NCBI RefSeq assembly: GCF_030160295.1
Contig: NZ_BSOB01000005.1
Coordinates: 1-64,000, forward strand
Source of the DNA: Dyella acidisoli
GTDB lineage: Bacteria; Pseudomonadota; Gammaproteobacteria; Xanthomonadales; Rhodanobacteraceae
Direction: 5' to 3'
DNA: 64,000 nucleotides
Shown: piece by piece, positions 1 through 64,000 of the stretch
Position numbering within the stretch: position 1 is the stretch's first letter
Layout of the letters: the number at the start of each line of letters is the position of its first letter
Position numbers and translations under genes: made by a program
The notes under the pieces: generated by a model
Databases searched by the model: none
Told to the model about the DNA's origin: nothing
What the model saw: only the letters and a program-made list of their open reading frames with translations

Positions 1-24
1 CAGGTGGCTGTAGTGCTTACCCAT
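1..24 (-). CDS. IS30-family transposase, N-terminal start only (partial, runs off the left edge)
   Basis: Reading the minus strand from position 24 gives ATG followed by seven codons, MGKHYSHL, preceded by a good ribosome site (AAAGGAA, about 33-39). From memory, this opening is the usual N-terminus of IS30-family transposases of xanthomonads (MGKHYSHLSLEER and relatives). Only eight residues are inside the window, so the call rests on that match plus the ribosome site. The rest of the element lies to the left. Confidence 0.6.
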
Positions 25-66
25 GACGTTCCTTTGGGAGAGGGTGTTGCACTTGAGTTTAGAGAC
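1..66. mobile_element. Right-hand edge of an IS30-like insertion sequence
   Basis: The stretch between the transposase start and the hairpin at 71-104 should hold the terminal inverted repeat, because IS30-type elements have a short non-coding end upstream of the transposase. The sequence around 45-66 (GTGTTGCACTTGAG and on) resembles IS30-type ends I know from xanthomonads, but the matching other end is not in the window, so the exact border is not fixed. Confidence 0.4.
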
Positions 67-70
67 CGCC

Positions 71-104
71 GTTACTTTTCTTTGGGCCCGCAAAGAAAAG
101 TGAC
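71..104. repeat. Long AT-rich-arm hairpin, probable dispersed intergenic repeat
   Basis: Arms of 14 bases (GTTACTTTTCTTTG and its near-complement CAAAGAAAAGTGAC) pair around a GGCCCG loop, with a single G-T wobble. Hairpins of this form are common between genes in Xanthomonadaceae and Rhodanobacteraceae. Only one copy was seen in this window. The bases from here to 460 hold nothing else that I recognise. Confidence 0.6.
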
Positions 105-460
105 TCGGGCCCTTTAGGGTCCGAAAGCGCCGCAGGCAATGCCCCAACACCACGACATGCTCAGCTGAGGCGAGAGGCTAATCAGGTCCGGGAGGGAGGG
201 GGCACGCTGCAAATCTCCCCGGACAGCAGCGGACCTTCGCCGGTATGACGATACGCTCTCAAACAGAATCACTGTGAACCTCGACTTTTCGTGAGGAAAA
301 CGAAAAATCGTGGGGCGCCATAGAATTCTTAGCGCTTTGTTGATAGCGGCCACGTCGCGCAGCCGCCCGGCTTCTACAAAGCAAGCCAGCGTTGGAGAGG
401 GCAACTGCCTAACGCATAATACGCAGTCGGTACGACGTACGGATCGGGGCAGGGTAGTCC

Positions 461-1126
461 ATGACATCGATAGAGCTGAGTCCGGCGCTCATCGTCGAAG
501 ACGATCCGGCCACTCGGCGGCGCCTGCATGCGTTGCTGGTCGGGCTGCTTGGTGCAGATGCCGTTATTACAACGGCCGATTCCGTTGCGTCGGCGATGGC
601 GGCGGCTGGGAAGGAGCGGTTCGCGTTGGCATTGGTCGACGTGGGCTTGCCTGATGGCAACGGGGTGGACGTTATCGCCTGGTTGCACATGCATGCGCCC
701 GATACCGTTTCGGTAGTGATCTCTACCTGGGGGCATGAGGACACCGTGCTGGCAGCGCTGCGTAGCGGAGCGACCGGCTATCTGCTCAAAGAAAGCGAAG
801 ACATCGAGCTCAGCCTGTCGCTAAAAAGCTTGCGGCGGGGCGGTGCTCCGATCGATCCGGTGATTGCGCGGCGAATTCTTGCGCAGGTGTCGGTGCCCGA
901 GCCCACCGTCGAGACCGACAAAACGTCCACGCCACAGCTTTCCGAACGAGAACTGGAGATTCTTCACCTGGTCGCGCGCGGTTACAGCAACCCCGAAATC
1001 GCGGCCATGACCGGGCTCTCGCGTTTCACCATCGAAGATCACACCAAAAAGATCTATCGCAAGCTGGCGGTGAACTCGCGCATGGCGGCTGTATTCGAAG
1101 CGAACTCCTTGGGTTTGCTCAAGTGA
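461..1126 (+). CDS. NarL/FixJ-type response regulator (REC plus LuxR helix-turn-helix)
   Basis: 221 residues, normal length for the NarL family. The receiver domain fills about residues 8-125: acidic pocket E13-D14-D15, phospho-acceptor D60 in ALVDVGLPDG. The C-terminal LuxR-type DNA-binding domain spans about 155-215 (LSERELEILHLVARGYSNPE, then a recognition helix with TIEDHTKKIYRKL). Its GTG-starting neighbour, a histidine kinase, overlaps the stop codon by four bases, so the two are translationally coupled partners. The kinase has the HisKA_3 type of core that normally pairs with NarL regulators. Targets are unknown; the autotransporter gene 450 bases further on is a possible one. Confidence 0.93.
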   Translation: MTSIELSPALIVEDDPATRRRLHALLVGLLGADAVITTADSVASAMAAAGKERFALALVDVGLPDGNGVDVIAWLHMHAPDTVSVVISTWGHEDTVLAALRSGATGYLLKESEDIELSLSLKSLRRGGAPIDPVIARRILAQVSVPEPTVETDKTSTPQLSERELEILHLVARGYSNPEIAAMTGLSRFTIEDHTKKIYRKLAVNSRMAAVFEANSLGLLK

Positions 1127-2973
1127 CGTGGCGTGTCCTGGTTGGCATCGCCTTGTTGTGGCTTTTGGCGGGATGCGCGTCTCACCGTGCGACCGATCGC
1201 GACGCGCTGGTTACCCTGACCCAGGCCGATGCAGTACGGGGAAGCTGGCAAGGCAACGAAGCGCCCGTTGAGGGCTGGATGCCAGTGAGTTTGCTCGATG
1301 ATTGGAGTAAACGCTGGCCGGGTCACGACGGTGTGGTCTGGTATCGCTTGCACATGAACGTGCGCGATGCGAACCAGCCGATTGGCTTGTTGCTCGACTA
1401 TGTGTGCCTCGCCGATGCCGTATACGTCAACGGCAGCCTGGTTCATCAAGATCCCAGCCTGACTGAGCCGCTTTCACGCAGTTGGGTAGCGCCGCAGTAT
1501 TTCTTGCTCGACAAGCCGTTGCTGCAATCTGGCGACAACATCGTGTTGATTCGTGTCTCGGGCCTGGCGGCTTATCAACCAGGCTTGGGCGCCGTTCGTT
1601 ACGGCGATGTGCAAGTGGCTTATTCGGAGTACCGCAAAGGTTGGTTGGCGCGCTACCAGCTTCGCTTTTTCGATTTTGCGATCAGTGCTGTGCTGGGTGG
1701 CGTGTTCCTGATGATGTGGCTGTTCCGCCGCAAAGATGCCACTTACGGCTGGTATGCGCTCAACGTCTTGATCGGTGCAGTGTTTGAGTGGAATTACATT
1801 GCATCGGACGTCTGGCCATTTTCCGGTACTGACGGTTTCGAGGCTTTCAACGTCGCTGTTTACGTGGCCTATGTATGCAGCTTCGTGGTGTTTCTGCTGC
1901 GTTATTGCGAACAACGCTGGCCACGCTTGGAGCGCGTTCTATTTGCGTTGTCCTTGCTCGCGTTTGCTTGTGCACTGGTGGCACCGGGTTGGGTTGGCCC
2001 TTCGCGTGGGCCATGGATCGCTGTCGCATCGCTGATTTATTACATTGCGCTGCCGACGTTCATGATCCACGCATGGCGTAGCCGAAAAGCCGATCAGCGT
2101 GTGTTGGCGCTGTGTCTGATCATTCCCATGGTTGCATCGGTGCACGACATCCTGCTGTTTTATCAATGGGTGCATGACCGCATTTATCTGCTTGCATTGA
2201 CGGCGCCGTTCACCCTTGTCGGCATGGGTTTTGTCTTGGCATACCGGTTTTCTGCGGCCATGCGTCGCGTGGATGGCTTCAACGTCGAGTTGCAAACCAA
2301 GGTCGATGCCGCGACGACCGAACTGTCCACCAGTCTGGAGCGCGAGCATACGTTGGCGTTGGCGACCACTCGCATGAGCGAGCGCCTGAATCTGGTGCGC
2401 GATCTGCACGATGGTTTCGGAGGCAGCTTGGTCAGTGCCATTGCGGCTCTGGAGCATCCCACATCAGAGCAGGACGTCAAACCCACCGTCGAGACATTGA
2501 AAGAGTTGCGTGACGACTTGCGTCTGGTCATCGACACCACGGCGCAGGATCACAGCCGAGACCTTGCCGAATTGCTGGGGCCGTTCCGCTATCGATGGAC
2601 GCGACGCCTGGATGCGATCGATATCGAAGCGCGATGGCAGCTCGAATCGCTGGAGGGTTTGCATCTGAGCGCTGCCCAGCAACTGGACTTGTTGCGCTTT
2701 CTGCAAGAAGCGCTTACCAACGTAATGAAGCACAGCGGCGCAACATGCGTGGATGTGACCATGCGGGCGGCCGAAGCAAACTTGCACGTTACAGTGAAAG
2801 ACAACGGCCGCGGCTTCGACCCGGCCGTCGCTCGTGCTGCCGCCAGTGGTGCTGGTCTCAGCAGCTTGAGTGCCCGCGCGCATCGCCTCAGCGGCGCGTG
2901 GACACTTGATGCCGAATCGGGTACAGGGGTCACCTTGAAATTGGTCGTCCCGCTTATCACGGCAGCGAGCTAA
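1123..2973 (+). CDS. 7TM-DISM-type sensor histidine kinase, HisKA_3 family
   Basis: 616 residues, GTG start in a GTGA overlap with the response regulator. An N-terminal hydrophobic segment ends in a lipobox-like LLAGC (Cys18). Residues about 30-175 form a predicted beta-sandwich sensor domain outside the membrane (W..YRLHMNV, YVNGSLVHQD). About 180-385 hold seven hydrophobic helices, the 7TM-DISM arrangement. The HisKA_3 dimerisation helix carries the phospho-acceptor His in LVRDLHDGFGGSL, and the C-terminal ATPase has the N box (QEALTNVMKHS) and G boxes (DNGRGFDP, GAGLSSL). It should sense an external ligand and phosphorylate the regulator at 461-1126. The ligand cannot be read from the sequence. 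Confidence 0.9.
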   Translation: MTWRVLVGIALLWLLAGCASHRATDRDALVTLTQADAVRGSWQGNEAPVEGWMPVSLLDDWSKRWPGHDGVVWYRLHMNVRDANQPIGLLLDYVCLADAVYVNGSLVHQDPSLTEPLSRSWVAPQYFLLDKPLLQSGDNIVLIRVSGLAAYQPGLGAVRYGDVQVAYSEYRKGWLARYQLRFFDFAISAVLGGVFLMMWLFRRKDATYGWYALNVLIGAVFEWNYIASDVWPFSGTDGFEAFNVAVYVAYVCSFVVFLLRYCEQRWPRLERVLFALSLLAFACALVAPGWVGPSRGPWIAVASLIYYIALPTFMIHAWRSRKADQRVLALCLIIPMVASVHDILLFYQWVHDRIYLLALTAPFTLVGMGFVLAYRFSAAMRRVDGFNVELQTKVDAATTELSTSLEREHTLALATTRMSERLNLVRDLHDGFGGSLVSAIAALEHPTSEQDVKPTVETLKELRDDLRLVIDTTAQDHSRDLAELLGPFRYRWTRRLDAIDIEARWQLESLEGLHLSAAQQLDLLRFLQEALTNVMKHSGATCVDVTMRAAEANLHVTVKDNGRGFDPAVARAAASGAGLSSLSARAHRLSGAWTLDAESGTGVTLKLVVPLITAAS

Positions 2974-2983
2974 ATAGCGAGCC

Positions 2984-2997
2984 CCCCGAGCTCGGGG
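2984..2997. terminator. GC palindrome after the kinase gene
   Basis: A perfect palindrome, CCCCGAG followed directly by CTCGGGG, lies 11 bases after the kinase stop codon. There is no T-run, so it is a weak terminator or an mRNA-stabilising hairpin. The rest of 2998-3420 holds no gene I can support; it must contain the autotransporter promoter. Confidence 0.4.
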
Positions 2998-3420
2998 ATC
3001 GACGTTAGATACGTCAGCCGACAAGCTTCGCGCCGAACCATTACGTTTTTCGGTGCGCGATAGCACCCATCGCGATAAGCCCATGCGGAATGCGCAAACC
3101 TGACCGGAAGCGGATCGGGAAGGTGTCGTGTTGACTGCGGTTTCTGTCGCGTCGGTAGGAGCGTCGAATCCCGGTCGAAACGTAAAGCGGGGTGACGTCA
3201 GCGTCTTATTAACTGGGTTGCATCGTAGCGAGAAGCAACACGTGATTTCTGTGATCAACATCATTCGATCGATCACGCGAAGCAGAGAGTCATCGCGGCG
3301 CGTCGTCATGCACACCATCGATCTATGTATGCCTGATTAAGAAATTTTCCGCCCATCGAACGCAACCGCACCACCCACACAAACACACGATTCAAGTTCG
3401 TATCACAGGGGAAAACACAC

Positions 3421-6400
3421 ATGAATCATACCTACCGGCTTGTCTGGAACCGCGTGCTGCGCGTGTGGCAGGTAGCTTCCGAGTTGGCGCACGCACCGCA
3501 AGGCACGATTGTTCACGCAGATGTTGTGGCAAGTGCTGGTCCACGTCGACGTTTAGCACAAGCGTGTGCAGTGGCATTGCTTGGCATGTTCGCTGTGACT
3601 ACGCCGATGCATGCAATGGCACAAACCATTGTCGGTGCTTCCGGCGGTGCAGGTTCGACGGGTACTGCGCGCAATTCGCCCCCGGGCGACTGGGGTATCG
3701 GTGGTTCCGGCGGTAGCGCAGCGGCAGAAAGCGGGACTTCGCCCGCAGCGGGTGCTGCCGGCGGGGATCAGTACAACGGCGGCAGCCAAGGTACTGCCGG
3801 CAGCGGTGGTGGCGGCGGCGGCGGCTCATACACTCCTTTCAACCTTTATGCAGGCGGTGCGGGTGGCGCTGCTTCCCAAGGTTGGTCCGCCGGCGGTGCG
3901 GGCGGTACCGGTGGCGCGGGCGGCGGCGGTGGTGGCGGCGGTGGTGGTGGTTATGCCGGTTGGTATCTCGGCGCGGCGTCCTCACCCATCTCTATCACCA
4001 ATGCATACGTCGGTGGCGCAGGTGGTGCAGGTGGAAACGCCAACAGCGGCAACTCGACAGCGTCGGGTGGTAGCGGCGGCACGGGTGGTGATGGACTGGT
4101 AGGCAGCGCGTTCAACCTCACCGTGCAATCCGGTGCCAGCGCCACGGGTGGCAATGGTGGCAGCGGCGGTTCGAGCGGTGGCGCCGGCGGGGTGGGTGGA
4201 GTCGGCGGCGTCGGTGGGCAAGGTGGCAACGGCGGTGATGGCGTCGGCGGTTCTGGGTTCACGTTGACCAACCAGGGCAGTATCACCGGCGGTAACGGCG
4301 GCACGGGCGGTACGGCAGGAGGCCCAGTCGGTGGAGGCATAGCCGGTAATGGCGGTACGGGTGGCGCCGGCGTTTCGGGATCAGCAATAACTGTGGTGAA
4401 TACCGGCACCATCACCGGCGGCAATGGAGGCAGTAGTGGCAATCCTGGTAGCGGCGCTGCTGGCACAGCAGGAGTGGGCGGTGCGGGTGTCGTTGCATCG
4501 GGCAATTCAACCGTCATCAACGCCGGCACCATTTCGGGTGGATTTGGCAATAACGGAACCGGCGCGCAAGCTGCTGCGGTGAATTTCACCGGCGGCGGTA
4601 ACACCTTGTTGTTGGAAGCGGGTTCGACCTTGAACGGCAATGCGGTTAGTGCCGGTGGCGACACGCTTGCGTTGGGCGGCAGTACCAACAGCAGCTTCAA
4701 CGTCACCCAAGTCGTTTCGGCCGCTTCAGGAAGTCTCAGCGGCACTCAATACATCGGGTTCAGCACGTTGCAAGAGTCCGGCGCGGCCACCTGGACGGTG
4801 ACAGGCACCAATAGCAGCGGAACAGGCTGGACGCTCAATTCAGGCGTGTTGTCGGTGTCATCGACCAACGGTGCCGAACTGGGTCCATCCGTCACGTTCA
4901 ACGGCGGCACGCTCAACTTCACCAACAGCAGTGCGGCGACTTACACCGGCAATATCGTGGTCGGCAGCAACGGTGGCACGCTCAACGCTGACGGCGGTGA
5001 TCCGACGAATTTCACCAACAATGCAGTCACGCTTACCGGCAATGTTTCCGGTGCAGGAGCATTGGTGCTGAATGCCGATCCAGCAAGCGTGAACGGGCTG
5101 GTGGTGCTCAATGGCGCAGGCAGCACGCAATCGGTCGGAACCCTCACTGCCGATAACGGTATCGTCGAGATCGGCGATGGCAGCACGTCCGTCAACGTGG
5201 CAGTCGGCAATCTCAATGTAAATGGCAGCACCGAGCTGAGCGTGTCGCACAACGCGGTGCTGCAGGTAAACGGTGCAATCAATGCGGCGAGCGGCTCCAC
5301 GCTCATGCTCAACGGTGAACTCGACGTCACCGACAGTACGGCGATCGGAGCGCAGCTGGGCATCAACGGGTCGGGCACCGTTTCCGTTGCCCAGGGCGCA
5401 ACGCTCAACTTGCAACAAGGTTTCTATGGCGAAGGGCTGCTGACGATAAGCGGCAATGGCACGTTGCTCGACACGGGCACGGCCAGCAACATCATCGGCA
5501 TGACGATAAACAGCGGTGCGACCTTTCAGATCGGCAACGGCGGCGTATCCGACAGCATCATGGTCGGGCCGTTTGGTTTGACGAACAACGGTACGCTGAT
5601 TTGGAACCACAACGATCAGGTGGCGCCGTCGCTTTCGATCAGTGGCAGCGGTGGGCTAGTTCAGGAAGGCACGGGCACTTTGACCTTGAGTCAGACCAAT
5701 ACTTACACCGGCGCCACCGTGGTGAATAGCGGCACGATTGCAGTGACGAGCACGGGCAGCCTTGGTACGGGAGCACTGAACATCGCCAGCGGCGGCGAAG
5801 TGGATCTCGCCAACACTGCGCAACAGATTGCATCGCTCAATGGTGCGGGCACGCTTCAGCTCAACGGCACCGCACTCCAGGTCACGGATAACAGCACGAG
5901 CGAGTTTTCGGGCTTGATCGGCGGCAGCGGTTCGTTGAACTACAGCGGCAGCGGATCGTTGATTCTCGACGGCAATAGCAGCGCCTTCGCTGGCAGTACG
6001 ACGGTGGCAAGCGGCATGCTGGTCGTCGGCAGCGTGAGCGGCAATGGCGCAACCCTTGGTGGTGACGTAACGGTAGATAGCGGTGCGATATTGCGTGGTC
6101 ACGGCACCATCGGCGGTAGCGTGAATGTGTTGAGTGGCGGGTATCTGGCTCCAGGCCATTCCATCGGCACACTTACCATCAATGGCGACCTCAACCTGGC
6201 ACAAGGCAGTGTGCTGAATTACGACTTCGGTTCACCGGGTGCGAACTTCCAGACGGTGGGTACTGGCGACAGCGTGCATGTTGGCGGCAATCTTTCGCTC
6301 AACGGCGCCACGCTCAACGTCAACGATGTCGGCGGCATGGGAGCGGGGCTGTACAACGTATTCACCTATGGCGGCACGTTGAGCGAAACGAACGGTGGCC

Positions 6401-8916
6401 TGACGCTGGGTACCACACCGGCCGGCCAGATTTTGCAATTGCAAACCCTGACGACGCAGAAGCAGATCAATCTGATCGATACCACCGGCCTTACGCTGAA
6501 TTTCTGGAATGCCAACGGACAGGCTTCCAGTACACAGATGGGCGGCGGCAGCGGTACCTGGTCGGCCACCGCGCCGCAATGGACTGATGCCAGCGGCGGT
6601 GTGCCGAATACAACCATGCAGCCGCAGCCGGGTTTTGCAATCTTCGGCGGCACGCCGGGCACGGTGACGGTGGACGATAGTGCCGGCGCAGTGCAGGCGA
6701 GCGGCATGCAGTTCGCAACGAATGGCTACGTGCTCAGTGGCGGCACGTTGACGCTGACGGGTACGGCGGCGGTGATTCGTGTTGGCGATGGTTCCAGTGC
6801 GAGCGCCGGCATGACCGCCACCATCGACAGCGTGCTGGCGGGCAATGCTGGATTGACCAAGACCGATGCCGGCACCTTGGTGCTGGGTGGCATCAATACC
6901 TATAGCGGCGGTACCGCCATCAATGGCGGCACGTTGGTCGTATCGAGTGATGCCAACCTCGGCAACGCTTCCGGCGGCCTCAGCGTTAATGGCGGTACGC
7001 TGGAAAATACCGCGGCTTTCAGCACGGGCAGAGCGATCACGCTTGCTGGTAATGGCACGTTGCAAACCCATGCCGATCTCACCGTCTCGGGCGTCATCGC
7101 AGGCAACGGCGCATTGAACAAGACCGGTACAGGCACTCTGACTCTCACCGGCGCCAACACCTACAGCGGCGGCACCACGATCAGTGCGGGCACGTTGCAA
7201 GGCGATACACACAGTCTGCAGGGCAGCATCGTCGACAATGCTGCGCTGGTGTTCAATCAGAACGATCGCGGCGTATTCAACGGCACGCTTTCCGGCAACG
7301 GCCAGATCGCCCTGCAGGGCGGCGGCACATGGGTGATCGACAATGCCAATACCACCTTCAGTGGCGCCACTTCGGTAAATGCCGGCACGCTGGTGGTTGG
7401 CGACGATAGCCACGCCGATGCATCGCTGGGTGGTCTGGTCACGGTGAATGCAGGTGCGACCTTGCAAGGCATCGGCACCATCGGCGGCCTGAATCTCGCC
7501 GGCACCATAGCGCCCGGAAACTCCATCGGCACCTTGCACGTAACGGGCGATGTAGTGTTCCAGAAAGGCTCCATCTACCAGCTCGAAGCGCTACCCAACG
7601 GCAGCAGCGACCAGATCGTGGTGGGCGGCAAGGCGAATCTGCTTGGCGGCAATGTCACCGTGCTTGCCCAGCCCGGTTTCGTCGCTACGCGTACCGAGTA
7701 CACCGTGCTCACTGCCAGCCAAGGCGTCAGCGGTCGATTCGATGGCGTCAGCAGCAATCTCGCTTTCCTCACGCCGGTGTTGAGCTACACCGCCAATGCG
7801 GTGGATCTCACCCTGCAGCGCAACGACATCGCGCTGACGAACGTGGCAACAACACGCAACCAGCGCGCCGTGGCCGGCGGCATCGACAGCCTGGGTTACG
7901 GTCAGGCGATTTACGACACGGTGCTGGGCATGAATGCCGCGCAGGCCCGTGCCAGTTACGACGCGCTGAGCGGTGAGCTGCACGCCAGCACACGCACCGC
8001 CTTGATGGACGACAGCTACTACGTAAGAGACGCGGTCAATCGTCATCTGCTTGGACAGGATGGTGCAGGCGGTGATGGTCGATCCGCGACACGTGGCGAC
8101 GTTACGGCGTGGACGTCCGTATGGGGGCATGCAAGACAAATCGACAGCGACGGCAATGCATCGCAAATGAATGCGAATGGCGGCGGCGTGCTGGTGGGCG
8201 CCGATATCGTTGCGGACAATCAATCCAGGCTTGGCGTTTTTGCCGGTAGCGGCGAGCAATCCTTGCGGATGGTGACACGCGACGACAGTGCCACGGTGCA
8301 TGCCACACATGCAGGCGTCTATGGCGCCACGCAATGGAGCGCATGGCAGCTGCGTGCCGGTTTGGCTTATGGATGGCAACGGATCGACAGCACGCGCACA
8401 ACCGGATTGACCGGCATGGCGACGACTGGCGCACGCTACGACGCAGGCTTGACACACGGCTATGTCGAAGGCGCATATCAGTTTTTGTTTGGCCAAACCG
8501 CACTGGAGCCTTATCTCAATGTCGCACGCATGCAATTGCACACCGACGCCATCCACGAAAGATATTCCACGGCGGCACTGGACATTGCTGGTGAAAACAC
8601 AGGCGTAACCACAGCCACTTTGGGCGCGCGTATCCATGCCGGACTCGATCACAAGGGTATCGCGCATGCCTATGCCGATCTGGGTTGGCGGCGTGCATGG
8701 GGTGTCACGATGCCGGCGATCCAGGCACAGTTCGCCGCAGGAGGTTCGTCCTTCACAGTGGATGGTCTGCCAATCGCGCGTAATGCCATGGTCGTCGATG
8801 CAGGACTCGACCTGCAGCTCAGTTCGCGTGCTGTGATGGACTTCGGTTATCACGGTCAGTTTGCCAGCCGCGACAAAGATCATGCCGTGCGGTTGAGCCT
8901 GAGCGTAGCGTTCTGA
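3421..8916 (+). CDS. Autotransporter (type Va secretion) with glycine-rich and beta-helix passenger
   Basis: 1831 residues. Start supported by an AGGGG site 10 bases upstream. Order: an ESPR extended leader (MNHTYRLVWNRVLRVWQVAS, residues 1-20), a signal peptide hydrophobic core (about 40-65, ending AMAQ); a glycine-rich stretch about 75-330 with many GGxGG units; beta-helix with at least three passenger-associated repeats of the form GTGTLTLTGANTYSGGTT (about 750, 1150 and 1240); an APGNSIGTL segment near 1362; and a C-terminal barrel of about 270 residues ending in VRLSLSVAF with the terminal Phe expected for outer-membrane insertion. It probably acts as a surface adhesin or aggregation factor. 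No protease or lipase catalytic motif was seen. Confidence 0.93.
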   Translation: MNHTYRLVWNRVLRVWQVASELAHAPQGTIVHADVVASAGPRRRLAQACAVALLGMFAVTTPMHAMAQTIVGASGGAGSTGTARNSPPGDWGIGGSGGSAAAESGTSPAAGAAGGDQYNGGSQGTAGSGGGGGGGSYTPFNLYAGGAGGAASQGWSAGGAGGTGGAGGGGGGGGGGGYAGWYLGAASSPISITNAYVGGAGGAGGNANSGNSTASGGSGGTGGDGLVGSAFNLTVQSGASATGGNGGSGGSSGGAGGVGGVGGVGGQGGNGGDGVGGSGFTLTNQGSITGGNGGTGGTAGGPVGGGIAGNGGTGGAGVSGSAITVVNTGTITGGNGGSSGNPGSGAAGTAGVGGAGVVASGNSTVINAGTISGGFGNNGTGAQAAAVNFTGGGNTLLLEAGSTLNGNAVSAGGDTLALGGSTNSSFNVTQVVSAASGSLSGTQYIGFSTLQESGAATWTVTGTNSSGTGWTLNSGVLSVSSTNGAELGPSVTFNGGTLNFTNSSAATYTGNIVVGSNGGTLNADGGDPTNFTNNAVTLTGNVSGAGALVLNADPASVNGLVVLNGAGSTQSVGTLTADNGIVEIGDGSTSVNVAVGNLNVNGSTELSVSHNAVLQVNGAINAASGSTLMLNGELDVTDSTAIGAQLGINGSGTVSVAQGATLNLQQGFYGEGLLTISGNGTLLDTGTASNIIGMTINSGATFQIGNGGVSDSIMVGPFGLTNNGTLIWNHNDQVAPSLSISGSGGLVQEGTGTLTLSQTNTYTGATVVNSGTIAVTSTGSLGTGALNIASGGEVDLANTAQQIASLNGAGTLQLNGTALQVTDNSTSEFSGLIGGSGSLNYSGSGSLILDGNSSAFAGSTTVASGMLVVGSVSGNGATLGGDVTVDSGAILRGHGTIGGSVNVLSGGYLAPGHSIGTLTINGDLNLAQGSVLNYDFGSPGANFQTVGTGDSVHVGGNLSLNGATLNVNDVGGMGAGLYNVFTYGGTLSETNGGLTLGTTPAGQILQLQTLTTQKQINLIDTTGLTLNFWNANGQASSTQMGGGSGTWSATAPQWTDASGGVPNTTMQPQPGFAIFGGTPGTVTVDDSAGAVQASGMQFATNGYVLSGGTLTLTGTAAVIRVGDGSSASAGMTATIDSVLAGNAGLTKTDAGTLVLGGINTYSGGTAINGGTLVVSSDANLGNASGGLSVNGGTLENTAAFSTGRAITLAGNGTLQTHADLTVSGVIAGNGALNKTGTGTLTLTGANTYSGGTTISAGTLQGDTHSLQGSIVDNAALVFNQNDRGVFNGTLSGNGQIALQGGGTWVIDNANTTFSGATSVNAGTLVVGDDSHADASLGGLVTVNAGATLQGIGTIGGLNLAGTIAPGNSIGTLHVTGDVVFQKGSIYQLEALPNGSSDQIVVGGKANLLGGNVTVLAQPGFVATRTEYTVLTASQGVSGRFDGVSSNLAFLTPVLSYTANAVDLTLQRNDIALTNVATTRNQRAVAGGIDSLGYGQAIYDTVLGMNAAQARASYDALSGELHASTRTALMDDSYYVRDAVNRHLLGQDGAGGDGRSATRGDVTAWTSVWGHARQIDSDGNASQMNANGGGVLVGADIVADNQSRLGVFAGSGEQSLRMVTRDDSATVHATHAGVYGATQWSAWQLRAGLAYGWQRIDSTRTTGLTGMATTGARYDAGLTHGYVEGAYQFLFGQTALEPYLNVARMQLHTDAIHERYSTAALDIAGENTGVTTATLGARIHAGLDHKGIAHAYADLGWRRAWGVTMPAIQAQFAAGGSSFTVDGLPIARNAMVVDAGLDLQLSSRAVMDFGYHGQFASRDKDHAVRLSLSVAF

Positions 8917-8941
8917 CTTGATTTAAAAGTAGGCGGCCAAA

Positions 8942-8962
8942 CACAGGCATGTATGGCCTGTG
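8942..8962 (+). terminator. Hairpin after the autotransporter gene
   Basis: CACAGGC pairs with GCCTGTG across a seven-base loop, 25 bases after the autotransporter stop. There is no clear T-run, so termination efficiency is uncertain. It sits between convergent genes and may serve both. Confidence 0.5.
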
Positions 8963-9009
8963 CTTGGCATAAGAGCTTTGTGAGCTAGCGGTCGTGGCTG
9001 AGCTGTCAA

Positions 9010-9396
9010 TCACTGACCAGCAGGAGGTTGCCAGAGCTCGACCTTGTTCCCATCGGGGTCAACGATCCAGCCGAACTTGCCGAACTCCGATTCATCCACC
9101 TTGTCTTCGACCTGCACACCTTCGGCTCGTAGCGTCGCCAGCAAGGCATGAAGATCCTCGACACGATAGTTGATCATGAAGGGAGCCGTACTCGGAGCGA
9201 AGTAGCTGGTGTCCGCAGCGAACGGACTCCAAGCGGTCGTGCCAACACCTTCGGGGTTGTCAGGCCCCTTCCATCGAAACGCGGCGCCACCCCATTCCTG
9301 GACGTCCACCCCGAGATGCGTTTTGTACCAAGCACCAAGGGCTTTCGGGTCCTTGGATTTGAAGAAGATTCCACCGATGCCAGTGACTCGTTTCAT
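9010..9396 (-). CDS. VOC (glyoxalase/bleomycin resistance) family protein
   Basis: 128 residues, a complete single VOC module with two beta-alpha-beta-beta-beta halves. It opens with GIGGIFFKSKDPKALGAWY, the usual glyoxalase-like pattern, and ends with DPDGNKVELWQPP, where the Glu of VELW is the conserved metal ligand of the second half. Such small stand-alone members are often metal-dependent lyases, isomerases or binding proteins; the substrate cannot be inferred. It stands alone, convergent with the autotransporter. The 340 bases upstream (9397-9735) contain its promoter region and the downstream end of the efflux operon, with no gene that I can support. Confidence 0.88.
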   Translation of the reverse strand: MKRVTGIGGIFFKSKDPKALGAWYKTHLGVDVQEWGGAAFRWKGPDNPEGVGTTAWSPFAADTSYFAPSTAPFMINYRVEDLHALLATLRAEGVQVEDKVDESEFGKFGWIVDPDGNKVELWQPPAGQ

Positions 9397-9735
9397 GGTT
9401 GCTCCAGTGCAGACGGATCGAAACGCGGATTATGTGCGGCCTAACGCTTGAATTAACGGTTGCGTTGAACGAATAGCAGGGGCGAAATGGAAGGCACGAT
9501 AGCGCTGCTTTGCGCTACCCGTAATGACACGATAGGCGCGCATGATGGCGTTAGCGAGTCGATGACACTCTCCTCATTCCTTCAAATCTATTACGCCAGT
9601 TTGGAGCAAATAAAATCAGTCGGTTACGTCATTTTTAGGGATGGCTTAGCGACAATCTTGTGAAAGAGGGCGCGATTACGGAGATCATCGCAAAAGGTCA
9701 CACGGGTGATCCGTCAGCAGTCTGTTGCGGAACCG

Positions 9736-11148
9736 TCATCCCCACAGTGAAAATTTCAGGAAATTGATAGGTAAGCCTAGCAATGTCAGGCTTTCGCGTA
9801 TCAGACGATTGGCGTCAGTAGCCGGGCCGTCGTGAATGATGATTTTGTCGGGTCGTATGACAGCCGCCCAGCCGACGGAAACAAGGCGCGGCAGAAACGC
9901 GCTATCCAGATCCTCCCAGGCACCATGCGCTTCGACATGCAAGCGCTGTCCGCGATGAATGATCTGAACAATGGAGCCGCCTGCTGCGGCGAAAGCGGCA
10001 GCGATCGAAGCATCCAGAAAACTACTGACATCCACGCCAAATCCTATTAGCGCAAAGCCGCGGCCCAATACGTCATCGCTAAGGCGTGTCGTGCCATCGC
10101 TTCCTCTCACCCGGGTTTGTGGAAGAGGGGAGCCGTGCGCCAACTTTTCGCCCTTGTTCTGCTTTACGAAAAGTCCTCGCCGAAAGATGTTCCTGGGGTT
10201 GATGCCCAACTCCTGTAGATAAGTCGGCCAAGGTGACACGCATCGCAGTAGACGCAACAGTCCATGCATGATGAGGCCGGGGCCGCGATGGCGAGGTGTC
10301 ACACACTTTCTTATGAAATTTCCAAAGCCCATCATCGCATTCATGTGTGGGCGTCGTTCTTCGTCGTACGTGTCGAGAATTTGCGCATCGGCATGATCGT
10401 AGATGACCCACGCCAGCTTCCAGCATAGATTGGCCGCATCGTGTAACCCCGTTGCGAGGTCTTGATCCAACCATGGCGGCGCGGTGTAGGCGGCATCGCC
10501 CGCCAGAAACACGCGTCTGGATGCCGTCGATTCCATGTCTTCGTGGTTTCCATCCTGGGCAAAGATTCTCGCTTTGGAGTTTTGCTCGATGAGTTTACGT
10601 ACGAGTGAGTGGGCGCCGTCTGCACTGATGAGATAACGGGTCTCGACCGAATACCTTCGCCCGTGGCCTAGATCCAGCGTAGCGATAATGCAGTCTTGCT
10701 TTGAGGCGAAGTCAGTGAGCGTTGCGCCCACCACCATATCTGCGCAGTCATCACGTTCCAACTGCTGGCGCAGACAGTGCTCAAGATCGTGCTGGTGCAC
10801 GGAGACGAACTTTGGATGTCCATGGAGGTTATTCACCATACTGAACTTGCCGAATGCGGGCCGCCGCATGCGTACATGTGGCATGGCGGTTGCGTCAAAG
10901 TCGCGCTCGGTGATACCTATCATTTGCAGGATGCGCAATGCATCGTTGTTTAGTGCGATGGCGCCGTGCATCGTCGGGCTGTCGATGGCTTTGTCGATCG
11001 CCATCACATGTACACCGTAACGTGCCAATAGATTGGCGATCGTTGCACCCAACGCCCCCAAGCCGACGACCAGGACATCCACGGCTTGTGGCAATTTTGC
11101 GTGCAATCCGGGCTGGCAAGAAGTCGAGGCGTCGACGTTGGTGCTCAA
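9736..11148 (-). CDS. FAD-dependent aromatic-ring monooxygenase-like protein with shortened middle domain
   Basis: About 470 residues from a TTG start at 11148 (GAGG site just upstream); an ATG at 11304 is also in frame but would overlap the pump gene. Features of the PHBH/MhpA class: dinucleotide fold GLGALG, a DG motif (SADGAHSLVR), the GD motif (VFLAGDAAYTAPPW...DAANLCWKL) and a thioredoxin-like C-terminal domain with IRPDK. Two things are odd. The DG and GD motifs are only about 42 residues apart, whereas they are normally about 120 apart, so most of the substrate-binding sheet is absent. The usual GQG after the GD motif reads DQD. It follows the RND genes by 80 bases and may be co-transcribed. 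Activity is doubtful; it may be a decaying gene. Confidence 0.75.
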   Translation of the reverse strand: MSTNVDASTSCQPGLHAKLPQAVDVLVVGLGALGATIANLLARYGVHVMAIDKAIDSPTMHGAIALNNDALRILQMIGITERDFDATAMPHVRMRRPAFGKFSMVNNLHGHPKFVSVHQHDLEHCLRQQLERDDCADMVVGATLTDFASKQDCIIATLDLGHGRRYSVETRYLISADGAHSLVRKLIEQNSKARIFAQDGNHEDMESTASRRVFLAGDAAYTAPPWLDQDLATGLHDAANLCWKLAWVIYDHADAQILDTYDEERRPHMNAMMGFGNFIRKCVTPRHRGPGLIMHGLLRLLRCVSPWPTYLQELGINPRNIFRRGLFVKQNKGEKLAHGSPLPQTRVRGSDGTTRLSDDVLGRGFALIGFGVDVSSFLDASIAAAFAAAGGSIVQIIHRGQRLHVEAHGAWEDLDSAFLPRLVSVGWAAVIRPDKIIIHDGPATDANRLIRESLTLLGLPINFLKFSLWG

Positions 11149-11227
11149 CGCGCTGCCTCGTGTGCACCACTTTCCTGGTGGAGAGCTATGCTGCACGATC
11201 GAACCGCCATCAGATAAGAGAGCGTTT

Positions 11228-14200
11228 TCATGACGTCGCTGTATCCAGGTCGGCATCTTCTGTCGTTGGAGCGCGCTTGAAGCGACGACGCAGCCACTGT
11301 TCAAGATCGTCTACGTAAGTAAACGTCACTGGAATCACGATCAGGCTAAGCAACGTGGAGGCGATCAAGCCGCCAATCACAACGATGGCCATCGGTTGGC
11401 GGAAACTGGGTTCCGCGCCCAGGCCGAGCGCATTGGGCAGCATGCCTGCGCCCATGGCGATGGTCGTCATCAAGATGGGGCGTGCTCGTTTGTGGCAGGC
11501 GTCCATCAGTGCGCCCATGCGGCTCATGCCGCGTTCGTGCCGCGCGATCACGGCGTATTCGACCAGCAGGATCGAATTTTTGGTCACGATGCCCATCAGC
11601 ATGAGCAAGCCAATCAACGCCGGCATGGAAAAGCTCATGCGAGTTATCAGCAGCGAAAACACTGCGCCACCGATCGACATCGGCAGTGCACACAAGATGG
11701 TGACCGGTTGCAGGAAGTCTGAAAACAGCAGCACAAGCACGGCGTACACGCAGAAGATGCCGATCGCCATGGCCAGGCCGAAGCTCTGGAACAGCTCGCC
11801 CATGTGCTGCACTTCGCCTTGATCAACCTGGTGAACACCGGCAGGAAGATGTTGCAGCGCCGGCAATTGTTGCGCTTCACTGTTGACTTCGCCGAGTGTG
11901 CGTCCGTTGAGTTCAACAGACAACGTAACGTTGCGATCCCGATCTATCCGGTCGATCTGCGATGGACCGCTGCCGATGGAGAGCGTGCCGACGGAGGCCA
12001 GCGTTACGCTGCCATGGTTGCCAGCCACGCGCAGTTGCCCGATGGCATCCAGATCCTGCCGCAACGCCGGATCGAGACGGACACGCAGGGCAATCTGCCG
12101 CTCGGGAAGATTCAGCTTGGGCAGCGAGGTGGAGTAATCGCCATAGGTGCCGATGCGCACGGCATCCGCTGTGGCTTGGCCTGTTACGCCCAGGGCAGCG
12201 GCCCGTGCAGGATCTATCCGGTACTGCACTTCGGGACGTTGTAGCGCTGCACTCGACGTTACGTTGCCGATGCCGTGTAGTGTTCGCAATTGCTTTTCCA
12301 ATTCCGCCGCTACCGTTTCTAATGACGCGGCATCATTGCCGCCCAGTGTGAGTTGCAGCTTGTCGCCATTGCCGCCATTGCTCACCGATACCCGTACGCC
12401 CGGCAGATCGCGCAACTGCGCGCGAATCGCATCTTCCACTGCCGGCTGCTTCAGACTGCGCTTGCTACGCGGAACCAGATCGACGATGAGTGTCGACGTG
12501 CGCGCATCGGCGGCGCTGCTCGCACCATTGACGGGGTCGTTGTCGTCATTGGAGCGGCCGATAGAGGCGAAGACGCTCTCGACTTCGGGCAATTGGCGGA
12601 TTAGCGTTTCGGCCTGCAATACGGTGGCGCGACTCGATTCCAGCGTGCTGCCTGGCGCCAGTTCCAGTTTGACCTGTGTCTGCGATTTGTCCTGCAGTGG
12701 AATGAAGCCAGTCTTCAACGCAGCGATCATCGCGAAGGAAAGCAGCAGAAACACGCTGACGACTGCCATAGTGCGGCCCCGCCTGCCAAGGCACGTGCGC
12801 ACCCAGCGCAGATAACGCGTCATCAGTGGACTGTCATGCTCGACAGGGTTGACTGCCTTCATCAGATAAGCGGCCATCATCGGCGTGAGCAATCGCGCAA
12901 CAAGCAACGACATCACCACAGCCACCGACGCCGTCACCCCGAATTGCCGGAAAATCAACCCGGGAACACCCGACATGAATGCCGTTGGCAGAAACACCGC
13001 CACCAGCGTCATGGTCGTGGCGATCACGGCCAGGCCGATCTCGTCGGCGGCTTCCATGGCCGCCTGGAAGGGCGTTTTGCCCATCCGCAGATGGCGCTCG
13101 ATGTTTTCGATTTCGACGATCGCGTCGTCGACAAGAATGCCGACTACCAGTGAAAGGGCCAGCAACGTCACCGTGTTAAGCGTATATCCGGCCAGGTACA
13201 TGAAGCCGAATGTCGGGATGATCGACAGCGGGAGTGCCGCTGCGGAAACCAGCGTGGCTCGGCCATCCCGCAAGAACCACCACACCACCGCGATGGCGAG
13301 CAGCGCCCCCTCGATCAGCATGCTCATCGAGCCTTCGTAGTTTTCCTCGACGGGCGTGACGGTGTTGCTTGCTTCGACGATATGCACTTGCGGATGTGCT
13401 GCGGCGAACACTGCCATGACACCGCGTATATCGTGCAGCACCGTTACATCCGAGGTGCCCTTGGCGCGCGTGATCTGCGCGCCGATGACCTGTTTGCCAT
13501 TCAAATAGGCGTACGTGGTGCGATCTGCAGCGCCATCGAAAACGCGGGCAATCTGGTCGAGACGCACGCGCCGACCGTCGCCCGTGGTGATGGTCAGTGC
13601 GGTCACATCCCGTGCGGAGCCCACGCCGATCAACGTGCGTGCCGATTGACGCTGACCGCCGATATCGCCTTGGCCGCCCGAACGATCGCGTTGCATGGCT
13701 TTTAGCTGGTCCGAGACGGTTTCTGCGGTCAAGCCAAGGCCCGACATCAGGGCCGGATTCAGGTCGATGTGCACTTCACGGTCGATGCCGCCGATGCGGT
13801 CGACCTTGGAAACGCCTTTGACGGAAAGCAGCGCCTTGCTCAGGTCGTTGTCGACGAACCAGGATAGATCCTGCTCGTCCATCGTTGCAGAGCTGATGCT
13901 GTAGGTGAGCAGGGCAGAGCCGGCCGTGTCGACTTTCGATACCGTGGGAGCAGCCATTTCGCCAGGCAGATCGGCACGTGCACTGTCCACTGCATTACGC
14001 ACTTCGCTAAGCGCGGCTTGCGGATCTTTTTCCAGCTTGAAAGTGACGCTGATGTTCACCGCTCCGTCGGTGATCTTGGTGGTGATGTGATCCAGCTTCG
14101 ATAGCGAGGTGAGCTTGTCCTCGATCTTTCGCGCTACCTCGTTTTCCAACTGCGACGGCGCGGCGCCTTCGAGCGAGGCGGAGATGCTGATGGTCGGCAG

Positions 14201-14323
14201 ATCCATATCCGGAAAATCCTGCACCTGCAGCTTGTGGAAGCCGAGCAGGCCGAAAATGGTGAGCAGAATGAAGCACAATACCGCGGGTACGGGATTGCGG
14301 ATCGACCAGGAAGAGATGTTCAC
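11228..14323 (-). CDS. RND efflux pump, inner membrane transporter (HAE1/AcrB type)
   Basis: 1031 residues, the normal length. N-terminal MNISSWSIRNPVPAVLCFIL is the first membrane helix. Two large periplasmic loops alternate with twelve membrane segments in the standard 1+5 / 1+5 arrangement. The proton-relay Asp pair sits in GILVDDAIVEIENIERH around residue 399. A second repeat ends in GIVTKNSILLVEYAV. It uses the proton gradient to export drugs or other amphiphiles with the membrane fusion and outer membrane proteins encoded just upstream; its ATG overlaps the fusion-protein stop by four bases. The substrate range is not predictable from the sequence. Confidence 0.95.
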   Translation of the reverse strand: MNISSWSIRNPVPAVLCFILLTIFGLLGFHKLQVQDFPDMDLPTISISASLEGAAPSQLENEVARKIEDKLTSLSKLDHITTKITDGAVNISVTFKLEKDPQAALSEVRNAVDSARADLPGEMAAPTVSKVDTAGSALLTYSISSATMDEQDLSWFVDNDLSKALLSVKGVSKVDRIGGIDREVHIDLNPALMSGLGLTAETVSDQLKAMQRDRSGGQGDIGGQRQSARTLIGVGSARDVTALTITTGDGRRVRLDQIARVFDGAADRTTYAYLNGKQVIGAQITRAKGTSDVTVLHDIRGVMAVFAAAHPQVHIVEASNTVTPVEENYEGSMSMLIEGALLAIAVVWWFLRDGRATLVSAAALPLSIIPTFGFMYLAGYTLNTVTLLALSLVVGILVDDAIVEIENIERHLRMGKTPFQAAMEAADEIGLAVIATTMTLVAVFLPTAFMSGVPGLIFRQFGVTASVAVVMSLLVARLLTPMMAAYLMKAVNPVEHDSPLMTRYLRWVRTCLGRRGRTMAVVSVFLLLSFAMIAALKTGFIPLQDKSQTQVKLELAPGSTLESSRATVLQAETLIRQLPEVESVFASIGRSNDDNDPVNGASSAADARTSTLIVDLVPRSKRSLKQPAVEDAIRAQLRDLPGVRVSVSNGGNGDKLQLTLGGNDAASLETVAAELEKQLRTLHGIGNVTSSAALQRPEVQYRIDPARAAALGVTGQATADAVRIGTYGDYSTSLPKLNLPERQIALRVRLDPALRQDLDAIGQLRVAGNHGSVTLASVGTLSIGSGPSQIDRIDRDRNVTLSVELNGRTLGEVNSEAQQLPALQHLPAGVHQVDQGEVQHMGELFQSFGLAMAIGIFCVYAVLVLLFSDFLQPVTILCALPMSIGGAVFSLLITRMSFSMPALIGLLMLMGIVTKNSILLVEYAVIARHERGMSRMGALMDACHKRARPILMTTIAMGAGMLPNALGLGAEPSFRQPMAIVVIGGLIASTLLSLIVIPVTFTYVDDLEQWLRRRFKRAPTTEDADLDTATS

Positions 14324-15465
14324 AGACTCGTCCCCTGCGTCGTGCCATGTGTTTCGGTAACGCTGGCAGTCTCTTTTTGCTGCGACACCCTTACCGTCGA
14401 GCCTTCAGACAGAAAGCCGCCGCCGCTGGTCACCACGCGCGCCCACAATTCGAGTCCGGAGAGGATTTCGCAGCGTCCGTCGTGGTGACGTCCCGCCATG
14501 ACGGTGCGCTTTGCCACGGTCGTACCGTCGCTATTGAGTATGTACACATCGGTGCGGCCGTCGCGCGATACCAGTGCCGATTCCGGCAACGTCAATGCCG
14601 GCGTTGCGCTCAGTTCGATGTAACCACTGGCAAACATGCCGGGTTGGGCGTCATGTCCGTTCAGCGCGACATAGACGATGGCACGGCCAGTGTTGGTCGA
14701 CAGCGTTGGAGACACCAAGCGCACCGTGCCGTTGATCACTTTTCCACCGGGCAACGTGACGCGTGCAGGCTGTCCGGCATGGATGCGCGACAACTGCTGT
14801 GCATCGACTTCTGCCTGCCATTCGATTCGCCCTTGTCGTATGAGCCGGAACAGTTCCGTGCCGACACTCACTACGTTCCCAAGCAATGCAGAGCGCGACG
14901 AAATGATGCCGTCGTCGACTGCGACGATGCGCGTTTGGGATAAGGCGATGCGCTTGTTTCGCAGGTCGGCTTCAGCCGAGGCCAGCGCAGCGCGGTCGAC
15001 CGCTTCCGTGATGCGGTACTCATCAAGCTTCTGCGTCGATACGGCGCCGCTGTCAGCAACCAGTTGGGAGCGTTTCACGTCAGCTTCGGCCTGCTGCAGA
15101 TTGGCGCGTGCCTGCGCAACGGCAGCCTCCTGCTTGCGCACGTCTGCGGTCGCCGTGTCATCTGCAAGGTGCGCAAGCAACTGACCACGTTTGACTTCGC
15201 TGCCTACGTCGGCGGACAGATCGGTAATGCGCAAGCTGCCGGTCTCGGCGCCGATCACCGCTTCTTGCCACGCGGCGGTGTTGCCATCGGCCTCGATGGT
15301 GTCAGGCCAATTCAGATACTCGGGTTGGACCACACTCACGGTTAGTGCCGCAAGTGGTGTTTGTGTCTCGGCGTGGGCAGGCGAACTAGGCGCCAGTCGC
15401 CAGATGGTGACTCCGGCAACGATGGCAAGGACTGCCCATGCAGTCTTGGGATGACTCAACTTCAC
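14320..15465 (-). CDS. RND efflux membrane fusion protein (periplasmic adaptor)
   Basis: 381 residues. An N-terminal membrane anchor/signal (AWAVLAIVAGVTIWRLA) is followed by a barrel-sandwich half (DTIEADGNTAAWQEAVIGAE), an alpha-hairpin of about 100 residues rich in Ala, Gln and Lys (EAAVAQARANLQQAEADVKR), the second lipoyl half (TRIVAVDDGIISSRSALLGN) and a beta-barrel domain. This is the HlyD/AcrA layout. It bridges the pump and the outer membrane channel. The gene overlaps both neighbours by four bases, so the three are one translation-coupled operon. Confidence 0.94.
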   Translation of the reverse strand: MKLSHPKTAWAVLAIVAGVTIWRLAPSSPAHAETQTPLAALTVSVVQPEYLNWPDTIEADGNTAAWQEAVIGAETGSLRITDLSADVGSEVKRGQLLAHLADDTATADVRKQEAAVAQARANLQQAEADVKRSQLVADSGAVSTQKLDEYRITEAVDRAALASAEADLRNKRIALSQTRIVAVDDGIISSRSALLGNVVSVGTELFRLIRQGRIEWQAEVDAQQLSRIHAGQPARVTLPGGKVINGTVRLVSPTLSTNTGRAIVYVALNGHDAQPGMFASGYIELSATPALTLPESALVSRDGRTDVYILNSDGTTVAKRTVMAGRHHDGRCEILSGLELWARVVTSGGGFLSEGSTVRVSQQKETASVTETHGTTQGTSL

Positions 15466-16946
15466 AGTGTGGTTCCTTGCGAGGCGGTGGGTGTGGTGCG
15501 CGCAGTCGATGTCACGGCATCGCTGGTTTGCCAGCCACCGCCCAGGGCCTTGTAGAGCGAAATCCAGCTACGGATGTGATCTCGCTGCACTTCGATATAT
15601 GTGATATTTGCGCTGGTGTACGAGCGGCGCGCTTGTTCCAATGTCAGAAGGGTGTCAAAGCCTGCGTGCCAATTGATTTCCGTTGCGTTTTCATAACCAC
15701 GGTATTGCTCGACAGCACGACGCGCATCATCGCTGCGGCGTGCAGCGCCATCGAGATCGACCAGCGCCACCTCGACCTCTTTAACTGCGGTCAGGACTGC
15801 GCTGTGATACACGGCCAACTGTTCGTCATAACTGGCTTGTGCCGAATTCACCGCAGCCTTGCGCTTGCCCGCATCGAACAGTGGTATCGACAAGCTCGGG
15901 CCGAACGACCAACTGGAGAGAGGTGCAGTCAGGTTGGTGGCCGAGACTGTCATCGAGCCCGACAGCGACAGGCTTGGGAAACGGTCTGCACGCGCTTGCC
16001 CGATGGAGGCGTAGGCCGCAGCCAGCGCACGTTCGGATGACGCCAAATCGGGGCGCTGGCGCAGCAAATCGGCCGGAACGGACTCCACACGGAACGCCGC
16101 TGGCTGAGGCAGATCAGGTGCTCCAGGGCGGTCGATGATAGTGCGTAACGTCGGTTCGTCTGCACCCGTGAGCGCCACCAGCGACTTGACCAGTTCTTCG
16201 CAGGTGACGTTTTGCTGTGTCACCGTTGCGTTGGCGCTGGCTGTGTTGGCGTCTGCCAGGTAAGCGTCGGAAGCTGCCGTCATGCCGGCAGCAGCGGAGG
16301 CACGCGTGGTTTTTTCCGTTTGTGCGTAAGACGTCGCCGCCTGTTGATACGCGAGAATAAGTTGGCTGCAAGCGCGGTACTGCACGTAGTCGTCGGCAAC
16401 CTCGGCGGCCAGCGAAACACGTGCGTCATGCCAGTCGTCGACGCGGGCTTCCAGTTGCGCTTGTGCGGATTCGCGACTCGAACGCACTTTGCCGAACAGA
16501 TCGATTTCCCAGGATGCATCCTGCGCGTTGCTGCGCGTCGTTGTCAGGCTCGTTACGTTGGTTTTGCCTAGTGTGATGGCAGATTTTGCGCGCGTGACCG
16601 ATCCATCGTCGGTCAATGTCGGCCAAGCATCGGCGCGTGTGGATGTCACCGTGGCGCGAGCCTCGCTGATTCGGGCCACAGCCTTGGCGAGTGTGGGGCT
16701 GTTGATCTCGGCCGTACGGATCAGTTCGGCCACTGCCGGATCGTCAAAGCGTCCCCACCAATCGACCAGGTTCTCCACGTTTCCATCGTGCGGCCGTTCG
16801 GCCTGCCAGCCGGTCGCCGTGGCCATGTGTGGGGCCTTATAAGCCGGCTGTAATGCGCAGGCGGACAGTAAGAGGCTGCTCGCGATCGCGACCAGCCATT
16901 TCAAGTGATGGGGATTTTGCTCGATTCTGCTCAATGCACGCTCCAC
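15462..16946 (-). CDS. Outer membrane efflux channel lipoprotein (TolC/NodT family)
   Basis: 494 residues. A lipobox LLLSAC with Cys30 marks lipid attachment, and ALQPAYKAP follows, as in OprM-type channels. Two copies of the outer membrane efflux repeat follow, with long amphipathic helices (LAKAVARISEARATVTSTRA; SSERALAAAYASIGQARADR) and the FGPSLSIPLFDAG strand. It is the first gene of the RND operon; the promoter should lie in the short divergent region shared with the response regulator gene. It forms the trimeric exit duct. Confidence 0.94.
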   Translation of the reverse strand: MERALSRIEQNPHHLKWLVAIASSLLLSACALQPAYKAPHMATATGWQAERPHDGNVENLVDWWGRFDDPAVAELIRTAEINSPTLAKAVARISEARATVTSTRADAWPTLTDDGSVTRAKSAITLGKTNVTSLTTTRSNAQDASWEIDLFGKVRSSRESAQAQLEARVDDWHDARVSLAAEVADDYVQYRACSQLILAYQQAATSYAQTEKTTRASAAAGMTAASDAYLADANTASANATVTQQNVTCEELVKSLVALTGADEPTLRTIIDRPGAPDLPQPAAFRVESVPADLLRQRPDLASSERALAAAYASIGQARADRFPSLSLSGSMTVSATNLTAPLSSWSFGPSLSIPLFDAGKRKAAVNSAQASYDEQLAVYHSAVLTAVKEVEVALVDLDGAARRSDDARRAVEQYRGYENATEINWHAGFDTLLTLEQARRSYTSANITYIEVQRDHIRSWISLYKALGGGWQTSDAVTSTARTTPTASQGTTL

Positions 16947-17075
16947 GGCCCGAATGGGGCCGAAGGGCGTTATTGTCCGGAGCGCATCATTTAGCGCCGT
17001 ATGGTTAGGTTAAGTTGCGCAAAATTTGGCGAAAACCGCTATCTCGTGCGCTATAGGCTGCACCATACTGGCTGC

Positions 17076-17786
17076 ATGACAAGTCCTGATCGATCCTCCA
17101 TGACGCCGGTGCTGCTGGTCGACGACGATGCTGAGCTGACCAGCATGCTTGCGCAGTATCTGACCAACGAAGGCTTCGCGGCAGAGGTCGTGCACGATGG
17201 CGAGGCCGGCGTAAGCGGCGCGCTGTCCGGACGCTTCGCCATCGTGGTGCTCGATGTGATGATGCCGCGTTTGTCGGGTATCGAAGCGCTGCGGCGCATT
17301 CGCGCAGCCAGTCGCGTGCCGGTGTTGATGCTGACGGCGCGCGGCGACGATATCGATCGTATCTCCGGTCTCAATCTTGGCGCCGACGACTATGTTCCGA
17401 AGCCGTGTACGCCCGGCGAGCTGGTTGCGCGACTACGAGCCATCCTGCGTCGTATGCCGGACAGCGGCACGGCCAGCGCAAGCAGTCCGATTCATGCCGG
17501 ACCGCTCATTTTGTGGCCTTCCAGTAGGCGTGCTACATGGCAAGGCATTCCGCTCGAATTGACCGGAACGGAGTTCAGCGTGCTCGAGATCCTTGCCCGT
17601 CATGCGGGGCGACTGGTTAGCAAGGAGGATATTTCGCTGCAGGCGTTCGACCGACCGCTGGCACGTTTCGACCGACGCATCGATGTACACATCAGCAGCA
17701 TCCGCCAAAAGCTGGGCCAACGCCCTGATGGGCAGCCGTGGATCATCAGCGTGCGCGGTATGGGCTACCAGCTCTTGGCGGATTGA
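17076..17786 (+). CDS. OmpR/PhoB-type response regulator
   Basis: 236 residues from the ATG at 17076; an in-frame ATG at 17001 would add 25 residues without similarity to the family, and a third ATG lies at 17100. Receiver: acidic pocket VDDD (16-18), phospho-acceptor D60 in VVLDVMMPRLSG, Lys in YVPKP. The winged-helix domain occupies the C-terminal 95 residues (LELTGTEFSVLEILARHAGR; RRIDVHISSIRQKLG; IISVRGMGYQLL). It is followed after three bases by its histidine kinase and diverges from the efflux operon, so control of that operon is the simplest reading. Confidence 0.93.
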   Translation: MTSPDRSSMTPVLLVDDDAELTSMLAQYLTNEGFAAEVVHDGEAGVSGALSGRFAIVVLDVMMPRLSGIEALRRIRAASRVPVLMLTARGDDIDRISGLNLGADDYVPKPCTPGELVARLRAILRRMPDSGTASASSPIHAGPLILWPSSRRATWQGIPLELTGTEFSVLEILARHAGRLVSKEDISLQAFDRPLARFDRRIDVHISSIRQKLGQRPDGQPWIISVRGMGYQLLAD

Positions 17787-17789
17787 GCC

Positions 17790-18869
17790 ATGACGATGCC
17801 GCTTGGTAGTCTGTTTTGGCGAATCTTTTCCATAGGCTGGCTCGTCATGGTGGCCGCATTCGCGTGCGCCGGCTTCTATGTGCATATCATTGGCTTTCAT
17901 CCTCCCGAGCCACCGCACTGGCTTTTCCTGATCCCGGTGCTGTCAGGTGCCACCGTCGGTCTGCCGGTAGCGTTCGCATTGGCATGGCACATCTCCAAGC
18001 CGGTACGGCATCTCAGTCAGGCGCTGCGTGACGCAGCGCAGGCGCGCTTCGACGTGCGTGTTTTGCCCGCGCTCGGCTCACGTCGGGACGAGTTCGCCCA
18101 TCTGGCAAAAGAGTTCGACGACATGGCGATGCGTCTTCAACAGGCCGCGATGCAGCAGCGTCAGTTATTTCATGATGTTTCGCATGAGCTGCGATCACCG
18201 TTGACGCGTATCCAGGCTGCCATAGGGCTTATGCAGCAAGACCCTCAATCCGCAGCGGCCATGATCGAGCGTGTCGCGCGCGAAGCAGAAAGGCTGGACC
18301 GGCTCATTGAGGAACTTCTAACGCTGCACAAGCTGGAAGTCGGCGCGATGAATCCGGCGCGCGAACGTATAGACGTGGTGGAACTGCTGGCCGACGTCGT
18401 GCAGGACGCTGCCTTCGAGGCGCAGGCGCGCGAGTGCGCTGTGACACTGGATGCGCCAAATGGCTTTATGGCGGACGTCGTCGGAGAGCCGCTTTATCGC
18501 GCGTTCGAGAATATTGTGCGAAATGCCGTCAAATACACCGCCCCGCATACCACCGTAGAGGTTCGTGCGCGTACGCTGGAGACGGGTGGGAGAGCAGGGT
18601 GGCTTGAAATCAGTGTGGGCGACAGAGGTCCGGGCGTGCCGGCGGAATCGTGTGAGGAAATCTTCGAGCCGTTCCGCCGCCTTGAGCCGCAACAGCGCAA
18701 TACTACGATGCGGTCAGTGCCAGGTACCGGATTGGGTTTGGCCATCGCGCGGCGCGCACTCACGCTGCATGGCGGCGATGTTTGCGCTATCCCACGCGAG
18801 GGTGGTGGTCTTCTCGTGATCGCACGCTTGCCAAATCAAGTGACCGCAAACCAGCAACCGCTTCGATAG
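17790..18869 (+). CDS. Sensor histidine kinase (EnvZ/CpxA type)
   Basis: 359 residues. Membrane helix 1 is about residues 11-30, helix 2 about 45-66, with only about 15 residues between them outside the membrane, too short for a folded ligand-binding domain. A HAMP linker follows (ISKPVRHLSQALRDAAQARF), then the H box with His132 in FHDVSHELRSPLTR, the N box (FENIVRNAVKYTA) and G boxes (VGDRGPGV, GTGLGLAIAR). The short periplasmic loop suggests sensing within the membrane or through a partner. Partner of the regulator at 17076-17786. Confidence 0.92.
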   Translation: MTMPLGSLFWRIFSIGWLVMVAAFACAGFYVHIIGFHPPEPPHWLFLIPVLSGATVGLPVAFALAWHISKPVRHLSQALRDAAQARFDVRVLPALGSRRDEFAHLAKEFDDMAMRLQQAAMQQRQLFHDVSHELRSPLTRIQAAIGLMQQDPQSAAAMIERVAREAERLDRLIEELLTLHKLEVGAMNPARERIDVVELLADVVQDAAFEAQARECAVTLDAPNGFMADVVGEPLYRAFENIVRNAVKYTAPHTTVEVRARTLETGGRAGWLEISVGDRGPGVPAESCEEIFEPFRRLEPQQRNTTMRSVPGTGLGLAIARRALTLHGGDVCAIPREGGGLLVIARLPNQVTANQQPLR

Positions 18870-18893
18870 CCTTCCTTCGATGAGCCATCCGGC

Positions 18894-19355
18894 TTAAGAG
18901 CAATCTCCCTTACGGCGTGCTCGCACGGTGTGTTGGATTGAACGTGATCCGAAAGGCGTCCTTACTTCCAGCTTCTCAAACAGATTCACTTGCTCCGACG
19001 AGAGTATGGTCGCGTTGCCAACTCCTGTTATTGACGGACTTACGCAACTTACCTCCCATGTAGAGTTGGCGCCTTCACGTCGCATCTGGGTGTAGACACA
19101 CTTGGGCGGTGGCCTTGAAGCATCGTTGCTGGGTTGCGGCGATGCTTCAATCATTGCCTTCTCGAAGCCGGAGCCAAGTGCTGCTTCAGAGAGACATATC
19201 GTTTGGGTCTGTTCTGCATCGCTGCCGAAAGGCATGCCTTTGAATGTACCGGTTAGCTGCCATTTTCCAGGCTTCACAGGTGCCTGCGCAAATGCGCCGC
19301 TATGCATCATCGCAATCGCCAGCAAGAAGGCGGATCGTGCTTGATTCCTCATCAC
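18894..19355 (-). CDS. Exported DUF3617-like protein
   Basis: 153 residues with a signal peptide (cleavage probably after GAFAQ, near 24). The body starts KPGKWQLTGTFKGMPFG and contains conserved-looking Cys residues (TICLSE, PKCVYTQ, VSCVSP) and a C-terminal Cys, in the pattern of the DUF3617 periplasmic family, whose function is not known. The ATG overlaps the stop of the upstream lipoprotein gene by four bases; last gene of a three-gene operon. Confidence 0.75.
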   Translation of the reverse strand: MMRNQARSAFLLAIAMMHSGAFAQAPVKPGKWQLTGTFKGMPFGSDAEQTQTICLSEAALGSGFEKAMIEASPQPSNDASRPPPKCVYTQMRREGANSTWEVSCVSPSITGVGNATILSSEQVNLFEKLEVRTPFGSRSIQHTVRARRKGDCS

Positions 19356-19873
19356 AAGGTGGTCCCTTTGCGCGCCTCTGATGGCGATGAGTGCGCAACT
19401 TTCTTGGCAACGGTATCGAAGCTCAGTCGTCCCAGCTTCTGAGCAACGGACTCGATACCGAAGAATGGAATGCGGTAGTGGGAATCGAGCGGAAGTTGCT
19501 CGCCATCAACCAGCGCGACGGCCTTGATCTCATCCTTCAGTGCCAACGCAAGCGGGCCGGCGACGAACGAAGCAGCACGGATCACCAGACTGCGTTCTGT
19601 GTAGCCCTTGATCGTTAGAGTCATCTGAGCGTCTCCTGCGATCGGAACGCCCGCCTTCGCTGCCGCCGCCGCATAGCTGGCACGGATCAGCTCAGGCACC
19701 TTGAGCGGCACTCGACATTCCCCACAATCGATGAGAACCGAAATGCTTGGCACGCTTTTCGGCATCGAGCTTGATGCCTTTGGCGCTTCCGTCGTACAGG
19801 CCGACAAGAACAATGCGACGGGCATAAAACCCGGTGCGACCCATCGAGCAAATTTCCCAGGATGACGACTCAT
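19352..19873 (-). CDS. Lipoprotein of unknown function
   Basis: 173 residues. A hydrophobic leader ends in the lipobox LFLSAC (Cys26), followed by a Ser/Pro-rich spacer and a compact domain of about 125 residues (SVLIDCGECRVPLKVPELIR and onward, with a CGEC pair). A hydrophobic stretch SFVAGPLALALKDEIKAVAL lies in the middle. I do not recognise the domain. Overlaps both neighbours by four bases, so it is made with them, probably as part of one cell-envelope function. Confidence 0.72.
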   Translation of the reverse strand: MSRHPGKFARWVAPGFMPVALFLSACTTEAPKASSSMPKSVPSISVLIDCGECRVPLKVPELIRASYAAAAAKAGVPIAGDAQMTLTIKGYTERSLVIRAASFVAGPLALALKDEIKAVALVDGEQLPLDSHYRIPFFGIESVAQKLGRLSFDTVAKKVAHSSPSEARKGTTL

Positions 19874-20058
19874 GTCGGCCCGAGCTCCGGATCAGGAGCA
19901 GGCATTGGAGCGGGGACTGGAGCAGGCACCGCTGGCGGTGGCGGATGCGGCGCAAGAGGCACACAAGCAGATAAGAGCAGCGCCATGAGCACGGTCCCGA
20001 TGGCGAGTCGAGCTATAGGCATGGCAGCATGCTTGAATGAGCCAATCGGCTTGTTCAT
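19870..20058 (-). CDS. Small proline-rich lipoprotein
   Basis: 62 residues. A signal segment (ARLAIGTVLMALLLSAC, lipobox Cys32) is followed by about 30 residues made almost only of Pro, Ala, Val and Met (PAPVPAPMPAPDPE). It is the first gene of the operon that ends at 18894 and overlaps the next gene by four bases. Such tails often act as spacers between the membrane and a partner. The 370 bases upstream (20059-20428) hold no recognisable gene, only the operon promoter and the region beyond the pirin gene. Confidence 0.6.
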   Translation of the reverse strand: MNKPIGSFKHAAMPIARLAIGTVLMALLLSACVPLAPHPPPPAVPAPVPAPMPAPDPELGPT

Positions 20059-20428
20059 TTCTCAAGTTCCTTCAAGTTGGTTCCATCGCTTTCATTAAGC
20101 GAAGGCAGAGCGCTTGATGCAGGAGTGGGCGTGAAGTTGTGAGTAGGGATTTTTCGCATGATAAAAACGCCCGCTGTTCGCTGCGGTCAGGTAGCGTTAG
20201 GCAGGGTAAAATCGGTGCTATAAGGTGCGCCGCGCGACATGCGTTCAATGCGACGGATGCGCTCTATAGTGCAGTGACCCGCAGAATGGCCGTCCAAGCG
20301 CGAGACGGCGCTAGTTAGCAGAAGCTAAAGGCGATCGCGAGTATCGCTATGCAAGTTTGGCCGAAAGCGAGCCGCCTAAAAAGCGGTGCCAGGCATCGAT
20401 GATCTCGTAACGCCAGACGATGTTTCTT

Positions 20429-21172
20429 TTATCGTTGCGTTGAAGTGGAAAGGAGCGGAGCGCCACTGAAGATCATGACCTTGGCATGACCTTGCGGGGC
20501 ATGAAGCTTGATGGTGCGTGGCGCGTCCTGAGCCTGGAAAACGGGAAGCGTGAGGTCATCCAAGGCGAAACGTTGATCGTCAACGTCCACAGCGCCGAAG
20601 ATCGGCATGACGAAGGTGCAATGTCCTGCTGCCACTGGGATAACTAATGCAGCGCCGTCATCCAATGAGATATCGAGCATGTCTACCGTCGTTGGTGTCT
20701 GGAGCGGAGAGTGCACGTTGTTGAAGTGCCCCACGGGTACGCGCACTTTGGCCCCCGGCATCTGCAGAGTAGGAACCTCCTGAGGCTCCAGGCTCAATGC
20801 GGCGGGAGGCATGTTCTGCTGCTCGCGTGGAAGGCTGACGAAAATCTGCAGCGAGTGGACCGTTTTACCGGTTTCGGCGGGGACTTCTTCATGCACGATG
20901 CCGCGCCCGGCGGCCGTCCAATGCAGGCCGCCGGGTTGGATCAGATTGTGCGTGCCGATCGAGTCCTGATTCAGGATGCCGGTTTCCGAATCGAGAAACA
21001 CATACGACACTGCGGAGAAGCCCGCATGAGGATGCGGTGGAAACGTTGGCTCGCTCATCCAGGCGTGATCGACGCCGAGGAACGGATCAATCAGTGCGGC
21101 CATGCCGCGAAGTCCGTAAGCACGGAACCCTTTGCCGTGATTGGCGCGCTGAAGGGCAGCGATCGCGGGCAT
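20429..21172 (-). CDS. Pirin family protein (bicupin)
   Basis: 247 residues. The N-terminal cupin has the pirin metal site: PPHPHAGFSAVSYVF and later HWTAAGRGIVHEE, giving the usual three His and one Glu. The C-terminal half is the second cupin without a metal site. Pirins include quercetinases and redox-responsive proteins; the function here is open. It is the last gene of an operon with an old yellow enzyme and an SDR, a common combination controlled by a LysR regulator, suggesting a role in response to electrophiles or quinones. Confidence 0.9.
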   Translation of the reverse strand: MPAIAALQRANHGKGFRAYGLRGMAALIDPFLGVDHAWMSEPTFPPHPHAGFSAVSYVFLDSETGILNQDSIGTHNLIQPGGLHWTAAGRGIVHEEVPAETGKTVHSLQIFVSLPREQQNMPPAALSLEPQEVPTLQMPGAKVRVPVGHFNNVHSPLQTPTTVDMLDISLDDGAALVIPVAAGHCTFVMPIFGAVDVDDQRFALDDLTLPVFQAQDAPRTIKLHAPQGHAKVMIFSGAPLLSTSTQR

Positions 21173-21183
21173 GTCTTTCTCCC

Positions 21184-22257
21184 TTAGGCTTCCGCGGCTT
21201 CGCGCAGGGAAGGGTAGTCGGTGTAGCCCTTTGCGCTGCCGCCAAAGAACGTGGTGCGATCAGCATTGTTCATCGGTGCATGGGCTTTCAGTCGAGCAAT
21301 GAAATCCGGATTGGCCAGAACCATCTGACCGTAGGCTTCCAGGTCCGCTAATCCGGCGGCCACGTCTTCACCGATCTGATCGCGCTGGCGACCAGGCCGG
21401 TTCACGATCAACGTCTGCTTCCACAGCTTGCGAATGTCCGCCAATAGCGGCTCGTTGCCCTGATGCATGATGTGCACATAGGCAAGACCCAGCATGTTGA
21501 GTTCTGCGATCAGGTAACGATAGAGATCCGGCCCTTCGGCGCCTTCGTCGATACCCCACATGGTCGTGCCAGGTGAGAAGCGGATCGCCGTGCGGTCAGC
21601 CCCGATTTCGTCCGCAATGGCCGTGGCGACTTCGATTGCAAAGCGTGCGCGGTTCTTGATCGATCCGCCGTATTCGTCGGTGCGAACGTTGGCGCTGGGT
21701 GCGAGGAACTGCTGAATGAGATAGGCGTTTGCGCTATGGATCTCGACACCATCGGCGCCGGCTTCGATTGCTCGACGCGCCGCATTACGGAAGTCGTTAA
21801 CGGTTTGGTGCACTTCTTCGGTGGTCAGCGCACGCGGTGCGGGAATGTCCTGCATGCCTTTCATCGTGAACATCGGTGTGTTCGGCGCAATGGCAGAAGG
21901 CGCAACACCTTGGCGGTGATGGGGGGTGTTGTCGGGATGCGACATGCGTCCCGCATGCATGAGCTGGATGAAGATGCGGCCGCCTTTGTCATGCACAGCC
22001 GAGATGACGTCGCGCCAGCCTGCGACGTGCGCGTCGGTGTAAATGCCTGGCGTGGTCAGATAGCCTTGCCCGTCATCGGATGGCTGCGTACCTTCGGTCA
22101 CGATCAGACCCAAGTCCGCGCGTTGCACGTAATACTCGGCAGCCAGTGCTCCTGGCGTGCCATCGAAGTCGGCGCGGCTGCGTGTCATGGGTGCCATCAC
22201 CAAGCGGTTCTGCAAGGTATAGCGGCCGACGCGAACAGGGGAAAAGAGTGGATTCAC
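21184..22257 (-). CDS. Old yellow enzyme, FMN-dependent alkene/nitroester reductase (NemA-like)
   Basis: 357 residues, GTG start with an AGGAT site. TIM barrel with the FMN-site opening LVMAPMTRSRAD, the substrate-activating pair in GVEIHSANAYLIQQFL (His and Asn), RTDEYGGS and C-terminal phosphate-binding residues. The family reduces activated C=C bonds and nitro compounds with NADPH. It sits between the SDR and pirin genes in one operon, eleven bases before pirin. Confidence 0.94.
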   Translation of the reverse strand: MNPLFSPVRVGRYTLQNRLVMAPMTRSRADFDGTPGALAAEYYVQRADLGLIVTEGTQPSDDGQGYLTTPGIYTDAHVAGWRDVISAVHDKGGRIFIQLMHAGRMSHPDNTPHHRQGVAPSAIAPNTPMFTMKGMQDIPAPRALTTEEVHQTVNDFRNAARRAIEAGADGVEIHSANAYLIQQFLAPSANVRTDEYGGSIKNRARFAIEVATAIADEIGADRTAIRFSPGTTMWGIDEGAEGPDLYRYLIAELNMLGLAYVHIMHQGNEPLLADIRKLWKQTLIVNRPGRQRDQIGEDVAAGLADLEAYGQMVLANPDFIARLKAHAPMNNADRTTFFGGSAKGYTDYPSLREAAEA

Positions 22258-22300
22258 GGTGTGATCCTCGAAAGTGATGTGTGGGAAAGCATGTACGTGA

Positions 22301-23203
22301 TTACGAAGTCACGCCCTGGGAAGTTGCCCGAGCGATCAGCGCTTCAGAAGCGCTCAGGAATTGAACGACGTGAGCGTTGGTCAGTCCTGACGACGGCAGG
22401 ATGGATCGCCCTTTCTGGTTGAACATCGCCCCGCTGTGAATCTCAATATCAGGAGACGCCAGTAGCGGGACGATGTGCTGCGCATAGGCATCGACGTTGG
22501 GTGTCATCCACCCGATCAATGTCTCGATGAGGCGGGATTTCAGCGAATGCTTGCCGAGGAAGTTGTCGCGGATGTTGGTCTTGATAAGCCCGGGATTAAG
22601 ACCGAAGAACGTTGCATGCGGATAACGCTTGGCCGCATCGAGCACCAACATTTCATTGCCGGCGACAGTATTCATATGCACCGACATCGCCTTATAGGAC
22701 TTCTCGGCGTTGAAATCGTCGAATGTGCCGATCTGGCCGCTTCCTGGATATCCCATGATGAAGACGCGCGGTTTCATGCGTGCGGCCGCAGAACGCTGCG
22801 CGCCTAGCTTCGGCGCGATGCTGCGCAGAATCGCGTATCGGCTTAGATAGCTGACCGCCATATCCCGCTCAATGCCTTCAGCCGTTGCTTGGCGTTCGGG
22901 CGCGGCAAAGATACCTGTGGTGAAAATGACCAGGTCCAGGGTCTCGGCCGGCAGCAATGCGGCGACACGCTGCGCTTCGCGCATCAGACTCAAATCGGCT
23001 TGGATAAACTCGATGTTGGGCGTGTCGGCGTCGCGGAAGGTTTGACCCACGACGATGACGTGCGCACCGCGCGACGCCAATAAGCGGCTCAATGATCGGC
23101 CAATGCCGCCCGTTCCACCGATGACCGCGACACGCCATCTCTGAAAGTTGAGGCTTGCATCATCCGTGCGATGCCAAGTTACCCGCTTGTCTAGCTTCAC
23201 CAC
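22301..23203 (-). CDS. SDR-fold protein lacking the catalytic YxxxK motif
   Basis: 300 residues. A Rossmann start (VAVIGGTGGIGRSLSRLLA, Gly-rich loop at 29-35) and a DLS acidic turn show the short-chain dehydrogenase fold. Where active members carry YxxxK followed by LAN, this one has HMNTVAGN (His176 and Val180), so Tyr and Lys are both replaced. It may bind NAD(P)H without classical SDR catalysis, or be a divergent enzyme. First gene of the SDR / old yellow enzyme / pirin operon, divergent from the LysR gene. Confidence 0.82.
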   Translation of the reverse strand: MVKLDKRVTWHRTDDASLNFQRWRVAVIGGTGGIGRSLSRLLASRGAHVIVVGQTFRDADTPNIEFIQADLSLMREAQRVAALLPAETLDLVIFTTGIFAAPERQATAEGIERDMAVSYLSRYAILRSIAPKLGAQRSAAARMKPRVFIMGYPGSGQIGTFDDFNAEKSYKAMSVHMNTVAGNEMLVLDAAKRYPHATFFGLNPGLIKTNIRDNFLGKHSLKSRLIETLIGWMTPNVDAYAQHIVPLLASPDIEIHSGAMFNQKGRSILPSSGLTNAHVVQFLSASEALIARATSQGVTS

Positions 23204-23267
23204 GATGCCCTCGAGATCTGGATGCGAACATCATGAGGTGCGCTCCAGGCGGGATAAAGCCGGTATA

Positions 23268-23286
23268 ATGGATAACATTGATCCAT
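23268..23286 (+). promoter_or_regulatory. Probable LysR operator overlapping a TATAAT -10 box
   Basis: ATGGAT, seven bases, then ATCCAT form a perfect inverted repeat with the T-N11-A core typical of LysR-type regulators. It overlaps TATAAT at 23264-23269, a consensus -10 element for the LysR gene; no good -35 was seen. The arrangement fits autorepression plus control of the divergent operon. It also argues that translation starts at 23302 and not 23278. Confidence 0.55.
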
Positions 23287-23301
23287 TTATGGTGCAGTGG
23301 G

Positions 23302-24177
23302 ATGGAGCTTCTGAACGATATGGCCTTGTTTGTCGAGGTCGTCAAAGCCAAGGGCTTTCGGGGTGCTTCTGAGGCGACAGGTGTTCCCAACTCGACCTTG
23401 TCACGGCGAATCAGCATGCTGGAAAAAGCGATCGGCTTGCGCCTTCTGCACCGCACGACACGCAAAGTGGAGCTGACTGAGGCGGGCCAGATCTATTTTG
23501 AACGCTGCAAGCGCATCGTCGACGAGGCCAAACTGGCCCATGAACAGCTGGGTGAAATGCTTGCGCAACCGAGTGGCCTATTGCGCGCATCACTGCCTGT
23601 GGATTTTGCAGTGACTTACATGGCGCCGTTAATTGCCGAGTTTGCGGGGCGCTATCCGGGTATAACTTTTGATTTTGATCTCACGTCACGGCAAGTGGAT
23701 CTGGTGAGTGAACCTTTCGATGTGGCCATTCGAATGGGGCAGCCGGAGAACTCTCGCCTCATCGCGCGTCCAGTGGCCTCTCTGCTGCCGCATCTCTACG
23801 CGTCGCCTCAGTATCTCAAACGCTCAGGCAAGCCCAAAGAACCCGCTGAGCTCAAACAGCACGAATGCCTCAACATCGTGAGAGGCGGTTTATGGGCACT
23901 ACAGCGTGGGGCCAAGTCGGTGCAAGTTTCAGTGGGGAGCCGATTCACGGTCAACAATGTGGGCCTGATACGCCGCTTGGCAACGCTAGGCATGGGCATC
24001 GTTCTGGTGCCAAGGGAAATTGTTGCGGATGATTTGGCTGCAGGGCGACTGGTTCCCGTGCTGCCTGATTGGCATGGAAAGCCCATGCCCGTTTATGCGC
24101 TCACTGAAACGCGCTTGCTCCCGGCGAAGACACAGCGCTTCATCGAGTTTCTCAAGGAGCGTTTGGGGAAGGTCTGA
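23302..24177 (+). CDS. LysR-type transcriptional regulator
   Basis: 291 residues from the ATG at 23302 (MELLNDMALFVEVVKAKGF, the normal family start); an in-frame ATG at 23278 adds eight residues and lies within a few bases of the predicted transcription start. The helix-turn-helix is at about 18-37 (GASEATGVPNSTLSRRISML) and the effector domain follows from about 90 (GLLRASLPVDFAVTYMAPLI). It diverges from the SDR / old yellow enzyme / pirin operon, its likely target. Confidence 0.93.
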   Translation: MELLNDMALFVEVVKAKGFRGASEATGVPNSTLSRRISMLEKAIGLRLLHRTTRKVELTEAGQIYFERCKRIVDEAKLAHEQLGEMLAQPSGLLRASLPVDFAVTYMAPLIAEFAGRYPGITFDFDLTSRQVDLVSEPFDVAIRMGQPENSRLIARPVASLLPHLYASPQYLKRSGKPKEPAELKQHECLNIVRGGLWALQRGAKSVQVSVGSRFTVNNVGLIRRLATLGMGIVLVPREIVADDLAAGRLVPVLPDWHGKPMPVYALTETRLLPAKTQRFIEFLKERLGKV

Positions 24178-24183
24178 TCCTAG

Positions 24184-24209
24184 TTTTTGGCAACAGGCTG
24201 TTCCAAAAA
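24184..24209 (+). terminator. Hairpin terminator after the LysR gene
   Basis: TTTTTGG and AACAG pair with CTGTT and CCAAAAA in a nearly continuous stem starting seven bases after the stop codon. The arms end in A/T runs, so it can act on either strand. The rest of 24210-24359 should hold the promoter of the next gene. Confidence 0.6.
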
Positions 24210-24359
24210 ATGAGATTGCTTCCAGCGCACTCGTTTGATGCAGTCGATGTTTTTCTATTGATGTCCCAAAATGACTTTGGCGGTGTCCTGATGGGAAATT
24301 TACAGTTGTAGCCCTGTCACTACCTTTGCGGAGATTTCTGCGCATATAAGGACAGGGGC

Positions 24360-27239
24360 ATGGCTTTGCATTCGGTAAAAAAGATTTCACGACGTCTTCG
24401 TCGAACATCTATAGCACTGGCGCTATGTTTTTGTGGTTTGGGACCGATGCTGGCAGATGCACAAACGTCATCAACGTTTGTCCATCCTGGCATCGGGCTG
24501 ACTATCCAGGATCTCAATGCCGTGAAGGCTAACCTCGGCAACGCGCCGTGGGCATCGGGGTATCAATTGCTAACAAGCGATTCGAAAGCATCGCTCAGCT
24601 ACACGATGCAAGGTCCGTTTGCACAGGTAAGCCGCAATCCCGATGTCAACCGCAGCGCCTGGGTAAGCGACATGGCGGCGGTCTACGAACTGACGCTGAT
24701 GTGGCACTTCACCGGCAACGCGGCCTATGCGCAAAAGGCGCATGACATTCTGCTGGCCTGGGCCAAGACGCAAACCTCTTTTGGTGGTGCGGAGGCCGCA
24801 TTCGATGTGGGTGATGCGGCGTATCAATACGCGACTGCTGCAGACATCTTGCGTGGCACCTGGTCCGGCTGGACGTCGGCGGATACGTCAATCGTACAGA
24901 ACTATTTCAACACGGTGTTCTGGCCAACGCTCAACATACCGGGCCCCGTGATGAGCGGCTCCCAAGGCATGGAGCAGATTCAGGGCGCTGTGGCCATCGC
25001 CATCTTCGATGACGACCACACCAAGTTTAACCAGGCGCTGCAGGCGTATATCGATGATGCCGATTCCGGTTTGCAGGGCAGTTATCCCAATGGCGAAGTG
25101 ATCGATTCGGGTCGCGACCAAGGCCATGCGCATCTCTATATGGCTGACGCCGCCTGGATAGCCGAGGCGTTCTGGAAGCAGGGCGTCAATGTGTATGGGG
25201 TGCTCGACAATCGCGTCCTGGCGATAGGGGAGTATTACGCACGCTATAACGTGCAGATGCTGCAAACGCCGTCCGTGCCATACATCCCGTTGGGTGGTCC
25301 GGCATGGGGGCTGTTCTCCACCATCTCTTCGACTTACTTCGCCAATCAGCAAGATCGGATGGCAACCAATATTTTGTATAGCGCTTACGCGGTACGCATG
25401 GGCGTGGCAACACCGTGGATCGAGCGTTTGCGGGACAACGAATATGAAGATCTGTTTTCCTTCGTCTATCTGAAGCCCGGCGATGCCTCGACTGCTCTGA
25501 CACCAAGCTTGCCGACGCCACCGGCTACGACTTGGTTGACCAGGGGCCTGACTTCTCAGGATTTGAATAGTCCCACGCCCGCAGGCAATACCACCTTCGG
25601 CAACGGTGTCTGGACTTTGCAAGCCGGTTACAACGGCTGGGATCCCTATTGGGAAAGCAACGATGGCGTTCAATTCGCCTATAAACCCATCACGGGTGAC
25701 TTTGCGTTCATCGCCAAGGTCACTTCACTGAGTGCGGGCGCGAACTCCGGCGCCAAGGCGGGTGTCATGTTCCGCGATACGCTGGAGAACACCAATGAAC
25801 GCGTGTGGCTTGCGGTCGAGCCAGGCTATCAATTCGAACGTAACATCAAGGGATGGACGGGTCTCGCTTACGGCCAAAACAACGAAACCCGTGTGAGTGC
25901 GATTCCCGGCGTTCCGTTCTGGCTGAAGATGCAACGTGTCGGGCAGCGTGTGTCGACCTTTGTATCGGTCGACGGGGCAAGCTGGAGTCCGGCCTCCGTG
26001 GCCGACTTCGCCAACCTTCCTTCCACCATCTACGTTGGGTTATTCGGTACGTCCCACGTACAAGGCACACCGTTCACCGCGACCTTCGGCGACGTGCAAA
26101 TCACCGGTGGCGACGGCGCGGCTTCCGTTTACGTTCCGCCGGCGCCGCACTCCGTTTATGCGTCCGCGGGTGCGGGAAGCGTTTCGTTGCGATGGGATTC
26201 GGCTTACTTGGCCACGTCCTACAACATCAAGCGTGCAACGAGCGCCAATGGGCCGTTCAGCACCATCGCCACGGCTACCAACAACGCCTACATCGACAAC
26301 AACGTAAGTAACGGCACCACCTACTACTACGTTGTCACCGCGACGAATGCTGCCGGCGAAAGCAGTCACTCGCTTATGGACAGCGCCACATCGGTTCAAG
26401 CGGTGAGCAATCTGGCTCTTGCCGGGGGTACGGCATCGGCAAGCAGTTATGGCTATCCGTTTACACCTGCCTCGGCGTTCGACGGCAGTCCACTATCGGA
26501 ATGGGAGATCACCAATTCACCTACGGGGTGGTTGGAATACGACTTCGGATCGCCTCAGTCGATCGTGAGTTATGCACTTTCCAGTCCGCTCTACGAGCCG
26601 AGCTTCGATCCCAGAGGCTGGCAACTGCTTGGTTCCAACGATGGCGTGAATTGGATTGCCGTCGACACCCAAAGCAGTCAGGCTTTTCCATACCGCTCCA
26701 TGACACGCAACTACGCGGTAGCCAACCCGGGCAACTACCGGTACTACCGGCTCAATATCACCTCGAACAACGGTGATTCGTCGCATGTGCAACTAGGTGA
26801 ACTTCAGTTGCTAGGTCGTGGCGGACATGTGCTCGCCAACGACACGTATCACCTGACCAATCGTTGGAATCACAACACGCTGGATACGGCTTCCGCCAAC
26901 AGCGTTCAACAGGCGGTTTACGTCGCGGGTTCCGCTGGCGAGTCATGGATGCTGACGGACACGGGCAGTGGCTTGTACAAAATCGAAGCGGGTAATGGTC
27001 AGGTGCTTGGCTTGCAGGGGGCATCAGCTGCGGGCTGGAGCAGCTTGCAAACGCAAGCCGACACAGGCGCGAGTTTCCAGCGCTGGTACCTGGTTCCGTC
27101 CGGCGACGGCTATTTCAATCTGATTTCGGCTTCATCCGGCATGGCGATGACTCAGGAAACATCGGGCTCGGAACGTATCATTCAGGCCCCCAATGCGAAT
27201 ACGGTCAACCAGCAATGGTATGTGTCCGTGTTGCCATGA
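24360..27239 (+). CDS. Secreted alginate-lyase-like multidomain polysaccharide-active protein
   Basis: 959 residues with a signal peptide ending near 35 (MLADAQ). Residues about 45-370 resemble the alpha/alpha-barrel of the alginate lyase family (MWHFTGNAAYAQKAHDILLA; SGRDQGHAHLYMADAAWIAE, which offers His and Tyr for catalysis). About 390-590 is a beta-sandwich like DUF1349/LamG modules (KAGVMFRDTLENTNERVWLA). About 593-680 is a fibronectin type III domain; 682-810 an F5/8 type C (discoidin) domain (SSYGYPFTPASAFDGSPLSEW); 820-959 a ricin-like trefoil with QRWYL and QQWYV. It probably degrades or binds an acidic polysaccharide outside the cell. The substrate is uncertain because the lyase family also acts on polymers other than alginate. 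Confidence 0.82.
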   Translation: MALHSVKKISRRLRRTSIALALCFCGLGPMLADAQTSSTFVHPGIGLTIQDLNAVKANLGNAPWASGYQLLTSDSKASLSYTMQGPFAQVSRNPDVNRSAWVSDMAAVYELTLMWHFTGNAAYAQKAHDILLAWAKTQTSFGGAEAAFDVGDAAYQYATAADILRGTWSGWTSADTSIVQNYFNTVFWPTLNIPGPVMSGSQGMEQIQGAVAIAIFDDDHTKFNQALQAYIDDADSGLQGSYPNGEVIDSGRDQGHAHLYMADAAWIAEAFWKQGVNVYGVLDNRVLAIGEYYARYNVQMLQTPSVPYIPLGGPAWGLFSTISSTYFANQQDRMATNILYSAYAVRMGVATPWIERLRDNEYEDLFSFVYLKPGDASTALTPSLPTPPATTWLTRGLTSQDLNSPTPAGNTTFGNGVWTLQAGYNGWDPYWESNDGVQFAYKPITGDFAFIAKVTSLSAGANSGAKAGVMFRDTLENTNERVWLAVEPGYQFERNIKGWTGLAYGQNNETRVSAIPGVPFWLKMQRVGQRVSTFVSVDGASWSPASVADFANLPSTIYVGLFGTSHVQGTPFTATFGDVQITGGDGAASVYVPPAPHSVYASAGAGSVSLRWDSAYLATSYNIKRATSANGPFSTIATATNNAYIDNNVSNGTTYYYVVTATNAAGESSHSLMDSATSVQAVSNLALAGGTASASSYGYPFTPASAFDGSPLSEWEITNSPTGWLEYDFGSPQSIVSYALSSPLYEPSFDPRGWQLLGSNDGVNWIAVDTQSSQAFPYRSMTRNYAVANPGNYRYYRLNITSNNGDSSHVQLGELQLLGRGGHVLANDTYHLTNRWNHNTLDTASANSVQQAVYVAGSAGESWMLTDTGSGLYKIEAGNGQVLGLQGASAAGWSSLQTQADTGASFQRWYLVPSGDGYFNLISASSGMAMTQETSGSERIIQAPNANTVNQQWYVSVLP

Positions 27240-27264
27240 GAGATACATGATGTATTCGGTTAAT

Positions 27265-27287
27265 CGGCCCCGCTGAATGCGGGGCCG
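27265..27287 (+). terminator. Strong GC hairpin after the lyase-like gene
   Basis: CGGCCCCGC pairs perfectly with GCGGGGCCG around TGAAT, 25 bases after the stop codon. A loosely T-rich stretch follows (CTCTTTGCTTGTT). The remaining bases to 27682 contain no other gene I can support. Confidence 0.7.
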
Positions 27288-27682
27288 TGATGCTCTTTGC
27301 TTGTTACAAGCCAATAACTGCCTACGGCCGGCCATCGGTGCTTATCCCAAAAAATCGTCATTCACGCCATTTCCACGCTGCCTCGTGATAGCTTCGCGCC
27401 GCTCTTGGGGAATTCAGGAATTCATTTTAGTCGGCCAGGATTGGTCAATTCGCTGCATCTAGAAATGGTCGTCGAGTTTTCGGCGTCATTTTGGCGTTTC
27501 TACTGGTTGGCTGCTTCTCCAGCTGCACGCTGGTGCATTTCATCAAGCTTTTTGTTGGCAATCGAACGACAGTTCGACTGCGGTTGAGTCTTGGCCGTAG
27601 TTTTTCCGTCTGGAGAAATTTCGGCAGTCATGTCACCGAAGTAAGGGCCATTCGTTGTATCCCTTCAACAAGGAGAGCCAAT

Positions 27683-28240
27683 ATGCGCATGAAGAACACT
27701 CGCTTAGGCTATTTTCTGGCATGCGGCGTGTCATCGTTGATCGCCATGTCTTATGGAGAAGCTGCTTTCGCGGCTCCCGTCACAGGGACAGCAAAGGTGC
27801 AGTTGACCCATGTGTTCGCGACGTTGCAGACAGGTCAGCCCGATCCAAAGCCTGAAGATACCGCCGCCTGCCGCAAACAGGTGTCGTCACCTAACTCTCG
27901 GTACTTTGGCGTCACCGTCACGACGCGCTACTCCATCGATGCGCAGTCGCTGATGATGAGTGCATCATCGTCGCTGCCGTCTCCGAAAGCCACGCTACCG
28001 CTTATGCTGACTATTCAGCTCTCAGCGCTCGGTCTGGCGAATCAGTACGCCTTCGGCGCATTCCGTCCGACCGCACTGCCTGACACCTACGTGTTGTTCT
28101 CTATCGGGCTCGACTTCAAGGGCGCGAAATCGTCGGTGCTGGTTCTTAATGCCGATAAGGATTACAACTGCCTCGTCACCAGCGATCCGAAACCCTTCGA
28201 AAGTGGGTTGGGCGCAAAGCTTGGGGCCGATCAGAAATAA
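27683..28240 (+). CDS. Exported protein of unknown function
   Basis: 185 residues from the ATG at 27683, preceded by AAGGAGAG; an upstream in-frame ATG at 27491 has no ribosome site and adds an implausible leader. Signal peptide to about residue 29 (ACGVSSLIAMSYGEAAFAAP). The mature part is Ser/Ala-rich, with two Cys (ACRKQ, YNCLV) probably forming a disulfide and an alternating pattern that suggests beta strands. I do not recognise the family. It stands alone, between hairpins. Confidence 0.65.
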   Translation: MRMKNTRLGYFLACGVSSLIAMSYGEAAFAAPVTGTAKVQLTHVFATLQTGQPDPKPEDTAACRKQVSSPNSRYFGVTVTTRYSIDAQSLMMSASSSLPSPKATLPLMLTIQLSALGLANQYAFGAFRPTALPDTYVLFSIGLDFKGAKSSVLVLNADKDYNCLVTSDPKPFESGLGAKLGADQK

Positions 28241-28263
28241 AGATATTCGACGGCGCCTCGTAG

Positions 28264-28294
28264 ATGGCGCGCTATCTTTTGGTTGGCGCGCCAT
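28264..28294. terminator. Hairpin between the exported protein gene and the peptidase-like gene
   Basis: ATGGCGCGC pairs perfectly with GCGCGCCAT around a 13-base loop, 23 bases after the stop codon at 28240. No T-run follows. Confidence 0.5.
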
Positions 28295-28369
28295 ACTTTG
28301 TCGATACATTGTGTTCGTAGGGAAGGCGCGGCAGGAAACGTGAGCAGGACTTCAACGGGGTAAGGGCTG

Positions 28370-29236
28370 ATGGCCGCAACATCAAGTTCAATGAATAAGG
28401 TTCTCATCGTCGGTCTTCTGCAAAACGATGATGATCACAGCATGGAAAATATGGCAGTAGGCTTTGCCGAACTCGTCAAAGCTAGATCCGGTTTTCCGAC
28501 CAGAGTCAATGTGCGTTCGGCCGACGAACTCAAAAAGCTTATGCGCAGCACTGAAGGGATGTTTAACGAAGTGATGTTTGCCGGGCATTCTTGCTTCTAT
28601 GGCGGCCCCAGCGAGGCACCTCTTCGCTTTGAAGACCGTAGGTTGGGCGGCCTACCCATTGGCGACGTCGTTGACTTCGCGTGGCATTGCATAAAAACGT
28701 ATAAGGTCAACGAGATTAGTATTTGGTGCTGCGAAGTTGCCACAAGAAGAGGTTTTCATATGGGCAGCAGCGGCGCTGGCGAACTAATAGCACCGATGTA
28801 TCAAGGTCACATAGTCAACGTACATCGTCGTGTTAAAAAAAATGACTACGCAAGAGTAAGTACGCTGGAATTCATATGTCTTGATATTGCAAAGAAATGT
28901 ATAGCTGCTGGCATCATAAAGCCAATAATTATACGTGGTATCAACGGGGTGGGTTATATTGGAAAGGGAAAGGGTGGTGTGCTCGAGGTGGAAGCAATTG
29001 ATTATCGGAATTACAATCTAGTACAGAGATTGAATGCCGCAAAAAGCCTTCCAGCAACCGTCGGTGCCTTGAAAAAAAAAGAAGCCATTGCCAAGTGTGA
29101 GAAGGCTATCGAGGATGAGATAGCAAAGAGGACTTCACCACACATTATTGGTTTTCAGCTAAATATAGATGCATATTTTTTTAATAAAAGAAAAAATCTT
29201 GGCACTGTGGTTATAGAAGATGAGCTAGAAGAGTAG
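28370..29236 (+). CDS. Putative clan CD (caspase/C80-like) cysteine peptidase, function unknown
   Basis: 288 residues, no signal peptide. The first strand, KVLIVGLLQND, and a second, NEVMFAGHSCF, lead to His73; a third strand, NEISIWCCEVA, leads to Cys120/Cys121. A His after one strand (GHS/GHG) and a Cys at the end of the next (xxCE) is the catalytic pattern of clan CD peptidases: caspases, CHAT domains and the C80 domain of RTX toxins. Spacing of 47-48 residues is plausible. No caspase or CHAT family match can be asserted beyond this. The second half is AT-rich with many Lys, Ile and AAA/ATA codons, unlike the neighbours, suggesting horizontal acquisition. No partner gene is evident. Confidence 0.6.
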   Translation: MAATSSSMNKVLIVGLLQNDDDHSMENMAVGFAELVKARSGFPTRVNVRSADELKKLMRSTEGMFNEVMFAGHSCFYGGPSEAPLRFEDRRLGGLPIGDVVDFAWHCIKTYKVNEISIWCCEVATRRGFHMGSSGAGELIAPMYQGHIVNVHRRVKKNDYARVSTLEFICLDIAKKCIAAGIIKPIIIRGINGVGYIGKGKGGVLEVEAIDYRNYNLVQRLNAAKSLPATVGALKKKEAIAKCEKAIEDEIAKRTSPHIIGFQLNIDAYFFNKRKNLGTVVIEDELEE

Positions 29237-29308
29237 CTACTTATAATCATCTAAAAACATCTGAACGCTTCGCCGGAATCGTGGCCTACCCGGAGGCAGG
29301 AGGTGGAT

Positions 29309-29331
29309 ATGACATGCCGAAACCATGTCAT
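29309..29331. promoter_or_regulatory. Perfect inverted repeat upstream of the AraC remnant
   Basis: ATGACATG and CATGTCAT flank a seven-base spacer (CCGAAAC). It could be a transcription factor site or an mRNA hairpin downstream of the peptidase-like gene. No T-run follows. Confidence 0.35.
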
Positions 29332-29398
29332 TGGTCGGATTTTATAGTTGATAGAGTTCAGTGGTCGAAGCGTTTCGGTTGGCAGTAACCACTGACTC

Positions 29399-29625
29399 TT
29401 CATCGCTGGGCGATATGCGTCAACGGCACGAGTTGTGGGCATGAGCGAGCGCGCACTGCAGCGCCGCATCACCGACGAAGGAAAGATTTTTCGCGAGCCT
29501 CTCGTGGAAGCGCGCCAGGAATTGGGGCGCCAACTGTTGTCCCACGCAGCAGCCGATATCGACGAAGTAGCTTGTCAGCTCTAGGGATTGGGAAGGAGTG
29601 ACGCCGAGCCGGTGGCGAGAGCTCA
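29399..29625 (+). pseudogene. AraC-type regulator, C-terminal remnant
   Basis: One frame gives ARVVGMSERALQRRITDEGK and on to DIDEVACQL before a TAG at 29582; this is the first helix-turn-helix of an AraC/XylS domain (usual form GMSxRTLQRRLxxEG). Just beyond, another frame reads DWEGVTPSRWREL, which matches the usual AraC end (GxTPxxWRxL). About 13 residues of the second helix-turn-helix are missing and the frame has changed, and nothing upstream encodes the sensor half. So this is a deleted, frame-shifted fragment. From 29626 to 30063 I see no gene; the promoter of the chemosensory operon must lie there. Confidence 0.6.
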
Positions 29626-30063
29626 ACGTCAATGGTCCCCAGAAGCGTCAACGCCTAATCCATTAACCGGCCTGAGAGAAATAGCGAAAGTAGGGTATCT
29701 CGAGCCCTGGCTAGCTCGATGCACGGCCGAGGCGATTGACATATCAGCAAGGTCCATGAGCGGCAGGGCAGCCGCACGAGTAACAGGACGAAGTTACGGA
29801 AGCGAATACTTCAGATCGGCCTTCATATAATCTCGACCGCATTTACACGTGCCATTAACATTTCTAGTGGAACGGAACGCTAAGCAATAAAGTTATTGAT
29901 TGCCAATACACAGAAGTATAACGTCCACTACGCCATCGCTGACCGTGGTGCGCGGGTCGCGACGATCTTCCAGTATCGGGTGCGGCAAAAGGGGTGATCC
30001 AGGGAGTGGTGATCTGATCGAAAGTGTCATTGCCAGTGTCCTTGCTCAAGGCCGACTTCTGGG

Positions 30064-30543
30064 GTGCCGATCGATATGTGCGACCAGGAAAACTATGTCG
30101 TTTTTCTTCTCGACGAAAAGCGTTACGCGCTGTATTTGACCGCGGTCGAAAGAGTGGTGCACGCGGTGTACGTCACTCCTCTGGCAAAAGCCCCCGATAT
30201 CGTTCTAGGCGTCGTAAGCCTGCAGGGGCGGATCGTGCCGGTCTTCAATGTGCGTCGGCGGTTTCACCTGTCGGAACGAGAAGTTCACCTGGCTGATCAG
30301 ATCATTTTTGCGCGTACCGAGCGACGAACGGTGGCGCTATGGGTCGACATGGTCACGGGTGTGATCGAGTGCGATAAATCGGATGTGACCCATGCCGGGG
30401 ACATCCTGCCAGCGATGGAGTATGTGCGGGGTGTCATCCAGCTTGATGATGGATTGGTCCTGGTGCATGACCTCGATGCTTTTCTGTCACTGGATGAAGA
30501 AAAGCTGCTGGATGGCGCATTGGAAGCAAGCCACTCCCTATGA
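30064..30543 (+). CDS. CheW-type coupling protein (WspB-like)
   Basis: 159 residues (GTG at 30064; an in-frame ATG at 30076 is equally possible). One CheW domain fills the protein: YVVFLLDEKRYALYLTAVER at the start, LGVVSLQGRIVPVFNVRRRF in the centre and VRGVIQLDDGLVLVHDLDAF at the end, all standard CheW strands. It links receptor and kinase in the chemosensory array. First gene of a seven-gene run; its stop overlaps the CheR start. Confidence 0.92.
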   Translation: MPIDMCDQENYVVFLLDEKRYALYLTAVERVVHAVYVTPLAKAPDIVLGVVSLQGRIVPVFNVRRRFHLSEREVHLADQIIFARTERRTVALWVDMVTGVIECDKSDVTHAGDILPAMEYVRGVIQLDDGLVLVHDLDAFLSLDEEKLLDGALEASHSL

Positions 30544-31973
30544 TGCAGCCGACGATTCCCGCACAGACTTTGTCGAAGCTCAGCGATTGGCTTGCCACCC
30601 GCATGGGCTTGAACTTCCCCATGGAGCGCAGGAGCGATCTGGAGCGAGGCATGGCCGCTGCCGCCTCGGCCTTTGGCATGCCCAACGCCGAGTCCTGTGC
30701 AAATTGGTTGCTGTCTACGCCACCGACGCGCGGTCAGATTGAGACATTGGCCAGTTGTCTGACGATCGGTGAAACGTATTTCTTTCGCGATGAGTGCTGC
30801 TTCACGGCATTGGAGATGAATGTACTGCCGGAGCTGATTCATGCACGGATGAAAAGTGAGCGGCGTTTGCGTATTTGGAGTGCCGGTTGTTGCACTGGCG
30901 AGGAACCTTATTCCATCGCCATGTTGATTGATCGGCTTATTCCGGACGTCCATGATTGGAATGTGGCCATTCTGGCTACCGATATAAATCCTTCGTTTCT
31001 GCGAAGGGCATCAAAAGGTGTCTATGCGCAATGGTCGTTCCGAAACACGTCGGTCAGGGCTGAGTCCATGGATGGATACTTTCAACGCATTTCTGCGTCG
31101 CAGCGCGAAATAAAGCCACGTATACGAAAATATGTATCGTTTTCGTATCTAAATCTTGCCGATGATATCTATCCATCCATAGCGAACAATACCAACGCCA
31201 TGGATATCATTTTTTGCCGCAACGTGATGCAGTATTTCACTGCGGACCAGGCGGAACGGGTTTGCAGGAAGCTTCAGGATTCGTTGATTGACGGCGGATG
31301 GTTGATTGTCGCGCCTGCTGAGACCTGGGTGCATCCACGCCAGGGCCTGAAGATGGTGGAATTTCCCGGCGCGATTTTTTATCAAAAGCATGAGCATGAG
31401 AGCGATGAAGCGTCGATGCCGCCGGCAAGGAAAGTTTATCCGACATTCGAATTGCCTTCCTTGAAACATCCCGTCGGGAAGAGTGTGCCGGCAAGCAAGC
31501 AGATCAAGGTGCCTGAAACGCGGAAAGAGACTGCATCGATATCAATTGAGCACGTGGGACCGGTGTCCTACCACCAGGCCAGAAGCTACGCCAACGAGGG
31601 AAAGTTGACCGAAGCCGCGGAGTGCTGTGAAACAGTCATCGCTGCCAACAAGACCGATCCGAACCCTCAGTATTTGCTAGCCATGATCAAGCAAGAGCAA
31701 GGCCAGTACGAGCAGGCCGTGCAATCGCTAAAGCGTGCCTTGTATCTCGACCCTTCGTTTGTGCTGGCCCATTTTGCGTTGGGCAATCTTTATTCGTTGA
31801 TCGGACGACCTCGCGATGCAAGACGATATTTCAGAAACGCGCTTGACCTTCTGCTTCCGCTATCCAAGGGAGAGGTCGTTCCCGAGTCGGATGGACTGAG
31901 CGCCGGTCGCCTCGAAGAAATTGTTACGACCTTGCTGGAAAGTCTTGATGGGGTTGCAGCGGCGAACTCATAA
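30540..31973 (+). CDS. CheR-type receptor methyltransferase with C-terminal TPR (WspC-like)
   Basis: 477 residues. The N-terminal helical CheR domain is followed by the SAM-binding methyltransferase with LRIWSAGCCTGEEPYSIAML and ILATDINPSFLRRA; the LIDGGWLIVAPAE segment is the late Rossmann strand. Residues about 340-450 carry tetratricopeptide-type helices (YHQARSYANEGKLTEAAECC; QYEQAVQSLKRALYLDPSFV), as in WspC and FrzF-like CheRs that recognise their receptor through the TPR. It should methylate Glu residues of the MCP encoded two genes later. Start overlaps the CheW stop by four bases. Confidence 0.93.
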   Translation: MMQPTIPAQTLSKLSDWLATRMGLNFPMERRSDLERGMAAAASAFGMPNAESCANWLLSTPPTRGQIETLASCLTIGETYFFRDECCFTALEMNVLPELIHARMKSERRLRIWSAGCCTGEEPYSIAMLIDRLIPDVHDWNVAILATDINPSFLRRASKGVYAQWSFRNTSVRAESMDGYFQRISASQREIKPRIRKYVSFSYLNLADDIYPSIANNTNAMDIIFCRNVMQYFTADQAERVCRKLQDSLIDGGWLIVAPAETWVHPRQGLKMVEFPGAIFYQKHEHESDEASMPPARKVYPTFELPSLKHPVGKSVPASKQIKVPETRKETASISIEHVGPVSYHQARSYANEGKLTEAAECCETVIAANKTDPNPQYLLAMIKQEQGQYEQAVQSLKRALYLDPSFVLAHFALGNLYSLIGRPRDARRYFRNALDLLLPLSKGEVVPESDGLSAGRLEEIVTTLLESLDGVAAANS

Positions 31974-31987
31974 AGGGGATGCATGGT

Positions 31988-32629
31988 ATGCAGAGCGGTG
32001 AATCCAAATTGAGCAGGACATCGGCCGTTGGTTTCGACTACGGAAGAATAGAAAGGAAACTGGCTGCCGCGCATGCCGCCATCGAGTCGGTCTGGACGCC
32101 GACACCCGAAGAGAGTCGAAAGATCCTCGCGTCGAGAGCGCAGGCGCTGGCCATGGAGAAGTTGGCGGATGAGGCAGTTGAGACGTATATCGAAGTTGTG
32201 GAATTCAATTTGGCCTACGAACGCTACGCCATCGAATCCCACTACGTGCGTGAGGTCTATCCACTTGAAAACCTCACTCCAGTGCCATGCACGCCATCGT
32301 ACTTACTCGGCGTCGTCAATCTGCGGGGCGAGATCACCTCGGTCATCGACATCCGGGTATTTTTCGATCTTCCCAAAACGGGGCTTCCCGATCTCAACAA
32401 GGTTATCGTGCTTGAATCGGAGCACATGAGTTTTGGCGTATTGGTCGATGCCGTTGCAAGAGTGGACAAGATTCGAGTTGCCGATATTCAACCGGCATTG
32501 CCAGCCACGACCCGGATCCACGAAACCTATCTCAAAGGCCTGACAGCGGACTGTGTGGCGATTCTGGATGGCGGGAGGTTGCTGTCCGACGCGGGTATCG
32601 TCGTAAACGAGCAGATACACGAAAGTTGA
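31988..32629 (+). CDS. CheW-type coupling protein, second copy (WspD-like)
   Basis: 213 residues from the ATG at 31988, nine bases after AAAGGGG; the ATG at 31979 touches that site and is less likely. An N-terminal extension of about 65 residues (IERKLAAAHAAIESVWTPTP) precedes the CheW domain (VVEFNLAYERYAIESHYVRE; LLGVVNLRGEITSVIDIRVF). The longer second CheW between CheR and the receptor/kinase genes is as in wsp operons. Confidence 0.92.
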   Translation: MQSGESKLSRTSAVGFDYGRIERKLAAAHAAIESVWTPTPEESRKILASRAQALAMEKLADEAVETYIEVVEFNLAYERYAIESHYVREVYPLENLTPVPCTPSYLLGVVNLRGEITSVIDIRVFFDLPKTGLPDLNKVIVLESEHMSFGVLVDAVARVDKIRVADIQPALPATTRIHETYLKGLTADCVAILDGGRLLSDAGIVVNEQIHES

Positions 32630-32668
32630 GCGGAAAAACTCATCCAAAATACCAGGCAAGGGGGCAAT

Positions 32669-34138
32669 ATGAAATTCACCGTTGGGGCGAAAATAGGTGC
32701 CGGTTATGCCGTCGCCTTAATCATCATTGCCGTGTTCGGCATTGCTTCGTATCGGAACGCCAGCGGCTATGTGGACGCCGTGCAGCAGCGCGCGAACGAT
32801 TATCAGGTGATCGAGAATCTAACTGCCACGCTTTCGTCCATGCAGGATGCAGAAACAGGGCAGCGTGGCTACTTGATCGTAGGCGAGGATCGCTATCTGG
32901 CTCCCTACAATGAAGCATTAGTGAGTGCATACAAGAATTTGCAGAACCTTAAAGCGCTTATCGGCAGCAATGCAGAGCAGCAGCGAGAGCTCGATCAACT
33001 CCACTCGCTGATAGACGCCAAGTTCGACGAGCTCAAGGAAACCATCGCACTGCGGCGGGACAAGGGGTTTCAAGCCGCCGAGCAGGTGGTGCAAACGGAT
33101 AAGGGCAAGAAGATCATGGACGACATAAGGGCTGTCATAGCGGACATGAGCAGCAAGGCAAAGGCGACGCTGGACCAGAGTGATGCCGAACTCACCGTCA
33201 AATCGAATGCTTCCATTCATACTATCGCCTATGGCATACCGATTGCCTGCGCAGCATTGGCGTTGCTGGGTTTTGTGATCGTACGCAAGATTACGCACGA
33301 GCTTCGGGAAGGCATTACCAAGCTGGCATCCTCCGCATCGGAAATACTTGCCACGACCACCCAGCTTGCCTCCAGTGTCGTGCAGACGGCTACCGCTGTC
33401 AGCGAGACGACGGCGACCGTGGAAGAGGTAAAACAGACGGCGCAGCTCGCGACCGAAAAAGCGCGCTATGTTCTGGACAGTGCGCAAAGGGCGTCGACTG
33501 TTTCTACGGCGGGCCGTACTGCGGTGGACGATACCGTGCAAGGGATGCACCGCATTCAATCGCAAATGGAATCCGTCGCAGACAGCATCGTCCGGCTGAG
33601 CGAGCAAAGTCAGGCGATCGGCGAGATCATTGCTACCGTCAATGGATTGGCCGAGCAGTCGAACTTGCTTGCGGTCAACGCCGCGATCGAGGCAACCAAA
33701 GCCGGTGAGCAAGGCAAGGGCTTCGGCGTGGTGGCGCAGGAAATAAAAAGCCTTGCCGAGCAGTCCAAGCAAGCAACGGCCCAGGTGCGGACCATTCTGG
33801 GTGACATCCAGAAAGCGACCAGCGCCGCCGTGCTCGCTACTGAACAGGGCAGCAAGGCCGTGGAGGCCGGCGTAAAACAAACCGGCGATACCGGTGATTC
33901 CATTCGCATGCTGGCTGACAACATTACGGAAGCGGCCCAAGCCGCCACGCAAATCGCCGCGTCCAGCCAACAGCAGATGGTGGGCATGGATCAGGTCGTG
34001 GTAGCGATGGAGAGCATCAAGCAGGCCAGCACGCAAAATGTGGCGGGTACGCGCCAGGCGGAAGAAGCGGCGAAAAGTCTGCATCAGCTGGGGATGCGGC
34101 TGGGTGATCTGATCGGAAGCCATCGCGCAGCGGTGTGA
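32669..34138 (+). CDS. Methyl-accepting chemotaxis protein with CHASE3-type sensor (WspA-like)
   Basis: 489 residues. Two membrane helices (about 9-27 and 187-205) flank a helical periplasmic domain of the CHASE3 type (SSMQDAETGQRGYLIVGEDR). The cytoplasmic coiled coil has the conserved signalling tip EQSNLLAVNAAIEATKAGEQ around residues 332-351. There is no C-terminal CheR-binding pentapeptide; the protein ends LIGSHRAAV. CHASE3 receptors often respond to surface contact or envelope stress rather than to nutrients. The stop overlaps the CheA start. Confidence 0.93.
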   Translation: MKFTVGAKIGAGYAVALIIIAVFGIASYRNASGYVDAVQQRANDYQVIENLTATLSSMQDAETGQRGYLIVGEDRYLAPYNEALVSAYKNLQNLKALIGSNAEQQRELDQLHSLIDAKFDELKETIALRRDKGFQAAEQVVQTDKGKKIMDDIRAVIADMSSKAKATLDQSDAELTVKSNASIHTIAYGIPIACAALALLGFVIVRKITHELREGITKLASSASEILATTTQLASSVVQTATAVSETTATVEEVKQTAQLATEKARYVLDSAQRASTVSTAGRTAVDDTVQGMHRIQSQMESVADSIVRLSEQSQAIGEIIATVNGLAEQSNLLAVNAAIEATKAGEQGKGFGVVAQEIKSLAEQSKQATAQVRTILGDIQKATSAAVLATEQGSKAVEAGVKQTGDTGDSIRMLADNITEAAQAATQIAASSQQQMVGMDQVVVAMESIKQASTQNVAGTRQAEEAAKSLHQLGMRLGDLIGSHRAAV

Positions 34139-36471
34139 CGGTCATGAGCAAGAATCCCCACGACAAGAAAAGCGATGATCTTCTCGAGCGGCTGCGTGCG
34201 ACTTTCCAGTCGGAGGCTGACGAGCATCTGAAGTCGATGTCATCGGACTTGCTGACGTTGGAGCACGCGTCCTCAGACGAATCGAAAAACCTGGTCGAGG
34301 CCATATTCCGCAGTGCGCACAGCCTCAAAGGGGCTGCGCAGTCGGTAAACCTTGAACCCATCGGGGTGGTATGTCAGTCACTGGAAAGCGTCCTGGCCGC
34401 TTTGAAAGCACGGCGGCTCGAGCTTATGCCACCGCTGCTCAATCTCCTGCACGAGTCGCTCGACGCGATTGGTCATCTGCTTTCGATGGACGTGGCGTTA
34501 TTAGGCAAGCGCCAACCACTGGCGGCGGCAGTGGCACGGCGGCTCGATGATGCGCTGAAGGAGCCGCCGACAAACGCTGGACAGCTTGACGAGCCCGCTA
34601 CCGAAGCGCCAGCCGAGATGCCGCACGTTACCCCCATCGTAGCTCCGGAAACCGTGCGTGTTTCCATCGCGAAATTGGATACGGTGATGCGGCACGTGGA
34701 GGAGCTGCTTGCACCTCGCCTGGCTGCAAGTCAGCGCCTGCTGGAGCTGCGCGAGGCTGTTGCGATGCTCGCAACGTGGAAGAAGCAGCGGGCACGCCTG
34801 CAACCCATCTTGCGCGTAATCGAGCATTCGCTGCAGGCTCCGTCGTTGGGTGTGACGGGGGAAGGCGGCGATCATGGCGCTCTGAATGGCGCGACAAGCC
34901 GGAAGCAGGAGCTATTGAAGCTGCTCGAGTATTTGGATGGCGAGCAGGTGCAAATGAAAGTTCTGGAGGATCACCTGGCCAGACTCAGTCGATCCGGGGA
35001 GCACGACCAACGCGCTCTGGCCGGCATGAGTGACAGTCTGTTGCGCGATTGCAAGGAGATGCAGCTGTTACCGTTCTCTTCGCTGCTGGAAGGCTTCCCA
35101 CGGCTTGTTCGCGGGCTGGCCCGCGAGCAAGGCAAGACCGTGGAACTGGTGATGCAGGGAGGTGACATTGAAATCGATCGGCGCATTCTGGACGCGATGA
35201 AGGACCCTCTCATTCATTTGCTGCGCAATAGCATTGATCACGGCATCAGCACACCCACGGTGCGAAGCGCCAAGGGCAAGTCGCCGCAGGGCATGATTAC
35301 GGTGGCCATCTCGCAAAAGGACAGCGGCAAGGTCGAGGTGGTCGTCGCTGACGATGGCGCGGGTATCGATGTCTCCGCAGTGAAGGCAGCAGCCAGCAAG
35401 CTCGGAACCACCTCCTTGCAGGATGGAGGTGGCACGGATGAGCAGGATGCGTTGGCTTTGGTATTCAAATCCGGCCTCAGCACCAGCCCCATCATCACGG
35501 ATGTCTCCGGTCGCGGTCTGGGATTGGCGATCGTTCGCGAAAAGGTCGAGAAGCTGGGCGGAAGTATCGCCATTGAATCGCATCGCGATACCGGGACAGC
35601 GTTTCGCATCGTCCTTCCGTTGATGCTGGCGAATTTCCACGGTTTGATCGTTCGCGAAGGCGGCCAACTTTTCGTCATTCCAACCATCCACGTCGAACGC
35701 GTGACGCGTTTGCCGAATAGCGATATTCGTACGGTGGAAAATCGGGAAACGATTCTCGTGAATCGTCAGGCGGTATCACTGGTGAAGCTTGGCGATGTGC
35801 TGGAGATGCCGCGATCACGTGCGGACGAACCACAAGCGCATAGCACGTTGGCGGTGGTCGTTGACATGGCACACGTGAAGGTGGCGTTCCGCGTGGACGA
35901 GATACTTGGCGAGCACGAAGTGCTGGTCAAACCGCTGGGCCGCCAACTGGTGCGCGTACGCAATGTTGCCGGTGCGAGCGTACTGGGTACGGGGCAGGTC
36001 GTACCGGTATTGAACGTTTCAGACTTGCTGAAATCGGCAATGAGGCAAGCGTTCACGCCACAGGCCGCCAGTGCCGACTCAGTCAACGGTAAAAGCGAAG
36101 TTGCCGAAAAGCTATCGATCCTCGTGGTCGAGGACTCGATCACCTCACGATCCCTGCTAAAGGGCATCCTCGAGACAGCGGGTTATCGGGTCAGTACGGC
36201 AGTAGACGGTGTGGATGGCTTTACTACGCTCAAGACCGGCAAGTTCGATCTGGTCATCTCCGATGTGGAAATGCCGCGCATGGATGGCTTTGACCTTACC
36301 GCCAAATTACGTGCCGACAAACAGCTGTCGGATTTACCAGTGGTGCTGGTGACGGCGCTGGGATCGCGCGAACACCGCGAACGTGGGATCGATGTAGGCG
36401 CCAATGCCTACATCGTGAAGAGCAGTTTTGATCAGAGCAATTTGCTGGATGCCGTTAGGAGGTTGGTATGA
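34135..36471 (+). CDS. CheA-type histidine kinase with fused receiver (WspE-like)
   Basis: 778 residues (GTG at 34135, or ATG at 34144). The HPt domain has His62 in IFRSAHSLKGAAQSV. The dimerisation and ATPase parts follow (LIHLLRNSIDHGIS; ADDGAGIDV; SGRGLGLAIVREKVEKLGGS), then a CheW-like regulatory domain and a C-terminal receiver with D710 in VISDVEMPRMDG. This HPt-kinase-CheW-REC order is that of WspE and FrzE. The fused receiver usually acts as a phosphate sink or intermediate. It should phosphorylate the CheB receiver and the receiver of the hybrid kinase at the end of the operon. Confidence 0.95.
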   Translation: MTVMSKNPHDKKSDDLLERLRATFQSEADEHLKSMSSDLLTLEHASSDESKNLVEAIFRSAHSLKGAAQSVNLEPIGVVCQSLESVLAALKARRLELMPPLLNLLHESLDAIGHLLSMDVALLGKRQPLAAAVARRLDDALKEPPTNAGQLDEPATEAPAEMPHVTPIVAPETVRVSIAKLDTVMRHVEELLAPRLAASQRLLELREAVAMLATWKKQRARLQPILRVIEHSLQAPSLGVTGEGGDHGALNGATSRKQELLKLLEYLDGEQVQMKVLEDHLARLSRSGEHDQRALAGMSDSLLRDCKEMQLLPFSSLLEGFPRLVRGLAREQGKTVELVMQGGDIEIDRRILDAMKDPLIHLLRNSIDHGISTPTVRSAKGKSPQGMITVAISQKDSGKVEVVVADDGAGIDVSAVKAAASKLGTTSLQDGGGTDEQDALALVFKSGLSTSPIITDVSGRGLGLAIVREKVEKLGGSIAIESHRDTGTAFRIVLPLMLANFHGLIVREGGQLFVIPTIHVERVTRLPNSDIRTVENRETILVNRQAVSLVKLGDVLEMPRSRADEPQAHSTLAVVVDMAHVKVAFRVDEILGEHEVLVKPLGRQLVRVRNVAGASVLGTGQVVPVLNVSDLLKSAMRQAFTPQAASADSVNGKSEVAEKLSILVVEDSITSRSLLKGILETAGYRVSTAVDGVDGFTTLKTGKFDLVISDVEMPRMDGFDLTAKLRADKQLSDLPVVLVTALGSREHRERGIDVGANAYIVKSSFDQSNLLDAVRRLV

Positions 36472-36525
36472 CGCCACCCGATGGATCCCGATCCTTTCTC
36501 TAGAGGTTTCCAGGAGGAAACGCGC

Positions 36526-37572
36526 GTGATCAAGGTTCTTATCGTGGAAGACTCGTCCACGGTCCGCGATTTTCTTGTTTACGTGCTGGGTTCGGACCCC
36601 GACCTGAAAGTAGTCGGTACCGCGCGCGATGGCGAAGAAGCATTGGATGCCGTGCGTCGTTATAGGCCGGATGTCATCACGATGGACATCCACATGCCGA
36701 AGATGGATGGACTGGAAGCCACGCGCCGCATCATGGAAACCATACCTACGCCCATTGTTATCGTCTCTTCGAGCCGCGGTGCAAGCGAGTTGGCGGCAAC
36801 GTTCAAGGCCATCGAGGCTGGTGCGTTGACCGTGTTGGCAACGCCGAAGGCCATTGGTCATCCGCACCATGCAAGCACGGCAAAGGAATTGGTACAGACA
36901 GTAAAGCTGATGTCGGAAATCAAGCTGGTACGCCGTTGGCCGCGTACAAATAACGGGGCTTTCGCGTTATTGCCGGAAACGATGAGCCCATCGGCTCCGG
37001 CAAGAATTCGAGTGGTGGCCATCGGGGCTTCCACGGGCGGTCCGCCGGCGATTCAAGCGGTACTTAAACGCTTATCACGAGAATTTCCGATACCTGTGTT
37101 GATCGTGCAGCACATGACGACCAGCTTTACCGAAGGATTCGTCGAATGGCTTAGGCCGAGCATTAAGCTTCCGATCCATGTGGCCCGCAACAATGAGGTT
37201 ATGCAACCTGGGCATGTTTACGTGGCGCCAGACGGTTTTCAGATGAAGGTGTCGTACGGCGATGCCATCGTATTGACGACTGACCCGCCCGAGAGCGGCT
37301 CACGTCCATCGGCATCCTATCTATTTCGTTCCGTTGCCGAGGTTTACGGCGGAGAGGTTATCGCCGGCTTACTGAGCGGCATGGGGCGAGATGGTGCCCA
37401 AGCGCTGCGATTGCTGAGAGAGAAGGGTGCCATCACGTTTGCACAGGACGAGGCCAGTTCGGTCGTGCACGGCATGCCCGGTGAAGCCATTCGACTTCAT
37501 GCGGCGATGCACGTTCTATCTCTGGACAAGATTGCCGACATGTTCATAGCGGCCGCTCATCGACGCATATAA
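36526..37572 (+). CDS. CheB-type receptor methylesterase (WspF-like)
   Basis: 348 residues from a GTG at 36526 with AGGAGG eight bases upstream; an ATG at 36481 is in frame but lacks such a site and adds 15 non-homologous residues. The receiver has D54 in ITMDIHMPKMDG. The esterase domain has the catalytic Ser169 in GASTGGPPAIQ, His in VLIVQHM and Asp in LSGMGRDGA. It removes methyl groups from the receptor when phosphorylated, the adaptation arm of the system. Confidence 0.95.
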   Translation: MIKVLIVEDSSTVRDFLVYVLGSDPDLKVVGTARDGEEALDAVRRYRPDVITMDIHMPKMDGLEATRRIMETIPTPIVIVSSSRGASELAATFKAIEAGALTVLATPKAIGHPHHASTAKELVQTVKLMSEIKLVRRWPRTNNGAFALLPETMSPSAPARIRVVAIGASTGGPPAIQAVLKRLSREFPIPVLIVQHMTTSFTEGFVEWLRPSIKLPIHVARNNEVMQPGHVYVAPDGFQMKVSYGDAIVLTTDPPESGSRPSASYLFRSVAEVYGGEVIAGLLSGMGRDGAQALRLLREKGAITFAQDEASSVVHGMPGEAIRLHAAMHVLSLDKIADMFIAAAHRRI

Positions 37573-37592
37573 ACCACACTGGAAGGTGAATC

Positions 37593-40367
37593 ATGAACCG
37601 CGAAATCAGTAAGATCAAAGAAAAAAGTCGCGATATCGAGATTCTTGTTGCCGAAGACAGTTCGACCCAGGCCGAACGTGTGCGCTATCTGCTCGAAGAA
37701 CATGGTTATACGGTGACGATTGCGTCGAATGGTCGCCGCGCACTGAATGCAGCGAAGCAGCGGAAGCCTGCTCTGATCATCAGCGACGTGATGATGCCGG
37801 AGATGACCGGTTTCGAACTATGCAGCGAAATCAAGTGTGATGGGCAGCTCCACGACGTTCCGGTGATTCTTCTCACCTCGCTCTCGGATGTCTCGGACAT
37901 CATGCAAGGATTGAAATGCGGAGCCGACAATTTCATACGCAAGCCGTACGAGGATAACTATTTGCTTGCACGGGTCGATTATTTGCTGATGACCAATGAG
38001 TTGCGTCGGAATCAAAAGATAAGCATGGGGGTGGAAATCTATCTCGGAGGGGAAAAGCATTTCATTACGGCAGAGCGGCAGCAAATCGTGGATTTGCTGA
38101 TATCGGTTTACGAAGAAGCTGTCCATCTTGCTTCGGAACTGAAGGAACGCGAGCGCGAGCTGTCTGAGTTCAACCTTACCTTGGCCGGCCTCTATCGCAT
38201 TGCCGAGGGTTTGAATGGCGCCATGAGCGAGCGGCAGGTATGCGAACAAGCCCTCGAAAATGCGATGCATCTTCCAGGGGTGGAGGGCGGATGGATCTAT
38301 CTGCGAAATGACGACGAGTCGTTTCGGCTTGGTGGCATGCACAATCTTCCGGCAGCGCTGCACGCCAAGTGTGCGACCCATGATTTGTGCGAGTGCCAGC
38401 GCCAATTTTTTGCAAGTGGGAAGGATCGAGCGGCAAATGTGTCAGTTTGTGAGCGGCTCGCGAAGGCCGGGGGCGACGCGCGGACTCACGCCTTTGTGCC
38501 GCTATGGGGTGGTGAGGAGAGCTGGGGCATCCTGAATCTGGTTGGTGGGGAAGAGGCTTTCAAGGAAAGTGAACTGGAAACGTTTGACAGCGTGGGGCAT
38601 CAGCTGGCCACTGCGCTACAGCGCGCCAATTTGCACGCACATCTGGAACGTCTGGTGGATGAGCGGACCGCTGCGTTGACTTTAGAGGTTGCTGAACGCA
38701 AGCGGATGGAGTTGAAGTTTCATAATCTTTTCGAGTATGCGCCCGACGCTGTCCTGATCATGGATGGGAGTGGCAAGATTGCACTCGTCAACCGCCAGGC
38801 AGAGGAGGTGTTTGACTATCGACGGGACGAGCTCATCGGCGAGCAAGTCGACAAACTTTTGCCACGCCTCCTCGACGAAGCTCATATGGATTTGCACAAA
38901 AAGATCAGGCTGGGAGAAGTGGGTTTGCACGCCGTTGCCCTGCTCGGCGTGCGCAACGACAAGACAACATTTCCCGTGGACATCAGTCTCAGCCCTATGG
39001 AGGCAGACGGCGGCACCATGGTTGCTGTCGCCATTCGCGACGTGACGGAACGCAAGATCTATGAGGCGAAGATAGCCCGCCTCAATCGGCTCTACGCCGT
39101 ACTCAGCGGTATCAACACTGCCATCGTGCGTGTGAAGGAGCGCGGGCAGCTTTTCGAGGAAACCTGCCGTATTGCCGTGGTGCTTGGAAAGTTCGCCTTT
39201 GCATGGATAGGCCTGATGGATGCAGAAAGCCAGGTGGTGACACCCGTTGCGTGTAGAGGCCACAATGATACGTACCGATTCACCCTTAAGTTGAAGGATG
39301 CCAAGGATGCTGGCCTGCAGGATGCATGGGTCGTTCACCCACTTCTGCAAAATCGGCCGGTGATATGCAACGACATGGTTGAGGATGATCGTCTGCAACC
39401 ATTGGGTGGAGAGGCGCGCAAGCGAGGTTATCATTCTTCAGCCATGTTTCCTTTGGTGATACAGGACAAGTTGGTTGGCGTGTTGGGCTTTTATGCGTCC
39501 GAAAAGGATGCATTCGATACGGACGAGAAACAGCTGCTGATTGAAATAGCCAGCGATATTTCTTTCGCGATGAGTCACTTGCAGAATGAGGAAAACGAGC
39601 GTCGGCTGCGCGAAAAAAATATCGAACTGCGTGCCATGTCCGAAGCCAAGGATCGCTTTCTGGCCTCCATGTCGCATGAGTTGCGCACGCCACTCAATGC
39701 GATCCTCGGCTATACCGGCTGTTTGCTGACGCGATTGCCCGGCGAGCTGAACCAGGAGCAGGAAAGTCAACTGCAAACCGTTGAATCCAGTGCCAGCCAC
39801 TTGCTGTCGCTGGTCAACGACCTCCTTGATCTGGCCAAGATCGAATCAGGGCGTACCGAGCTGAACATGCGATACCTTCCCTGCAAGGAAGTTATCGAGG
39901 AAGTGACATCCTTGCTGCATCCATTGGTCAAGCGGAAGAATATTTCGCTTGAACTCCATTTGCAGTCTACCGAGCTGGATGTCTATGCCGACCGACGCGC
40001 ACTCAGCCAGATCCTGATCAATCTTGGCAATAACGCCATAAAGTTCACCGATCATGGCGGCAGGATTTCCTTCGAAGCAGAGCGCATCATGATCGATGGC
40101 CTGTTTTGCTGCGAGATACGCGTTGCCGATACAGGTTGCGGCATTCGGCCGGAAGATCAGAATGCCTTGTTCCAGGCTTTTTCGCAGATCGACCAGGCAT
40201 CGGAGCACCCCATCGAAGGAACCGGCTTGGGTCTTTATCTTTCCAAACGCCTAGCGAGTATGCAGAACGGAAGCATTTCCTTTGAAAGTGAATATGGGCG
40301 TGGCTCTACCTTCAAACTTATTTTGCCCGAGCATCACAGCACCATGTCCGTCTCGAGCGAGCTTTGA
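37593..40367 (+). CDS. Hybrid sensor kinase REC-GAF-PAS-GAF-HisKA-HATPase, probable output of the chemosensory system
   Basis: 924 residues, GGAAGG site upstream. An N-terminal receiver with D65 (LIISDVMMPEMTG); a first GAF near 200-350 (VEGGWIYLRNDDESFRLGGM); a PAS domain near 373-490 (FEYAPDAVLIMDGSGKIALV); a second GAF near 510-670 (FAFAWIGLMDAESQVVTPVA); then HisKA with His695 in ASMSHELRTPLNAI and an ATPase with LGNNAIKFTDHGG and GTGLGLYLSKR. The receiver in front indicates that phosphorylation by the CheA gene product controls its kinase activity. No GGDEF domain is present, unlike the WspR position in wsp operons. Its own downstream regulator is not encoded nearby. Confidence 0.92.
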   Translation: MNREISKIKEKSRDIEILVAEDSSTQAERVRYLLEEHGYTVTIASNGRRALNAAKQRKPALIISDVMMPEMTGFELCSEIKCDGQLHDVPVILLTSLSDVSDIMQGLKCGADNFIRKPYEDNYLLARVDYLLMTNELRRNQKISMGVEIYLGGEKHFITAERQQIVDLLISVYEEAVHLASELKERERELSEFNLTLAGLYRIAEGLNGAMSERQVCEQALENAMHLPGVEGGWIYLRNDDESFRLGGMHNLPAALHAKCATHDLCECQRQFFASGKDRAANVSVCERLAKAGGDARTHAFVPLWGGEESWGILNLVGGEEAFKESELETFDSVGHQLATALQRANLHAHLERLVDERTAALTLEVAERKRMELKFHNLFEYAPDAVLIMDGSGKIALVNRQAEEVFDYRRDELIGEQVDKLLPRLLDEAHMDLHKKIRLGEVGLHAVALLGVRNDKTTFPVDISLSPMEADGGTMVAVAIRDVTERKIYEAKIARLNRLYAVLSGINTAIVRVKERGQLFEETCRIAVVLGKFAFAWIGLMDAESQVVTPVACRGHNDTYRFTLKLKDAKDAGLQDAWVVHPLLQNRPVICNDMVEDDRLQPLGGEARKRGYHSSAMFPLVIQDKLVGVLGFYASEKDAFDTDEKQLLIEIASDISFAMSHLQNEENERRLREKNIELRAMSEAKDRFLASMSHELRTPLNAILGYTGCLLTRLPGELNQEQESQLQTVESSASHLLSLVNDLLDLAKIESGRTELNMRYLPCKEVIEEVTSLLHPLVKRKNISLELHLQSTELDVYADRRALSQILINLGNNAIKFTDHGGRISFEAERIMIDGLFCCEIRVADTGCGIRPEDQNALFQAFSQIDQASEHPIEGTGLGLYLSKRLASMQNGSISFESEYGRGSTFKLILPEHHSTMSVSSEL

Positions 40368-41107
40368 ATGGCCATTTCCCGCCTCGTTCGCGATGCTTTC
40401 CACTCAAACGATGCGCGACGTAAATGGTTGCGTGCCATCACTCTTCTCAAGGGAGAGATGGGCTACCCAAATTAAAAGAGCCCGGACTGCTCGATAAGCA
40501 TCCAGAAATATTGCAATAAAACCCAGCGCTCAGAGTGATCCAGGCGTTCGCGCACATGAGCGACCACCTGGCGACGTCGTGCTGGGCGTAGAAGTTTCCC
40601 TTGCTCATCTCGCGCATGATCTGGTTGTCGATCACTGGATCCGACAATGCGCGACACAATCGCGCGTTCCCCATCTCCAGATCGTTTGGGCGCTCGGCTC
40701 GATCCAGCCCAGGCCGCTGTATTCCTTGTACGAGCGGAAATAAATCTTCCCGGTGACGCCCAAGTGCCTGATTGGACGCGGAAGCGGATCGGGTGGCGAC
40801 TGGCTAGGAATCCTCTGATTTACATCTTTCGCAAGGTGCTATATCTAAATGGTCATTAAATACTATAAATTACGAAACGCGCCTTCTTTGAGGCGAAAAT
40901 GCTGTTTTGCACAATGGTTGGCAGCGGTGGAAGGGCTCGGCCAAGGGCCGAAAGATATTTCCAGTGGGGATGCGTGTGACGTCGGCGAGAAGCGGCGCCG
41001 AACCTTTCGAATTTTCACGATGCGTCGATCTGGGCTGAAAGGAGGAGCCATATAAATTTAGTCAAAACGATGGTTTGTTGGAGCCAACGACTTTTAAGGG
41101 GTTACTT
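40368..41107. other. Intergenic stretch with possible degraded coding remnant and a hairpin-rich leader
   Basis: About 740 bases without an intact gene. On the minus strand between about 40830 and 40500 two adjacent frames carry protein-like text (LGVTGKIYFRSYKEYSGLGW, then MREMSKGNFYAQHDVARWSL), suggesting a frame-shifted remnant of a gene I cannot identify. On the plus strand two hairpins precede the GH5 gene: TCGGCC/GGCCGA at 40937-40951 and TCGGCG/CGCCGA at 40982-41001. They may be part of its 5' leader. No known riboswitch pattern was recognised. Confidence 0.35.
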
Positions 41108-42877
41108 ATGAAAAATGTCACATCTGACTTTCTCAAGGGTGCAAGTCTAAGAAGCAATTGGCAGGGCCAGTGGTGGTCTTTCTTCATTTCGATGGTTTTG
41201 TTGTGCGTGCTGGGAACGACCGCCGTCAATGCGGATGAATCATGGGCACTCGCTTCAACAAGAACTCGGTTGATCGGGTTCAATTGGGCTGATGCTCGCG
41301 ATAACTTCCAAAGCGGAGAACTTGTTCTATCCGGAACGCTTTCTACCTATGGCTATAACGATTTCTCTACTGCTGCGCAATACGTTGCATCAACGTTTAA
41401 GAAAGGATTTTCCCCTGTCAACACAGTGCGAATTCCCATCAACTACGCCACGGTAAACGATGCGAATTATTGGGCCAGTTATAAAGGTGCGATTGACGGG
41501 TTGCTCGCAAGTGGCTTGAACGTCATCATCTGCTATTGGCCTGATGGCAGAGATGGATTTGGCGTTCCGTATGGAACGGTGAATCAGGCCAATTGGGATA
41601 GTGCGTGGAGTACGGTTCTCAGCGCCTATATCAACAATCCATCCGTCTACTTCGAACCTATCAATGAACCTTGGGGATATAGCACCTGGATTCAGTCAGA
41701 TCTTTCCGCATTGCATGACACCGGAGATTTGGATTCTCTCAAGCAGCTCTATAAGAACTGGGAATCGACGGCCCTCCAGGCCTACCAAGGCACGGCTACT
41801 GGTACGAGTGCCACGTCACTTCCAAGCTCAATCAAGCATCGAGTCATCCTGGCAGGTGGCATGGTCGAGGAGGACATCAAGGATCTTGCCAACGATTCCT
41901 ACTGGGATGACTACCTGTTGGGATTCCATATGTATTCGTTCGTATATGACGAGCAGCACGGGGGGACTATCTCGAGCGAACCTCTTATTCCGCATAGGAG
42001 GCACACGGATTGGCCGACTTATCTTGCCTGGTTGATCAATCGGCACTGGCCCAGGGTTGTCATTACGGAATTTGGCGCTGAAACCAGCAACACCGGATAC
42101 GACAATCCAAACAATGGTTATGACAACAGCAGCGAGAAAGTTCCATCTATACAGGGCATCGCCAACTATGCCTACACCTTTGGGGCCGGCATGATTTGGT
42201 GGCCTGGCTTCAAAGGCTCGTACACACAGAATCAATCCACGGCTCAATCCCTCAGCTTGGATGGCTATAACTTTTTCAGCAGCAGTACGGAAACATCCGC
42301 TGGGCAGTATGCAGCGACACCCTACATGCTCCTTTCAAGCACGCCAGCCAATTCCGGTCTCTCCACACTTTTGTCAGCCGCAGCGGGTCAAAGCAGCATG
42401 TACACGCTGCTTTCCGGCGAATTTCAGAATGGATGCTCGGGTACCCAGTCAAACATAGCCTCTTATCAAGGCACGGGAGGGTACGTGTATGACCGAGAAA
42501 GTTGGGCGTCGGCCGGTCCAACAGCAACAGGCGTGAATCTCTACATTTGCAACACGGAGAACTCCGATGGTTTTTATTACATTGGTAATAACAGTGTTCC
42601 ACAGAATGGCCAGGTCGTTGAGGTCAACGGAAATTCAACTTCTTCAAATGCAGGTCTCGACTTCTACGGCGTCAATGATCAAGAGAACCAAAAATGGTTG
42701 CCGATTCAAGCTGCCTTGGATCAGTCGGTGTTTTTTGCAAATGAGCAGGATTACCAGCTTTGGGACGTCAGGGGCGATCCCGGGGCCAGCTCAACGTTGA
42801 CGGCGGGGCAGGATCTTGATCAATGGCCATTGGATGGTCAAGGCAATCAGAAATGGTCAGTGATCCTGGTTAAATAA
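41108..42877 (+). CDS. Secreted glycoside hydrolase family 5-like protein with ricin-like C-terminus
   Basis: 589 residues from the ATG at 41108 with AAGGGG seven bases upstream; an in-frame ATG at 41075 lacks a site. A signal segment (FFISMVLLCVLGTTAVNA) ends near 38. The TIM barrel has the acid/base Glu187 in FEPINEPWG and the nucleophile Glu321 in VVITEFGAE, 134 residues apart as in clan GH-A; NTVRIPINYATV is the conserved third-strand Arg region. From about 430 on, a beta-rich module with Cys pairs and NQKW repeats (ENQKWLP, GNQKWSV) suggests a ricin-type trefoil. It probably cleaves a beta-glucan or mannan; the exact substrate is open. Confidence 0.87.
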   Translation: MKNVTSDFLKGASLRSNWQGQWWSFFISMVLLCVLGTTAVNADESWALASTRTRLIGFNWADARDNFQSGELVLSGTLSTYGYNDFSTAAQYVASTFKKGFSPVNTVRIPINYATVNDANYWASYKGAIDGLLASGLNVIICYWPDGRDGFGVPYGTVNQANWDSAWSTVLSAYINNPSVYFEPINEPWGYSTWIQSDLSALHDTGDLDSLKQLYKNWESTALQAYQGTATGTSATSLPSSIKHRVILAGGMVEEDIKDLANDSYWDDYLLGFHMYSFVYDEQHGGTISSEPLIPHRRHTDWPTYLAWLINRHWPRVVITEFGAETSNTGYDNPNNGYDNSSEKVPSIQGIANYAYTFGAGMIWWPGFKGSYTQNQSTAQSLSLDGYNFFSSSTETSAGQYAATPYMLLSSTPANSGLSTLLSAAAGQSSMYTLLSGEFQNGCSGTQSNIASYQGTGGYVYDRESWASAGPTATGVNLYICNTENSDGFYYIGNNSVPQNGQVVEVNGNSTSSNAGLDFYGVNDQENQKWLPIQAALDQSVFFANEQDYQLWDVRGDPGASSTLTAGQDLDQWPLDGQGNQKWSVILVK

Positions 42878-42916
42878 TTCGCCAGATACGTAACATTGGT
42901 GCTGTTTTTCAACTTC

Positions 42917-42947
42917 ACCTCGTCTCCGCCGGTTGCGGAGGCGAGGT
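42917..42947 (+). terminator. First hairpin after the GH5 gene
   Basis: ACCTCG and CTCCGC pair with GCGGAG and CGAGGT with one mismatch, around a CGGTT loop. It is followed by TAGTTAAT, not a clear T-run. Confidence 0.5.
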
Positions 42948-42978
42948 AGTTAATGCGCTTCTTTCCAAAGTGCATAAG

Positions 42979-43012
42979 CCGGCGCGGACTATGTCCGCGC
43001 CGGTTTTGTTTT
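42979..43012 (+). terminator. Intrinsic terminator for the GH5 gene
   Basis: CCGGCGCGGAC pairs perfectly with GTCCGCGCCGG around TAT and is followed by TTTTGTTTT. This is the strongest intrinsic terminator seen in the window. It works on the plus strand and separates the GH5 gene from the minus-strand genes beyond. Confidence 0.85.
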
Positions 43013-43072
43013 AGGCATTGCCGCCGTTGATTCGGCGCAAAGAGAGTCTTTGGTGGCCTGGACTTACAATCC

Positions 43073-43300
43073 CTAGTGGAAGCGTTCCAGTCTTGGGCTT
43101 CCACTCTGTGCATTCACTCGAGCCACCTTGTGAAGGTCTGTGAATGGCACAGCCTCAAGATCTTTTGGAACCTCAAGAACTTCGTGCTTCTCACCTTTCG
43201 ATGGAACGTAGTGCACCGTGAAATCGGGACCACGCAATTTTTCCGGGTCGAACATGGTGAGGATGGTTCCATCCGAGTCATAGCTGACTGCGAGTTTCAT
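43073..43300 (-). CDS. Small protein of unknown function
   Basis: 75 residues, a good ribosome site (AAGGGGC) before the ATG. The sequence starts MKLAVSYDSDGTILTMFDPE and is charged, without signal peptide or membrane segment; the C-terminal half reads like short strands and one helix (FTDLHKVARVN). It lies 59 bases after the 84-residue gene on the same strand, so the two are probably co-transcribed. I do not recognise the family. Confidence 0.6.
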   Translation of the reverse strand: MKLAVSYDSDGTILTMFDPEKLRGPDFTVHYVPSKGEKHEVLEVPKDLEAVPFTDLHKVARVNAQSGSPRLERFH

Positions 43301-43359
43301 GATCTGCCCCTTATTTCATGTGGATTGTTGTTCCTTGTCGTCTGCCGGTTATCCAGCAG

Positions 43360-43614
43360 TTAATTGCTGCCAACCTGCAGGTTGTAGTAGGTGGAGTTTG
43401 GGCCATTGTTCTTAACCGTGTAGCCGAACGAATACTGGCCATGGTTGTTCAAGTTGACGGATTCTGACCCTGCGTAAAGCAAGGAAGCCCCGGTATTCAG
43501 CGGTTGGGGCTGAATGAACGTATCACCTTGCCAGCCAGAGTTATTCCACGTTGTGATCCAGCCTTGCGACTGACCATTTGCAATGTAAATGTTTCCAAGT
43601 GTGATGGATGACAT
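43360..43614 (-). CDS. Small beta-rich protein of unknown function
   Basis: 84 residues, AAGGAG site before the ATG. It is rich in Asn, Gly, Ser, Tyr and Trp (MSSITLGNIYIANGQSQGWI; NNHGQYSFGYTVKNNGPNST), with alternating patterns that predict a small beta-sandwich, perhaps a lectin- or aegerolysin-sized fold. It has no Cys and no signal peptide. It stands between the giant gene and the 75-residue gene on the same strand. Its Asn/Gly/Tyr-rich style resembles that of the giant protein's repeats, though no direct homology was seen. Confidence 0.6.
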   Translation of the reverse strand: MSSITLGNIYIANGQSQGWITTWNNSGWQGDTFIQPQPLNTGASLLYAGSESVNLNNHGQYSFGYTVKNNGPNSTYYNLQVGSN

Positions 43615-43780
43615 GTCAAATATCTCCTTCTTGGCTTCGCGGAAACCGCGTCCAATTCAAGAACACGCCAATTGACCTCTGCGCTCGGTATGAGCGGCAG
43701 TGCTGGTGCTTCGGTGATACCGACCTACGTTTTGCAACGCAAAATCTAAGTCGAAGCTGTGATGCTAATTAGGAGGACGT

Positions 43781-43894
43781 ATGAGTTACGTCGGCCACAA
43801 GGTGGCGATGCTGGAGGCCGCCACAAAAATACGGGCGGTCAAAATGAAGCTAACGAAATACCCCAGGAGTTTGACTATATCAATTTGTATGTAA
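43781..43894 (+). CDS. Possible very small ORF with strong ribosome site
   Basis: ATG at 43781 is preceded by AGGAGG four bases upstream and opens a 37-codon frame (MSYVGHKVAMLEAATKIRAV, then a Lys-rich tail). It may be a small protein or the stump of a lost gene; the ribosome site is better than chance would give. Apart from it, 43615-44073 holds nothing I recognise. Confidence 0.3.
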   Translation: MSYVGHKVAMLEAATKIRAVKMKLTKYPRSLTISICM

Positions 43895-44073
43895 ATCACG
43901 CGTCAAAATGTGCTTTAAGAAGCGTCTCGTAGGTGAAGGGCTTTATAGGAGAGCCTTTCGGCGAGGGCGAAATTGAGCCGTGGAGAAGTTTCGGCTCGTT
44001 CTATTAGCGATAAATCTCCCTTGTCACGATTAGAGGGCGTTATCTGGGATTGGCCAGCAACAACGCTAACCAT

Positions 44074-44120
44074 GACGGTGTAAATCCAAGCGAAGTTGGA
44101 CTACACCGTCAACAATTTTT
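44074..44120 (+). terminator. Plus-strand intrinsic terminator just beyond the end of the giant gene
   Basis: GACGGTGTA pairs with TACACCGTC (44074-44110), with an inner stem TCCAA/TTGGA around a short loop; AACAATTTTTT follows on the plus strand. The T-run makes it a terminator for plus-strand transcripts running toward the giant gene. For minus-strand transcripts it is a hairpin 50 bases after the giant gene's stop, without a T-run. Confidence 0.65.
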
Positions 44121-44160
44121 TCGATACCGATCTGTCCCTTCTTTTTTGCGGACCTTGCCT

Positions 44161-47100
44161 CTATTGCGGCACCAGGGCCTGCTGCAGCGTGTTGAAATAC
44201 GTGGCGATGTTTTTGGCAAAGACCAGTTCGATCTCTGTGTTGTCGGGCGTGATGGTGCTGCCCACTGTCTTGCCTACGAAGGATGCAGCGGGATATTGCG
44301 CTCGCAGGAAGCGGATCAGTACGTCCGGATCGCCGATGGGGAACGTGTCGAGCACGCTCATTGCCTTGTAGACCTGCACGTCGGCGAAGCTTTCCGCCGC
44401 CACGTTTAGGTTGGGCCATTGCATCACTCCCTGCACCAGCACATAGCCTTTCACCTGGCACTGGCCCGTGGTCTTGCTGTGCATGGTATCGGCGATGGTG
44501 AAGCCGGTGAACTCAGCAGAGTTCAGGAACGGACCGGAGGATTGCAGCGATTCGCTCGCCGTCATATCCGAGCTGATCCCGGAGACGAGGTAGTACCGCC
44601 ACTGGTCGCCGGGAGTGCCGTAGAGGTCGTCGTCGCCGGCAAGATTGAACACGCTCTGGTCATAGGTGGAGGGCGGCTGGATGTAGTAGGTGATGGTGCC
44701 GTCCACCGTCGGCACATAATCCGCCTGCAGCGAGTGGTAGAGCTTGCCGTCGTAATACTGGATCGGGTTGCCGTTCACGTCTTGATAGACCAACGTTCCT
44801 GCGGTGATAGGCACATTCACGGTAAGACCGTTGGGATCGAGATAGACGGTGTACACCGTCGATCCGCCCGGTTCGACGACATCGGTGACCTTGGTGGAGC
44901 CTGCCGGCGCAAACGCCGACATCGGCACCGTGTTCTGCCGCGTGATCGAGAGTGTCAGCGCGCTCAAGAGCTTGGCATTGGCGCTGTCGCCCCAGTTGAC
45001 CAACTGAGCCGGGTTCTTCGGAATGTCGAAGGGGATGACGTTGTTGGGTAGCACGGGCAGCCCTTGGCCGGTGCCGCTGGTGGGCACCGTGCCGATGCTG
45101 AGGCCTGATGCGGTGGGCGCAACCAGCACGACATTCGCCTCTACATCGTTGTACGGATTACGCGGAGAGGTGACAGGGCTGCGCGGCGGCTGGAACAGGA
45201 AATCGCTCACCGAGTCGATCACCGGCACCGCGAACACTGGATTGATCTGCGGCACAACGGTGCTGGCGGTGGAGATCGGCGGCAGGAAGCGTTCGGAATA
45301 CGTGACGCGGTGGAACAGGCGCCACGGTATCGAGTTGTTGGACTTCTTCGCGCTCAGCAGCGCGATGGCATCCGTGTCGCCGCTGTTGTTCAACCAGTTC
45401 TGATCCACCACCGTGTTCCAGAAATCATCCGCGTTCTGTTGTTTGGGCTGCAGGTAGAAGGTGTACGCGCGGAATCCTTTGGTTTTGCCCGGTCGATCAT
45501 ACGGTTCCAGATTGCCGGTAAGGCCATTGGCGTTGCCGGTGGCATAAGAAGGTTGCGGCTGCTGGTAGCTGAAGGTGGAGTCGATATTGTCGGAGATCGG
45601 CAGCCCTGCGCCCGACGTAACCGAGGGCACGATGTTGTAGACCAGCCCGTCTGAACCGATCACCAGGTTCAATCCGCTTTGGTTGGCCGGATTGAACGTC
45701 GAATTGAAATTCATCACGAAATGCGCGTCATTGTTGGCGGCATAGCGCATCTGTGTGTCGTTTTCGATGCCGTCGAAGGAAGACGCGACGTCGAATTGGA
45801 CATTGCCGGAATAAGTGACTTGGAATTTCTTCGTATGGCTTTGCACCCATTCATAGCCGCCCGACAAGCCGAGCACTTGCGATCCGCCAGCACTGACCTT
45901 CGCGTTGAAATCCACTTTCACATCCAGTGACGAGCTTTGTGTCGTGGTCAAAACTTCTTCGTAAGTGGTGGTGTAGGTGTGCTTCACCTCCTGCGTGCCA
46001 CCGCGGGCGGTCCACACATATTCGTTGTAGAAATCCAATCCCGGTGTCAGCGCATCGTTCGGCAACGAACCCTGGCTGTTATAGGTGGATTGATAGAGCG
46101 CCATGGCGTTGAATGCTTGCTGGTCGATCTGCTTCTTGAGCTGATAGGCCTCCACCACGCGCATGTAGCTTGCGTTGTGCCCGACCTCTCCCTGCGAGAA
46201 ATTGCCGTCGTAAACGGGCGAGAGCTGGCCGGTGGTGGTTTGCCAGGTGGTGACACCAGAGGCCAGCCGGGCAGCGTTGTATTGATAGCCGATCATGCCG
46301 TCCAGCACGCCCGGGCGGATGTATTTGCTGCTCATCCGGAACGACAGAATGTTGAGATCGCGTGGGATTTGCGCGTCGGGCACGCGAATGAAACCGAAGG
46401 TGGTGTTGGTCTGCAACAAGATCTGCTGATAGACGTCCAGCGTGGTGGAGGTGACGAAGGCCTGTCCATACGATGAGGGCACGAACATGCGCTGCCCGAA
46501 GCGTTCTTCGGTGGGCGCGGTCTTGGGCAGCGCGCCCGGCGGGTTGGACGTGGTGAAGCCGCCCAGAGCAGGGCTGGGCAGGATCGGGGTTTTTGATGCC
46601 GGTGTTCCCACCGTCGCGCTCGGCACGCTCAGCGAGTTCAGATTGGCCATGAAACTGTCGCCGGTATAGGGCGCCATCGTGCCTTCCAGCTTGACGGTGT
46701 ACTTGTGGCCCTCATCCAGCTTTTCAGTGGCGGTTTGTTGCGTGGTACTGCCGGTTCCGCCGCCGCCGCTGACAGTGAGTCCCGCGGATATGCCGATGTT
46801 GACGGTCAGTTTTTCGCCTTTCAGCCCGAAGCCCAGAGCCGCAAGCACCGGACCGATGCCCATCTGGAAGGACATGTTTCCGCCACCGCCTTTGGGCGGA
46901 GTATCAAACTGCGTCTTCTGAAGCGTGTCGTCTTGGTTGAAGGTCTGCTTAAGAACTCCGTCCGGCGTGTTATTGGTGATCGTGTATTGGGTGTCCGAGG
47001 GTTTTACGCCCGCCTGGGTTATGGTCACGCTCGCCGACGAAGGCGCAGAGATGCTCGCGGGGTCATAGTTGCCCGAGGCACCGCCGCTCCCCTTGTTCGT

Positions 47101-50100
47101 CGTGGCGCCGTCGTCGCTGTACGCGTATTTGAAAGAGAGCGAAATCGGCGCGTTGAAGGTGACGCTGGTAGCGCCGGCATACGTTGATTTGTTGGTGAGG
47201 TTGGCCATCGGCGCGGGCGGGGCGCCCTCGACATAGCCGATGATCTGCACGTCACCCTGTTCCTGGGACACCCAGACCAGTGACAGATCGCCCACTTTCT
47301 TGCCGGCATAGACCGTCAGCACATTGTTGCTGATGAAGACATAGGCTTCGTTGAGCACGCCCGCGAGCCCGCCGGTGACGGAGTTGACCGTCATCGAATA
47401 GGTAGTAAGGCTTGGCGGCGTATCGCACACGGTCAGCGCCACGCCGGGAGGCGTGTAGAGATTGGGTGAGACCAGCGGGCCGCATCGGCCGATCGCCGGG
47501 CAACCTTGCAGGTCGAGCGAGGCATTGACCAGATCGATAGTGAATGCCGCCGCATTCTTTACCGTCACGTTCTCGATGTATTTCGCCATCGGCAGCAGCG
47601 GCACGTAGACACCTGATGTACCGACAGAGAACGAGCCGGGCAGATAGAGCGTCAGGAACGGCTCGTTGGTGGTGACCAACTGCCCGAACATATCGTTGAT
47701 CACCTGATAGGCCTGACGCGCCATGCTCCAGAAACTGATTTCCTGGATGCGGTAGGTAATGCCGGCATTGAAGCTGAGGTAGTTGAATCCGGACGGGCTC
47801 GCCGCATTGGTGGACAGTGGGCTCAACGTAACCGCGCTGCCGTTGACGTAAAGCGTGATGCCTTCGATCTCGCGATGCGGCAAAGGCGCCAGCACCGCCT
47901 GCGTGCCGTTGCTGGATGCGGCGTATGCACTGCTGTCCACTTGATTGGCGACGATGCCGTTTGGATCGTAGGCTGCTTTCCAGCAGCCAACCAAGCCGGC
48001 GCCTTGCAGATCGGTGTAGCTGGCCTGGTCGATCTGCACGAAGCCCTGACTGGTGCGGATGCCCTTCTTGCTGCGGAACGCGCTGGCGAAGAGATAGACC
48101 TCGCGAATATTGCCGGGCGATCCGTTCGCGCCGAACGGGATCGCGGTGCCGTCGTCCTGGTAAGCGCCACCGATCACCAGATTGGCCGCTCCAGTGTTCG
48201 CGACCAGCAGCGCGGCGTCGGCGGCGTTGATCAGCGGGCTCGCCAGGCTGGTCCACGCACCATAGGAGCCATCCGTCTGCATCGGGCGCACGGCAATCGA
48301 AATGATGTAACCCGTGTCGGTGCTTTGTTGCGGCAGCGATGCCGCGAATGTCTCGAAGTTTGTGGCGCCGTCGCTGTCGTCGGGCGCGACGGCGATAGTG
48401 TTGTCGTTACCGATCTTGACCGAACTTGGCCCCTTGGGCGTTTTCATCATGGTGTTCGGATCGAAGGGCGGCGAGTAGGGATCGGTGTCGGCGTCATCCG
48501 AGCCCATCGGGGTCTTGGTGTGCTTGGTGATCAGTACCTGAAAGAACCCTTCCCCCAGCGCCGGGCCGGTGAAACTGCCGACGGTGCCGTCGCCGTTCAC
48601 CACATCCAGCACCACATGGTTTTGCGCGTCCAGCGTCACCCGGAAAGAGGCATGTGTCTGCGGTGCAGGGATCGCTGAACCGGTGCCCTTGTAGAGCAGC
48701 CCTTGCGTGTTTCCGGTGGCGCTGGCGGCGACGGTCATGGCGATCGTGAAATCGCGCTCGAAATTGAAACCGCTGCCGTTGGCGACCACGAAGGGGGAGC
48801 CGGTGCACACCATCACATAGGGCTGGGTGTAGGAGAGCGCAACATGGCGCCAGCCCGTGGTGAGCGTAGACGGCGTCGTAGAGGCCTGCATCACCGTGTC
48901 ATTGACGGTGACGGTGATCAGCGACGTGTTGGGGAAAGTGATATCCGTGTAGTAAATCAGCGAATTGTTGCTGATGCACGTGAAGATCGACTGCTCCCAC
49001 ACGGGCGTCACCGGGATCGAATGCCAGAACTCCACGGTGAAATCGCCCTGCGGTGTAATCAGGTTGGTGATGGCGTCGTCAAAGGAAACGACGGGCGTGT
49101 TCCATGCCGCCGAGAAGCTTTCCACCGGGCTCGCGGTTTCATCCACCGCAGTGGTGAAAGCGTTGTAACCCCCAGTCTCGAAAGTCAGTGGGGCGTAGGC
49201 GGGCAAGAAGGTGAAGGTGGCGGTTTGCGTGAAGCTGGGCAGCAGCTTCGGCACGTCGGCAACGATCTGGTTGGCGCTACTGCCCTGCGTGTAGATGATG
49301 TCGAACAGCGTCGGATTGCCGGAGGCATCGGTGGCAGGGAACTGGAAGGTGGTGCCGTTGACGATGACATTGGTCGGCTGCTGAGCGAGCCCATAGACGA
49401 GGCCGAACTGGCTTTCCACCGTGTTGAGCGAAGTCGCCGACCACATCGAACCGGGATTGATCCCCGCGGGCTTGGCATCACCCGCCGTAGTGCCGTCCGT
49501 AACCATGTAAGTCGTGCCGCCCATATCGAAGACGGCCAATTGCTGCTGCCCGACGACCGGCGCGGAGACGTAGACGCTATAGGACTTCTGCACGGCGACA
49601 TAGACGCCGCTGGACTTCACGAAGGTGTAGAGCACGTTCTTGTAAGTGAAGAAGTCGGCGTAACCCGATTCAGCGGTGCCGGGGTAGACGTTCAACACCG
49701 TGGTTCCGGCTGTCACCTTGCCGATGGGCGCGACCGAACCCGCGTAATTGCCAGCGCCAGGCGCGCCCATGCTGAGCGTGAACAGCAGGCTCGAGTCGAG
49801 CTTGAAGGTCAGCGCAGGCTGCGCGATCAAATAACTCTTGGTGCCAGTGATCGTCAGCAGGTTGTGCTGGCTGTCTTCCACATAGGCATAGATCTGCCCG
49901 TTGAGCGTGAAAGTGGAATTGGCGATCGGCTGACCGGCCTGCACGGTGATATCGGTCTGCAGCGGCGAGCGGTCGTTATTGCCGACGATGGTGTGCGGTG
50001 CCTGATTGGTATCGATGAGGTAATTGGCGCCGTTGATGCTGAACATCATCGGGTTGGCGATGAGCGGGTACGGGCGCCGGTTGTTGTCGGTCACCACCAG

Positions 50101-53100
50101 ATTGGTGGTGTCGAGCGTGAAGGTGGTACTGCCGATAGTGAAGGTGGGAATCTGGTTGACGGTGAACTGCCCCACCACGGACGCAGCGTTGTAGATGTCC
50201 GCATCGGCGAAGATGAATTTCGCCGTGGTGGTGTCAAAGGGATTGGAGAGGGTGAAGGCAGAGTTGGCGATAGGGATCGCCGACTGCCCCTGGCCGCGGA
50301 GCGTGCCCGTGGTCGTGCTGGCATAAGTGATCACGAAGATCTGGTCGCCCACCGAGATCAGGTCGCGGCTGGGCAGCACCGGGAAGCTGGCGGTAACGGT
50401 CTGCGGCAGATTGTTTTCGTCTAGATGGAGCGTGTAGACAATGGTGGAATCGCTCAGCGTGAACGTATTGGGCCCAGTGAATGGGAACGGCGGCTTGCCG
50501 GCACCCACTACCTTGCAGGCACTGTAGTTGTTGCCCACCGCGCCGGCGGTGATGGTGTAGAGCTCGCCGTTGATCTCGAAGCTGTCGAGGTTCACCGGCA
50601 CAGGCACGCCGCCGCTTGCTACGGGATCAACCTCGTCGATCTCGACGGTGAAAATGTCGGAGCCAACCGTCGCCACTCCGGCGTTGACATTGGCGCCCGA
50701 AATCACCGGGAACACCACCTGCACGGCGTTGTAGTGAATCAGATAGGTGTTGCCGTCCGCAGGCGTGAAGGCATAGCGCGTCGTCTCCGGCAGGATGAGC
50801 AGCGCCTCCACCCGATTGTCAGCGGTATCGACGTAGAAGGTGATGCCGGTCAGCGTGTCGATGAAGAACTGGCTGCGATAAGGGAAGCTCACCGAGATCG
50901 GGTTGTTGCCGCTGCTGTCGAAGCTGAAGCTGGCGCCGGCGATCGTATCGGTGAAGCTCACCATGTTGCCGGCGATCGTGGCGGGGAAGGCGGTCGGGCT
51001 CTTGCGATTGTCGGTGACGGTATTTGCGCCGACCGTGTACGTGACAGCACCACCTGGGTAGGTAACGGCAAACTGCTTGGTTGCACTGTTGTACGTGAGC
51101 CCGGCGGGCTTGATCGTCGCCGTGGTGGCGCTGAGCGTGTAGCTCAGCACCTGGCCCTGATAATCCAGCGTCACCGTCTGGCCCGCCAGCTGCGCCTGAT
51201 TGGTCGCCTTGGTGACATTGACGGCGTTGATGGCATAGACGGCTTTGCCGTCGGGCGAGAACTCGTCGTCCTCGGAAACAAGATAGCCCTTGATCGCTTT
51301 GCCCTTGCCGGTCTTGTCCACGCTCACCGTATAGGCAAGGGCGGAAAGCGGAGCGGCTTGCGGCACGATGAAGCGTCCGGCCACCATCGGCCAATAGGGC
51401 CCGGCGGCATTCGTAAAGGCGACATAGAGATTGACGGTATAGGTCGTCGGCTGCGCGGCCGGCCCGGCAATGAAGCTGTTGTTCTGCACCAGCAATACAT
51501 TGGGCGGCGCCTGGTTGTCGATCGCCACGGTTACTCCGGTCGCCACCGGAACCAGCGCAGTGAAGTTGCCGCCGCTGAGTGGCAGCGGGTAGGCGTTGTT
51601 GTTGGAATCGATGAAGACGACCTGTTGGCCCTGCCGCACGCAGGTATAGACGATGCTGGTAACGGGATCGGTAAAGGAACCACCCGTCAGTGCGTTCGCC
51701 GCCGCTGTCAGTGTCGCGACCGGGGTGACGGCACCGAAGGTCAAGGCGTTGACCGAGACCGTGCTGCCCGCAACCGTGATCGTGTAAACCAGCGGGATGG
51801 TGAAGTTGCTGCCGCTGATCGGGAAGACGCTGGTGATGTCGCCCGCGGCCGTACCGAAATCGGCGACAGCGATGTTCACATAATAGGTCGGCCCTCCAGG
51901 CACCTCGAAATAACCGCCCTGGCCAAGGTTGCTGAAGATTTCATAGCTATTGCCATCACACACGGCCGTGTTTGCGCTCAGTGTGTAGAGCTTGCCGGTG
52001 TTGGAGTCGGTGAATTGGCTATTGGCGATCGGGAAATAATGCGTGCCGTCAAAGGCGGCGATATCGCTCGCCCGCCCGAAGAACAGCGTCTTCGCACCGA
52101 AAGGCACTTGATTGGGAGCAAGCGGACCGCTGTTGACGAGGAAGGTTTTGCTCCCGCCCACGGTAATCGCCGCTGCGTCGTTGCGCAGTTGGTAAGTGAT
52201 GGCGCCGGCCTTGAATTGGGGCGCGGCGTTGGCGGCGGGGCTGGTGATCAGGTAGTAGGCAGCACCATCAAAGGCCGCACTCTGCTTCACGGTATAAGTC
52301 TGCCCGCCGTCGGTGAACTGGAAGGCGGCCACTGCCAGCGGTTGCGGAAGGCTGACGGTGCCGTCATTGCCGATGACGTAGCTCACCGTTTCATCGACGA
52401 AGGTGCGGTACACCAGAATGGGGTAGGTGATGCCGTCACCCACGACGGACGATCCATCGATGCGGTAGACGATGTTGCCGATGGTCACCGTATCGGCATT
52501 GGCCTCGGTGGTGACGGTGAAGCTGTTGTTGGCGGTCGCGATCGTATACGTGAAGCCGGACGTGGTCAGCGGATAGGCCGTGCCATTGCCGACGATCTGC
52601 CCGTTCATCGTATCGAGCAGATAAATGTAGTCCTCGATGGCGACGACATTGCCCTGATTGATGTTGAACTGACCGGAGATCGTCGCGCCGGCGAGCGAAC
52701 CGCCTTTCAACGTAACCGTGTATTGAGCACCGTCCAGCACGAACTGCGTATTGTTCGTCGTCATCACCACCGTGTTGCCGCCACCGCTGACGGTGTACGG
52801 CTGTAGATTGGTGTTGATGATGTAGACCACGCCGTTGAGCGAGAACTGGTAAGGATTGATGGGCAGCGTCTGGCCATTGCCGGTGACGCTGACCCAAGCG
52901 CCGCTTTCGGAGACATCGAAGGTGTAGAAAGCGCTGCCGAAGGTGAACATCTGCGGCGCGGTCATCAGCGGATAGCTCGCTGGGCTGCCGGTTGTCGAAG
53001 CGGCATAGGGGAACATCGGGCTGCCGTTCGCCGTGTAGACGCCGTCTTCAAAGCCGATCACATAGCCATACGCCGAATTGGAGGCGAAGGTCACTCCAGT

Positions 53101-56100
53101 CTGGATCGGCACGGTGGTGCTGGTGGCTCCTGCAGTGATGGTGACGGTGCCGTGGATGAGATCGACACTGTATTGCCGACCGACAACGCCCAGCCCGATA
53201 CCGTTGAGATTGCCGGGTGCGTTGAACACGTCGACGGTGGTGACCTGTTCGTTCGCAGGCAACCCACCGCCTGTCATGGAGAACGGGCTGAGCGTGATAG
53301 GTGAGGGCGCCTCGTTGGTCTGCGGCGCATCGAGCGAAGCGTATGTGACGGTATAGATCCCGCCCTTCATCGGATTGAAGGTGAAGAGAGTGCGGTCCAC
53401 CTGCACCTGAGTGTTGCCAGCCTCGAACAGATAGCTCTTGTCGCCCACCACCAGCGTGTAACGCGAGGTCACGCCATCGCTCAGTGTGGTGCTGATGTTG
53501 ACGGCATAGCTGTTGCCGTTGAACGAGAATTTGGGCGTGGATATCACCACCCAGATCGGGTTTTGCGGATCGGTGGTATCGACGAAATATTGTCCGCCAC
53601 CAGCGCTGCCGCTCTTGCCGGTCGAATCCATCACCGAGCCAGTCACGGCGTTGTAGGTATAGAAGACGCTGTCATCCCCCTTCATCGTTGTTCCGGGGTT
53701 GGGATTGGCAGCAATCTGCGGCGGAATGGCGCCCGCGCCCTGGAAAGCCTGGCTGAAAGATGTGCCGATCAGTGCGCCCTGGCCGTTGCCGCCATACATC
53801 CCGGCGGTGACAGTCTGCGGGGAAGTGGTACGAGGCAGGTAGCTGCTCTTGTCAGCCGATTGCAGTTGATCGACCGTCACCTGCTTGTCCAACCCATGCG
53901 ACAGCGACCCGTAGAACGCCAACGGCTTGCCCTTCTTGGGATCGAGGGGTTGGAGAGTGGTCGACCCTGCGATGGGATAGGCGATGTTGGCCGAGTAAAT
54001 CTGCGAAATCAGCACCGGCTGTTTGCCCGCGCCAAGCACGTTCAAGCTGTAGCCGCTGAAGCCTGGCGCGCCGGAGATCGGCGCGGCCGGGACCGGTGAA
54101 CCAGGCACCGGCGGCCCGGCCACCGCCTGTATTGGGATATAAGCGGGCGGCTGACCTGACGAAGAAGCGCCGAACACGGCGTACGCGATGTTCGACAGCT
54201 TGTTGATCTGCGTGACCAGATCCTGCGGATTGACGTTGTTGGGCGTCTCTCCGACAGCGGGTGTTGCAGCGGGGTTCGGCGGCGCGGCAAGTGTTACACG
54301 CAGCGTGAAGGTGTTGGTTTCGAGGATGCCGCTGCCACGCGTATAGAGCACATAGGTGTACAGCTCGTAGTAGTTGCCGTCTGTATCGACGTAATACTTG
54401 GCGACCTTGTTGCCGGTCCCCGTGCCGTCATCGACAAGACACATGGCGTAGCCCTGATCGATCAGCTCGAACGTGGCGTTGTCCAGTGTGTAGTAGTGAT
54501 CGCGCGAGAGCAGGAAGAAGTCGTATTTGGTCGGCAGTCCATACAGCGGGAAGCTGTTGGATATCGACGGATTGGTGCCGAGCGATGCGACATCGCGGTC
54601 CGCCTTCTTGTTGACGAACACCGATCCGGTCACGCCGTTCCGCAGATGCAGATTGATCGAGACGACCGAGCTGAACGTGTCCATCACTCCGATCGCTTGC
54701 GGCCTTACCTGATTCTCGAAGTTGAGCAACAGCGAACGGGTGCGATTGCTGAAGGTGGGATCGGCGATCGAGGGCGGTACGTTAGGAATGTAGTTCGGCA
54801 GACCGGGTGCGGTCTGCGCGTCATAGATCAGACTCCAGTATTGCCGAGGCAGGCTGAGGTCGGTGTCGTACATGGCCACTTCGTAGCCAAAGAGGTTGGC
54901 CACCTGATCGAGCAGTGGCACCTGGCTGGGCAGCACGTCGTTGACGTCGAAATGATCCGGGCTGGAGAACGTGTATCCAGTCGTCCCCAGGTAGCCGTTC
55001 AGCAGCACCATACCCTTGTTCGTGAGCGCAGGGTCATAAGCTTTCAGATCGGCCATGTCGTTGTTGTCATAGTCGAACAACACCGCGATCAGCATGTTCG
55101 CCACCGACGATACGGTGGAAATCAGTTGTCCGCCGGTCTGGTCGCTGGACAGCGAATTGGAAAGCGTCGACTCCTCGATGTTGTAGACCCCACCCGCGAC
55201 GGAGAGGAAGCTGTTCACCGAAAGCCCTTTGGTCTGCTGTCCGAGGGACGTCCAAACCGGGCGGTTGTGCGATGAATAGATGATGTTGGTCCGGTCCATG
55301 TACCAGCCGCCGGGCAGATCCTGCTGAGCGCAGATGTTGTACGGAGGTTCCCGGTCGTCGACCTGCAAATGGTCCGTTCGCCAGCAGATGCCTTCCTGGA
55401 TCTGGCCGTTGGTCAGCGCCAGCACCTGTTGTTTCGGGCTCAGCGAATATTTGTGCGTCAGGTCGTTGGGTGTGAACAGAACAGCAAGCGGGTCGTAGAC
55501 GAAATGCAGCTTCTGTAGCGAGAGAATCGGCTTGCCGTCCCCATCCAGATTGAAACCCTGCGGATAAGGGACGCCGTTCACCGTTTCGCCAGGCTGCGCG
55601 ATCACTTCTGCATAGATGAAGGTCCAGAACTGCTCGCTGAGGAAATTCGCGATGTCGGCGACGAAGCCCTTGCTCGCATCAAGCTCCGGGATCGGCACGA
55701 AGATCGTCGGGGCAAGGAAAGTGGTGCCGGCGATGCTCGTGAAATCCAGCGTGTCGAGGGAATCGACCATGGTGGTGGGCGTGTAGCTTTCACCGAAGAA
55801 TTGCATGGCGCTGCGCTTGTAGCGCGCGCCCTGCGCCAGCACGAGATGGCCGTCGGAAGTTGGCACAAAGGTATCGATCAGCAGTCCCGAACTGCAGCCG
55901 AGTCCGCCCACTGCCGTCAACGCGCTGCAATTCGATATCGCGCGCACCAGATAGACGAGGTTGTTATAGGGAATCACCTTGAACTGCGGCGTGGGCAGTC
56001 CGTTCTGATCCACAGGCGTGAAGAAGCCATTGGTGTCGCTGAGCCCATAACCGAGCGTGGTGACATCGGCGAGCGTGGTGCTTGCCAGGCCCACAACCTG

Positions 56101-59100
56101 GATTTCCGTCGGGAACGTCAGCACCTGGTCCGCACTCATCGGCAATTGCGTGGTGCCCGTGGTCGCGTTGATCGCGAAGCTGGAAAAGACCGGCGTATCC
56201 AGCAGATTGCCGGCGGCGATAACGAACGGCACGTTGGCAACGCTGATGGTTTGGACGGCCTCATACTGGCGGACAGAAAAACTCCCCGTCAGGTTGTACA
56301 TATGCGCGGGCAGGCTGGTGTCGACGTTGAATGCGTCATCCAGGCGCATCGGCACCAGGTCGCCGCCACCGAAGGCGAGAAACAGATGTGTATTGGTGGG
56401 TCGCGTGGACACCATCAATGTACAGGTGGCGTTCCAGTTGCGGCGGCGACAGGCGAAGGTGATGGGGCGGATGTCAGCGATGGCTGCAGTCGCTAGTGCG
56501 CCAAGCGAATAATAGGGCAGGTTGGTGCAAACATACGTTTGCGCGGCACCTATCGTGCTGTCCGTGATAATGGAATGGAAGGCCAATGTGTCAAAGCGAT
56601 TGCCTTGATCGGCAAGCGACCACATGTAGCCAAGAGAGAAATCGTCCGTTTTCGCGATCAGATTGGTGTAGGTCGGTCCCGTGTCCGGTTGCGCCAGATG
56701 ACCGAACTGATCGTGCGCGAGCGACGGCACGATGATCGACATGTTATAGGCCTTCAACCGCTGCACGAACACGACCCGCACGTAATAGGGGTCGTAGGTC
56801 GCGCCCTGCGTCGGGTCCGGCAATTGGTTGGGAGTGGTGAGGTCGGTCGGCACCAGCTCGATCAGGTAACACTCGCCGGTCTTGATGTTGTAGACCGAAA
56901 AACCGTAAGTCACCTGCGGCTTCTGCTGCTGGGGCACCACGCTTTCGGCCGTTGTGACCGTCGTACTCTGCGCGGTCGCGATGTCGAACTGCGGGCCGCT
57001 CATCTTCACCTGGGCAAGATTGGCCGCGGTCTTCTGTACCTGCAGATCGGCTAGCCGAAGATCCGTGTCCAGATTGGATGGTGAGGTGCTGATCGCGGCG
57101 GTTAAATTCTGTACCACGATGCCGTTGATCGCGCTTGCTGTCGTGCCCGTTGTCAGCGAGACCGCACTGGTCGCCACCGCCGTTGCGGCCAATGAGAAAT
57201 CGACGCCATAGGTATAGGGGTTCTGCTGGTTTGCAGCGCCGGGCAGCACTACTTGCTGACCTTCCGACACGCCGATGCCCGGCGCTGGCGCCGTGGGAAT
57301 TTGTACTTTCAGCAGGTTGAGGACTTCGTTCGCCAGCTCGAGCAAGTGATTGGGATCCACCGACTGGCTGTGCGTGTCGAAGGGAAAGCCCAGGATCGGC
57401 CAGACAACCATGCCGTCCGTATCCAGATACATCTGCATGGGCTCCTGCTTTCTTCGCATGACCTTGGCGATCGCCGCCGTATCGGCTTGCGCCTTGGCGA
57501 TGCGCGCGTCCTCGGTTGCGCCCGCATAGCGGATGTCGAGATAGGGATTGTGGCGGTTGGCAAATTGCCAAAAGCGCGAATCGGGCCAGAAATTCGGCGG
57601 ATAGGGCCGCTGCGTGGGATCGTCGGTCAATGCCGCCAGCTCGATCACGCTCAGCATGTAGCGCTTGCCGCCAATCATCACGCTGTCGGTTTCCGGTACG
57701 AACACGAATTTCGTTACCGTGCCGACCTTGGCCTGACGGACCAGCCCCAGCACGAACTGCGTCGGTGCAAAGGCCTTGGCGGAAAGATCGTCGGGCGTGG
57801 AGTTGATGGCGATGCCGGCGATATAGACGTTCGACGAGCTTGTCGATCCAGCCTCGCCGTTGTCCACGTCGATATTGGTGAAGACGAACAGCGAGCTGTC
57901 GGTGATCTGCAACGCATAGGCGGGCAGGCCACTGCTCACTGCGCCCAGCACCATGCTGCCGTCGAAGGAAGCACCCGGCAGCGACGAAGGGGAAACGGAC
58001 AGGAAGATCGGCACCGCCCACACCGTCATCGTTGCGGCACCACCGATGAAACTGCCGAAATAGAGATCGCCGGTTTGCGGCTTGGAATTGTCGGTCGGTG
58101 TGGGAGTGGTCACCGCAACGCCGCTGGCGACGACAACCTGATCGGCATCGAGAATGTCGAGCAGTGACTGCTTCGTCGCATGGTGGAGGCAAACCGAATA
58201 CACCTCTCCTTGCTCGATGCCGTTACTGCCGACCGCGGGTGCAGGCAGGCTGAGGGAGAGAAGCGGATACAGACGGATACTCGTCAACCCCGTCGTGAAG
58301 ACGATGGCACCGACATAAAGATGCTGCGGATCGGGGTTGGCAAGTTGCGGCGTCGCAGTCTGCTTGGTTCCGTCCGCGGCCCGCACCGTCAGCGCGGTGC
58401 CCTGCAGGCTGAAGACATATTGAGTGCCAGCGGCGAGCGTCACGCCAGCCGTGGCAAGCGGCAGATCGATCGGTGCCAGCGCGGGGCGGTCGCGATGGGC
58501 GTCGCACAGATTCAAGATGCTGCCCGAAGCATTGGCCTGGAACGTGCCGCCATCACCTAACGCCTGCTCGAAGAAGGCAGTGCCGATCGGGATGGCACTG
58601 ATGCCCGTGCTGGCGAGCGCCTCGATCGGAATGAATGCGTCCAACTCCGCCTGCACGGTGGTAGGCGGACTCGGAGTGGTGGAGGGCGTGTTGCCGCCTT
58701 GACCTACCGGCAACAGGATCGGCTGTCCCGGAAAGCGCGCGATGATCGGAACGTTGTTCGCAGGATTGACGGCCTGCGCGAGCACCGGGCGCGGCGTCGC
58801 AGCCTTCGCCGCTGCTGCGTTTGCTGCACCGCTGCCAGCAGGCACAGCCGGCGCGGGTGGCGTGGTGGTGACCGTGGCGGTTATCGGCACCGTCAGCTCG
58901 TCGGTGATGCCTGCCACCGGATTGGAGCTCATGTCGAAGGCGAGCGCCGCACTCATCACGCTCAGCCCGGCAGGCACGCCAGCTACGGAATAGGCGCCGG
59001 CGTACTCGATCATCTGCTGCAGTTGGTCGGGCGAGAGGATGTAGCTCGCTGCGGCAAATTTCGCGAGCACATTGGGCAGGTTGCCGCCGCTCAGGAAGGG

Positions 59101-60384
59101 GGTCGCCGGGTCATAGATCAACTCGGGCGATAGCGCATTGACGACATTGGCAATCTCGAACGCCGAATTGTTGGTTTGATAGTCGTAGATCGGATAGCCC
59201 AGGCTCTTCGCCCAGTCGTTGTCGCGATAAAAGCCAAGGATGCGCTGGCTGGAAAAAGCCGACAGCGGCATCAACGCAGTGCAGGTGAGTGCCGAAACGC
59301 CTGCTACGACGCCACCGCCCACTGGAGCGATCGAGTAGGCGATGGTGTCCTTGAATTGCGTGGTGACGAATTCATGGTCAGGAGCAACGAGCTGGGTTTC
59401 GATCGAAGCCGTCAGCGTTTCGGCTTTGGTGGCGTCGTAGCCTGGGCCGTTCTGAAACACGGCGGTTTGGCCGTAATCGAGAGAGGTGACCTGATTGCCC
59501 TGCTGCGTCGTCTGTGTTGCGCCGAAGCGGTTGACGGCGTACTGCCCTTGCGTCGCCTGATCGACGACATAGGCGACCGGTAGCACGAAGGTGGTCTGAC
59601 CAATCGCGTTATGAGTGGTGACGTCATAAACCAGCGAGGTTGCCAGCGGCACGATGATAGGGCTCTCGTCATACACCTGCCGGTTACCCACTTGCGAAAA
59701 ATCGCCGATCGGCACCACTTGCGCCATCGCCGATCCCATCAGGATTCGCCGCAGCCCGGTGGCCGGGTCATAACCCGTCGTTTCCGTTCCCACCATCAGC
59801 GAAGGGGGAATGATGTCCACCCTGCCCGGAACATAGGCATGGGTGACGAAAGAGAAAATGTCGCTGGCAGCCAGATCCTTGTACATCTGGAGGATGCCGC
59901 TGTCCGTCCGCTCGTAATGTTGGACGCCGCTGCCTTCCAGCGGCGCGTCAGAATCGATATCTGCCGCGATGGAAAGCAAAAACTCGTTCCGCACAGATTG
60001 AATGACGAACAGCCGGGTTGCGCCCAACCGTTGATAGGGATCAACGTTGGCACCAACCAGAGCGGTGCCGAAGCTACGCTGCGTGTTGGATGCATCGAAA
60101 TAGCTTTGCCCCAGCCAGCACAGCGCGCTGTAGAACCACGCCGGTGCCCATTGCAGGACGATGATGTGGAAGTTTTGACCCAGGCCCGGGCCAAGCGTCG
60201 GTCGCGGCAGTGGTCGCGGATCGACGATGCCTACCGGCGTGGCAATCTGGTTCGTGCGCGGGGTGCTGATGGCGGAACCCGGTTGAGATCGGAAGGGGGA
60301 TAGCCTTGCCCGTCGTTGCCATGGGTGGTGTGGACTAATCCTTGAAGCGTCGGCTGTGGCGTGCCGTTGAAATAGGTTCGCCAT
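44161..60384 (-). CDS. Giant beta-rich protein (about 5400 residues) with degenerate repeats and LamG-like segments, function unknown
   Basis: 5407 residues from the ATG at 60384 (GGGAGG site just upstream); the longer frame to 60456 lacks a ribosome site. No signal peptide, membrane helices, RTX nonapeptides or C-terminal secretion signal are visible. Residues about 1-2230 are unrecognised, with a Pro/Ala linker near 530. About 2230-3630 is an array of degenerate units of 40-70 residues of the form FxLNGxxYxI..GNGxxYPI. About 3760-4260 holds LamG-like sandwiches (FTVEFWHSIP; GWRHVALSYTQPYV; RIQEISFWSMARQAY). Near 4500 a Gly-rich stretch (MSFQMGIGPVLAALGFGLKG) and near 4800-4900 strand-rich segments (TYTTTYEEVLTTTQSSSLDV; KKFQVTYSGNVQFDVAS) look like amphipathic hairpins of pore-forming proteins. 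The intact 16-kb frame shows it is a maintained gene. It could be a toxin, an adhesin or a cell-surface polymer. Confidence 0.85.
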   Translation of the reverse strand: MANLFQRHATADASRISPHHPWQRRARLSPFRSQPGSAISTPRTNQIATPVGIVDPRPLPRPTLGPGLGQNFHIIVLQWAPAWFYSALCWLGQSYFDASNTQRSFGTALVGANVDPYQRLGATRLFVIQSVRNEFLLSIAADIDSDAPLEGSGVQHYERTDSGILQMYKDLAASDIFSFVTHAYVPGRVDIIPPSLMVGTETTGYDPATGLRRILMGSAMAQVVPIGDFSQVGNRQVYDESPIIVPLATSLVYDVTTHNAIGQTTFVLPVAYVVDQATQGQYAVNRFGATQTTQQGNQVTSLDYGQTAVFQNGPGYDATKAETLTASIETQLVAPDHEFVTTQFKDTIAYSIAPVGGGVVAGVSALTCTALMPLSAFSSQRILGFYRDNDWAKSLGYPIYDYQTNNSAFEIANVVNALSPELIYDPATPFLSGGNLPNVLAKFAAASYILSPDQLQQMIEYAGAYSVAGVPAGLSVMSAALAFDMSSNPVAGITDELTVPITATVTTTPPAPAVPAGSGAANAAAAKAATPRPVLAQAVNPANNVPIIARFPGQPILLPVGQGGNTPSTTPSPPTTVQAELDAFIPIEALASTGISAIPIGTAFFEQALGDGGTFQANASGSILNLCDAHRDRPALAPIDLPLATAGVTLAAGTQYVFSLQGTALTVRAADGTKQTATPQLANPDPQHLYVGAIVFTTGLTSIRLYPLLSLSLPAPAVGSNGIEQGEVYSVCLHHATKQSLLDILDADQVVVASGVAVTTPTPTDNSKPQTGDLYFGSFIGGAATMTVWAVPIFLSVSPSSLPGASFDGSMVLGAVSSGLPAYALQITDSSLFVFTNIDVDNGEAGSTSSSNVYIAGIAINSTPDDLSAKAFAPTQFVLGLVRQAKVGTVTKFVFVPETDSVMIGGKRYMLSVIELAALTDDPTQRPYPPNFWPDSRFWQFANRHNPYLDIRYAGATEDARIAKAQADTAAIAKVMRRKQEPMQMYLDTDGMVVWPILGFPFDTHSQSVDPNHLLELANEVLNLLKVQIPTAPAPGIGVSEGQQVVLPGAANQQNPYTYGVDFSLAATAVATSAVSLTTGTTASAINGIVVQNLTAAISTSPSNLDTDLRLADLQVQKTAANLAQVKMSGPQFDIATAQSTTVTTAESVVPQQQKPQVTYGFSVYNIKTGECYLIELVPTDLTTPNQLPDPTQGATYDPYYVRVVFVQRLKAYNMSIIVPSLAHDQFGHLAQPDTGPTYTNLIAKTDDFSLGYMWSLADQGNRFDTLAFHSIITDSTIGAAQTYVCTNLPYYSLGALATAAIADIRPITFACRRRNWNATCTLMVSTRPTNTHLFLAFGGGDLVPMRLDDAFNVDTSLPAHMYNLTGSFSVRQYEAVQTISVANVPFVIAAGNLLDTPVFSSFAINATTGTTQLPMSADQVLTFPTEIQVVGLASTTLADVTTLGYGLSDTNGFFTPVDQNGLPTPQFKVIPYNNLVYLVRAISNCSALTAVGGLGCSSGLLIDTFVPTSDGHLVLAQGARYKRSAMQFFGESYTPTTMVDSLDTLDFTSIAGTTFLAPTIFVPIPELDASKGFVADIANFLSEQFWTFIYAEVIAQPGETVNGVPYPQGFNLDGDGKPILSLQKLHFVYDPLAVLFTPNDLTHKYSLSPKQQVLALTNGQIQEGICWRTDHLQVDDREPPYNICAQQDLPGGWYMDRTNIIYSSHNRPVWTSLGQQTKGLSVNSFLSVAGGVYNIEESTLSNSLSSDQTGGQLISTVSSVANMLIAVLFDYDNNDMADLKAYDPALTNKGMVLLNGYLGTTGYTFSSPDHFDVNDVLPSQVPLLDQVANLFGYEVAMYDTDLSLPRQYWSLIYDAQTAPGLPNYIPNVPPSIADPTFSNRTRSLLLNFENQVRPQAIGVMDTFSSVVSINLHLRNGVTGSVFVNKKADRDVASLGTNPSISNSFPLYGLPTKYDFFLLSRDHYYTLDNATFELIDQGYAMCLVDDGTGTGNKVAKYYVDTDGNYYELYTYVLYTRGSGILETNTFTLRVTLAAPPNPAATPAVGETPNNVNPQDLVTQINKLSNIAYAVFGASSSGQPPAYIPIQAVAGPPVPGSPVPAAPISGAPGFSGYSLNVLGAGKQPVLISQIYSANIAYPIAGSTTLQPLDPKKGKPLAFYGSLSHGLDKQVTVDQLQSADKSSYLPRTTSPQTVTAGMYGGNGQGALIGTSFSQAFQGAGAIPPQIAANPNPGTTMKGDDSVFYTYNAVTGSVMDSTGKSGSAGGGQYFVDTTDPQNPIWVVISTPKFSFNGNSYAVNISTTLSDGVTSRYTLVVGDKSYLFEAGNTQVQVDRTLFTFNPMKGGIYTVTYASLDAPQTNEAPSPITLSPFSMTGGGLPANEQVTTVDVFNAPGNLNGIGLGVVGRQYSVDLIHGTVTITAGATSTTVPIQTGVTFASNSAYGYVIGFEDGVYTANGSPMFPYAASTTGSPASYPLMTAPQMFTFGSAFYTFDVSESGAWVSVTGNGQTLPINPYQFSLNGVVYIINTNLQPYTVSGGGNTVVMTTNNTQFVLDGAQYTVTLKGGSLAGATISGQFNINQGNVVAIEDYIYLLDTMNGQIVGNGTAYPLTTSGFTYTIATANNSFTVTTEANADTVTIGNIVYRIDGSSVVGDGITYPILVYRTFVDETVSYVIGNDGTVSLPQPLAVAAFQFTDGGQTYTVKQSAAFDGAAYYLITSPAANAAPQFKAGAITYQLRNDAAAITVGGSKTFLVNSGPLAPNQVPFGAKTLFFGRASDIAAFDGTHYFPIANSQFTDSNTGKLYTLSANTAVCDGNSYEIFSNLGQGGYFEVPGGPTYYVNIAVADFGTAAGDITSVFPISGSNFTIPLVYTITVAGSTVSVNALTFGAVTPVATLTAAANALTGGSFTDPVTSIVYTCVRQGQQVVFIDSNNNAYPLPLSGGNFTALVPVATGVTVAIDNQAPPNVLLVQNNSFIAGPAAQPTTYTVNLYVAFTNAAGPYWPMVAGRFIVPQAAPLSALAYTVSVDKTGKGKAIKGYLVSEDDEFSPDGKAVYAINAVNVTKATNQAQLAGQTVTLDYQGQVLSYTLSATTATIKPAGLTYNSATKQFAVTYPGGAVTYTVGANTVTDNRKSPTAFPATIAGNMVSFTDTIAGASFSFDSSGNNPISVSFPYRSQFFIDTLTGITFYVDTADNRVEALLILPETTRYAFTPADGNTYLIHYNAVQVVFPVISGANVNAGVATVGSDIFTVEIDEVDPVASGGVPVPVNLDSFEINGELYTITAGAVGNNYSACKVVGAGKPPFPFTGPNTFTLSDSTIVYTLHLDENNLPQTVTASFPVLPSRDLISVGDQIFVITYASTTTGTLRGQGQSAIPIANSAFTLSNPFDTTTAKFIFADADIYNAASVVGQFTVNQIPTFTIGSTTFTLDTTNLVVTDNNRRPYPLIANPMMFSINGANYLIDTNQAPHTIVGNNDRSPLQTDITVQAGQPIANSTFTLNGQIYAYVEDSQHNLLTITGTKSYLIAQPALTFKLDSSLLFTLSMGAPGAGNYAGSVAPIGKVTAGTTVLNVYPGTAESGYADFFTYKNVLYTFVKSSGVYVAVQKSYSVYVSAPVVGQQQLAVFDMGGTTYMVTDGTTAGDAKPAGINPGSMWSATSLNTVESQFGLVYGLAQQPTNVIVNGTTFQFPATDASGNPTLFDIIYTQGSSANQIVADVPKLLPSFTQTATFTFLPAYAPLTFETGGYNAFTTAVDETASPVESFSAAWNTPVVSFDDAITNLITPQGDFTVEFWHSIPVTPVWEQSIFTCISNNSLIYYTDITFPNTSLITVTVNDTVMQASTTPSTLTTGWRHVALSYTQPYVMVCTGSPFVVANGSGFNFERDFTIAMTVAASATGNTQGLLYKGTGSAIPAPQTHASFRVTLDAQNHVVLDVVNGDGTVGSFTGPALGEGFFQVLITKHTKTPMGSDDADTDPYSPPFDPNTMMKTPKGPSSVKIGNDNTIAVAPDDSDGATNFETFAASLPQQSTDTGYIISIAVRPMQTDGSYGAWTSLASPLINAADAALLVANTGAANLVIGGAYQDDGTAIPFGANGSPGNIREVYLFASAFRSKKGIRTSQGFVQIDQASYTDLQGAGLVGCWKAAYDPNGIVANQVDSSAYAASSNGTQAVLAPLPHREIEGITLYVNGSAVTLSPLSTNAASPSGFNYLSFNAGITYRIQEISFWSMARQAYQVINDMFGQLVTTNEPFLTLYLPGSFSVGTSGVYVPLLPMAKYIENVTVKNAAAFTIDLVNASLDLQGCPAIGRCGPLVSPNLYTPPGVALTVCDTPPSLTTYSMTVNSVTGGLAGVLNEAYVFISNNVLTVYAGKKVGDLSLVWVSQEQGDVQIIGYVEGAPPAPMANLTNKSTYAGATSVTFNAPISLSFKYAYSDDGATTNKGSGGASGNYDPASISAPSSASVTITQAGVKPSDTQYTITNNTPDGVLKQTFNQDDTLQKTQFDTPPKGGGGNMSFQMGIGPVLAALGFGLKGEKLTVNIGISAGLTVSGGGGTGSTTQQTATEKLDEGHKYTVKLEGTMAPYTGDSFMANLNSLSVPSATVGTPASKTPILPSPALGGFTTSNPPGALPKTAPTEERFGQRMFVPSSYGQAFVTSTTLDVYQQILLQTNTTFGFIRVPDAQIPRDLNILSFRMSSKYIRPGVLDGMIGYQYNAARLASGVTTWQTTTGQLSPVYDGNFSQGEVGHNASYMRVVEAYQLKKQIDQQAFNAMALYQSTYNSQGSLPNDALTPGLDFYNEYVWTARGGTQEVKHTYTTTYEEVLTTTQSSSLDVKVDFNAKVSAGGSQVLGLSGGYEWVQSHTKKFQVTYSGNVQFDVASSFDGIENDTQMRYAANNDAHFVMNFNSTFNPANQSGLNLVIGSDGLVYNIVPSVTSGAGLPISDNIDSTFSYQQPQPSYATGNANGLTGNLEPYDRPGKTKGFRAYTFYLQPKQQNADDFWNTVVDQNWLNNSGDTDAIALLSAKKSNNSIPWRLFHRVTYSERFLPPISTASTVVPQINPVFAVPVIDSVSDFLFQPPRSPVTSPRNPYNDVEANVVLVAPTASGLSIGTVPTSGTGQGLPVLPNNVIPFDIPKNPAQLVNWGDSANAKLLSALTLSITRQNTVPMSAFAPAGSTKVTDVVEPGGSTVYTVYLDPNGLTVNVPITAGTLVYQDVNGNPIQYYDGKLYHSLQADYVPTVDGTITYYIQPPSTYDQSVFNLAGDDDLYGTPGDQWRYYLVSGISSDMTASESLQSSGPFLNSAEFTGFTIADTMHSKTTGQCQVKGYVLVQGVMQWPNLNVAAESFADVQVYKAMSVLDTFPIGDPDVLIRFLRAQYPAASFVGKTVGSTITPDNTEIELVFAKNIATYFNTLQQALVPQ

Positions 60385-60834
60385 ATGTCCTCCCTCAGTC
60401 ATGCATCGGGACGAGGCAGTGCCGTTGACGGCGTTGACCTCGCGACCATCGCCCACAAGACGGAAAACACAGGCCGCGGTTTCCCGTGACCGATCTAACC
60501 GTCTCGAATGCTCAAGATTCCCAACGGGTGCTCATTGCGAGCAGGGCTCGCCACACCTTGGCATCCCGCCTCTTCATTGCCAGTTACACGACATGTGGCG
60601 TCGACCAGGAACGCACGCCAACCGGTAGCAAAATTACGGCAGGAAAATAAAGGACTCGCGATCCACCTGGCTCACTGGCATGCACTTTCTTCCAGCGAAC
60701 GTAGCCCCAACTCTGGGCGCGACTATTTGGAAGTACACCCGCCCCCCGGCAGGTTTGTTCAATCGCGGCGTGAAAGCTTAGTACGCATCGCGTCAATGGG
60801 ACGTCAACCTTGACGCCCACAATGATTCGGATCC
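60385..60834. other. Intergenic region upstream of the giant gene
   Basis: Holds the ribosome site (GAGGGAGGA, 60388-60396 on the minus strand) and must contain the promoter of the giant gene. No clear -35/-10 pair, repeat or further gene was seen. Confidence 0.4.
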
Positions 60835-61398
60835 TCAAGAGATTTTTGCGTTTTCATAGCCAAGGCGCTGCCGCAATCGCGGTGTTGCAAAATCCAGGAA
60901 TGCGCGCAGCTTCAATGGCACTTGGCGTTGTTGCGGATACACAAGACTGGCAGGCATAGGCGTTGGTTCGAACGCTTGAAGAAGCCGCACCAACGCACCC
61001 GATCTCAATGGCTTGGCCACTTGGTCAGATAGAACACGAGCAATACCTGCGTCAGCGATAGCTGCAATGACAGCAGCTTCAGCCGAATTCACTGTGAGGC
61101 GCGACGCTACCTGGATCAGTTGAGAAGTTCGTTCGAAGCGAAACTCCCATCTGTCTGCAGCGGCGTAACCCTCGTAGGTAATGCATTCGTGGGAAACAAG
61201 ATCGCCGGGACAGCTTGCAAAGGTCCCGCTTTGGATATCGCCTTTGAATAGAGCTAGACCCTTGGCCAAATCGGTCAACTCTTCATGGCCCACGTACACC
61301 TGGATGCAAAACAGGAAATCGGCACTGTTGGTCGTGATTTCCAGCTCGAGAGCGCGTTCGTCCTGCCATATCTTCTTGATGCGAATCCCGCTATCCAT
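60835..61398 (-). pseudogene. Chimeric ORF: unknown N-terminus fused to a LysR effector-domain C-terminus
   Basis: 187 residues in one open frame. Residues 1 to about 62 (IKKIWQDERALELEITTNSA, VYVGHEELTDLAKGLALFKG) look like the start of a small conserved protein. From about 63 the text switches to the C-terminal third of a LysR-type regulator: LVSHECITYEGYAAADRWEF, RLTVNSAEAAVIAAIADAGI, PLKLRAFLDFATPRLRQRL. The LysR DNA-binding domain is absent. So a deletion joined two genes, with the junction near 61212. The product cannot be a LysR regulator. Whether it is expressed or functional is unknown. Confidence 0.7.
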
Positions 61399-61446
61399 CC
61401 CTGCTCCCTACGCGCAACGTCAAATATTTAAGGCGCCCCTGTAAAT

Positions 61447-61470
61447 GTCCGCTCCGGGTCGGGAGCGGAC
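61447..61470. repeat. Palindromic intergenic repeat, copy 1
   Basis: GTCCGCTCC pairs with GGAGCGGAC around the loop GGGTCG, a perfect nine-base stem. It lies between the chimeric ORF and the next gene. Two more copies with the same plan are at 62205 and 62992. Confidence 0.7.
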
Positions 61471-61511
61471 TTTGCTATTGCATCGATTCGCCCGAAGCGT
61501 TTTTTTTCAAA

Positions 61512-62168
61512 TCATTGCGGCCACTTGATCGGCGGCTTTTTCGGAGCCTTCTGGCCAATGATTCGTATAGAAGAAACTAGCGGATTAACTATTGTTGGAA
61601 TTGTGTAATAAAGATAAACCTGTTCATTCCAGTCGTTTACAAAGACTTCCGCGCGTTCAATTCCCTTAGACAGCACGCCGGCCGAACGTAGACCCAACGC
61701 CCTTAAATCTCCCTCGGCCTGTTTTACGGAGAGCGTTGAGTTGCATGAAAGGTCTACCGTGGAGGTGGAGCCGGGCTGCCATTGCAATGCACGCCATGTG
61801 GAAAAGGTTTCGATGGGCGGAAGGTTGTCTTCGTGTATTTCCACCCTAAGGGAAAGAAAGGTCGAGTAACTGCCACTTGCCAACGGCGTTGCCAGCTGTT
61901 CGTAAATGCCAATGGTATCTATCGGGCCGACCTTGACCACATGCTGTATCTTCACACCTGTCACTTGCTCCATGTCTTCGATGCTTATGTAACTGTTATT
62001 TTTTGCCATTAAAGGAAGCAACATCTTCCATATGGAAGTAAGGCAGTATTGAGACTTCAAAGATTGCGAATGCACTAAATCTTGAGCGCTGGTGGCGCTA
62101 GATGTGTCATATGAAAACAACGACACCAAGAGTGATGTGGCCAGAAGTGCAGTCTTTAACTTTCGCAT
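61512..62168 (-). CDS. Exported protein of unknown function
   Basis: 218 residues from the ATG at 62168, preceded by AGGGAAG; the longer in-frame start at 62237 has no site and would read through a palindromic repeat. Signal peptide about 1-26 (LKTALLATSLLVSLFSYDTS). The mature part contains two Cys (YCLTS, LSCNS), short strands and a basic Pro-rich tail (KAPKKPPIKWPQ). I do not recognise the family. It lies downstream of, and on the same strand as, another exported protein gene. Confidence 0.65.
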   Translation of the reverse strand: MRKLKTALLATSLLVSLFSYDTSSATSAQDLVHSQSLKSQYCLTSIWKMLLPLMAKNNSYISIEDMEQVTGVKIQHVVKVGPIDTIGIYEQLATPLASGSYSTFLSLRVEIHEDNLPPIETFSTWRALQWQPGSTSTVDLSCNSTLSVKQAEGDLRALGLRSAGVLSKGIERAEVFVNDWNEQVYLYYTIPTIVNPLVSSIRIIGQKAPKKPPIKWPQ

Positions 62169-62204
62169 GTCTTCCCTAAAGTTATGGCAATACAAAGCGA
62201 CCAT

Positions 62205-62228
62205 GTCCGCTTCGGTTCGGAAGCGGGC
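62205..62228. repeat. Palindromic intergenic repeat, copy 2
   Basis: GTCCGCTTC pairs with GAAGCGGGC around GGTTCG, one G-T wobble. Sits in the 65-base gap between two minus-strand genes, a few bases from the stop codon of the upstream gene. Confidence 0.65.
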
Positions 62229-62233
62229 ATTAT

Positions 62234-62926
62234 TCACCCTTGATGAAAGTTAATCTCGATGTCTTGCGTCGATGGATACCACCACATGGCGGACGTACGG
62301 TAGGGTATGTTGGCGGCCTTACATTCCATTGAAAGCGGCGGAGAAATCCCGTTTTCAATATGTACCAACGTGCAGCGCTCATCAAGCACACCGTCAGGAC
62401 TTTGCCCCGGCTTAAGCGGCGGAGAATTTATCGGAGTCAGATTCGCTCCATTGACGAATGCCAACTCATAACCTTGGATATCAGACCCCTTCGCGATTAC
62501 CCCGCGAAACTCCCAAAGGCAGCGCCCAGGAAGCACAGCATCGACGGCGACACGAGTCCTGTAACGAAGGCCGTCCATGCCAAGCTTTAGAGGCACGGTT
62601 ACGCCATATGGCTCACGCGTGCCAACCCAAATGGTTTGCCTTGTGAAATCCGAACACGCGGGATTTGTGGCCACAAATCTTTCATAAAGGCTTACCTTGA
62701 TCGAAGAGTCGATCTGCCCGTGAACGAGAAATAGATACTTGGGATTTGGATTAGGCTTTGGATAATCCGCGCCACCTGGCGGAATCTCTCTTGCTTCTAT
62801 TGGAAGAAATATGAAGCACAAAAGCAGTAAGAGAAAACTCGTTACCTGATGCTTTGTAGCAAATCGCGGACCATATTTTTGTTTCTTTGATCCAACTGAC
62901 GACTTCATGCAACATTTGCGCTTCAT
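62234..62926 (-). CDS. Exported or anchored protein of unknown function
   Basis: 230 residues from the ATG at 62926, with GGAG six bases upstream; an in-frame ATG at 63040 has no site and its extra text runs through repeat copy 3. A basic N-terminus (MKRKCCMKSSVGSKKQKYGP) precedes a hydrophobic segment (VTSFLLLLLCFIFLPIEA), then a mature domain with four Cys (NPACSD, GRCLWE, ERCTLV, MECKAA), likely two disulfides, and short strands. A Pro-rich entry (PKPNPNPKYLF) follows the leader. No known domain recognised. Confidence 0.62.
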   Translation of the reverse strand: MKRKCCMKSSVGSKKQKYGPRFATKHQVTSFLLLLLCFIFLPIEAREIPPGGADYPKPNPNPKYLFLVHGQIDSSIKVSLYERFVATNPACSDFTRQTIWVGTREPYGVTVPLKLGMDGLRYRTRVAVDAVLPGRCLWEFRGVIAKGSDIQGYELAFVNGANLTPINSPPLKPGQSPDGVLDERCTLVHIENGISPPLSMECKAANIPYRTSAMWWYPSTQDIEINFHQG

Positions 62927-62991
62927 TTCGAACTCCATGCCACAACTTTTAAATAGTAGAGTATCGATTGCGTCGTCGGCCTCGCCAGCAA

Positions 62992-63017
62992 GGTCCGCAT
63001 AGGGTCGAAAGCGGACC
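62992..63017. repeat. Palindromic intergenic repeat, copy 3
   Basis: GGTCCGC and GCGGACC form a shorter perfect stem around a loop that again contains GGGTCG. It is a more divergent member of the same family and lies upstream of the gene starting at 62926. Confidence 0.6.
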
Positions 63018-63120
63018 CGAGACGCCCATCGTCGACGCAAACGCCTCGATTCACTTCTAGCTGTCGCTCAAATCTGCTGCTTGGTCATTTGGCTAAAATC
63101 TAAATCTCACGCCCCCCTCT

Positions 63121-63690
63121 CTAGGGATAGAAGGATTCGCCTCGGTTCAGCATGTCGACGAATTCCTCGATCTTGCGTGCCCGTGTTTCGGGCTTTTTAG
63201 CATTCTGTATCCGAAATAGGATGGCATAGCGGTTGCGGCTGTTCAGTGTTGCAAAAAACGTCCTGGCTTTGGGATTTGCGTCCAGGGCGACCTGCAGGTC
63301 GTCCGGCACCGTTGAGTTGCTGGCGGACGTATAAGCCATTTCCCAGCGACCGTCTTTCTTGGCCTTCTCGATCTCTTGCATGCCTGGCGGACGCATTCTG
63401 CCTGCAGCGATCAGTGCTTCAGCCTTGTCTTTGTTGAGCTTGGACCAGATGCTTTTCGCGGAGCGTCGAGTGAAGCGCTGTAACCAGTATTCCTCGCTCT
63501 CGGCCTGCTTCTGACCATCAATCCAGCCATAGCAGAGAGCGCTCTCCAGCGCTTGTGCGTAAGTCAAGGTCGGTTGTTTGGCGTTCTTCTTCGCTAGGCG
63601 CAGCCATGTCCCGGTCGAAGCACCTTCGTTTTTTGCCAACCAGGTTTCCCATTCATTCTGGGTAGCAAATGTTAGATGCGATTCAGTCAT
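63121..63690 (-). CDS. YdeI/OmpD-associated family protein
   Basis: 189 residues from the ATG at 63690 (MTESHLTFATQNEWETWLAK); a longer in-frame start at 63861 adds text unlike the family. The YdeI pattern is clear: GTWLRLAKKNAKQPTLTYAQ, ESALCYGWIDGQ, LQRFTRRSAKSIWSKLN, then the C-terminal helical repeat ending KIEEFVDMLNRGESFYP. In E. coli the relative is linked to polymyxin and stress tolerance; the biochemical role is unsettled. It stands alone. The remaining bases to 64000 hold no gene that I can support. Confidence 0.9.
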   Translation of the reverse strand: MTESHLTFATQNEWETWLAKNEGASTGTWLRLAKKNAKQPTLTYAQALESALCYGWIDGQKQAESEEYWLQRFTRRSAKSIWSKLNKDKAEALIAAGRMRPPGMQEIEKAKKDGRWEMAYTSASNSTVPDDLQVALDANPKARTFFATLNSRNRYAILFRIQNAKKPETRARKIEEFVDMLNRGESFYP

Positions 63691-64000
63691 GACAATGAGC
63701 TCACTCCCCTGAGAGCGGCAGTACACAATTAATGCGTCGCCGAGAAAAGATATTTGTGTAGGTGACCGTAGCAGGTCATTTGCTGCGAGCAAACGTGCCA
63801 GAACGTAGTGACCGAACGCTGTGACCATCCAGGGTTGACAGATTGCCTCGTCCTCCACCACGCGCCGAACATACGGCCACTCCGCTCAGCATCATTCTCG
63901 TCGGGACGCTCGGCTCAGGAAAATCTGAGTAACGCTTCCTTCCTGCATCTGTTTCAACGGCTTTTTTGACACCCAAAAGCGAAATTTACTGCTCTCATGA

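What the first reader, a model, noticed from the sequence alone, without database searches (positions are those of the whole stretch)
44161..60384. A single 16.2-kb gene for a ~5400-residue beta-rich protein without a recognisable secretion signal
Seen: one open frame with no stop over 16 kb, a strong ribosome site, a 1400-residue array of degenerate units (FxLNGxxYxI...GNGxxYPI), LamG-like sandwiches and C-terminal amphipathic strand regions resembling hairpins of pore-forming proteins. No signal peptide, RTX repeats, autotransporter barrel or two-partner secretion domain. Proteins this large usually show how they leave the cell; this one does not. It is the best candidate here for an undescribed system, such as a giant toxin, a contact-dependent effector or an intracellular/surface polymer.
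Basis: partly seen in the sequence, partly recalled or inferred. Interest (0 to 1): 0.75.

Follow-up and report, generated by a model that had tools for sequence, protein, structure and literature searches.

The report
Giant leaderless bacterial protein, two hairpins
A single 16-kb bacterial gene encodes a real but rare and unnamed 5,407-residue protein that shares its C-terminal machinery with smaller proteins of other phyla, and that machinery carries two alternating strand regions like those some proteins use to punch holes in membranes, although pore formation is unproven.

Summary
In detail: one stop-free minus-strand gene, 44161-60384, encodes 5,407 residues. It is one protein: three homologous frames of 5,316-5,585 codons (50-77% identity) and one cut by a contig end occur in MAGs labelled Massilia, Eremiobacterota and Acidobacteria, under purifying selection in every segment tested. 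It is rare and patchy; its two small neighbours are not conserved. Almost nothing matches Pfam, NCBIfam, PHROGs or PDB sequences.

New: profile comparison shows a shared chassis (N-domain, LamG-like domains, C-terminal module) also present in 2,300-3,700-residue proteins on Streptomyces, cyanobacterial and Salipiger plasmids. The giant adds a 1,300-residue head, a ~34-residue repeat array and a tail. The C-terminal module holds two long alternating strand segments (aa 4404-4543, 4816-4880); four of the protein's five strongest alternation windows lie in or beside them, and across 14 relatives the regions beat random placement in 5,000 of 5,000 draws. By eye, the smaller plasmid relatives also lack a signal peptide.

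Best reading: a non-Sec-exported, glycan-binding giant with a two-hairpin, perforin-like pore module (0.35). A purely adhesive giant is about as likely. MACPF membership was tested and not met, though the tests are weak.

The parts
44161..60384 (-). giant gene, 5,407 aa, single frame
   Evidence: homologous frames; dN/dS 0.14-0.29 in six long segments against the Massilia MAG copy
60389..60396 (-). AG-rich ribosome-site-like GAGGGAGG, 4 nt before the ATG
   Evidence: read from sequence
56485..60177 (-). giant-specific head, aa 70-1300; no Pfam match, PDB matches no better than E=0.43, no plasmid match
55702..56292 (-). chassis N-domain, aa 1365-1561, aligned with the N-terminal domain of the smaller class
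   Evidence: hhalign 94% for aa 1454-1560 and 68% for aa 1365-1482
53635..55701 (-). giant-specific conserved region, aa 1562-2250; no Pfam or PDB match
49483..53535 (-). array of degenerate ~34-aa units, aa 2284-3634; no insertion or deletion of 25 or more residues between the giants
48514..49062 (-). LamG-like domain, aa 3775-3957
   Evidence: Pfam E=2e-4 below cut-off; hhalign 96.7%
47626..48117 (-). second region matching the LamG-rich part of the smaller class, aa 4090-4253
   Evidence: hhalign 95.2%
45223..47418 (-). C-terminal module, aa 4323-5054, shared with the smaller class
47215..47238 (-). motif GY(I/V)EGxPP, aa 4383-4390, found in some form in 14 of 14 module-bearing proteins scanned
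46756..47175 (-). hairpin 1 (putative), aa 4404-4543; a 66-aa stretch at 4438-4503 is present only here and in the Massilia MAG copy
45997..46020 (-). YVW-x3-GG motif just before hairpin 2, aa 4789-4796
45745..45939 (-). hairpin 2 (putative), aa 4816-4880
44164..45204 (-). giant-specific tail, aa 5061-5407, conserved among the giants only
43360..43614 (-). 84-aa ORF downstream; no Pfam or PHROGs family; not found beside the other giants
43073..43300 (-). 75-aa ORF downstream; no Pfam or PHROGs family; not found beside the other giants

Best explanation
The gene makes one giant protein that leaves the cell without the Sec pathway (by lysis or an unrecognised route), binds glycans on a target surface through its LamG-like domains, and uses its C-terminal module to assemble and push two amphipathic beta-hairpins into a membrane, working like, but not shown to be related to, perforin/cholesterol-dependent-cytolysin pores. 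The head and the repeat array act as a reach or spacer arm unique to the giants. Shown: single frame, whole-length conservation and purifying selection, shared chassis, LamG-like domains, two regions of strong strand alternation. Inferred: extracellular location, glycan binding, oligomerisation, membrane insertion, role of the array, target.
For: Of all non-overlapping 40-aa windows in 5,407 residues, ranks 1, 2, 3 and 5 for strand alternation lie in or directly beside the two hairpin regions (rank 4 is at aa 1317-1356). Residue shuffles within three hairpin segments never reached the observed alternation (0 of 500 each); in three control segments of the same module 70, 221 and 500 of 500 reached it (the hairpin windows were chosen after seeing the profile). 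In single sequences at least one hairpin region is among the five strongest 30-aa windows in 13 of 14 module-bearing proteins, both in 6 of 14; placing the two regions at random gave a mean of 5.6 (maximum 11, 0 of 5,000 reached 13) and 1.2 (1 of 5,000 reached 6) (the proteins are related, so not independent; two of the 14, from G878 and G608, were not used to choose the regions). Conservation is low there (0.33-0.54 per 20-aa block) against 0.58-0.74 in the conserved blocks, and MACPF/CDC hairpin regions are described as generally not conserved, with amphipathic stretches, and about 60 aa long in MACPFs (PMC2954219, passages). Order: hairpin 1, conserved block, GG, hairpin 2, the order that paper gives for TMH1, a motif ending in GG, and TMH2. 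LamG-like domains precede the module. By eye no signal-like N-terminus in the giants or in the 7 plasmid relatives read.
Against: No MACPF signature in any of 14 proteins, though the one MACPF protein fetched also lacks a relaxed form of it, so this test is weak. hhalign against that protein gives 0.7%, like control windows of the giant (best 0.6%); the yardstick is a single sequence. No Pfam match shared by most members and no PDB profile match better than E=0.074 for the module. Low conservation is not unique to the hairpins: blocks at 4701-4720 and 5041-5060 are equally low, and the measure divides by 12, so gappy blocks score low. Beta-sandwich strands also alternate; L010 has neither hairpin in its top five windows. 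A 66-aa stretch sits inside hairpin 1 in two of five giants. One divergent relative, L035, does start with a signal-like stretch. No structure could be predicted. No export, lysis or immunity gene was seen to recur beside the giants, but those neighbours were only read by eye.
Confidence: 0.35

Rival explanations
1. A giant surface or matrix adhesin: LamG-like domains and the repeat array bind polysaccharide or neighbouring cells; the C-terminal module is an anchoring or assembly domain with no pore.
For: LamG-like domains and a long beta-rich array without large length changes across phylum-level labels; 6, 4 and 2 Laminin_G_3 stretches in the three smaller proteins scanned; low Cys, Lys, Arg and Glu content, common in extracellular beta proteins (general knowledge).
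Against: No sorting signal, RTX or autotransporter family in Pfam and NCBIfam scans and no visible signal peptide; does not explain two long alternating segments of low conservation inside an otherwise conserved module.
Confidence: 0.35
2. A true, highly diverged member of the MACPF/CDC superfamily.
For: Two hairpin-like segments with GG just before the second (feature order from PMC2954219 passages).
Against: Signature absent, no profile match, longer stretch between the hairpins.
Confidence: 0.1
3. An intracellular giant (scaffold, storage or sheath-like polymer) that never leaves the cell.
For: No signal peptide by eye in the giants or in the 7 plasmid relatives read.
Against: LamG-like domains are usually extracellular (general knowledge); one relative (L035) combines the module with a signal-like N-terminus.
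Confidence: 0.12
4. A decaying or chimeric frame without function.
For: Patchy distribution.
Against: No stops in the giant frames; dN/dS 0.19 over the whole length and 0.14-0.29 in six long segments against the Massilia MAG copy.
Confidence: 0.02

Closest known systems
'LamG domain-containing protein' / 'LamG-like jellyroll fold domain-containing protein' (annotated, uncharacterised) on Streptomyces, Nostoc, Planktothrix and Salipiger plasmids; 'hypothetical protein' on a Calothrix plasmid
   Same: Collinear N-domain, LamG-like region and C-terminal module; no signal peptide by eye
   Different: Frames of 2,345-2,552 codons (3,686 in Calothrix); no match to the head and, in the profile comparison, none to aa 1562-2250 or the array; the 350-aa tail does not align; rows 23-29% identical to the giant's module
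MACPF/CDC pore-forming superfamily
   Same: Two amphipathic segments of low conservation separated by a conserved block, GG just before the second
   Different: No Y/W-G-T/S-H-F/Y-X6-GG signature, no profile match, longer stretch between hairpins, giant extra domains
Giant extracellular proteins of Apilactobacillus kunkeei (3,000-8,000 aa; PMC12863079, seen in search listing only)
   Same: Very large single bacterial proteins
   Different: Those are five consecutive genes; no sequence comparison made here
Large clostridial toxins and Tc toxins (recalled; listed toxins, not fetched)
   Same: Giant proteins; toxins A and B of C. difficile also lack a signal peptide (PMC6016235, abstract start in listing)
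   Different: No Pfam or PDB sequence match of the giant's segments to them

Membership tests
MACPF/CDC superfamily | Signature Y/W-G-T/S-H-F/Y-X6-GG | tested here: not met
   0 of 14 module-bearing proteins; definition from PMC2954219 passages. Weak test: a fetched MACPF protein lacks even a relaxed form
MACPF/CDC superfamily | Profile match to PF01823 or to a family member | tested here: not met
   No PF01823 among the families listed at E<=10 for 12 members; hhalign 0.7% against one MACPF protein
MACPF/CDC superfamily | Two amphipathic segments that become transmembrane hairpins | tested here: inconclusive
   Alternation present and above the controls; insertion not testable
MACPF/CDC superfamily | Bent four-stranded sheet fold | not testable with these tools
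   Structure prediction switched off
LamG-domain proteins | Laminin_G_3 domain | tested here: inconclusive
   E=2e-4 but 21.9 bits, below the 27.6 cut-off, in the giant; far above the cut-off in 3 of 3 smaller proteins scanned; hhalign link 96.7%
Unnamed EGxPP-module family | C-terminal module with EGxPP, LDG and YVW-x3-GG blocks | tested here: met
RTX / autotransporter / two-partner secreted giants | RTX repeats, barrel or TPS domain | tested here: not met
   No such family in Pfam or NCBIfam scans at E<=1 over the whole protein

The most novel reading that the evidence does not exclude
An undescribed, cross-phylum family of non-Sec-exported pore formers, in which a two-hairpin C-terminal module is delivered by lectin-like domains and, in the giants, by an arm of some 3,700 residues, making it one of the largest single-chain bacterial pore formers.
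Probability: 0.25. Interest if true: 0.8.

Novelty: new variant of a known kind. Interest (0 to 1): 0.55.

Why it matters
Some 5,000 residues of conserved, selected protein match no curated family, yet the chassis recurs on plasmids of Streptomyces, cyanobacteria and Salipiger, and the giant itself in MAGs carrying three phylum-level labels. If the module forms pores, it adds a new pore-forming family and asks how a protein of very roughly 550-600 kDa (my estimate) without a signal peptide leaves a bacterium. If it does not, it still defines a large unnamed extracellular-type family that annotation now hides under 'LamG domain-containing protein'.

Tried and rejected
Tried without result: Pfam, NCBIfam and PHROGs on slices (apart from LamG only scattered hits, best Peptidase_M23 E=0.004) and Pfam on alignment members (for the module Pox_VERT_large in 4 of 12 members, best 0.03, and PKD domains in one member; for the array Lsr2 in 2 of 5, best 3e-5, and Peptidase_M23 in 1 of 5; all treated as chance or member-specific, Lsr2 not followed up). 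PDB sequence searches with the giant (best E=0.028, treated as chance); with the Streptomyces relative three weak chains, best 1.6e-4 in its LamG part. Phage and viral-contig searches (none). Head against plasmids (none). MACPF family in Acidobacteriota-side genomes (0 of 247).

Rejected: conserved operon with the two small genes; assembly artefact; architecture of Tc or large clostridial toxins (no matches). Not settled: a mobile island. No tRNA gene in the window, no repeat of 20 nt or more with one copy on each side of the gene, none of the six flanking proteins scanned is a transposase or integrase, no phage match; but genes further out were not tested for mobility.

Literature: searches; the listings (titles and abstract starts) showed no paper on this family, and 88 and 89 returned zero papers. 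They cover open PMC papers only.

Full report
OBSERVATION. The gene runs on the minus strand from ATG 60384 to stop 44161 and encodes 5,407 residues without a stop. In 20 order-1 simulations of the same length the longest stop-free run was 369 codons. GAGGGAGG lies 4 nt before the ATG.

ONE PROTEIN, NOT A CHANCE FRAME. A scan of genome contigs with the last 1,407 residues gave 4 loci. Extending three of them gave frames of 5,359 codons (MAG labelled Massilia, 77% identity), 5,316 (Eremiobacterota MAG, 54%) and 5,585 (Granulicella MAG, 50-57% in pieces); the fourth, an Acidobacteriaceae MAG, runs into its contig end at 4,105 codons (58%) (lengths are stop to stop, true starts not determined). 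Identity is spread over the whole length; in the array region 2251-3750 no insertion or deletion of 25 or more residues was found. Against the Massilia copy dN/dS is 0.19 overall, 0.14-0.29 in six long segments and 0.06-0.21 in three short hairpin segments (one pair of sequences). GC3 is 0.78 against 0.56-0.72 in seven other window genes.

DISTRIBUTION. With the C-terminal query or profile: 1 of 299 genomes of the same order (own only), 1 of 197 of the same family (own only), 3 of 398 of the phylum (own, G878, G608), 1 of 297 in the phylum of the Acidobacteriaceae MAG (that genome itself), 1 of 149 in the phylum of the Eremiobacterota MAG (that genome itself). With the aa 1301-2250 profile: 1 of 17 in the Massilia MAG's genus (that genome itself). 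The larger sets are samples of bigger groups. Plasmids: 9 of 72,556 records match the C-terminal part, none the head. Phages and viral contigs: none. The giants look rare and horizontally scattered; all four giant relatives are MAGs, so mis-binning of single contigs cannot be excluded.

ARCHITECTURE. Five giants and seven plasmid proteins align over the C-terminal module with invariant blocks such as EGxPP, LDG, SY, YVW-x3-GG and WR...R.TY..R. Profile-profile comparison of 240-aa windows (777 pairs) shows further collinear links: giant 1365-1561 with the smaller class's N-domain (68-94%), 3822-3957 with its LamG-rich part (96.7%), 4090-4430 with its last LamG-rich part and module start (95-99.8%). 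So the smaller proteins (2,345-2,552 codons; 3,686 in Calothrix) are the chassis, and the giant adds a head (1-1300), a conserved block (1562-2250), a repeat array of ~34-aa units (2284-3634) and a tail (5061-5407). One relative, G878, has the module in a 779-aa ORF after a 1,336-aa LamG-like ORF; whether that is natural or a frameshift was not tested. Another, G608, has a 1,568-aa protein with a signal-like N-terminus, FG-GAP-like repeats (by eye, recalled name), the module and a serine-rich stretch.

HAIRPINS. Averaged over 12 homologues, strand alternation is raised at aa 4401-4440 and peaks at 4501-4540 and 4821-4900. In the whole giant (five giants averaged) the windows starting 4857, 4502 and 4817 rank 1-3 and 4409 ranks 5. 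Residue shuffles within three hairpin segments never reached the observed value (0 of 500 each); control segments were reached in 70, 221 and 500 of 500. In single sequences at least one hairpin region is in the top five windows in 13 of 14 module-bearing proteins, both in 6 of 14; random placement of the regions gave means of 5.6 and 1.2, and reached those counts in 0 and 1 of 5,000 draws (relatedness not corrected). This is what exposed, membrane-inserting hairpins look like, but sandwich strands can mimic it; conservation is equally low in some blocks outside the hairpins; and the giant and its Massilia relative carry a 66-aa extra stretch within hairpin 1.

KNOWN FAMILIES. MACPF signature: 0 of 14. 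PF01823: not listed at E<=10 for 12 members. hhalign with one MACPF protein: 0.7%, controls up to 0.6%. That protein itself lacks a relaxed form of the signature, and a single sequence is a weak yardstick, so distant kinship is not excluded. The module may work like a perforin-type pore; it is not shown to be one.

NEIGHBOURHOOD. The 84- and 75-aa genes downstream match no Pfam family and have no match better than E=0.43 in the other giants' loci; the neighbours of the other giants, read by eye and not scanned, differ from locus to locus. The gene appears to be a one-gene unit.

EXPORT. No N-terminal hydrophobic stretch in the giant; the 7 plasmid proteins read begin near their N-domain without one (by eye, some start codons uncertain, L010 at the very start of its record). 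G608's relative is the exception. The lack of a signal peptide thus looks like a family feature rather than a quirk of this genome.

Noticed in passing
window 61445-61473, 62203-62231, 62991-63019: Three copies (100, 83, 69% to the reference) of a 29-nt, partly palindromic, REP-like element upstream of the giant.
   Followed up: no
window 60835-61398: 187-aa ORF matching only the C-terminal half of the LysR substrate-binding domain, from residue 64 on; looks like a truncated regulator, possibly marking a rearrangement next to the giant.
   Followed up: no
window 3421-8916: 1,831-aa protein with an extended type V signal peptide (ESPR) and PATR repeats, so probably an autotransporter.
   Followed up: no
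window 41075-42877 and 24360-27239: GH5-cellulase-like and alginate-lyase-like proteins, both with ricin-type lectin domains.
   Followed up: no
window 42976-43006: 14-bp GC-rich stem-loop just after the 75-aa ORF, scored as terminator-like on the + strand (2 found, 2.1 expected by shuffling).
   Followed up: no
L034 11648-13087: 479-aa ORF after the split relative, by eye with a Hint-like start and a metalloprotease-like HExxH motif; no Pfam match at E<=0.01.
   Followed up: partly
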